From positions 1 through 32,178 of the forward strand of contig VGRJ01000049.1 in the NCBI GenBank assembly GCA_016875405.1: 32,178 nucleotides of DNA, in the 5' to 3' direction. The DNA is from Deltaproteobacteria bacterium. GTDB taxonomy: Bacteria > Myxococcota_A > Polyangia > Polyangiales > Polyangiaceae. Position numbers and translations under genes: made by a program. The notes under the pieces are model-generated. The model was not told where the DNA came from and ran no database searches. It saw only the letters and a program-made list of their open reading frames with translations. Below are positions 1 through 32,178 of the stretch, piece by piece (within the stretch, counting starts at the first letter, position 1; each line of letters begins with the position of its first letter).

Positions 1-1
1 G

Positions 2-193
2 CTGCCGTGGCTTCAGGCGACGGCGATGATGGATGTCTGGGAGCAGTGGAAACCCACCTTCCGAGATGTCGTTCTGCTCGATGGAGACGGCCGCGTCGTC
101 GCGATCTACAACCTATCGGCGAACAACCTGTCGGACCCTGCGAACTACCAGGCGCTGAAGACGCTCTTCCTCGACGCCGCCAACAAGAACTGA
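2..193 (+). CDS. 3' end of a probable redoxin/thioredoxin-like domain protein (truncated by window edge)
   Basis: An open frame enters from the left edge and ends at TGA 191-193, giving 63 residues of a C-terminus. The visible part contains an LPWLQ segment, a predicted strand pair around VLLDGDGRVV, and a final NLSDPANY stretch followed by a short helix. This resembles the last strands and helix of redoxin-like domains found at the end of myxobacterial secreted proteins, where a 'dGdGrvv' hairpin precedes the terminal helix. The catalytic cysteines would lie upstream and cannot be seen, so the family call rests on pattern resemblance only. The gene converges on the lipoprotein at 242-1594, with 48 bases between the stop codons. 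Confidence 0.5.
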   Translation: MPWLQATAMMDVWEQWKPTFRDVVLLDGDGRVVAIYNLSANNLSDPANYQALKTLFLDAANKN

Positions 194-241
194 AGACGGC
201 AGCACCTCTGGCCGGGCGCGCACACCGTACCGGCGCGACGC

Positions 242-1594
242 TCAGTACGAGACGAGGTAAATCGCCTGGGGGATCGACGCGAGGCCCGGGACCATCGCCC
301 GGAAGCGCAGCTTGCGCTTCTCGCCGGGCTTTAGCGTGACCTCGGCGAGCGTCGTCGTCGGTGACTTGGGCGTGTGGGTGAGGATCACCTCCTTGCCATC
401 GACCAGCCCGACGCCATCCCAGTAGCGGGAGATGTCGGCCGTGACGAGGCTCGCGAACACGACCCGCACCTTGCGCGGAGACGAGCCCTCGCCGTCGTGG
501 CTCAGCTCGACGTCGAGGTCGTAGACGTTGCCGTACATCCCGACGGCCTCGGCCGCGCTGTCCGAAAAATGCGTGAGTGCCTCGAAGGCTTGTACCTGCG
601 GGTAGCCGAGTCCCGTCGCGGTGTTGACGGCGAAGCCGACGTGCTGAGACGGCCCCGGCACCTCGGCGCGAATGGTGCCGCGCCAGGTGTCGTGCGCGTA
701 CACGCCCGCCTCACGTCCGAAGGGCGGCGGCGGATTGCCGGACTTGGCGATGATGCCTGGCGCGTCGAGCTTGTAGACCTTGATCGCGTCGTTGAGGTCC
801 GTGGTGTCGGTGACCACGAGGTACGTGAACACCGGCCCCGAGGCGTGAACGACGAAGCGTCCGTCGATCTCGGCGTTGTGCTTGACCTGCTTCTGCCAGA
901 TCGCGAGCGGCTTCAGCGGAGGCAGCGTCGTCGCCGAGACGTTCGTCGCGTAGTCGCCGAGGAGCCACTCCTTCGAGACGAAGAAATCGGGGCTCGAGTT
1001 GAGCGCGAGCCCTCCGGTCTCGGTCTGGTTGTAGCCGGAGCCCTCGGCGCTCACGGTGACCGGTTGGTTGCCCGGGTTCGTCACCATCAGGGTGACGACC
1101 TTGGTCTTGCCCGACTGGTTGAGGTGATGAAGGTACACCCCGAAGTCCCCCGACATCGGGAAGGAGTCTCCGCCGCGCGTCGGCGACGGATGCCCCGTCC
1201 CGTAGAGCAAGCCGTTGCCGTGGAACACCTCGGGGTTGTTGCTCGTGAACACCGGGTCGCCGGTGCCGCCGCCGGGGAGCGGCAGGAGCTTGCTCTTCGA
1301 GGGAAGCGGGGTCGGCAGTGCGCCCGACGACCACTTGGACGACGTGACGAGCCCGTTCGAGCCGCCGCTCCCCATGGTCTCGGCGCTGCCGCCCGCGCCG
1401 CTCGTCGGCTCGTCCGCGCCGCCCGCGCCCGCAGCGCCACCGACGCCTGCAGCGCCACCGACGCCCGCCGTGGCGACCGAAGCCGACGGCGCTCCGCTCT
1501 GGCTTTCCGGCGCCTCACCCGAACATGACATCGCGGCCAGCGCCGCAACAAACACCACGACCGACGTGCGCTTCATGACCGACGTGCGCTTCAT
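242..1594 (-). CDS. DUF3370-like surface lipoprotein with Gly/Ala-rich linker
   Basis: This is a predicted 450-residue lipoprotein. A positively charged start and hydrophobic stretch (about 12-22) lead to the lipobox LAAMSC with Cys24. Residues about 41-79 form a Gly/Ala/Ser linker rich in GVGGAA-type repeats. The body begins near GDPVFTSNNPEVF and continues with segments such as VTNPGNQPVTV and FVVHASGPVF. These resemble the DUF3370 family of cyanobacterial exported proteins, whose function is unknown; the family assignment is from memory of the motif order. It lies 49 bases downstream of carH on the same strand, so it may be the last gene of the light-regulated crt operon. The N-terminus is odd: MKRTSV is encoded twice in tandem, so translation may begin at 1594 or 1576. 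No good Shine-Dalgarno is visible before either. The role is unknown. Confidence 0.72.
   Translation of the reverse strand: MKRTSVMKRTSVVVFVAALAAMSCSGEAPESQSGAPSASVATAGVGGAAGVGGAAGAGGADEPTSGAGGSAETMGSGGSNGLVTSSKWSSGALPTPLPSKSKLLPLPGGGTGDPVFTSNNPEVFHGNGLLYGTGHPSPTRGGDSFPMSGDFGVYLHHLNQSGKTKVVTLMVTNPGNQPVTVSAEGSGYNQTETGGLALNSSPDFFVSKEWLLGDYATNVSATTLPPLKPLAIWQKQVKHNAEIDGRFVVHASGPVFTYLVVTDTTDLNDAIKVYKLDAPGIIAKSGNPPPPFGREAGVYAHDTWRGTIRAEVPGPSQHVGFAVNTATGLGYPQVQAFEALTHFSDSAAEAVGMYGNVYDLDVELSHDGEGSSPRKVRVVFASLVTADISRYWDGVGLVDGKEVILTHTPKSPTTTLAEVTLKPGEKRKLRFRAMVPGLASIPQAIYLVSY
1433..1468. repeat. 18-bp imperfect tandem repeat in lipoprotein linker
   Basis: Two adjacent 18-base units (1433-1450 and 1451-1468) differ at one position. 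On the minus strand they encode the repeated GVGGAA linker of the DUF3370-like lipoprotein. Such in-frame units can expand or contract without breaking the gene. Confidence 0.8.
1559..1594. repeat. Exact 18-bp tandem duplication over the lipoprotein start codon
   Basis: Bases 1559-1576 and 1577-1594 are identical. Each copy encodes MKRTSV on the minus strand, so the gene carries two in-frame start codons 18 bases apart. The duplication is in frame and lengthens the signal peptide n-region, adding two basic residues, without disrupting the lipobox. Confidence 0.9.
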
Positions 1595-1643
1595 GCGGCG
1601 CGCATCTTACCGCATCCTCGCGAAAGCGCGCGGGCCAGGATTG

Positions 1644-2528
1644 TCAGGTCGGATCTTGAAGGAGCTCCCGCCAGCTCTCGGTCACGAGCACGCGCTGGGG
1701 AACGGGACAATCGTAGCCGCGCGCGCCGGCGCCGCCGAGCACGAGCCAGGTCCGCTTCGGCAGCGCTTCGCGGACCATCTCAAGGTACGCCTCGATTTCG
1801 CGCGGAGGCGTCGGGATGACGAGCGAGGTGCACACCCAGTCCGGCTTCAGCGTGCGGCCGGTCTTCTGCAGCTCGGACGCGGGGAGGTTTGGCCCCAGGT
1901 AGGTGATGCGCCAGCCGGAGAGCGCGAGGAGCACCGACACGCCGAGCACGCCGAGCTCGTGGAGATCGCCGGGGAACGTCGTGCACACCGCGTGAGGTCC
2001 GGTGCCGCGCGCGCCACCGACCTGCATCAGCATCGCGAGGAAGCGCTCGCGGCAGAACGCGGTCACGAAGTGCTCCTGCGCGATCGAGACGGTGCCACGC
2101 GTCCAGCCCTCGCCGACGTCACGCAGCATCGGGTAATAGAGCTCTTCAATGAGGCGCGCGTAGGGCAGCGTTCCGTAGCGCTGCAGGACGTGATCCGCAC
2201 GCTGCGCGTCGAACTCGAGGAGGGCGGGGAAAAGCTCGCCGCGTGCGCGTTCGATCGAGTCCTGCGCCGCGCTGTTCGCGTTGGCGACGCGGGCCGCCTC
2301 GGGCTGACGACTCGGATCACGGACGAGGTCCACCGCCTCGCTGATCTTGTAGCCCTCCTCGAGAAGTCGCTTGATGCGTTTCAAGAGCGCTACGTCGGAG
2401 TCCGAATAACTGCGATAGCGGTTGCCGTGGCGATCGGGCTCGACGAGGCCGTAGCGGCGCTCCCACGCGATCAACGTGTTCTTCGGGATCCCCGTCAACT
2501 CCGAGACCGTCTTGATGCGATAGCCCAT
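1644..2528 (-). CDS. carH: CarH-type coenzyme B12-dependent light-sensing MerR-family repressor
   Basis: CarH/LitR proteins bind adenosylcobalamin in the dark, form tetramers on promoter DNA and repress carotenoid genes; light breaks the Co-C bond and releases DNA. This 294-residue protein has a MerR winged helix (about 2-70; YRIKTVSELTGIP, then WERRYGL), a helical-bundle domain and a C-terminal cobalamin-binding Rossmann domain. The diagnostic residues are present: W142, nine residues, then E152-H153 (the Wx9EH motif of photosensory CarH), and D188-L-H190-x-x-G193 (lower axial His). The chosen ATG at 2528 follows a GGGGTGGG stretch and gives the usual MerR start; an in-frame GTG at 2543 is possible. 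It lies 18 bases after the crtB stop codon, implying co-transcription and autoregulation. It is the only regulator in the locus. Confidence 0.93.
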   Translation of the reverse strand: MGYRIKTVSELTGIPKNTLIAWERRYGLVEPDRHGNRYRSYSDSDVALLKRIKRLLEEGYKISEAVDLVRDPSRQPEAARVANANSAAQDSIERARGELFPALLEFDAQRADHVLQRYGTLPYARLIEELYYPMLRDVGEGWTRGTVSIAQEHFVTAFCRERFLAMLMQVGGARGTGPHAVCTTFPGDLHELGVLGVSVLLALSGWRITYLGPNLPASELQKTGRTLKPDWVCTSLVIPTPPREIEAYLEMVREALPKRTWLVLGGAGARGYDCPVPQRVLVTESWRELLQDPT

Positions 2529-2546
2529 GACAACCCACCCCACTCA

Positions 2547-3458
2547 TCAGCCAGGCGACGCGCCCGGCAAACCACGAAGGTGACCGTGAAGCGCGACGTC
2601 GTGAGGGCGAGCCCCCGCCCTCGCGAACAGTGACATCATTGCCCAGCGCCCGAAAGATGCCAGGACTCCTTTGCACCGGTCGACGAAGGTCGCGCGCGTG
2701 CGACCGTGCATGGGGTTCGAGCCGAACGATCGACGCAGGCGCACCCCGATCCCCCTGTACAAGCGGCTGGCGACGACGATTGCGAGCCGCGTCCTCGATG
2801 GAATGAACGGCATCCCATCGTCCGCGCTTCGGTAATAGGCGTCTGCGAGGACGAGGAGCTCCTCGACGACGCGCGCGACACGCGCCCCCTCGGCGCGGCC
2901 ATCGAGGACGTCTTCGGCCGTGAGACCAACCTCGGCGAGGCGCGCCGCGGGCAGGTACACGCGCCCGCGAAGAGCGTCCTCGCGGACGTCGCGGCAGATG
3001 TTCGTGAGCTGCATCGCGACGCCGAGGTCGACGGCGTGAGGCAGGGCGCGCGGGTCGCTCACGCCGAGGACGCCGCACATCATCAGGCCGACGCTGCCCG
3101 CGACCTGGTACGAGTAGCGGAGGAGCGCGGCGTCGTCGGCGAGGCGAACCTCACCGAGGTCGGCGCGCATCCCGTCGACGAGGTGGTGGGCCACCGTAGG
3201 GTCAAAGCCGCGACGCGCGGCGACCTCGCGGAAGGCTCGCGCGACGGGGCCGGCTTCGACCGCAGCGAGGCGCTCGGCCGCGTCATCGTTCGACGGCGCC
3301 TCGTCGACCGCGTCGTCGAGCTCGCGGCAGTAAGCGTAGACGAGCGCCGCGTCGTCCCGAGAGTCGGACGGCAAGAACAGGGACGCCACGCGGAAGGACC
3401 GCGCGTGACGTCGCAAGGTCTCGCGACCGTGGAGGACGAGCTCGCTCGAGGTGGTCAT
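2547..3458 (-). CDS. crtB: Phytoene synthase CrtB
   Basis: CrtB condenses two geranylgeranyl diphosphates head-to-head through prephytoene diphosphate to 15-cis-phytoene, the first committed C40 carotenoid step. The 303-residue protein has the usual squalene/phytoene synthase length. It carries both Asp-rich metal-diphosphate motifs: YCRELDDAVDE with DDAVD at 48-52, and NICRDVRED at 153-161 followed by RVYLP at 166-170. The start codon lies in a 4-base ATGA overlap with the crtI stop codon (3455-3458), so translation is probably coupled to crtI. The last ~50 residues are Arg/Ala/Gly-rich and probably not catalytic. Squalene synthase is a theoretical alternative, but the crt context and motif details favour CrtB. 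Confidence 0.96.
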   Translation of the reverse strand: MTTSSELVLHGRETLRRHARSFRVASLFLPSDSRDDAALVYAYCRELDDAVDEAPSNDDAAERLAAVEAGPVARAFREVAARRGFDPTVAHHLVDGMRADLGEVRLADDAALLRYSYQVAGSVGLMMCGVLGVSDPRALPHAVDLGVAMQLTNICRDVREDALRGRVYLPAARLAEVGLTAEDVLDGRAEGARVARVVEELLVLADAYYRSADDGMPFIPSRTRLAIVVASRLYRGIGVRLRRSFGSNPMHGRTRATFVDRCKGVLASFGRWAMMSLFARAGARPHDVALHGHLRGLPGASPG

Positions 3459-5008
3459 TCGGCAGCGTGTTCGGTGGGGGTGTAGGCAGGTCGCGGCGAG
3501 CAGACCGCGCGAGCTTCGGCCTCGGAGCCTCGCGGGACCACGCGCTCGAGGACGCGCGCCGACGAGAGGACTCCGGGCATCCCTGCGCCGGGGTGCGTAC
3601 CCGCGCCCACGAAGTAGAGGCCACCCACGTCTTCCGAGACGTTGTGGTAGCGGAAGTAGGCCGACTGCACGAGCCGCGGCTCGGGCCCGAAGGCCGCGCC
3701 CGAGTAGGACTGCAGCTGCTCCTCGAAGTAGCGCGGATCGACGCTGAAGCAGGTCGTGAGGTTGTCCTTCAAACCAGGGAGGCAGCGCTCGTCGAGGTGG
3801 TTCAGGATCCGATCGAGGTAGCGCGGAGCCTCCTCCTTCCAGTCGAGCCCGCTCTTCTGATTGGGCACCGGCGACAGGACGTAGAAGCTCTCGTGGCCCG
3901 GCGGCGCGAGCGAGGCGTCGGTACGGGTCGGCGCATGAAGGTAGAGCGAGAAGTCATCCGTGAGGACCTTGCGCTCGAAGATGTCGTGCAAGAGCCCCTT
4001 GTAGCGTGGACCGAGCACGATGGTGTGATGCGCGAGGTCGGGGAAGGTCTTCTTCGTGCCGAAATACGCGACGAAGAGGCTCATCGACTGGCGCTTGCGC
4101 GCGACCGAGCGGTCGGTGTGCCGGCTGCGGTCCTTCGGGTCGACGAGCTTCGTGTAGACCGTCGACGGGTCGGCGTTTGCGACCACCATGCTCGCGGCGA
4201 TGCGCTTGCCGTCCTCGGTCTCGACCGCGGTGACGCGTCCGTTCGTGACGGCGAGGCGCGAGACCTTGGTACCGAGCTGGACCTCGACGCCGAGCTCCTC
4301 GAGCAAGCGCACGAGCCCGTTCACGATCGAGCGCGTCCCGCCCATCGCGAAGTGAACACCCCACTTACGCTCGAGCCAGTGGATGAGGAGGTAGATCGCG
4401 GGCGTGTGGAACGGGTTCCCTCCGACGAGCAGCGGCTGGAAGGTGAAGACTTGGCGGAGGCGCTCGTCCTTCAAGTATCGGGACACCAGCGAATAGACGC
4501 TGCGATACGCCGAGAGTCGCGCCATGTCGGGCATGATCCGGAGCATGTCCGACAGGTTCGTGAAGGGCTTGTCGGCGAGCTGGGTGTAGCCGACGTCGAA
4601 GATACGCTGCGAGTGCGCGACCATCTTCCGGTAGCCATCGACGTCGGCCGGACTGAGCCGGCCGATCTGCTCGAGCAGCCGCTCCTCGTCACCGACGTAG
4701 TCGAAGTGCCCGCCCTCGGCGAAGAGCACGCGGTAGAAGGGGTCGACCGGCGTGAGCTCGAAGTAGTCGCGCGAATCGCGACCGACGAGCTCGAAGAGCT
4801 CGTGCAGCAGGTAAGGCGCGGTAACCACGGTCGGCCCCGCGTCGAACGAGTAGCCGTCGCGCTGGAACGAGCGCGCGCGACCGCCGGGCTGATCCCCTGC
4901 GTCGACCACCACGACGCGATGGCCCATCGCGCGCAGACGGACCGCTGCGGCGAGGCCGCCAAGACCGGCGCCGATCACGACGACGGGGTGACTAGATTCA
5001 TTCGACAT
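3455..5008 (-). CDS. crtI: Phytoene desaturase CrtI
   Basis: This FAD-dependent bacterial-type desaturase should convert phytoene to lycopene (or neurosporene) by sequential desaturation and isomerisation at the membrane. At 517 residues it is a typical length. The N-terminal dinucleotide motif GAGLGG is at 13-18, PGGRA at 41-45 and FDAGPT at 55-60. The conserved CrtI C-terminal FAD segment FVGAGTHPGAGMPGVLSSA lies at about 466-484. ATG 5006-5008 is preceded by GAGGAG (5018-5023) with a 9-base spacer, which fixes the start even though it lies inside the 3' end of crtE (34-base overlap). Its stop overlaps the crtB start by 4 bases. The number of desaturation steps cannot be read from sequence. 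A second, more diverged paralogue (crtD) is in the opposite arm. Confidence 0.95.
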   Translation of the reverse strand: MSNESSHPVVVIGAGLGGLAAAVRLRAMGHRVVVVDAGDQPGGRARSFQRDGYSFDAGPTVVTAPYLLHELFELVGRDSRDYFELTPVDPFYRVLFAEGGHFDYVGDEERLLEQIGRLSPADVDGYRKMVAHSQRIFDVGYTQLADKPFTNLSDMLRIMPDMARLSAYRSVYSLVSRYLKDERLRQVFTFQPLLVGGNPFHTPAIYLLIHWLERKWGVHFAMGGTRSIVNGLVRLLEELGVEVQLGTKVSRLAVTNGRVTAVETEDGKRIAASMVVANADPSTVYTKLVDPKDRSRHTDRSVARKRQSMSLFVAYFGTKKTFPDLAHHTIVLGPRYKGLLHDIFERKVLTDDFSLYLHAPTRTDASLAPPGHESFYVLSPVPNQKSGLDWKEEAPRYLDRILNHLDERCLPGLKDNLTTCFSVDPRYFEEQLQSYSGAAFGPEPRLVQSAYFRYHNVSEDVGGLYFVGAGTHPGAGMPGVLSSARVLERVVPRGSEAEARAVCSPRPAYTPTEHAAE

Positions 5009-6117
5009 GGGCGTACGCTCCTCGGGATTTGGTTCGGATCCTCGACGCCGGCCGCGCCGACGGTGAGGTGTGCAATCGGCAGCTGTGCCATGCGGCAGAG
5101 CTGAAGGGCGGTGGCCTGCAGGTCGGGCTCGGCCGCGAGCACGGGCGAGCTGCGGGTCTCGTGCTCGACCGCGGCGATGTGACCGAGCACGTCGGCGAGC
5201 GCGCCGCCGCTGCGCATGCGCTCGACGGCGTCGCGGACGTCGTCGGGCGACGTCGCGTAGCGAGGCGCCGAGAGCAGCGCACGGAGCCAGGTCGTCTCCT
5301 CGGGATGGCGCTCGAGGTGAGCGACGACGAGCGCGCTCACCTTTCCTTCGTACAGGTCGCTCGCCTGCTCCGAGCGCCCCTTGTCACCGTAGAGGTCGAG
5401 CACGTCGTCTTGCATCTGGAAGAGCTCGCCGAGCGGGAAGAAGCACGCGGCGAACGCGGCCGCTTCGTCGACGCTCCGGCCCGCGAGCAGCGCGCTGCCC
5501 TCGACCGCCATCGCGAGGAGCGCGCCCGTCTTTCCGCGGACCGCGCGGAGGTAACGCTGCCACGGCACCTCCTCGAGCGATTTAAGCTGAAGTTCGTAGA
5601 CCTGACCGCGCACGCAGTCGACGGCCGAGCGCGCGAGCACGGTCATGAGGCGCGCCTTCACCGCGGGCTCGCAATCGAGCTCCGCGACCGCGAGGTAAGG
5701 CAGCATCAACAAGAAGTCTCCAGCGTTGATCGCCTGCTCGATGCCGTAGCGCGCCCACACGGTCGCCTTGCCACGGCGGATGGTGTCGCCATCCTGAATG
5801 TCATCGTGCACGAGGGTCGCGTTGTGGAGCAGCTCGACCGCGGCGGCCCAGCCCACGGCGAACGAAGGCTCGGCTCCGAGCGCGCGCCCCGCCTCGAGCG
5901 CGAGCCGGGCGCGGAAGCGCTTGCCGCCGGTGGCGAGGTGCTCGAGCACCATCTCGCGCGTGAGGTCCCCGCTCGCGTCGCCCGTGAGGCGCTCCATCAC
6001 CTCTTCGACGCGCGCGATGAGCTCATCGGCCGACGAGGCGATGACGCGCTCGGAAGAGTCTGGAGCCCGAGGCGTCGACTCGGGGGTCGCTCGAAGCGAA
6101 GGAGAGGACATGCTCAT
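4975..6117 (-). CDS. crtE: Geranylgeranyl diphosphate synthase CrtE
   Basis: This trans-prenyltransferase should elongate FPP/DMAPP with IPP to GGPP, the precursor used by CrtB. The 380-residue protein shows GGKRFR (64-69), the first Asp-rich motif DDIQD (105-109) followed by the second-shell RR, and the second Asp-rich motif DDVLD (237-241) followed by YGDKGR. Small residues (A100, T101) precede the first motif, as expected of enzymes making C20 or longer chains. The start is taken at ATG 6115-6117, which overlaps the crtY stop in an ATGA; a second ATG sits at 6111. A longer open frame continues upstream to 6405 but only shadows crtY. The C-terminus is extended past the usual end by about 30 residues and overlaps crtI by 34 bases. 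A longer-chain polyprenyl synthase is a minor alternative. Confidence 0.92.
   Translation of the reverse strand: MSMSSPSLRATPESTPRAPDSSERVIASSADELIARVEEVMERLTGDASGDLTREMVLEHLATGGKRFRARLALEAGRALGAEPSFAVGWAAAVELLHNATLVHDDIQDGDTIRRGKATVWARYGIEQAINAGDFLLMLPYLAVAELDCEPAVKARLMTVLARSAVDCVRGQVYELQLKSLEEVPWQRYLRAVRGKTGALLAMAVEGSALLAGRSVDEAAAFAACFFPLGELFQMQDDVLDLYGDKGRSEQASDLYEGKVSALVVAHLERHPEETTWLRALLSAPRYATSPDDVRDAVERMRSGGALADVLGHIAAVEHETRSSPVLAAEPDLQATALQLCRMAQLPIAHLTVGAAGVEDPNQIPRSVRPCRMNLVTPSS
5018..5023 (-). promoter_or_regulatory. Shine-Dalgarno of crtI inside crtE
   Basis: GAGGAG on the minus strand, 9 bases before the crtI ATG. It lies inside the crtE coding sequence and supports independent initiation of crtI despite the 34-base gene overlap. 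Confidence 0.7.
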
Positions 6118-7352
6118 GCGAAACCTCCAAGACGAGTAGCGCGCCAGAGCTCGGCTCGTCCGGAGCCGACGCCGTGCCACAGAAGACGCCACTGCGTCGC
6201 GAGCGGCGCACCACAGAACAGGCGGCCCATGATCGCGGCGAGCTCGGTCGGGCTCGCGGTCGCGTCGAGGTAGCGCTGCCAGTCGCGCTCCTCGAGCGCG
6301 AAGAAGGACTCGAAGAAGAGGCGGGTGCGCTCGAGATCGAACGAGCAGAGGGCCGCCATCCCGAAGCGGTAGAGCGACCAGAGCCGCGCGCGCTCCGCGG
6401 GCCACACCGCCTCCCAGCCGAGCCGCCTCGCCTCGCTCGGGCCACCGCTCTCGAGGCCATCGTGGATGGCACGCGCGACCGAGGGCGCGAGCTTCAACGC
6501 GCTCGCGAGCTGATAGCCCGTCGCCGGGTGGACCATCGCCGCTGCGGCGCCGAACCCGAGGAGAGGCTGCTCCTTCGACGGGAGCCCGAGGCCCATGGGG
6601 ATGACGCAGCGCTCCTCCTCGTGCACCCGAACGACGTCGATCCGCATCGCGCGGAGCCGCTCATGGAGGCGCGCCCGCAGCGCGTCGATCGGCATCGCGG
6701 GCTTCTGCACGAGCGCCGTCTCCTCGAGGAAGACGTGCCGATCGTCGAGCGGGAGCGAGTAAAGGAAAGACGGCGCAGCGTGGGGCTCGCCGTTCGGGTC
6801 ATGGCGAAAATCCATGAACGACATCTCCCCCGGGGCGTAGGGATGCTCCGCGACCTCGGCCACGATGCCGTAGGCGGTCTGGTGAGCATCCACCGTCTCG
6901 CCCGAGCGAGCGAGGTGCCGAGTCGAGGCTCCGGACGCGTCGACGGCGAGCGCAGCGGCGACGGTGATCGCCGCGTCGGTGCGGAGGCGGCTCTCGACCT
7001 CACCATGCTCGATCGCGTCGACGCGCGCATCGACGAAGCGAACTCCGGCCTGCTCGGCGCGAGCGACGAGCGCTCGATGAAGGCGGAAGGTGCTGAGCCG
7101 CAAGTACGCGCGCGGTAGCGCGAAGCCCGCTTCGTCATGCAGCCAGACCTTGGGAGAGGCGTAGCGTCCGGCGACTGCGTCCTCGGGCACGAGCGACGCC
7201 TGGTGCGACCACAGGCCGAAGTTCTGCGACCACGCGCGCCACGGTGAGGGGGCGACGCACACGACGTCGAGGCCCCGCTCGGCGCAGGCCGCGGCGAGCG
7301 CGAGGCCAGCGGGACCGCTGCCAAGCACGGCGACTTCGCTCCTCACCAACAT
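6114..7352 (-). CDS. crtY: Lycopene cyclase, CrtL/CrtY flavoprotein family
   Basis: This is predicted to cyclise one or both psi ends of lycopene (to gamma- or beta-carotene) in a non-redox reaction that needs reduced FAD. The 412-residue protein has GSGPAG at 11-16, MDFR at 180-183, FLEET at 208-212 (the catalytic Glu motif of CrtL/LCY enzymes) and a C-terminal GFGAAAAMVHPATGYQ segment at about 267-281. These place it in the plant/cyanobacterial CrtL-CrtY superfamily, unlike the heterodimeric CrtYc/CrtYd cyclase of Myxococcus xanthus. ATG 7350-7352 has GGGAG (7362-7366) with a 9-base spacer. The open frame continues far upstream to 8612, but that part is antisense to crtC and is not credible. 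It is the first gene of the minus-strand crt operon, and its stop overlaps the crtE start (ATGA). Mono- versus bicyclase activity cannot be decided from sequence. Confidence 0.9.
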   Translation of the reverse strand: MLVRSEVAVLGSGPAGLALAAACAERGLDVVCVAPSPWRAWSQNFGLWSHQASLVPEDAVAGRYASPKVWLHDEAGFALPRAYLRLSTFRLHRALVARAEQAGVRFVDARVDAIEHGEVESRLRTDAAITVAAALAVDASGASTRHLARSGETVDAHQTAYGIVAEVAEHPYAPGEMSFMDFRHDPNGEPHAAPSFLYSLPLDDRHVFLEETALVQKPAMPIDALRARLHERLRAMRIDVVRVHEEERCVIPMGLGLPSKEQPLLGFGAAAAMVHPATGYQLASALKLAPSVARAIHDGLESGGPSEARRLGWEAVWPAERARLWSLYRFGMAALCSFDLERTRLFFESFFALEERDWQRYLDATASPTELAAIMGRLFCGAPLATQWRLLWHGVGSGRAELWRATRLGGFA

Positions 7353-7361
7353 TCGACCGGA

Positions 7362-7366
7362 CTCCC
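7362..7366 (-). promoter_or_regulatory. Shine-Dalgarno of crtY
   Basis: GGGAG on the minus strand, 9 bases before ATG 7352. It fixes the crtY start against the long upstream open frame. Confidence 0.6.
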
Positions 7367-7383
7367 AACCATGTTCAAACCTG

Positions 7384-7412
7384 TTGCATTGTGTAGCGCA
7401 AGCACGTAGTGT
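7384..7412 (+). promoter_or_regulatory. Possible crtC-operon promoter (-35 TTGCAT, -10 TAGTGT)
   Basis: TTGCAT at 7384-7389 and TAGTGT at 7407-7412 are separated by 17 bases. The -35 half overlaps the left inverted-repeat arm. Transcription would start near 7419 and give a leader of about 39 bases to the chosen crtC GTG. The match to the sigma-70 consensus is weak, so this is only a candidate. Confidence 0.35.
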
Positions 7413-7418
7413 TTGCAA
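7390..7418 (-). promoter_or_regulatory. Possible crtY-operon promoter (-35 TTGCAA, -10 TACACA)
   Basis: Reading the minus strand, TTGCAA (7418-7413), 17 bases, then TACACA (7395-7390). It mirrors the plus-strand candidate, with its -35 in the right inverted-repeat arm. Transcription would begin near 7383, about 31 bases before the crtY ATG. The consensus match is weak and the call rests mainly on symmetry and position. Confidence 0.35.
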
Positions 7419-7457
7419 CAGGTTTGCGTGACGTTTCGGGAGAGGATCGAAAAAACC

Positions 7458-8558
7458 GTGGGAATCCTGAACAGCTGTACGCGCAATGAGTTCCCTAGCA
7501 AGGTCGATCTCGACGCGGGCGGAGGCTTTGCGTGGTGGTACTGCGACCTCATCGACGCAAACGGCGACGGCGTCGTCCTGATCTGGTTCTTCGGCCTGCC
7601 CTTCCTCCCCGGCTACGAGGGGCGCCGCGAGCGACCTGCGGCTCACCCGGGACTCAACCTCGCGGTCTACCGAGGCGGAGAGCCGAGCTTCTATCTCCTC
7701 GAGGAGCAACCTCAGGCCTCGTACGCCCTCGAGGGCTCGGCCTGGCGCTGGCGCTTCGGAGACTCGACCCTGACGATGCGCTTCGAGGGAGACGAGGTGC
7801 TGCTCGACGGCGAGCTGTCGTTGACGGTTCCGGGCGCGGCAGCCCCGACGCTCGCGACGCTGTCCGTCCGTGGCCTCGCGAGTCGCGTGCGCCCGACCCA
7901 AGGCGACTCGCGCCACGTGTGGTGCCCGATCGCGCCGAGCGCCGAGGGGCGCGTCGAGGTGCTCACGAGCGACGGGGAGCGCTGGAGTCAGGAAGGCCGC
8001 GCCTACCTCGACGCGAACACGAGCCTCGTCCCGCTCTCCGACCTCGATCTCGCCGCGTGGCGCTGGGGTCGCCTCGCCTTCCCGGACCGAGAGGTCGTCT
8101 TCTACGAGGTGACGCGCGCCGAGGATGGCTCGGTGGAGCCGCTCGTGCTCGACATCCCACGCGGCGGCGAGGAGCGGCGCGCGGGTCGAGCGCTCGAGTG
8201 GGGCCGGGCACGTCGGAGCGTCTACGGACTCTCGTGCCCAGACGGCGCGACCCTCGTCGATCCGCTCGGACGGCGGATCGAGGTCCGCGTGCGACACCTC
8301 GTCGAAGATGGCCCGTTTTACCTGCGCTTCACGCTCGAGGCGACCTGCCTGGAGACGGGCGAGCGCGCGCAGGGCTTCGGCGAGCACGTCGAGGTCTCGC
8401 GGCTCGACGTGCCGTGGCAGCGCCCCTTCGTGCGCATGCGGCGGAGGCTCGCCTCGGGCGACAACTCGATGTGGCTGCCGCTCTTCTCGGGTCCGCGGCG
8501 CGGACGGGTGGGGCGGCTCGTACGCCACTGGCTCGGCAGGAGTGAGGCCGCGACATGA
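7458..8558 (+). CDS. crtC: Carotenoid 1,2-hydratase CrtC (hydroxyneurosporene synthase family)
   Basis: CrtC adds water across the 1,2 double bond of an acyclic psi end, giving the tertiary hydroxyl that can later be glycosylated. The predicted 366-residue protein shows the family's N-terminal WWYCDL at 26-31, a hydrophobic LIWFFGLPF strand after it, and many beta-strand-like alternating segments consistent with the lipocalin-like CrtC fold. The length is within the family range. The start is uncertain: GTG 7458 follows GGGAGAGG (7438-7445, 12-base spacer) and lies after the presumed promoter. A TTG at 7413 would fall inside the operator arm. This is the first gene of the plus-strand operon. 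Its stop overlaps the glycosyltransferase start (ATGA), so the hydroxyl-forming and sugar-adding steps are translationally coupled. Confidence 0.85.
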   Translation: MGILNSCTRNEFPSKVDLDAGGGFAWWYCDLIDANGDGVVLIWFFGLPFLPGYEGRRERPAAHPGLNLAVYRGGEPSFYLLEEQPQASYALEGSAWRWRFGDSTLTMRFEGDEVLLDGELSLTVPGAAAPTLATLSVRGLASRVRPTQGDSRHVWCPIAPSAEGRVEVLTSDGERWSQEGRAYLDANTSLVPLSDLDLAAWRWGRLAFPDREVVFYEVTRAEDGSVEPLVLDIPRGGEERRAGRALEWGRARRSVYGLSCPDGATLVDPLGRRIEVRVRHLVEDGPFYLRFTLEATCLETGERAQGFGEHVEVSRLDVPWQRPFVRMRRRLASGDNSMWLPLFSGPRRGRVGRLVRHWLGRSEAAT

Positions 8559-9703
8559 ATGCCCTGCCCTTGCTCGTCGCGGGGCCCGCCGGGCTTCCGC
8601 TGCTCTTGACACTTGTCAACCTTTTTACCTGGCAGCGCGGCACGGTCAGCGGGGGCGACGGCGCGCGCGTCAGCGTACTCATCCCGGCGCGAAACGAGGA
8701 GCGTACGATCGAGGCCTGCGTACGAGCGGCGCTCGCCGATCGCACCAACGTGGAGGAGGTCGTCGTGTACAACGATCAGTCGACCGACGCGACCGGCGAC
8801 ATCGTGCGCGCGCTCGCCGCCGAGGATCGGCGCGTCCGCCTCGTGAAGGGTGCGCCGCTCCCAGCCGGCTGGGTCGGCAAGCCCCACGCGTGCCACCGCC
8901 TCGCGGCCGAAGCGCGGGGTGACGTGCTCTTCTTCGTCGACTCCGACACCGTGCTCGCGCCCGACGGCGTCGCTCGAGCCCTCTCGCTGTTGCGCCCGAA
9001 GGCGGGACCGCGCGCCGCGGCGGTGACGGCCGTGCCGCGGCAGGATGTCGGCTCGCTGTTCGAGCGGATGATCGTCCCGCTGCTCATCCTCACCTACACG
9101 AGCTGGTTCCCGCTGCGCCTCGTCGCGGCGAGCCGTGACCCGCGCTTTCTCGCAGCGAACGGCCAGCTCCTCGCCGTCGAGCGTGATGCCTACGACGCGG
9201 TCGGGGGCTTCGAGAGCGTGCGCAACGAGCTCGTCGACGACATGGCGTTCTGTCGCCGACTGAAGGAGCGCGGTCATCGCCTCGTGTTCGCCGATGGATT
9301 CCACATCGCGCGGTGCCGCATGTACGAGGGCGCGCGTCAGGTGTGGGAAGGCTTCTCCAAGAACCTGTACGAAGGCATCGGTGGGACGCCGCTCGCGCTC
9401 GCGGCGGTCGTGTTGCTGCACGCGGCGTGCTTTCTCGTCCCGTACGTCGCGTGCGCGGTGGGCCTTCTCCGCGGAGACGCGGAGCTCACCTCGTGGGGTG
9501 GACTCGGCGTCGCCATGAACGTGGCGCTTCGGACGCTCCTCGTGCTGCGATTCGCACAGCCGCCGAGCGCCATCGTGACGCACCCCGCGTCGATCGTCGG
9601 GCTGCTCGGCATCGCCGTGAACTCCCTGCGCTGGTCGAGCGCAAACCGCCTCCGCTGGCGCGGGCGCGTGTATCAAGCGCGCAAGGAGCGCCTCGCCTCA
9701 TGA
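8555..9703 (+). CDS. GT2-family carotenoid glycosyltransferase, CruC/CrtQ-like
   Basis: This is predicted to transfer a sugar from a nucleotide sugar to the carotenoid hydroxyl at the membrane. The 382-residue protein has an N-terminal membrane helix (about 3-25), then the GT-A/GT2 landmarks IPARNEE (43-49), NDQSTDAT (73-80) and DSD at 129-131 (metal/nucleotide-sugar site). NGQLLAV, VDDMAFCRRL and QVWEGFSKN, typical of processive-like GT2 acceptor motifs, follow. Two or more C-terminal membrane helices and a terminal RWRGRVY segment, seen in CruC/CrtQ-type enzymes, complete it. ATGA overlaps link it to crtC upstream and to the acyltransferase downstream. CruC of green sulfur bacteria, which makes chlorobactene glucoside, is the closest functional model I can name. 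The sugar identity is not readable from sequence. Confidence 0.85.
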   Translation: MNALPLLVAGPAGLPLLLTLVNLFTWQRGTVSGGDGARVSVLIPARNEERTIEACVRAALADRTNVEEVVVYNDQSTDATGDIVRALAAEDRRVRLVKGAPLPAGWVGKPHACHRLAAEARGDVLFFVDSDTVLAPDGVARALSLLRPKAGPRAAAVTAVPRQDVGSLFERMIVPLLILTYTSWFPLRLVAASRDPRFLAANGQLLAVERDAYDAVGGFESVRNELVDDMAFCRRLKERGHRLVFADGFHIARCRMYEGARQVWEGFSKNLYEGIGGTPLALAAVVLLHAACFLVPYVACAVGLLRGDAELTSWGGLGVAMNVALRTLLVLRFAQPPSAIVTHPASIVGLLGIAVNSLRWSSANRLRWRGRVYQARKERLAS

Positions 9704-10482
9704 CGCCAGCTCACGACGTCGTCCGCGTGACGCGACGCCCTCGGTTCCTGTGGCTCGCGCGCCGCTACGTTCGGTCGCGCATGCGGAGCGCCTTCGACGG
9801 CGTCTTCGCGCGCGGCCTTTCACGAATCCGAGCCCTCGCCGAGCGCGGCCCGCTCATCCTCGCCGCAAACCACGTCGCCTGGTGGGATCCGCTCTTCGCG
9901 GTCCTGCTCGACGAAGCGCTCGGTACGACCGGCTACGCGCTGATGGACGCGCCGAACCTGGGTCGCTTGCCGTTCTTCGGGTGGGTCGGCGCGATCCCGA
10001 TCGTTCGGGACGACGCCCGGCGCGCGCTCGCGCAGCTGCGTGCGTCGGCACGCCTCCTCTCGGGCCCGGCGACGGCGCTGTGGATCTTCCCGCAAGGGAC
10101 GCAGCGGCCCGCTCACCTGAGGCCGCTCGGCGTCAAGAGCGGCGTCGTGCGGCTCGCCGTCGAAGCCCGCGCTCCGGTGGTGCCGCTCGCCCTGAATTAC
10201 CTCTTCCGTCAGACCTCCGAGCCGAGCGCGATCGCGTCGTTCGGGGCACCGCTCGATGCAGAGGAGCTCGGCCGCCGCGGCCTCCTCGACGCGCTTGAGC
10301 GCTCGCTCGCCGAAGAGCTCGCCGCGATCGACGTGTTCGCGACCGAGGGGCGAAAAGACTTCGACACCTTGATCGCGTCACGTCGCTCGGGGGACACGCC
10401 AGGAGCGGCGAGGCTCCTCGCGACGGCGGCGCTTCGACGGACGGACGACGGCGCGACGCGCGCCTCTGGAGGCAGCGCATGA
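9700..10482 (+). CDS. PlsC-family acyltransferase, probably acylates the carotenoid glycoside (CruD-like)
   Basis: This 260-residue lysophospholipid-acyltransferase-fold protein has the catalytic NHVAWWD motif with His58 and Asp63 (HX4D). IPIV follows at about 99-102, and FPQGTQRP at 130-137 takes the place of the usual FPEGT motif, Gln replacing Glu. It lacks a clear signal peptide; a hydrophobic stretch follows Pro51. It is linked by ATGA overlaps to the glycosyltransferase before it and crtD after it. By context it should esterify the carotenoid sugar with a fatty acid, as CruD does for chlorobactene glucoside. A housekeeping 1-acylglycerol-3-phosphate acyltransferase is the alternative, but the tight crt setting argues against it. 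The start is fixed by the overlap at 9700; a longer open frame upstream lies within the glycosyltransferase gene. Confidence 0.82.
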   Translation: MTPAHDVVRVTRRPRFLWLARRYVRSRMRSAFDGVFARGLSRIRALAERGPLILAANHVAWWDPLFAVLLDEALGTTGYALMDAPNLGRLPFFGWVGAIPIVRDDARRALAQLRASARLLSGPATALWIFPQGTQRPAHLRPLGVKSGVVRLAVEARAPVVPLALNYLFRQTSEPSAIASFGAPLDAEELGRRGLLDALERSLAEELAAIDVFATEGRKDFDTLIASRRSGDTPGAARLLATAALRRTDDGATRASGGSA

Positions 10483-11939
10483 CGAGCGCGGTGGTGGTCG
10501 GTGCAGGGATAGGTGGGCTCAGCGCGGCGATCTCGCTCGCGTGTTCGGGGGTGTCCGTGACCGTCGTCGAGGCGTCCGAGCGAGCGGGCGGCAAGGCCGA
10601 CACGGTCGAGCTCGAGGGAGTCGCCGTCGACACCGGGCCGAGCGTGCTCACCATGCCCGACGTGTTCGATGAGCTCTTCCGCGCAGCAGGGACGAGCCTC
10701 GCGGCCGAGGTCACCTTGACGCGGCCCGAGCCAGCCTTCCGCTACGTGTACCCCGACGGCGTGAAGCTCGACGTGTTCCACGAGCTCGAGGCCACGGTCG
10801 AGAGCGTGCGCGCGACGCTCGGGGCCGAGGCGGCGCGCGACTTCTCGGCGTTCCTCGCCTACTCCGAGGTCATCTGGACGACGGCGTCGCCCGAGTTCGT
10901 CTACGGGCCGAGCCCGACGCTCGGACAGCTCGTCATGAAGGGGCCCCGCGCGCTCGCCGCGATGACCAAGATCGACGGCCTCTCGCGGATGCTCGGCGCC
11001 ATCGAGCGACGCGTCCGCTCGTCGCACTTGCGCTGGCTATTCGCGCGCTACGCGACCTACAACGGCTCCGATCCGCGCGTCGCCCCCGCGACCCTCAACT
11101 GCATCGCGCACGTCGAGCTTGGCCTCGGGGGCTTCGGAATCAAGGGCGGCATGCACGAGCTCGTCCGCGCGCTCGTTCGCGCGGCCGAGAGGCGTGGGGT
11201 GACCTTCCGCTTAGGCGAGCCGGTGCGCGAGGTGGTGTTCGCCGGCAAGCGCATCGCGGGGGTGCGCACGGACAGCGGCACGCTCGAGGCCGACCTCGTC
11301 GTCGCCAACGCCGAGGCCGCACACCTCTACCGCGACCTCGCCCCGACGCTCCGCGGGGGTCCGTCCGACGAGCCGCCGAGCACCTCGGGGTGGAACGCCA
11401 TCGTTCGGTCTCGCGCGAGCGAGGCCCGCGCCGCGCACACCGTGCTCTTCCCCGACGACTACCTAGACGAGTTCCGCGACATGTTCGATCGCAAGGTCGC
11501 GCCGAGGTCGCCCACCGTGTACCTGTGCGACCAAGCGCGCTGCCACGAGGTCTCCGGCTGGTCCGGCGACGTGCCCGTGTTCGTGATGGCGAACGCACCG
11601 GCGCTCGGCCGCGACGACGAGGAGCGCCCCGAGGAGTGGGCGGCGCTCGCCCGTGAGGTGCTGGGCCGCGCGCAGCGTAGCGGCCTCCTGCAAACCGACG
11701 CGAAGGTGCTGTGGCAGCGCACCCCGGCCGACCTCGCGCGACGCTTCCCAAGGAGCCGCGGGAGCCTCTACGGCGCCGCGTCGAACAGCTCGATGGCCGC
11801 CTTCAAGCGACCGTCGAACCGCGTTCGCGAGGGCCTGTACCTCGCGAGCGGGAGTGCCCATCCCGGCGGCGGCCTGCCGCTCGCCGCGCTCTCCGGCCGC
11901 GCCGCCGCGCGCGCAGCACTCGAGGATCGACGCGCATGA
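10479..11939 (+). CDS. crtD: CrtD-type carotenoid 3,4-desaturase (CrtI superfamily)
   Basis: This 486-residue FAD-dependent CrtI-family desaturase has GAGIGG at 8-13, AGGKAD near 41-46 and VDTGPSV near 50-57. It ends with the variant C-terminal segment GLYLASGSAHPGGGLPLAALSG (about 452-473), which is the CrtD-like form rather than the GTHPGAG form of the crtI product in the other arm. CrtD enzymes introduce the 3,4 double bond into 1-hydroxy carotenoids made by CrtC, extending conjugation and red-shifting the pigment. Its position immediately after crtC, the glycosyltransferase and the acyltransferase, with ATGA overlaps at both ends, agrees. A second phytoene desaturase acting in series with CrtI, as the two CrtI enzymes of Myxococcus do, is the main alternative. 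Confidence 0.82.
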   Translation: MTSAVVVGAGIGGLSAAISLACSGVSVTVVEASERAGGKADTVELEGVAVDTGPSVLTMPDVFDELFRAAGTSLAAEVTLTRPEPAFRYVYPDGVKLDVFHELEATVESVRATLGAEAARDFSAFLAYSEVIWTTASPEFVYGPSPTLGQLVMKGPRALAAMTKIDGLSRMLGAIERRVRSSHLRWLFARYATYNGSDPRVAPATLNCIAHVELGLGGFGIKGGMHELVRALVRAAERRGVTFRLGEPVREVVFAGKRIAGVRTDSGTLEADLVVANAEAAHLYRDLAPTLRGGPSDEPPSTSGWNAIVRSRASEARAAHTVLFPDDYLDEFRDMFDRKVAPRSPTVYLCDQARCHEVSGWSGDVPVFVMANAPALGRDDEERPEEWAALAREVLGRAQRSGLLQTDAKVLWQRTPADLARRFPRSRGSLYGAASNSSMAAFKRPSNRVREGLYLASGSAHPGGGLPLAALSGRAAARAALEDRRA

Positions 11940-12706
11940 ACATACCGAGCCGATCGATGAGCCCCCTCGCGCGAGCCCTCTCGCTCGCGCTCGCGACGCT
12001 TCCCCTCGCACCCGCCTCGGTCGCGAGGGCCGAGACCGGACCGCTCGCGGGGCGCTGGGCGTTCCTTCAGGTGACGACGAGCGCCGCCGAGATCCCCGTC
12101 ATCGGAAAGGTGTACGCGACCACCAGCGCGGTCTCGATTCACAAGCTGAAGCACAAGGGCAACCGCCTGCGCGGGAAGGGCCGCATCTGCCGCATCGATC
12201 TCGACAGCGGCAGCCCTCTCGTCAAGACCGCGATGCCCGAGGCGCTCCTCGCGTCGCTGCCGGCGCCGCGCATCGACGCTCAGGTCCAGGAGGACGGCGG
12301 AGCGTGGCGCTTCTCGCAAGCCAGGCAGACGATCGTGCTCGGCGCGAAGCTCGACGCGCCGACCACCGACGCGCTCCCGCGGCTCCTCGGCGACCCGCGC
12401 ATCATCGATCAGGACGGTGACGGCGCGCCCGCCGTGACGATCCGAGTGAGCGGGATCGTGAGCGGCGAGCTGCGCGTCGTGCAACGCAGCTGGACCGAGC
12501 TCTCGGGTCGCGGCGCGAGCTCCGAGCGGATCGAGGGGAGCCTTGCGTTCGGGACCGAGCAGGTGATCCTCGACGCGACCTCGTCGATGTTGAAGACGGC
12601 ACCGCCTCAAGCGCCCGAGCCCTCGCGGAGCTACTTTCGGCTGGTGAAGCTCTCGAAGGGCGCGAGCTGCAGCGATGCCCTCGCCGCGACTCGGGAGCGT
12701 CGATGA
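11936..12706 (+). CDS. Exported protein of unknown function embedded in the crt operon
   Basis: I do not recognise a named family. The 256-residue product begins with a signal peptide (hydrophobic stretch after MSPLARAL, cleavage likely after ASVARA near residue 32), so it should be periplasmic or secreted. The mature part is predicted beta-rich, has an acidic DQDGDG segment resembling a calcium-binding DxDxDG loop, and has few Cys. ATGA overlaps couple it upstream to crtD (11936-11939) and downstream to crtU (12703-12706), so it cannot be separated from pigment synthesis. Possible roles, all inferred, are pigment binding, export to the outer membrane or assembly of the glycolipid carotenoid. 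An alternative start at 11957 gives a tidier signal peptide, but the overlap favours 11936. Confidence 0.8.
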   Translation: MNIPSRSMSPLARALSLALATLPLAPASVARAETGPLAGRWAFLQVTTSAAEIPVIGKVYATTSAVSIHKLKHKGNRLRGKGRICRIDLDSGSPLVKTAMPEALLASLPAPRIDAQVQEDGGAWRFSQARQTIVLGAKLDAPTTDALPRLLGDPRIIDQDGDGAPAVTIRVSGIVSGELRVVQRSWTELSGRGASSERIEGSLAFGTEQVILDATSSMLKTAPPQAPEPSRSYFRLVKLSKGASCSDALAATRERR

Positions 12707-14373
12707 ACCCACTGCTCGCGCTCTCGCTCGTCCTCGTCGTAGGGGCCCTGGCGCGGATGGTGCTCGTCGGGCGACACCCTCGTCCCGAGCGACGTACGCT
12801 TGTCGGCGCGCTCGTCGGTCGAGCCGTCGAGCGCCGACTCGGTGGTTACCGCCAGCGCCTCGACGAGGGCGGAGAGGGCTTGCCCAAGCGCCTCGAGGCA
12901 GAGCGCACGGTGCTCGTCGTCGGCAGCGGGATAGCTGGGCTCACGGCCGCAACGACGCTCGCGGAGCGCGGCTTCGCGGTGACCCTTCGCGAGCGAAACC
13001 CCTACCTCGGCGGCAAGATCGGCGCGTGGCGGGAGCGCTCGTCCGACGGCACCGAGCTCGAGGTCGAGCATGGGTTTCACGCCTTCTTTCGGCACTACTA
13101 CAACCTCGACGAGGTGCTCGGGCGCGTCGGAGTGCGGCCGACGTTCAAGGCGATCGACGACTACCTGATCGTCACGCGCGGTGACGAGCGGCTCTCCTTC
13201 GACGACCGCGTGCGAACGCCGCTCCTCAACTTGCTCGATCTCTGGTCGAAGGGCTTCTTTCGGCTGAGCGACATCGTGCTCACGCGGGCGCGTGACCAGA
13301 TGGGCGTCTTTCTCGAGTACGATCCCGAGAAGACCTTCGCGACGTACGACCAAACGAGCTTCGACGACTTCGCTGAAAACGCCGGGCTTCCACCCAAGCT
13401 GCGCGTCGTGTTCAACACGTTCTCGCGTGCCTTCTTCAGCGAGGGCGACAGCCTGAGCGTCGCGGAGCTCGTGAAGAGCTTCCACTTCTACTACCTGTCG
13501 AACGACGCAGGCCTGCTCTACGACTACCCAATTGACGACTATCAAGTTGCCATCCTCGCACCGTGGCGCGCCTACCTCGAGGCTCACGGCGTCGCGATCG
13601 AGCTCGGGCGCGCGGCTGGCGCCATCGGCCCTACGAAGGACGGGTTCGAGGTCGACGGCGTGCGATACGACGCGATGGTCCTCGCGACCGACGTCGCCGG
13701 GACGCGGCGCCTCATCGCCTCGTCACCGGAGCTCGCCGAGCGATACCCCGACCTCGCGCGCGCCCTCGCCGGGGTCCAGTCCTCGCAGCGCTACGCGGTT
13801 TGGCGCGTGTGGCTCGATCGCACCGTACGCGACGATGTTCCGGTCTTCGTCAACACCGAGCGCGAGGTCCTGCTCGACTCGGTGTCGATGTACCACCGCA
13901 TCACGCCGTCGGCTCGCTCCTGGGCGGACGCGAACGGCGGCTCGGTCGTCGAGCTCCACAGCTACGCGGTGCCCGAGCGACTCACCGACGAGGCCGCCGT
14001 CAAGGCCGCGCTGCGCGCTGAGCTTGACCGCTATTTCCCCGAGCTCAAGGGGGCGCGGCTCGTTCACGAAGCCTTCCAGCTGAAGGACGATTTCACAGCA
14101 TTTCATCGAGGTCTTCACTCAGGGAGGCCCACGACCGAGACCGCGGTGCCAGGCCTCGTCCTCGCGGGCGACTGGGTACGGCTCCCCTGCCCGGCGATGC
14201 TCATGGAGGCCGCCGCGACGAGCGGCCTCCTCGCCGCGAACCGCCTGCTCGCGCGCGAGGGGCTGCGACCCGAACCCGTCTACACCGTGCCGCGGCGCGG
14301 CCTGCTTCCGTTTCGGGAGCGCCCGCTCCCGGGCGAGGTCCGGGCGACGCCCGTCCTCGAGACGGCGAGCTGA
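12703..14373 (+). CDS. crtU: Carotene desaturase/methyltransferase CrtU (aromatic-ring-forming)
   Basis: CrtU converts a beta-ionone ring to an aromatic phi- or chi-type ring by desaturation with methyl migration. This 556-residue FAD protein starts with a membrane-anchoring helix (about 3-22) and carries GSGIAG at 74-79. It then shows EHGFHAFFRHYYN at 122-134, a hallmark of the CrtU/CruE branch of the amine-oxidase/CrtI superfamily. Later segments LLDSVSMYHRI and GGSVVELHSYAVPE also fit CrtU. It is coupled by ATGA to the unknown exported protein and is followed 21 bases later by the IgGFc-like lipoprotein gene. It implies that the CrtY-made ring becomes aromatic, as in chlorobactene or isorenieratene. 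Phi versus chi product cannot be told here. Zeta-carotene desaturase and CrtO ketolase are less likely because of the HGFHAFFRHYYN motif. Confidence 0.87.
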   Translation: MNPLLALSLVLVVGALARMVLVGRHPRPERRTLVGALVGRAVERRLGGYRQRLDEGGEGLPKRLEAERTVLVVGSGIAGLTAATTLAERGFAVTLRERNPYLGGKIGAWRERSSDGTELEVEHGFHAFFRHYYNLDEVLGRVGVRPTFKAIDDYLIVTRGDERLSFDDRVRTPLLNLLDLWSKGFFRLSDIVLTRARDQMGVFLEYDPEKTFATYDQTSFDDFAENAGLPPKLRVVFNTFSRAFFSEGDSLSVAELVKSFHFYYLSNDAGLLYDYPIDDYQVAILAPWRAYLEAHGVAIELGRAAGAIGPTKDGFEVDGVRYDAMVLATDVAGTRRLIASSPELAERYPDLARALAGVQSSQRYAVWRVWLDRTVRDDVPVFVNTEREVLLDSVSMYHRITPSARSWADANGGSVVELHSYAVPERLTDEAAVKAALRAELDRYFPELKGARLVHEAFQLKDDFTAFHRGLHSGRPTTETAVPGLVLAGDWVRLPCPAMLMEAAATSGLLAANRLLAREGLRPEPVYTVPRRGLLPFRERPLPGEVRATPVLETAS

Positions 14374-14383
14374 GACGCCGCTC

Positions 14384-14388
14384 GGAGG
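14384..14388 (+). promoter_or_regulatory. Shine-Dalgarno of the IgGFc-like lipoprotein
   Basis: GGAGG with a 6-base spacer to GTG 14395. It decides for GTG 14395 over the internal ATG 14431, which has no ribosome binding site. Confidence 0.75.
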
Positions 14389-14394
14389 CGGCCC

Positions 14395-16185
14395 GTGACA
14401 CTCCACGGCCTCGGCGCTACGCAGCGGCGCATGCTTCCTCGACGTCTCGCCCTCGCGGTCTCCTCCCTTGCGCTCGCCGGAGCGCTCGCCCCCGCCTGCT
14501 CGGCGACCGACAGGACGAGCGGCTCGACGGCGAGCGGTCCCGCGACGAGCGGCAGCGGTGGCAGCGGCGGCAACCTCACCGTCGGCGCAGGAGGCGGTAG
14601 CGGCTGCGACGGCACGACGCTGTGCGTCGGTGACGTCGTTCACCAGTGCGTCAATGGACAGCCCGGCGCGGTGATCGAGTCGTGCGACACGGCGAGCGGG
14701 CAGGTCTGCAGCGAGGGCGCGTGCAAGGACGCCTGCGCCGTCGCCAAGGACGCTCCCTCGAACCTCGGGTGCGAGTTCTGGGCGGTCGATCTGCCGAACG
14801 AGCGCGGCTTCAACAGCGCGGCAAACCTGCCCTGGGGCATCGTGCTGTCGAACGCCAGCGACGCGAAGGCGACGATCACGTTCGAGCGAAACGACGCTGC
14901 CGTCGGGGCGCCGCCTCAGCTCTCGACGGTCCAGAAGGTGGAGCTCGGACCGGGGCAGCTCTTCGCGCTGAACATGCCGTCTGCCGAGGTCAATGGGCTC
15001 ACCCCGTCGACGCTCGATCCGCCGGGGCCTCCCGGCACCTGGCACTCGACCAATGTGTTCCGGATCCGCGCGACCTCACCGATCGTCGCCTATCAGTTCA
15101 ACGTCTTTACCAACAGCTTCTCGAACGACGCATCGCTGCTCTTACCCACGAACGGCCTCGGTACGACCTACCGCGTCATCGGCTACCCGACAGCCAACCC
15201 GATCGCGCCCATCCCGATCACGGGCGTGCCCGATCGCTCGCACGTCACCGTCGTCGGGGTCTCGCCCGACACCGAGGTCACGGTCGTCGCGGGGACCACC
15301 ACCGCCGGTGACGGCATGAAGCTTCCGCCGCTTCAGAAGGGCGAGTCGATGAAGGTGACGCTCGGCGCCTTCGAGGTGCTGAACCTCGCGTCCACGGGGA
15401 TCCCGGGGGACATGACCGGCACCGTGATCGGCTCGACGAAGCCCGTCGCCGTCTTCACGAGCCTCGAGCGCGGCATCGCCCCGGCCGTCACCGACCCGCC
15501 GAAGCCGCCCGACTGGGATATGAACTCCTCGACCTGCTGCACCGATCACCTGGAGGAGCAGCTCTTCCCGGCGAGCTCGCTCGGCAAGAATTTCGTGGTG
15601 ACGCGGAGCCCCGTCCGCTCGACGGGGAGCTACAAGGAGCCCGACGAGCTGCGCTTCCTCGGCGTCGCTGAGCCCGCACAGGTGAAGACGTCGCTGCCTC
15701 CACCGCTCGACTCGTTCACGCTCCAGCCGGGGCAGGTGGTCGACACGTTCACCTACGGCGACATCACCGTCGAGTCGTCCGCGCCCATCACGATCGCGCA
15801 GATCCAGCTGAGCGCCGGCTTCACGACGACCTACATCGGCGACCCGTCGCTCACGATCTTTCCGCCGATCGAGCAGTACCGCGACACGTACCTGTTCCTC
15901 ATCCCAGCCTCGTGGACGAAGAACTACGTCGTGCTCGGGGGACCCAAGGGCGGCGAGTACGTCCTCGATGGACAGCCCCTCACCGGCTGCACAATCGCCT
16001 CGATCGGCGCGCTCAAAGGCACCGAGTACGAATCGCTCGTGTGCCCCGTCGCCGAGGGCGTTCATCGGATCCAGGCCAAGGCCCCCTTCGGCCTGACGGT
16101 CTACGGATACGGCAACGTCGGCTCGTACGCGTACAGCGGTGGCGCCGACGTCGAGCCGATCTACGAGGTCCCGCCGATCTACTGA
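14395..16185 (+). CDS. IgGFc-binding-like surface lipoprotein
   Basis: This 596-residue predicted lipoprotein has a basic n-region, a hydrophobic core and the lipobox LAPAC with Cys35. A Ser/Gly/Thr linker (about 36-70) and a Cys-rich segment with eight Cys (about 71-114) follow. The large beta-rich domain starts at CEFWAVDLPN (126-135) and contains repeated hydrophobic strands such as PIVAYQFNVF and KPVAVFTSLERG. This matches the IgGFc-binding N-terminal-type domain common in myxobacterial cell-surface proteins. In bacteria its ligand is unknown, and the name does not imply IgG binding. GTG 14395 has a strong GGAGG. It begins 21 bases after crtU, so it may be co-transcribed with the plus-strand crt operon, mirroring the lipoprotein that ends the minus-strand arm. 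Confidence 0.82.
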   Translation: MTLHGLGATQRRMLPRRLALAVSSLALAGALAPACSATDRTSGSTASGPATSGSGGSGGNLTVGAGGGSGCDGTTLCVGDVVHQCVNGQPGAVIESCDTASGQVCSEGACKDACAVAKDAPSNLGCEFWAVDLPNERGFNSAANLPWGIVLSNASDAKATITFERNDAAVGAPPQLSTVQKVELGPGQLFALNMPSAEVNGLTPSTLDPPGPPGTWHSTNVFRIRATSPIVAYQFNVFTNSFSNDASLLLPTNGLGTTYRVIGYPTANPIAPIPITGVPDRSHVTVVGVSPDTEVTVVAGTTTAGDGMKLPPLQKGESMKVTLGAFEVLNLASTGIPGDMTGTVIGSTKPVAVFTSLERGIAPAVTDPPKPPDWDMNSSTCCTDHLEEQLFPASSLGKNFVVTRSPVRSTGSYKEPDELRFLGVAEPAQVKTSLPPPLDSFTLQPGQVVDTFTYGDITVESSAPITIAQIQLSAGFTTTYIGDPSLTIFPPIEQYRDTYLFLIPASWTKNYVVLGGPKGGEYVLDGQPLTGCTIASIGALKGTEYESLVCPVAEGVHRIQAKAPFGLTVYGYGNVGSYAYSGGADVEPIYEVPPIY

Positions 16186-16221
16186 GAGGCGCGAGGCGTT
16201 CGCCTGGCCGACCGTGGTAGC

Positions 16222-16632
16222 GTGGCGCGCGTGAGCGAAAACCGCATCGGAGTCGTCAAGGCGCTCGGCTTCGTGGCCTGGGCCGATGACCACGTGAGCC
16301 CAGAAGAGCGCGACATGCTCCGCACGGTGATGGACGCGCTCGCGATCCCCGAGGCGCGCCGCGCCGAGCTCTGCGCCTCGCTGCGCCACGCCCCGGCGAG
16401 CGTGGCCGAGATCGCCGCCGAGTTCGACGACGACGTCGAGCGGCGCTTCGCCCTCGCGCAGACGATCATGCTCGCGGGCGTCGACGGAGAGGTGAGCGAG
16501 CTCGAGCGCGCTCGCATCGCCGAGCTCGCGGAGGCCCTCGGCGTGGAGGCGGACGAGCTCGCGTTCATCTACGAGGCGGTAGACGCGACGTACGACGCGT
16601 TCCCCGTCGTGTTCACGGGCGAAACCAGCTGA
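16222..16632 (+). CDS. TerB-like (tellurite-resistance TerB family) helical protein
   Basis: This 136-residue all-helical protein has two similar halves. Each contains an acidic helix start, AWADDHVSPEERDML (about 19-33) and AGVDGEVSELERARI (about 84-98), the D-G/D-x-V-S-x-E-E pattern of TerB/DjlA-N domains that bind divalent metal at the membrane face. No signal peptide is visible. The start may be GTG 16222 or GTG 16231; neither has a clear Shine-Dalgarno. It follows the IgGFc-like gene by 36 bases and converges with the O-antigen-ligase-like gene, with only 9 bases between stop codons. TerB single-domain proteins are widespread and mostly uncharacterised. A direct link to carotenoid synthesis is doubtful, and it may simply be downstream. 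Confidence 0.75.
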   Translation: MARVSENRIGVVKALGFVAWADDHVSPEERDMLRTVMDALAIPEARRAELCASLRHAPASVAEIAAEFDDDVERRFALAQTIMLAGVDGEVSELERARIAELAEALGVEADELAFIYEAVDATYDAFPVVFTGETS

Positions 16633-16641
16633 GACGACAGG

Positions 16642-18270
16642 TCAACGCGCGCCGTCGTCGATAGCGCTCCGCCTGAGCCGCTCGGCGATCGCCTCGAGCT
16701 TCGAATGGTGGGGCTGCAGCGTGCGCGCGATCGCGAGCTCCGCCCGTGCCTCCTCGAGCGCGCCCACCGAACGGAGCGCCTCGACGAGGTTCGCCCGCGC
16801 GCGAAACGAGCCCGGATCGAGGCGCAGCGCTTCGCGGTAAGCTGCGACGGCGGAGCGCGGCCGGTCGAGGGCCATCTCGGCGTTTCCGAGCGCCACCGAG
16901 GCGCCGACGTCGGCGAAGCGCGCGCGCGCGACCTCGAGCGGGGCGAGCGCACGCTCGGGCTCACGCTCGACGAGGTGAGCGAGGCCGAGTCCAAGCGCGA
17001 CTTCGCCATCGGTGGGATCGATGCGTCGCGCTCGGAGGAGGAGCGGTCGCGGGTCGTCGAGGCGAGCGCTCGCGCGCTCCGCTTCGTGGAGCATTCGCTG
17101 CGAGCCGTAGCGTCGCACGAAGGTCGGCAAGAGGAGCGCCGAGGCGAGCAGGATCGCGACGAGAGCGAGCGTGTGGAGCCTCCGAGCGAACGGGAGAGGA
17201 CGCGCGGCCGTCGTGAGGCCGATCGTCAGGGCGACTACCGGCGTGACGAGGACATCATCGCCAAGACCTGCGACGAGGACGACCCCGAGGCTTGCAAGCT
17301 CGCCGGGCGTGCGCCCCCTTGCCGCAACCAGCACGAACGCCGCGGCAAGCGCTACGCCGACGACACCGCCCACGACCGCGAGCCCGAGCGCGTCACCGTG
17401 CGGCGTCCTCGCGTTGACGAAGGCCGTCGCGGCATCCCGCGGGGCGAGCGCGGCGAGCTCTTTCGCCTGCCCCTCGAGGAACGCGCGCGAGAACCCTCCC
17501 GTCCCGGCCCCGAAGGGGGCGACCTCGATCAAGGCGCGGAGCGAGGCGCGAGCGATCCATCGTCGCCCCTCGAGCGCGTGTGCGCCGCCGCTTCGCGCGA
17601 GCACAAGCCCTCCGACGAGAATGAGAGGGACCGCGAGCCAGAGTGCTCGAGGTCGGCGCGCGGCGAGCGCGACCACGCCGGCGAAGACGAGTGCGACCCA
17701 CGCGGTGCGCGACTCCGAGCACGCGAGCACGAGCAACGCACTGACGAGCGCGGCGGCCGGCGGGCCGATAGCGCGGGCTCGTCGGCTCACACCCGGAAGA
17801 AGCGCGGCCCCGAGACGCTCGACGGCGATGGGAGCGCATGGCAATACCGCGAGGCCCAGCGCATTCCCGTGACCGAACCCGCCGTGGATCGGCCCGCGCC
17901 GCAGCGCCTCGATGGCGACGAGCGCCGCGAGGGCGAGCGGAAACGAGACGGCGAACGCGCACGACGCCACGCGCCGCTCCTCGTCGGCGAGCCCCCCACC
18001 TACGGCGAGGGCGAGCACCAACACGAGCCAAGGGGCGAGCATGGTGGGCTCGGGCGTGCGGCACCACGTGAGGCCGAGGCCGAGCCAGGCGAGGAGCCCG
18101 AGCGCGAGCGCGAGCGCGCTCGAGTGGACGAGGTCGCGTCCGACGAAACAGAGCGCGGCGAGGAGCACCACGACGAGGAGAGGCGCCTTCACGAGGGCGC
18201 TTGGCACGAGCGGATCGAAGGCCACCGCTGCGACGGCGAGCGCGATCCCCAGCCCGAGCGCTCGGTTCAT
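16642..18270 (-). CDS. O-antigen ligase/polymerase-like membrane protein with C-terminal TPR domain
   Basis: This 542-residue polytopic membrane protein has about ten hydrophobic helices over residues 4-380, then a soluble TPR-like domain (about 395-520). Motifs of the Wzy/WaaL (Wzy_C) family are visible: GHGNALG at 133-139, ESRTAW at 186-191 and the periplasmic-loop ARTPHGDAL at 287-295, whose His is usually essential. Such enzymes polymerise or ligate undecaprenyl-linked glycans or attach glycans to proteins. The TPR tail is typical of the PglL/Wzy-TPR subset. The start codon overlaps the stop of the HEAT-repeat gene (ATGA, 18267-18270). The substrate is unknown; no other polysaccharide genes are in the window, so it is an orphan. 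Confidence 0.8.
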   Translation of the reverse strand: MNRALGLGIALAVAAVAFDPLVPSALVKAPLLVVVLLAALCFVGRDLVHSSALALALGLLAWLGLGLTWCRTPEPTMLAPWLVLVLALAVGGGLADEERRVASCAFAVSFPLALAALVAIEALRRGPIHGGFGHGNALGLAVLPCAPIAVERLGAALLPGVSRRARAIGPPAAALVSALLVLACSESRTAWVALVFAGVVALAARRPRALWLAVPLILVGGLVLARSGGAHALEGRRWIARASLRALIEVAPFGAGTGGFSRAFLEGQAKELAALAPRDAATAFVNARTPHGDALGLAVVGGVVGVALAAAFVLVAARGRTPGELASLGVVLVAGLGDDVLVTPVVALTIGLTTAARPLPFARRLHTLALVAILLASALLLPTFVRRYGSQRMLHEAERASARLDDPRPLLLRARRIDPTDGEVALGLGLAHLVEREPERALAPLEVARARFADVGASVALGNAEMALDRPRSAVAAYREALRLDPGSFRARANLVEALRSVGALEEARAELAIARTLQPHHSKLEAIAERLRRSAIDDGAR

Positions 18271-20351
18271 CCTCGCTCGTCAAGGAGCGAGCGGAGGCGG
18301 TCGCGCACATCGGGCCGCTCCTCGCGCGCGAGGGCGCGCCGCAGCACCCAGGTGACCCGCTGGTCACGGCTCTTCACGAGGTAGCGGGTCGCAAGCTCTC
18401 GCTCGGCGACGCGCGGTGACCCGAGCGCCTCGAGGAACTTGAAGATCCCCTGGTCGGGATTCCAGGCGAGGCGCACGGCAGCAGCCGACAGCGCGACCTC
18501 GGGAGGTGCGGACCGCGCGCGCTCGTCGAGCAGCGGACCGAGCGACGCTTGAAACGCTGGCTCGGCAACGATCGACGCTGCGCGAGCAAACTCCGGCAGC
18601 GACTCGGCCGCGAGATTGTCGAGCTCGAGGACGAGGCGAGGTGCGGCGCCCGGGTCTCCGAGGCGTCCAGCCGCGACGAGCGCGTTGACGCGTGGCCACG
18701 CAAGCTCCGTCGTCGCGCGCCGGAGCAAGAGGTCGGTCGCGCGCGGATCGCCGAGTCCGCCGAGCAGGCGCGTCGCGTCGATCGAGCGGGCTTGGCCCGG
18801 GTAAGACCAGGAGTCACGGAGCGTGCTCATCGCCAGCAGCGACGCCCCCGCGGGGCGCAGGCTCGAGACGAGATCGGTGACGTCGTCGTTGCCGCGCGTC
18901 CAGGCGAGCAGGATCCGTCCGGTGTCCTCCTCGCGCGCGGGGCTCGTGAACATCGGCGCGAGCGAAGCGACGTCGCAGCCGCGCGTGAGCGCGCAGTCGA
19001 GCAGGTAGTCGCGGGCGCGCGCATCGCCGGCCTTGCCAAGGGCGAGCGCGGCGCGGCGGATCGCGGCGTTTTGCTTGCGCGGGTCGAGCCCGCGGAAGAG
19101 CCGATCGTGGACGAGGTCCGCCCGACCGCCCGGGGTGAGGGCGTGGAGCGCGTAGATCGCCTCCTCGCGCAAGGTGAGGTTTGCGTCGTTCGCGAGCGGC
19201 GCGAGGGCGGCGAGCGCGCTGTCGCGGGCCTTGCCGTCGATCGCGAGCTTGCCGATCGCGGCGATGGCGCTCGATCGGACGAAGTCGCTGGCATCGCCGA
19301 GCGCACGCACCAAGAGGTCGAGGCCCTCGGCGTGGCCGACGTCGCCGAGCACGAACGCCGAGTTGAGTCGGATCACGGCCTGCTTGTGCTCGATGGTCTT
19401 CGCGATCTCCGAGTAAAACGCCTTGCGATCGAGTCGCTCGAGCGCGAACGCGAGGTTGTTCAGCATGCGCGACTCGCGTACCTCGGGCAGGCGCGCGAGG
19501 AGCGCGCGCGTCGCCGTGCGATCGCCGATCCTCCCGAGCGCGTAGATGGCCTTGTTCGCGACCTCCGGGTTCGGACTCTCCATCAGCGGGACCAGCGCGG
19601 CCGTGAGCCGAGGAGCACGGAGCTCGGCGGCTGCGTAGGTCGCCGACAGGACGAGCGCGACGTTGTCGCTCTTCAGCCCGGACACGACGTCTCCGACCAG
19701 CGTGTTCCGGTCGAGCAGGTGGCGATGCATCCACAGCGCATCGAAGGCCTGCGCGCGCATGTCCTCCTCGCCCTCGGTGGGCCTGCGAGCGATCTCCTTG
19801 CGAAGGAGCGACACGACGCGCTTGTCGCTCTGCGCACCCAGCGCGCGAAGGAGCTGCGTACGGACGAAGGGCTCCTCGTCCTTGCGCTGGTAGAGCTTGA
19901 GGAGCGGGTCGACGCTCGAGCGGTCGGGCATTGCGGCGAGCGCGCGCACCACGCGAAAGCGCACGCCGACATCCCAGTCCTCGAGGGCCGTCTGGAGCGT
20001 CGGCAGGGCCCGCCTGTCACCGAGCGCCTCGAGTACGATCGCGCAGCGCGCACGCGCCGAGGCCTCGACGTTGTCCGCGAGGCAACGCTCGAGGGCCTTG
20101 GTCGAGCGCTTCCCGAGGTTCACGAGCTCGGGGCTCCCGGGGAGATCGCGGAACGGAACGTTGATGAGGACCGCGGCGTCGCCGGGAATCGTCTGGAGGA
20201 GCTTCTTTCGAGCCCGCTCGGTCTCGTCGTAGGAGTTCTCTTCGGCGTGCCCCTCGGAGAGGGCGATGGCGTCGATCGCAGCGACGGCCGCGGGCAGCAG
20301 CGCCGCAGAGAGCACGAGCGGTCCGAACCAGCGCGTGAGGACGGTCTTCAT
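18267..20351 (-). CDS. Exported HEAT-repeat protein
   Basis: This 694-residue protein has a hydrophobic N-terminal segment (about 8-28), a signal peptide or anchor, followed from about residue 85 by many tandem ~30-residue helical pairs. Examples are ALPTLQTAL..., VDPLLKLYQ..., TRALLARLPE and LDLLVRALGDASDFVRSSAIAAIGKLA, the HEAT/PBS-lyase-like repeat signature. HEAT solenoids are scaffolds for protein-protein contacts, and no catalytic motif is seen. AAGGAG (20360-20365) lies 8 bases before ATG 20351 and sets the start; an open frame extending to 20738 runs antisense-free but crosses the upstream lipoprotein gene in another frame. It is coupled by ATGA overlaps to the lipoprotein upstream and the ligase-like gene downstream, suggesting one envelope-associated complex. 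Confidence 0.88.
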   Translation of the reverse strand: MKTVLTRWFGPLVLSAALLPAAVAAIDAIALSEGHAEENSYDETERARKKLLQTIPGDAAVLINVPFRDLPGSPELVNLGKRSTKALERCLADNVEASARARCAIVLEALGDRRALPTLQTALEDWDVGVRFRVVRALAAMPDRSSVDPLLKLYQRKDEEPFVRTQLLRALGAQSDKRVVSLLRKEIARRPTEGEEDMRAQAFDALWMHRHLLDRNTLVGDVVSGLKSDNVALVLSATYAAAELRAPRLTAALVPLMESPNPEVANKAIYALGRIGDRTATRALLARLPEVRESRMLNNLAFALERLDRKAFYSEIAKTIEHKQAVIRLNSAFVLGDVGHAEGLDLLVRALGDASDFVRSSAIAAIGKLAIDGKARDSALAALAPLANDANLTLREEAIYALHALTPGGRADLVHDRLFRGLDPRKQNAAIRRAALALGKAGDARARDYLLDCALTRGCDVASLAPMFTSPAREEDTGRILLAWTRGNDDVTDLVSSLRPAGASLLAMSTLRDSWSYPGQARSIDATRLLGGLGDPRATDLLLRRATTELAWPRVNALVAAGRLGDPGAAPRLVLELDNLAAESLPEFARAASIVAEPAFQASLGPLLDERARSAPPEVALSAAAVRLAWNPDQGIFKFLEALGSPRVAERELATRYLVKSRDQRVTWVLRRALAREERPDVRDRLRSLLDERG

Positions 20352-20716
20352 CGGGCGTTCTCCTTCGACGGCTCTACACGGCGGACGAGGCCGCGGATCA
20401 AGGCCACGAGCTCTTCGGCGCGGCGGCTCTCGGAAAGGTAACGAACGGCGACCCGGCGTGACGAGCACGCGCCGCGTCGCACGTCCCACTCTACGCGCTC
20501 GACGACCCGGTCGCGGTAAAGCGCGAGATCGAAGCGCTCCTCGCAGTCGGCGGCGGGCTCGAGATCGACGACCAGCACGAGCTCGGCTCGCGGGGCTCCG
20601 GGTGGTGCGGGCTCGTCGTGTCGGCCGGTCGCGGCAGGCCCGCCCGACGCGAGCGACGAGCAGCCGGAGACCGAGGCGAGGAGCGCGAACCGAACGAGCG
20701 AGGCTTCGAAGCTCAT
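20348..20716 (-). CDS. Small hypothetical lipoprotein
   Basis: The 122-residue product has a short hydrophobic signal (about 8-17) and the lipobox SVSGC with Cys19, so it is probably an outer-membrane-anchored lipoprotein. Residues 24-45 are Pro/Ala-rich. The rest forms a small alpha/beta domain with two Cys (in ADCEERF and RGACSSRR) that could form a disulfide. I do not recognise the family. Its stop overlaps the HEAT-protein start (ATGA, 20348-20351), so it heads the three-gene operon. No clear Shine-Dalgarno precedes ATG 20716. Confidence 0.75.
   Translation of the reverse strand: MSFEASLVRFALLASVSGCSSLASGGPAATGRHDEPAPPGAPRAELVLVVDLEPAADCEERFDLALYRDRVVERVEWDVRRGACSSRRVAVRYLSESRRAEELVALIRGLVRRVEPSKENAR
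20360..20365 (-). promoter_or_regulatory. Shine-Dalgarno of the HEAT-repeat gene
   Basis: AAGGAG on the minus strand with an 8-base spacer to ATG 20351, lying inside the lipoprotein coding region. It selects this start over longer open-frame extensions. Confidence 0.75.
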
Positions 20717-20845
20717 GACAGGTGGAGGTAGTTATCACGAGCGCGGCTCGGGTGCCGAGTCCCGCGGGCAGTGAAGTCTCGACGCCGCTACGAGGCGGCC
20801 CATTCCCGCGTCACCGCGAGGGTTCTTCGAGCTCGTCGCGCGGCG

Positions 20846-21790
20846 CTACCCGACGAACACGTCGAGGGCACGCGGCACCATCTCGACTCGAAGCGGCAGG
20901 CGACCGAGCGGCTCACCGTCGACGTCGAGCGGAAACTCCTCGGCGATGCGCTCGTTCTCGAGGCGCAGCTCGATCGCGTCGCAAGGGAAGACCTCAACCC
21001 GTGGATGGTCGATGTGCTTGCCACGATAGATCGAGAGCGAGCGAACGAAGAACTCGAGCTTCGGCGCGTCGCCGAGCGAGACGATGTGAAAGAGGCCGTC
21101 GTCGACCTCGCCCATCGGCGCGACCTCCATGCCGCCGCCAAAATACCGACCGTTGCAGATCGCGATCGTCCGCGACGAGAGCCGCACGTCGCGCGCCTCG
21201 CTGTGGTGGTACACGCGGCACGCGACCACGCCGACCTCGCTCCGGGCGAGCGCACGCAGGGTCGCCGTGAAGTAGGTGACGCTGCCGCCGAGGGCGCGGG
21301 TCGATTCACGGATGTACCTGTCGACCAGGCCGCCTAGGCCGACGCTCAGGATGTTAATGAAGTACGCGGTCTCGTCATCTCCGCCATGACCCCGAAACGA
21401 CGCGCGCCCCACGTCGACCTCGCGCGTCTTGCCAGACGCGATCGCCCGGCAGTAGCGGTCGAGGCGATGCTCGAGCCCGAGCGTGCGTCGAAAATCGCCA
21501 CCCGTCCCCTGCCCCACGATCCCGAGCCGTGGCGTCGCGCCCCCGCGCTCCTTCGCGCGCATCAGCCCGTTGACGACCTCATGGATGGTCCCGTCTCCGC
21601 CAACGGCGACGACGGTGGCGCGCCCCTCGTCGGCCGCGTGCTCGGCGAGCTCGACGGCGTGACGCACTCGCTCGGTGTGGACGATGTCGACCTCCCCGAG
21701 GTGATGCGCGATGACCCTCGCGAGGTCGGCGGAGCGTCGTCCGGTCCCGCCGCCTTGCGCGTTGGGGTTGAGAATGACGAGCGGTCGCAT
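20846..21790 (-). CDS. Diacylglycerol kinase / sphingosine kinase family lipid kinase (YegS-like)
   Basis: This is predicted to phosphorylate a lipid hydroxyl with ATP (diacylglycerol, alkyl-acylglycerol, ceramide or a long-chain base). The 314-residue protein has the N-terminal NPNAQGG motif (8-14) and the family nucleotide-binding signature GGDGTIHEVVNG at 64-75. A GTGGDFRRTLG segment then stands in place of the usual GTxNDFAR. A C-terminal beta-sandwich with an FPLDVDGEPL motif completes the DAGK_cat/YegS fold. ATG 21790 is chosen because it lies 5 bases after the SDR stop codon; GTG 21808 in frame is possible. As the third gene after the ElbD-like gene, it could act on an ether-lipid intermediate. 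The substrate is not predictable from sequence. Confidence 0.85.
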   Translation of the reverse strand: MRPLVILNPNAQGGGTGRRSADLARVIAHHLGEVDIVHTERVRHAVELAEHAADEGRATVVAVGGDGTIHEVVNGLMRAKERGGATPRLGIVGQGTGGDFRRTLGLEHRLDRYCRAIASGKTREVDVGRASFRGHGGDDETAYFINILSVGLGGLVDRYIRESTRALGGSVTYFTATLRALARSEVGVVACRVYHHSEARDVRLSSRTIAICNGRYFGGGMEVAPMGEVDDGLFHIVSLGDAPKLEFFVRSLSIYRGKHIDHPRVEVFPCDAIELRLENERIAEEFPLDVDGEPLGRLPLRVEMVPRALDVFVG

Positions 21791-21795
21791 CGGAG

Positions 21796-22794
21796 CTAGC
21801 CCGGCCACACGACGCCGCGAGCGCGCAGGTCTTCGACGGTATCGGCGAGCGTCACGCTCGGATCACGCGCGACGAAGCCCAGCTCGCGCTCGGCCTTGCT
21901 CGAGTCGCAGTACCAGAAATGCTGCGCCATCTCGGCGCTGAGCCGATCGAGCGGGGCCTTGCCGCCGAGCCTCTCCGCCGCGCGACCGAGCAGGTCGGCA
22001 CCGAGGCCGGCGAGCGTCGCGCTCGTGCGGGGCAACACGAGCGTCGGAGCCTTCACGCCGCTCACTCGTGAGAGGCGCCCGAAGAACGCGGCGAGCGACA
22101 TGTTGGCCGCGTTGATGAGGTAGCGCTCGCCCGCGCGGCCGCGCTCCATGGCGAGGATCATCGCGAGCGCGGCGTCTCGCGCGTCCACGAAGGCGATGCC
22201 GCCGCCTGGGGTCGCAGGGACCTTGCGATCGAGAAAGAGCCTGACGTCTTCGGTCGAGGACCCGTGCACGTCGCCAGGCCCGAGGAGCAACGACGGGTTG
22301 ATCGAAATCACCTCGCAATCGGCTCGGCTCTTCGCGAGCGCGACCATCTCGGCGTAGAGCTTCGTCCGGTAGTAGGGCCAGCGCGCGATGAGCTCGGTCG
22401 GCGTTGCCGCGCCTTCGTCACGGACGTCATCGGCCCGCGTCGAGATGGCAACGGTCCCGCTCGTCGAGGCGTACACCACCCGACGCACGCCGGCCTCGGC
22501 GAGCGCCTCGAGCGTGAGGCGCGTCCCATCGACGTGCACACGATGCATCGCCTCGGCGTCCGCAGGCTCGCGCGAGACTTTCCCCGCAGCATGAAACGCG
22601 CCGTCGCACCCCTTTGCCGCAGCGAGCACCGACTCGGGCGCGAGGACGTCGCCCTCGCGGACCTCGACCCCGAGACGCTCGAGCTCGGCGTCGGGCTTGC
22701 GACAGAGCGCAACGACCTCGTCACCACGACGCACGAGCTCCCTGACGAGGTGTCGACCGAGGAAGCCGGTCGCGCCGGTCAAAAACCACTTCAT
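21796..22794 (-). CDS. NAD(P)-dependent extended short-chain dehydrogenase/reductase
   Basis: This 332-residue extended SDR (dihydroflavonol-reductase/3-beta-HSD/epimerase type) has GATGFLG at 7-13, the Ser region YASTSGT at about 118-123 and the catalytic Y141-x-x-x-K145. A NAANMSL segment follows and the C-terminus is substrate-binding. Its ATG overlaps the stop of the ElbD-like gene (ATGA, 22791-22794), so the two proteins are almost certainly made together. The DAGK-like gene follows after 5 bases. It may reduce a keto intermediate or oxidise an alcohol in lipid assembly; the family is too broad for a substrate call. The W-P-Y-Y-R-T-K context resembles lipid- or sterol-active SDRs more than sugar epimerases, which is a weak inference. 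Confidence 0.82.
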   Translation of the reverse strand: MKWFLTGATGFLGRHLVRELVRRGDEVVALCRKPDAELERLGVEVREGDVLAPESVLAAAKGCDGAFHAAGKVSREPADAEAMHRVHVDGTRLTLEALAEAGVRRVVYASTSGTVAISTRADDVRDEGAATPTELIARWPYYRTKLYAEMVALAKSRADCEVISINPSLLLGPGDVHGSSTEDVRLFLDRKVPATPGGGIAFVDARDAALAMILAMERGRAGERYLINAANMSLAAFFGRLSRVSGVKAPTLVLPRTSATLAGLGADLLGRAAERLGGKAPLDRLSAEMAQHFWYCDSSKAERELGFVARDPSVTLADTVEDLRARGVVWPG

Positions 22795-25700
22795 GGCAGG
22801 TCGAACGCCTCCTTGAACGTGCCGAGCAGCGACACGTCGTTCGATTTGACGAGGCCGCTCATCACCTCGACGGGCGACGGCATATAGCCATCCTCGACGA
22901 TGCGCGTGAAGATCTCCTGCGTGGTCTTGAGGACGCAGTCCGCGGTGCCGCCAGGCGGCTTACCGTTCTCGATGACGCAGCGCTCGGGCTCGAGCCGGGC
23001 GGTCCACTTGCACGAGTCCTCACTGCCAAGCGTGAAGTAGAACGACACAGGACGCGTGACCTTGCCTGGCACGTAGCGACGCTCGAGGCGGCGGAAGAGG
23101 ATCACGAGCGAGTGCTCGCGCTTCCCGCCGAGGGCCTCTTCGACGGTCTCGAAGCGATGCAGCTCGAGCACACCGCCATCACGCAGCGCGACGACGGCCG
23201 CACGAGCGAGGCGCGCCACCACCTTGCACGCGGTGGTGAACTTCATGCCCTTCGTGAGGCGCTCGAGGTCGTTGATCGCGAGCGGTGGGCCAATCCGCGC
23301 GCGCAGCTCGCGACGCGACGGGAGCTTTCCGCCCTTGGGGAGCGCCTCGTAGGTGCCGCCGAGGTGGATCGGCAGAATGTCGGTGCGATTCGAGAGCGCG
23401 AGGTGGCCGAGGGTCGACTTGAACTCGTGGATCGCGCCGTCGGTGCTGCGCGTGCCCTCGGGGAAGAGGAGCACGGTCTTGCCCCCGCGGATCGTGTCGC
23501 CGGCCTCGCGGAGCGCCTGCCGGATGTTGGCCTTGCGGTCGAACGCCTGCAGGTTCGTGAGCTTCTCGAAGTAGGTGCGGCGCAGCTGCCCGTCGAAGAA
23601 GTAGTCCTGCGCGGCGAGCGAGACGAGCTCGTCGCCGTAGCTGCCGAGCGCGTACTTCGCGAGGCCCATGTCGAGGTGGCTCGCGTGATTCGACACGACG
23701 ATGGTGTTGCGGTTGTGGGGGATGAACGCGCGCCCCTGCACCTCGACGTTCATCATCCGGTCGTAGAAGCCCATCTGCGTACGACCGAGCAGCGACTTCG
23801 CCATCGCCGCGAGAGGTGCCGGGATGTCGAGGCTCCGCTCCTCCTCGGGCTCTTCGTCGAGGACGATGGCCGTGCGGGTCGTCCGCGCGCTCGCGCACAG
23901 CTCGGCCAGATCTCCAACGGTCTCGACGCGCCCGAGCTGCTCCTGCGGCACCGGTCGGCCGAGGCGCGCCTCGAGCGCGACCGCGAGCTCCATGGCTTGC
24001 AGCGAGTCGAGGCCGAGGTCAGCGGCGAGCGAGAGCTCGGGTCGGATCTCGGAGGCGGCGCGATTGGTGATCGCGGCAAGCGTCTGCTGCACGGTCGCGA
24101 GCGCTCCGCCTGCCGCCTGGATCGACGGGGCTGGCTCGCTGGTCGCCGCGGTGAGGCGCTCGAGGATCGCGCGGACCTCGCTGCGCTTCACCTTGCGAGT
24201 CGCGGTCTTCGGCAGGTCGGCGTCGTACAGGTGCACGACCGCGGGCTGGCAGTGACGCGGCAGCTCGGCGATCGCCTTCTTCAGCGACTGGCGGGCGCGC
24301 GCGTGCGCGGCGTGACGCGCCTCATCCTTGCCGCGCGAGGGGACCGCGAGGCACGCAACGACCTCGGTGTCGGCTCGCGAGAGGCCGACGATCGAGAGCT
24401 CCTCGACGTCGTCGACCTTGCCGAGCAGCTCCTCGACGTCATCGGGGTACACGTTCTCACCCGAAGCGCTGACGATGACATCCTTCGAGCGACCGACGAG
24501 CACGAGCTGGCCGCGCTTGTCCGTGCGCCCGAGGTCGCCGGTGTGGAGCCAGCCGTCGCCGTCGAGCACGCCGCGGGTCGCGTCCTCGTTGGCGAAGTAG
24601 CCCTGCATCACGTTGGGCCCCTTGGCCCACACCTCTCCGACACCCTCCTTGTCGGGGTTCGCGATGCGGATCTCGATGCCCGGGATCGCCTTGCCGACGT
24701 GGCCGGCGCGCGACTTCGGCGACGCCTTCGCGACGGTGAGGACGGGCGCGGCCTCGGTGAGTCCGTAACCTTCGGAGAGGGGAAGGCCAAGGCCCGCGAA
24801 GGTGTCTGCGGTCGACTTGGGGAGCGCGCTGCCGCCGCTGATGAGGTACTTCACGCGACCGCCGAATTTGTCGTGCACCGCGCCGAAGAACAGCTTGCCC
24901 GCGTCGACGCCGACGGAGCGACCGAGCATGCGGTTCAGCTCGAGGGCCCAGTCGAACGCCAGGCCGGCGACCTTGCCGCGCTCCTTCGCCTGGCTGACGA
25001 TCTTACGCTCGAGCAACTGCCAGAGCGCGGGTACGCCCACCATCGCGCTGACCCTCGCCTTCGAGAGGCCCTCGCCGAGCCGCTCGGAGGTGATCTCGCC
25101 GATGTAGGTGATGCACGCGCCGGACGACAGCGGCAGCAGGAGGCCGCACGAGAACTCGAAGGTGTGGTGCAGCGGCAGGACGCTGAGGACGCCGTCTGAG
25201 GGCGTCAGCGTGAAGAGTGGTGCGATCGACGCGAGCAGCGAGGTGAAGTTCTCGTGCGTGAGCATCACACCCTTCGGCTCGCCGGTGGTGCCGCTCGTGT
25301 AGATGATGCTCGCGAGATCCGACGGCCGCACCTCGATCGACGGAGGCGAGAGCCGCGCCTCGGGACGCATGACCGCGTCGAGATCGAGGACCGTGAGCTC
25401 TGGCATCGCCTGCCGCGCGCCGAGGCCACCCGAGGACTCGACGTCCTCGCCCCAGAGGGCCACCCGAGCGCCCGACGCCTGGACGACGTTGGCGATCTGG
25501 CGTGACGAGAGCTTTGGATCCACCGGCACCGCCACGGCGCCCGCGCGGAGGATGCCGAAGTAGGCGATGGGCCACGCAGGCCGGTTCTCTCCCGAGAGGA
25601 CGACGCGCGAGCCCGGGGTAACGCCCGCCGCTGCGAGCCGCGCCGCGACCGCCTCGGAGGCCGCGCGCCACTCAATGAAGGTGATCCGCGAGAGGCCGTC

Positions 25701-27557
25701 GTCCTCGAGCATGCGGAGGGCGACGCCGTGATCGTGGCGATCGGCCATCTCCTCGAGGAGCGCCACGAGCGTCTCGTAGCGGCGGAGTGGCTTCAGCTCG
25801 CGCTTGAGCTTCTCCTCGAACTGCGGCTCGGCCCAGCGCTCGATCGCCGGGATGTGGACCTCGTACATCCACTCGCGCCAGTCGAGCGCCTCGGGATACC
25901 AGACGAACTTCGCGCGCTCGTCCGCGGACATGCGGTCGAGGGCCGTGCGGGTGTTCGCGCAGCTGAAGATCCACTCGCACTCGACGGTGAACGGAAGGAA
26001 GAGGTCCATGATGTCGCCGAGTTTGTCCTCGGTCGCCGCGGCCTTGCGGAGGGCGCGCGCCGCCGGCTTGAAGAGCGCCGCGGCGGGGCCTACAGCGAGG
26101 GCATCGAAGACCGAGGCGATGCCGCGCTCGGCCCGCGCGATGGCGTGTGCGCCGTGGGTCTGGTACTCCTTCTTCGTCAGGTACACCGGCTCGATCCGCG
26201 CGAGGATCGCGTTCATCACGCGATTCCCGCTGTCGCCACCGTCCTGCCACTTCTTGCGCTTGTAGAGCCCGATGAGCTCCATGTAGCGCGCCATCTTGCA
26301 GGGATTCACGTCGGCGCAGCCGTACTGGTAGACCGGGCGGTGCGTGCCCTCGATGAGCTCGGCGAGCGACACGATCATCCCGCTGCAGACGAAGTCGACC
26401 GGGATGATGTCGAGGTGGACGTTCTGCTCGGCGGGGAACTGGCTCTGCCCCTTCAGCGCCATGTAGATGAACGGTGCCGAGGTGTTGATGCCCTCGTTCC
26501 ATCCGGGGAACGGGTACTCGCAGGACGACTCGATGACGGCCGGCCGCACGATCGTCACCGGGACGCCCGACGCCATCAGCACCTGCTCGCCGATGCTCTT
26601 CGTGTAGGTGTAGATGTTCGACCAGCCCCAGTAGAGCGCGCGCTCCTGACCTGCCTCGATCAGCCGATCGCGGACGTACTTGCGCTTCACCTTGGCGAGT
26701 TCGTCGGCCAGCACGGTGCCGCGCGCGGGCTCGCCTCGTCGCTCGAGGTTGCCCTTCGCTTCGTCGAGGAAGGCGCTCTGGCGGTACGAGTCCTCGCAGC
26801 GGTGCCGGACGTGCTCGATGACATCGAGGCACTCGCGGATCTCGTTCTGCGAATCCCAGTGGGCTCGATCGAGCTTGCGATCGACCGGCACGCCGCCATC
26901 CGGCCTCGCGATGAGGCGCTCGCCCGGCGCGTTCTCCGCGCGCGGGAAAGGCACGTCGCGAGGATCGACCTCGTCGATGAAGCCGGTGCGGTAGCCCGCC
27001 ACGTAGCAGGTCGAGGTGTGCATGATGGGCGCCGAGAGAGCGCGCGCGAGATCGATGAGGTGGTTCACGCCAAAGGCGTTGGCCTCGAGCGCCTCGTCGA
27101 GCGGTGGGTTGAAGTCGACGACGCCCGCGACGTTGACGACCGCGGCGATCTGGCCTGCGTGCTCGGCCAGGAAGGCGTCGGAGAACCCGACGCGCGGCCG
27201 CGCCATGTCTCCCGCGACGGGTGTGATCTTGTCGCGGAGGAAGGCCTCGAACGCCGCCCCCGGGTACGCCTCACGGAGCGGATCGAAGGTGGGCGACGAG
27301 GCGATGTCGGCCCAGAAGCGCTCCTCGGTCGTTTGCTCCCGCTTCGGGCGCACGACGAGGAACACGTGCCCGAGATCGGGGAAGCGGTGCAGCAGCATCG
27401 AGAGCCACACCTTGCCGAGGAAGCCGGTGCCACCTACGACGACGATCTTCTTGCCGGCGAAGAGACGCGTCGGCTCGAGGGGAGCGAGGGGCGTCGTCGT
27501 CACGGGCAGCGAGCTCTTCGAGGGGCGATCGTGGTGCGACGGGGCGAGCGTTTCCAT
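22791..27557 (-). CDS. elbD: ElbD-like multidomain ether-lipid enzyme: acyl reductase, acyl-CoA/ACP synthetase, ACP, acyltransferase, SCP2
   Basis: This 1588-residue protein has domains in this order. (1) Fatty-acyl reductase: GGTGFLG at 42-48, HTSTCYVAG at 180-188 and catalytic Y316-K320, with a sterile-like region to about 580. (2) AMP-forming acyl ligase: YTSGTTGEPKG at 753-763, SEGYGLTE at 928-935, GDGWLHTGD at 1000-1008, Lys-rich end near 1119-1124. (3) Acyl carrier protein: LGLDSLQ with phosphopantetheine Ser1185. (4) PlsC-type acyltransferase: NHASHLD with His1291 and Asp1296, FPEGTRS at 1365-1371. (5) SCP2-like lipid-binding domain, about 1490-1588. This matches my recollection of ElbD, the multifunctional enzyme of Myxococcus ether-lipid synthesis. 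It could activate a fatty acid, load the ACP, reduce to aldehyde/alcohol and acylate glycerol lipid. ATG 27557 is chosen over an upstream TTG (27599). All catalytic motifs appear intact. The following SDR overlaps its stop. Confidence 0.88.
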   Translation of the reverse strand: METLAPSHHDRPSKSSLPVTTTPLAPLEPTRLFAGKKIVVVGGTGFLGKVWLSMLLHRFPDLGHVFLVVRPKREQTTEERFWADIASSPTFDPLREAYPGAAFEAFLRDKITPVAGDMARPRVGFSDAFLAEHAGQIAAVVNVAGVVDFNPPLDEALEANAFGVNHLIDLARALSAPIMHTSTCYVAGYRTGFIDEVDPRDVPFPRAENAPGERLIARPDGGVPVDRKLDRAHWDSQNEIRECLDVIEHVRHRCEDSYRQSAFLDEAKGNLERRGEPARGTVLADELAKVKRKYVRDRLIEAGQERALYWGWSNIYTYTKSIGEQVLMASGVPVTIVRPAVIESSCEYPFPGWNEGINTSAPFIYMALKGQSQFPAEQNVHLDIIPVDFVCSGMIVSLAELIEGTHRPVYQYGCADVNPCKMARYMELIGLYKRKKWQDGGDSGNRVMNAILARIEPVYLTKKEYQTHGAHAIARAERGIASVFDALAVGPAAALFKPAARALRKAAATEDKLGDIMDLFLPFTVECEWIFSCANTRTALDRMSADERAKFVWYPEALDWREWMYEVHIPAIERWAEPQFEEKLKRELKPLRRYETLVALLEEMADRHDHGVALRMLEDDGLSRITFIEWRAASEAVAARLAAAGVTPGSRVVLSGENRPAWPIAYFGILRAGAVAVPVDPKLSSRQIANVVQASGARVALWGEDVESSGGLGARQAMPELTVLDLDAVMRPEARLSPPSIEVRPSDLASIIYTSGTTGEPKGVMLTHENFTSLLASIAPLFTLTPSDGVLSVLPLHHTFEFSCGLLLPLSSGACITYIGEITSERLGEGLSKARVSAMVGVPALWQLLERKIVSQAKERGKVAGLAFDWALELNRMLGRSVGVDAGKLFFGAVHDKFGGRVKYLISGGSALPKSTADTFAGLGLPLSEGYGLTEAAPVLTVAKASPKSRAGHVGKAIPGIEIRIANPDKEGVGEVWAKGPNVMQGYFANEDATRGVLDGDGWLHTGDLGRTDKRGQLVLVGRSKDVIVSASGENVYPDDVEELLGKVDDVEELSIVGLSRADTEVVACLAVPSRGKDEARHAAHARARQSLKKAIAELPRHCQPAVVHLYDADLPKTATRKVKRSEVRAILERLTAATSEPAPSIQAAGGALATVQQTLAAITNRAASEIRPELSLAADLGLDSLQAMELAVALEARLGRPVPQEQLGRVETVGDLAELCASARTTRTAIVLDEEPEEERSLDIPAPLAAMAKSLLGRTQMGFYDRMMNVEVQGRAFIPHNRNTIVVSNHASHLDMGLAKYALGSYGDELVSLAAQDYFFDGQLRRTYFEKLTNLQAFDRKANIRQALREAGDTIRGGKTVLLFPEGTRSTDGAIHEFKSTLGHLALSNRTDILPIHLGGTYEALPKGGKLPSRRELRARIGPPLAINDLERLTKGMKFTTACKVVARLARAAVVALRDGGVLELHRFETVEEALGGKREHSLVILFRRLERRYVPGKVTRPVSFYFTLGSEDSCKWTARLEPERCVIENGKPPGGTADCVLKTTQEIFTRIVEDGYMPSPVEVMSGLVKSNDVSLLGTFKEAFDLP

Positions 27558-27870
27558 GGCCGAAAATCGGGGGTCGGGCGTAACACGACCCGGCCACAAC
27601 GACCAGCGCGCCCCGCTGCGAAGCGCGCTACGCAGTCAGAACGGGGCCGCGACGGTCACGAGGCTCAGCCGCCCGCCCCCTGCGTCAGGATCGTTGCCGC
27701 CTCTTTCTGACGGGCACACGGGGGCGCTCACGCTTCTGAGCGTGTACTCGAGCGAGCTCTTTGTCGGAAAGGCGCGCCGCGAGGACCGCGTTGCGCGGTG
27801 CGAACCGGCCGACCGCAATTCCGTGGGGCGCGTCCACCGGGGCGAAGCAGCTGCGCTGCGGCTCACGGCC
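27558..27870. other. 313-base intergenic region between the ElbD-like gene and the broken kinase gene
   Basis: Both neighbours are on the minus strand, so the promoter of the ElbD-like operon should lie here. I find no convincing -35/-10 pair. One 6-bp hairpin (27729-27734 with 27739-27744, loop TCTG) is present but lacks a T-run on either strand. I see no further gene; open frames crossing the region are shadows. Confidence 0.5.
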
Positions 27871-29820
27871 TCACGACTTCGAGAGGAGCTGTCGCAGGTG
27901 GTAGGCCTGCAACGCGATGCGTCGCTCCGCGGCGTCGAGCCGGTCGGTGAGGCGTCCGATGAGCAGCGTGGGCGTGATGGTGGTCGCGAGGAACGCGGCG
28001 AGGAGCGCGGCGAAGGTCGGTTCGAGCGGCACATCGAGGGTCGGCGACCGAACGAGCAGCGCATTAGCACCTTGCTGCTCGTAGTAAGCGACGTCGAGTC
28101 CGAGCGCCGAAGCGAGGAGCGGAAGCGCGAGCGCGACCATCGAACAGGTGATCGCGGTGAGCCGCAGCGCTCGCCCGCCGCCGAGGGCATACATGAGGGC
28201 ATTGGTGACGGCGTACACGGGAGTCAGGACGAGCGGGCCGTAGAACAACGAGAACGAGGTCACGCACAGCGTCGAGGCCCAAAGCGACAGGTGGAGCGCG
28301 CGGACGGTCGCGCGAGGCCGACCCTTGAGCCAGGTCGCGACGCCGAGGTTGCCGAGGACGAGCGCCGCCACGGTCGCAAACCGGCCCCAGCCATTGACGC
28401 CAAGCAATCCCAAAATTGGCACCGCGACCGCCCACGCCACGGCGCGCACCCACACGACGCGGAGCATGCCGAGGCGCCGCTGCTGCTCGATCGCCTCGAG
28501 CTCGGCGTGAGCCCCCGCGGGGACATCGTCGGGGAGCTTCGAGAACAGTTCGTTGAGGAGCGCGATGGCGCCTGGGTTCGCGGGCTCGAGGACGAGGGCC
28601 CGCCCGACCTCGCGGAGCGCGTCGAGTCGGGTGGCGCTCGCGCGCGCGAGCTCGGCGGCCTTCGTCACGTGCACCTGCACGCGCTCACGACGGCGCTGCT
28701 CCTCGCGCTCGCCGTCGAGGTAGCGCTCGACCGCCTCGGCGAGCTCACGCGCCGTCGCGATGCGCTCGTGTGCCGAGACGGCGGTAGCTTTCGTCACGAG
28801 CCCCAGGAGCTCGGGCGCGATCGACGCGCTCGATGGGCGTAGGCCGAGCGGCGGCGTAGGGCCTGTGAGGGTCGCGGCGAGCACCTCGTCGATCGTCGCC
28901 TGCCCGTGGAGCGGCTCGAGCACGAGGATCTCGTAGAGAATCGCACCGAGCGCGTAGACGTCCGCGCGACCGTCGAGCACGTCGACATGTCCAGCGACCT
29001 GCTCGGGCGCCATGTAGCCGGGCGTGCCGAGGATCGAGCCATCGAGCGTCGCGCCGCGGGCCACGTCCTCGGTGGGCGCGCCGGCGTCGGCGCGGGTGTC
29101 GACCGCCCCCGAGAGCCGCGCGAGCCCCCAGTCGAGGACATGGAGCTCGCCGAAATCGCCGAGCATCACATTCGCCGGCTTGAGGTCGCGGTGAACGACG
29201 CCGCGCCGGTGCGCGTACTCCACGGCGAGCGCGAGCTGCACGAACGCCGCGAGGAGCTTGCGGACGGGATATCGCACTTGAGTCGGCGCGTGGCTCTGGG
29301 CGAGGCGCGCGAGGATCGTCTCCAGGCTCGCGCCGCGGACGCGCTTCATCGTGAAGAAGAGCTGGCGCTCGGCGGTGAGCCCGAGGTCGTAGATCGGGAC
29401 GACCGCGGGGTGCTCGAGCTGCCCCTGAACGCGCACCTCTCGCAGGAACCGATCCCTGCCGACCTGCTCGAGCGCGCGGCGCATTGTCTTGACCGCCACC
29501 TCGCGGCCGACGACCGCGTCCCGCGCGAGGCGCACCTCGCCCATGCCACCTTCGCCGAGCAGGCCTCGGTCGACGTAGCGCTCCTAGAACCGGGTGCGCG
29601 AGAGATCGTCGCCCGGCTGCTCCTCGGCGGGGAACGGCGCGGTCTGGTGGAGCAGCTCGAGGCTCCGAAACGAGACGAGCTCGACCGCGTCTTCGGGCAG
29701 CACGTCGGTCCCGAGCGGCGCCCGCGCGGAGGGGGCGCCGACGGCTCGAGCCGCCGCTCGCCCGAGCTCGGTCGACGCGAGGAGGAGCGTCCTCGCCTGC
29801 TCGGGCTCACGCGTCGACAT
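27871..29820 (-). pseudogene. Membrane Ser/Thr protein kinase gene interrupted by an in-frame amber codon
   Basis: The frame opens at ATG 29820 with 78 residues ending ...SRTRF. It then meets TAG at 29584-29586 and continues in the same frame with ERYVDRGLLGEGG before ATG 29544. The 557 codons from 29544 encode the rest of a Hanks-type kinase: VAVK (Lys19 of that part), HRDLKPANV (118-126), DWG instead of DFG (138-140) and GTPGYMAPEQ (173-182). A charged helical linker, four to five membrane helices (about 365-515) and a terminal coiled-coil-like stretch follow. Translation from 29544 alone would omit the glycine-rich loop that binds ATP, and no ATG/GTG lies between the stop and that loop. 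A GAG-to-TAG change would explain it. No other lesion is seen, so recent mutation, sequencing error or stop read-through are all possible. Confidence 0.8.
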
Positions 29821-29907
29821 CGCCCAACTATAACCACGTGCGGCTCGGGGGCGCTACCAACGCACGGCGGTCGCGGCTCGGCTTGCGCGCCCCACCAAGG
29901 CGCAGCC

Positions 29908-30828
29908 ATGATGGGGCGCATGTCGATCGAGCCTGAGCTTCGAGCCCTGTCCGAGCGCGCCCTCATTTGCCCCGCCCCGACGCTCGCGACCATCGCCGTC
30001 TCGGGTGCCGACCGGCTGACGTGGCTCGGAGGAATGGTGACGGGCGACGTGAAGGGCCTGCTACCGGGAAGCGCGTGCCGCACGCTGATCGTGGGGACGA
30101 CCGGGCGGCTCCTCGCGGACGTGTGGGTGCTCGTCGCCGCGGAGCGCGTCCTCGTCGGCGTCCCCCGCGAGCACGTCGAAGGCGTGCGCTCGCACCTCGA
30201 GGCGCACCTCGTCATGGAAGACGCGGAGCTCACACTCGAGAACGGACCGGTGTGGTGGTTCGCCTATGGGCCAGAGGCTGCCGCCGTCGCCGCGGTCGGC
30301 GAGCGGCTCGGCGCCACGGTCGGCCGCGGCTCGCTCGTCGGGCTCGAGGTCGCGGCGATGGCGATCCCGCCTGGCGCTGCGCGGAACCTCGCCGAGGACC
30401 TCACCGCGCCAACGGGCGCCCTGCTCGCGACGCCGGAGGGGTGGCAGCGCGTGCGCGTCGAGCGCTTGCTCCCCGAGGCTGGGCTCGACTTCGAGCTCGG
30501 CGGCTACCCGCAGGAGGCGCGGCTCGAGCGCTTCGCGGTGTCGTTCCAGAAGGGCTGCTACGTGGGCCAAGAGGCGGTCTACATGCTCGAGAAGCGTGGG
30601 CACGCCCCGAAGCGCCTCGCGCGCGTCCGGGTACGAGGGCGCGCGGACATCTCGACCGGGGAGGAGGTCCTCGCCGAGGACGGCAGCGTCGCGGGCACGG
30701 TGGCGACGGTCTCTCCCGACGGGGCAGACGCCTGGGTGCTCGCGCTGCTGCGGTTCAAGCACACCACGACCGGCACCGCGCTCCGCATCGGCGGCGCGAG
30801 CGCCGAGGTGTCGGAGCCAGCAGATTGA
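29908..30828 (+). CDS. YgfZ/GcvT-like folate-binding protein
   Basis: YgfZ-family proteins are tetrahydrofolate-binding relatives of the glycine-cleavage T-protein and support iron-sulfur cluster assembly or repair. This 306-residue protein carries the family signature KGCYVGQE at 215-222 (conserved Cys217), preceded by RFAVSFQ. An N-terminal GDV segment in GGMVTGDVKGL (41-51) is typical of the GcvT-like fold. No glycine-cleavage partner genes are nearby. ATG 29908 has AAGG 7 bases upstream; ATGs at 29911 and 29920 are alternatives. A much longer open frame starting at 28906 is antisense to the kinase gene and not credible. It stands between two kinase genes with no operon partner; the nearest upstream gene diverges. 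Confidence 0.87.
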   Translation: MMGRMSIEPELRALSERALICPAPTLATIAVSGADRLTWLGGMVTGDVKGLLPGSACRTLIVGTTGRLLADVWVLVAAERVLVGVPREHVEGVRSHLEAHLVMEDAELTLENGPVWWFAYGPEAAAVAAVGERLGATVGRGSLVGLEVAAMAIPPGAARNLAEDLTAPTGALLATPEGWQRVRVERLLPEAGLDFELGGYPQEARLERFAVSFQKGCYVGQEAVYMLEKRGHAPKRLARVRVRGRADISTGEEVLAEDGSVAGTVATVSPDGADAWVLALLRFKHTTTGTALRIGGASAEVSEPAD

Positions 30829-30940
30829 GCTCGCTCAACCGTCGCCGCCGCGCCACTGCGGGTTCGCAAGTCGACCGACGCAGCGCTCGGCGCGGGGGCT
30901 CGGAAACCGCACTTCACTTGTCGCGAGCCCACCTGCGTGC

Positions 30941-30969
30941 TTGAAATCTCGGCTTAACGCGCGAAAATG
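30941..30969 (+). promoter_or_regulatory. Possible promoter of the terminal kinase gene (TTGAAA, 17 bp, AAAATG)
   Basis: TTGAAA (30941-30946) and AAAATG (30964-30969) are separated by 17 bases in an AT-richer patch between the YgfZ stop and the kinase start at 30995. The -35 match is fair and the -10 match is poor. Confidence 0.3.
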
Positions 30970-30994
30970 CTGGAGACTCGCGCGCAAGGTTCGC

Positions 30995-32178
30995 ATGATT
31001 GGACGCACGATCGCAGGGCGCTACAAAATCTCGACTCAGCTGGGCGAGGGTGGCATGGGCTCGGTGTGGCGGGCCCAGCACCTCACGCTCGGCTCCCCGG
31101 TCGCGATTAAGCTGATCGACGAGCGCATCATGGGCAACACCGAGGTGCTCGCCCGGTTCGAGCGCGAGGCTCAGGCCGCTGCGAACCTGCGCAGCCCGCA
31201 CGTGGTGCAAGTCCTCGATTATGGCGTCGACGACGGCACGCCGTTCATCGCCATGGAGCTCCTCGACGGCGAGAGCCTCGAGGATCGCCTCGCCCGCTTC
31301 GGGCGCCTCGACACGGTCGAGACGGCCATGATCATGACGCACGTCGGCCGCGCCATCAGCAAAGCGCACGAGGCCGGGATCACGCATCGCGACCTCAAGC
31401 CAGCCAACATTTTCCTCGTCCGAAACGACGACGAGGTCGTCGCGAAGGTGCTCGACTTCGGGGTCGCGAAGACGCAAGCGCCGGCTGGATCGGCAACCCG
31501 CACCGGGCACCTGATCGGCACCCCTGCGTACATGAGCCCCGAGCAGGCTCAGGGCAACAAGAGCGTGGACGGGCGCACCGATCTCTGGGCGATGGGTGCC
31601 ATCGCCTTCGAGTGCCTCCTCGGGAGAATGGTCTTCGAAGGTGATGCGATGGGAGACCTGATCCTCCAGATTTGCGCGAAGCCATTGCCCGTGCCTTCGG
31701 CGATTGCTTCGGTCCCCGAGGGCTTCGACGACTGGTTCGCGCGGGCGCTCGCTCGCGAGCCCGATTCTCGCTTTCAATCCGCGAAGGAGCTGGTCGACAG
31801 CCTACGCCAGGTGCTTGGCGTCTCGCCGGCTCGCTCGACCGCTTCGCCCACCGGTTCGACGCTTCGCGGGCTGGGCCCCGACGGCGACGGTGCGCCCCCA
31901 AAGTCCGTTCGGATCACGCCGGCCGGCGCAATCCCCGTCACGGGGAGTGACGCCGAGTCGGTCGCATCCGCACGAACGATCGCACACGGCGAGCCACAAC
32001 CCAGTCTCCACCGCGAGGCGACCGCACCAAAGTCCAGCGACGCGGCGACCCAGGGAACCTTCACGCACGGTCCTGACGCGATCCCGACGACCTCCAGCCC
32101 TCGGCGGCTGGGAACGGCGCTCCTAGGAATCGCGGCGCTCGCGGCCGTAGGAATTTTCTCGGCGCGACGACTCACCGC
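30995..32178 (+). CDS. PknB-like Ser/Thr protein kinase, 3' end beyond the window
   Basis: No stop codon is met before the right edge, so 394 codons plus two bases are visible. The kinase domain (about 10-275) has the glycine loop LGEGGMGSV (16-24), VAIK with Lys39, catalytic HRDLKPANI (131-139), DFG at 154-156 and GTPAYMSPEQ in the activation segment; all catalytic residues are present. A low-complexity Pro/Ser/Thr/Ala linker (about 283-370) follows, then a hydrophobic stretch (about 374-388) likely to be a single membrane helix. The layout suggests a receptor-type kinase with an extracytoplasmic domain still to come. ATG 30995 follows AAGG with a 5-base spacer. Unlike the broken neighbour kinase, it has a canonical DFG and an intact glycine loop. 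Confidence 0.93.
   Translation, partial: MIGRTIAGRYKISTQLGEGGMGSVWRAQHLTLGSPVAIKLIDERIMGNTEVLARFEREAQAAANLRSPHVVQVLDYGVDDGTPFIAMELLDGESLEDRLARFGRLDTVETAMIMTHVGRAISKAHEAGITHRDLKPANIFLVRNDDEVVAKVLDFGVAKTQAPAGSATRTGHLIGTPAYMSPEQAQGNKSVDGRTDLWAMGAIAFECLLGRMVFEGDAMGDLILQICAKPLPVPSAIASVPEGFDDWFARALAREPDSRFQSAKELVDSLRQVLGVSPARSTASPTGSTLRGLGPDGDGAPPKSVRITPAGAIPVTGSDAESVASARTIAHGEPQPSLHREATAPKSSDAATQGTFTHGPDAIPTTSSPRRLGTALLGIAALAAVGIFSARRLT

Follow-up and report, generated by a model that had tools for sequence, protein, structure and literature searches.

An exported protein encoded behind crtD in a carotenoid gene cluster is a candidate carrier of modified carotenoid

We analyzed a stretch of 32,178 nucleotides (the window) that holds a carotenoid gene cluster, and within it an open reading frame, here called X, encoding an exported protein of an unnamed family. 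We put at about even (a probability of roughly 0.5) the proposal that X, beyond the inner membrane, handles a modified carotenoid and does so most likely by carrying it. X genes were found behind crtD in eight family-level groups and their cousins beside FadL-type channels and light regulators, which offers a concrete gene for the question of carotenoid transfer. To our knowledge, little is known of how carotenoids pass from the inner to the outer membrane in bacteria. A literature search, which covered few subscription papers, revealed no protein for this transfer in this phylum.

In the proposed mechanism, a CrtC-like enzyme, CrtD, a glycosyltransferase (GT) and an acyltransferase (AT) would make a hydroxylated, desaturated, glycosylated and acylated carotenoid. 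Once its tail is modified, the finished carotenoid would be picked up by X at the outer face of the inner membrane, and X would hold it or ferry it across the periplasm to the outer membrane. From sequence and gene neighborhood we infer a hydrophobic ligand, that this ligand would be the carotenoid, and the direction from inner to outer membrane. X itself would be a soluble exported protein, probably with a single domain, mostly of beta structure, that a disulphide between Cys85 and Cys245 and a metal loop would close, and would descend from a family that is often lipoprotein-anchored and encoded beside FadL-type channels for hydrophobic molecules.

The operon and the sequence of X

The features of the window used below are as follows (handles in the text: G, genomes; L, loci; C, contigs of the same assembly; f, family-level groups).

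1644..2543, minus strand: MerR plus B12-binding regulator of the CarH/LitR type (domain matches)
2547..3458, minus strand: crtB phytoene synthase (NCBIfam scores below curated cut-offs)
3455..5008, minus strand: crtI-like phytoene desaturase (FAD amine oxidase fold)
4975..6117, minus strand: crtE-like polyprenyl synthase (domain match)
6114..7340, minus strand: lycopene cyclase (family match)
7341..8612, minus strand: probable CrtC-like carotenoid 1,2-hydratase (likeness to a gene of L147)
8555..9703, plus strand: family 2 glycosyltransferase, CruG/HpnB-like (below the curated cut-offs of CruG and HpnB)
9700..10482, plus strand: acyltransferase (PF01553)
10479..11939, plus strand: crtD-like 1-hydroxycarotenoid 3,4-desaturase, ATGA overlap with X (NF045637, E 1.6e-118, below the curated cut-off of that family and above that of the broader crtI family TIGR02734)
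11936..12706, plus strand: X, exported protein of an unnamed family (open reading frame; no family match; relatives found by search)
11936..12031, plus strand: type I signal peptide of X, residues 1-32 (hydropathy; predicted cleavage after ARA)
12188..12190, plus strand: Cys85 of X (invariant in 26 aligned members)
12407..12433, plus strand: DQDGDGAPA loop of X, residues 158-166 (D158, D160, D162 and P165 invariant in 26 members)
12668..12670, plus strand: Cys245 of X (invariant in 26 aligned members)
12703..14373, plus strand: crtU-like FAD oxidoreductase, ATGA overlap with X (database matches to FAD oxidoreductase only)

X starts with ATG and encodes 256 amino acids before its stop. Two of the names are our assumptions: crtI was presumed from gene position, and crtU was taken from a sequence-only reading of this DNA. 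The CrtC-like region had no direct family match; it is 29.5% identical to the L147 gene, which matches NF045922 at 9.6e-15, below the cut-off of that family.

The sequence-only reading had placed X between crtD and crtU with an ATGA overlap on either side. Both overlaps were found, the crtD-like frame ending at 11939 and the crtU-like frame starting at 12703, with 4 bases shared in each case. Its claim of translational coupling stood in that the overlaps are real, but coupling is not peculiar to X: GT and AT (9700/9703) and AT and crtD (10479/10482) also overlap by 4 bases, and all four junctions of GT-AT-crtD-X-crtU share this arrangement. The further claim that X is the only non-enzyme of the pathway was contradicted by the CarH-type regulator in the divergent half. 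The cluster would be under light control through this regulator. According to one report, a CarH gene adjoining carotenoid genes is usual across Myxococcales (PMC9304148). L002, from a Myxococcales assembly, and synteny suggest that the window belongs near Myxococcales.

The signal peptide proposed earlier was supported by hydropathy, with a best 12-residue mean of 1.92 and an A-R-A motif followed by E. X of the window has no lipobox and no Cys at the end of the signal peptide. The DxDxDG-like loop was also borne out by alignment of 26 members, in which M1, C85, G136, L147, P148, D158, D160, D162, P165, G177 and C245 were invariant. Residue 166 is Ala in X of the window, and Gly is nearly invariant at this position across the family. 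Cys85 and Cys245 probably form a disulphide, the DQDGDGAPA loop is probably a calcium loop, and the invariant residues are probably structural and metal-binding. Their types (Met1, G, C, D, P, L) make no typical catalytic set, and no His, Ser, Glu or Lys is invariant among the 26 members, although the three Asp could in principle be catalytic.

Several other features of the region were observed. A DUF3370 protein (242-1594) adjoins the CarH-type gene, and the lycopene cyclase and CrtC-like hydratase region lie in a single open frame of 832 amino acids on the minus strand (6114-8612); in G158 the corresponding matches are separate and consecutive. Downstream of the crt operon, 14395-16185 encodes an IgGFc-binding-like protein (PF17517), a 66% relative of which lies 3.3 kb behind crtU in G159. 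Contig C60 of the same assembly (L183, G000:C60:1-9122) resembles window positions 1-9114, with 76.8% DNA identity over 9.2 kb, and stops inside the glycosyltransferase gene; it may represent another crt locus, or DNA of a close relative that contaminates the assembly.

Linkage of X to crtD and other carotenoid genes

To count the linkage, loci were picked by crtD and not by X. Among 377 genomes of the phylum, 13 of the 30 genes nearest to the window crtD (the window crtD itself included) had an X family member on the same strand, no more than 1.5 kb downstream. One of the 30 loci shows a single downstream base, giving 13/29 loci with downstream DNA and 12/28 without the window. The order crtD-then-X was found in eight family-level groups (f1, f38, f42, f46, f50, f51, f66 and f70), and the adjacency expected by chance is far below one, even if each genome of 5,000 genes held three members. 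Because it recurs in these eight groups, the crtD-X arrangement is more than chance. X was missing next door in 16 of the 29 crtD loci with downstream DNA (for example G177 and G179), and X can therefore be dispensed with for this step, or something else can take its place. GT-AT-crtD occurs in G182 with no X, and in G168 the contig ends within crtD.

Within the order, crt genes accompany X in its own genome, G158, G159, G082, G083, G114, G057 and G131. crtD directly precedes X in six of these eight crt-linked genomes (the window, L032, L033, L035, L038 and L040), overlapping it in the window, L033 and L040. In G159 the contig begins inside X. GT, AT, X and crtU are present in G083, and the 450 bases that separate AT from X contain no crtD (L034:10065-10519); no crtD match was found in this genome at E<=1e-60, which reflects either real loss or an assembly fault. 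X and crtU overlap by 4 bases (ATGA or GTGA) in the window, L032, L033, L034 and L039 and are 1 base apart in L035. Since the 4-base overlap occurs in 5/6 same-strand X-crtU loci, this arrangement is also more than chance. crtU of L040 lies on the opposite strand, and L038 has no crtU behind X.

Gene orders outside this group were GT-crtD-X (L185, f66), GT-crtD-fatty acid desaturase-like gene-X (L189 and L192, f46), GT-crtD-hydrolase-X (L217, f38) and, with no GT found in the stretch, crtC-like gene (by eye)-crtD-X (L207 and L209, f38). No crtU was found near the X-crtD pairs of L185, L207, L209 and L217. crtU was considered as the main partner and rejected, as 12 loci with a crtU-like gene of at least 45% identity (L121-L132) had no X in the stretches fetched. 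X is thus a recurrent partner of carotenoid genes, as had been proposed; however, its commonest partner is crtD rather than crtU, and crtU, GT and AT come and go.

FadL-type channels, light regulators and the competing explanations

We then counted contexts for 123 family members in 120 loci. The crt context called for matches to at least two crt queries within 6 kb, or for crtU or crtB on its own. It was assigned to 18 members; a FadL-type gene lay within 1.5 kb of 55 and a CarH/LitR-like regulator within 6 kb of nine; 46 members had none of the three, some of them on short contigs. A lone crtI-like hit in L090 was left uncounted. The class set (81 members) gave 8 crt, 43 FadL and 0 regulator contexts, and the phylum set (42 members, picked by likeness to the window clade) gave 10, 12 and 9. 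L185-L224, the regions of the phylum set, were taken as the 40 top hits of a window-clade profile search that lay outside the earlier loci. They therefore lean towards the crt clade, a lean from which the crtD-based count is free. All context counts were six-frame searches, because a simple gene caller took wrong strands in GC-rich loci (L036, L037 and L141); an earlier count from called genes had 28/48 members beside FadL.

Eleven of the 81 class-set members belong to the window clade. Among the 70 outside it, 40 have a FadL/TodX-type outer-membrane gene within 500 bp, upstream on the same strand in 27 of the 40; for comparison, 33 loci that lack X (372 kb) hold two FadL-like genes. The Pfam PF03349 cut-off was passed by 4/12 scanned FadL-type neighbors (4/9 in one batch and 0/3 in another). 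Nine other neighbors, unmatched or unscanned by Pfam, were homologous to the one in L061, which is among the four (phmmer, 1e-32 to 1e-43). With a PF03349 protein of the own genome (contig C122), phmmer found 0/13 neighbor proteins. X shares the two invariant Cys, the DxDxD..P loop and mature-domain homology with this FadL-associated exported family. A lipobox pattern matched 50/73 non-crt members, some of the misses being lipoprotein-like by eye, and 1/8 crt-linked rows (L040, with the Cys inside the hydrophobic stretch).

No FadL-type gene lies within 500 bp of the 11 window-clade members (0/8 crt-linked, 0/3 others), and the FadL inference is therefore carried over from cousins. The earlier suggestion that X binds or moves a hydrophobic product is in keeping with these FadL-neighbored relatives; binding, movement and an outer-membrane destination are predictions for X.

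Three of the nine regulator-linked members also have FadL. MerR and B12-binding domains were present in all four regulators scanned (L187, L193, L202 and L218), the other five being assigned by similarity. In f38, L187, L188, L191 and L197 have a member next to a CarH/LitR-like gene and an epimerase gene close by, and photolyase-like genes were found in L187 and L188. The CarH/LitR-like gene of L193 has crtI and crtB a few kb away, and L202 has a CarH/LitR-like regulator and crtB. In L218, L220 and L221 the regulator is followed by a FadL-type gene and then by X with a lipoprotein-like start; opposite-strand genes beside them look like molybdenum hydroxylase by eye.

We tentatively suggest a wider reading, which we consider doubtful as a whole. 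Members of the family may make up a new class of proteins that carry carotenoids and related oily photoprotectants in the envelope. A FadL-type channel and X would form a light-controlled outer-membrane traffic system, as in these regulator-FadL-X loci, and the crt-operon X would be a free periplasmic shuttle of modified carotenoid to the outer membrane.

X may instead be a static holder of carotenoid or lipid in the periplasm or outer membrane, serving photoprotection or as an antioxidant store, with no carrier function. The genomic contexts are identical to those expected of a carrier, members occur in CarH/LitR-like clusters, two of them with photolyase-like genes, and X of the window has a type I signal without an anchor. 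However, FadL pairing in much of the wider family favors transport over storage, and we regard static holding as unlikely.

We find it rather improbable that X serves in envelope stress, with nothing but light control in common with the crt genes and no contact with carotenoid. Some members are in CarH/LitR-like clusters where no crt gene was found (L187, L188, L191 and L197), and for 105/123 members no crt gene was found within 6 kb. Homologues scattered without crt association had been named in advance as evidence against a carotenoid role, and that count bears this out by half, the crt-linked X genes being lineages inside a wider family. On the other hand, the slot after crtD in eight groups and the crtD/X overlaps are tighter than co-regulation requires.

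An accessory of the late enzymes, that is, a periplasmic stabilizer of a glycosyl/acyl transfer complex that binds protein and not pigment, would account for the tight ATGA coupling within an enzyme operon, for the position of X directly behind crtD in many lineages, and for G083, where X remains with GT, AT and crtU despite the absence of crtD. However, no such enzymes were found where relatives lie beside FadL or a light regulator, and GT and AT are inconstant even among crt-linked loci, as in L207 and L209. We hold this role to be quite improbable. An unrecognized enzyme acting on the carotenoid end group is very improbable: the operon slot adjoins tailoring enzymes and three Asp are invariant, but X has a signal peptide, no family match and no invariant His, Ser, Glu or Lys, and no carotenoid gene was found near most members examined.

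Searches for a family, comparison with known systems and distribution

X had no match among Pfam, NCBIfam and PDB sequences, and searches of the same sets with 26 relatives or family profiles gave nothing beyond chance. This agrees with the earlier view of X as a protein without an enzyme-family match. EF-hand and dockerin profiles of Pfam did not match X and were absent from the families of the 26 relatives; the likeness is in the DxDxDG letters alone. AlphaFold models of X had a pLDDT of 41 and a pTM of 0.40 when one relative (L002) was added, and 37 and 0.24 for X alone. The best Foldseek E on the pLDDT 41 model was 0.06, the model being too poor for weight. Outer-membrane barrels and retinol- and fatty-acid-binding proteins were among the matches of the same list, and they were given no weight.

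Lipocalins, which are 8-stranded beta-barrels, were tried as a candidate. X resembles them in that an opening G-x-W motif (G-R-W) stands close to the N-terminus of the mature protein, and differs in its DxDxD loop; in Pfam it was unmatched by lipocalin (PF00061/PF08212) at E<=1, and lipocalin was absent from the matches of the 26 relatives. When the X profile was compared with one Blc-type lipocalin in hhalign, 19 columns around G-x-W aligned, at 2% probability. X is also longer than lipocalins. By the tests run, X does not appear to be a lipocalin. In one locus (L200:8517-11488), three genes run in one direction: a FadL-type gene, an X gene whose product starts like a lipoprotein, and a gene for a Blc-type lipocalin (PF08212, 6.5e-46).

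Small exported proteins in regulated carotenoid clusters have been described elsewhere, and X is like these lipocalins and secreted lipoproteins in all three respects. In PMC5401885, a putative lpc is drawn with crt, phr and epi genes, and a CrtR-controlled putative lipoprotein, cg0726, is given. In Chryseobacterium, a lipocalin gene belongs to a crt cluster that is induced by light (PMC7064467).

Two envelope systems are also comparable. We take AupA of Marinobacter to be FadL-like. As described in PMC5989066, AupA-AupB is an outer-membrane protein co-encoded with a second envelope protein for a hydrophobic compound, comparable to X relatives beside FadL-type genes. AupB is an inner-membrane protein according to the same paper, whereas X relatives are lipoproteins or have a plain signal peptide. 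In contrast to the partner proteins of FadL/TodX (PF03349) transporters, X genes of the window clade that are linked to crt lie beside no FadL gene. The sterol proteins BstA, BstB and BstC of Methylococcus are presented in PMC10942540 as members of known transporter families, with two crystal structures and measured sterol binding; X would be a periplasmic counterpart for carotenoid, and in contrast it has no family match.

Relatives of X were found by single-sequence search in 44/183 genomes of the order and 85/317 of the class (own genome included in both), and by the window-clade profile in 94/377 genomes of the phylum at E<=1e-25. A single-sequence scan of the genome contigs with X gave one locus only. 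The own genome holds X and one distant second family member on contig C43, which has a lipoprotein-like start and no FadL-like gene in the 16 kb around it. A plasmid-borne origin of X was unsupported, with no match among 72,556 plasmid records. Among viral contigs, 47 stretches matched a pattern and 0 encode an X relative.

In a 64-member tree, X of the window fell in a 13-row clade with support 100/96 and members from f1, f7 and f66. Ten of these 13 are crt-linked, and the clade extends to a genome outside the class. A quick tree placed the crt-linked members of f42/f50/f51/f70, of f38 and of f46 outside the window clade. The crt link of the family may be old and often lost, or may have arisen several times. 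For the first tree 48 rows were kept and members with E above 1e-40 omitted; the second, of 64 members, omits L002, L055, L044, L053 and L043, and the third, the quick tree, a further 23 rows that were near copies or distant. L087, which had no family hit, was dropped.

Additional copies were seen in a few genomes. A further X gene from the window clade is present in both G082 and G083 (L036 and L037); it is 47% identical to X of the window, with no crt gene in view. In G133 (L041:690-2727) an X-like gene, also of this clade, lies directly behind a sulphotransferase gene (PF13469), away from the crt genes of that genome and not behind its weak crtD (L149). In G366 (L203:8780-10288) two X family genes stand in tandem.
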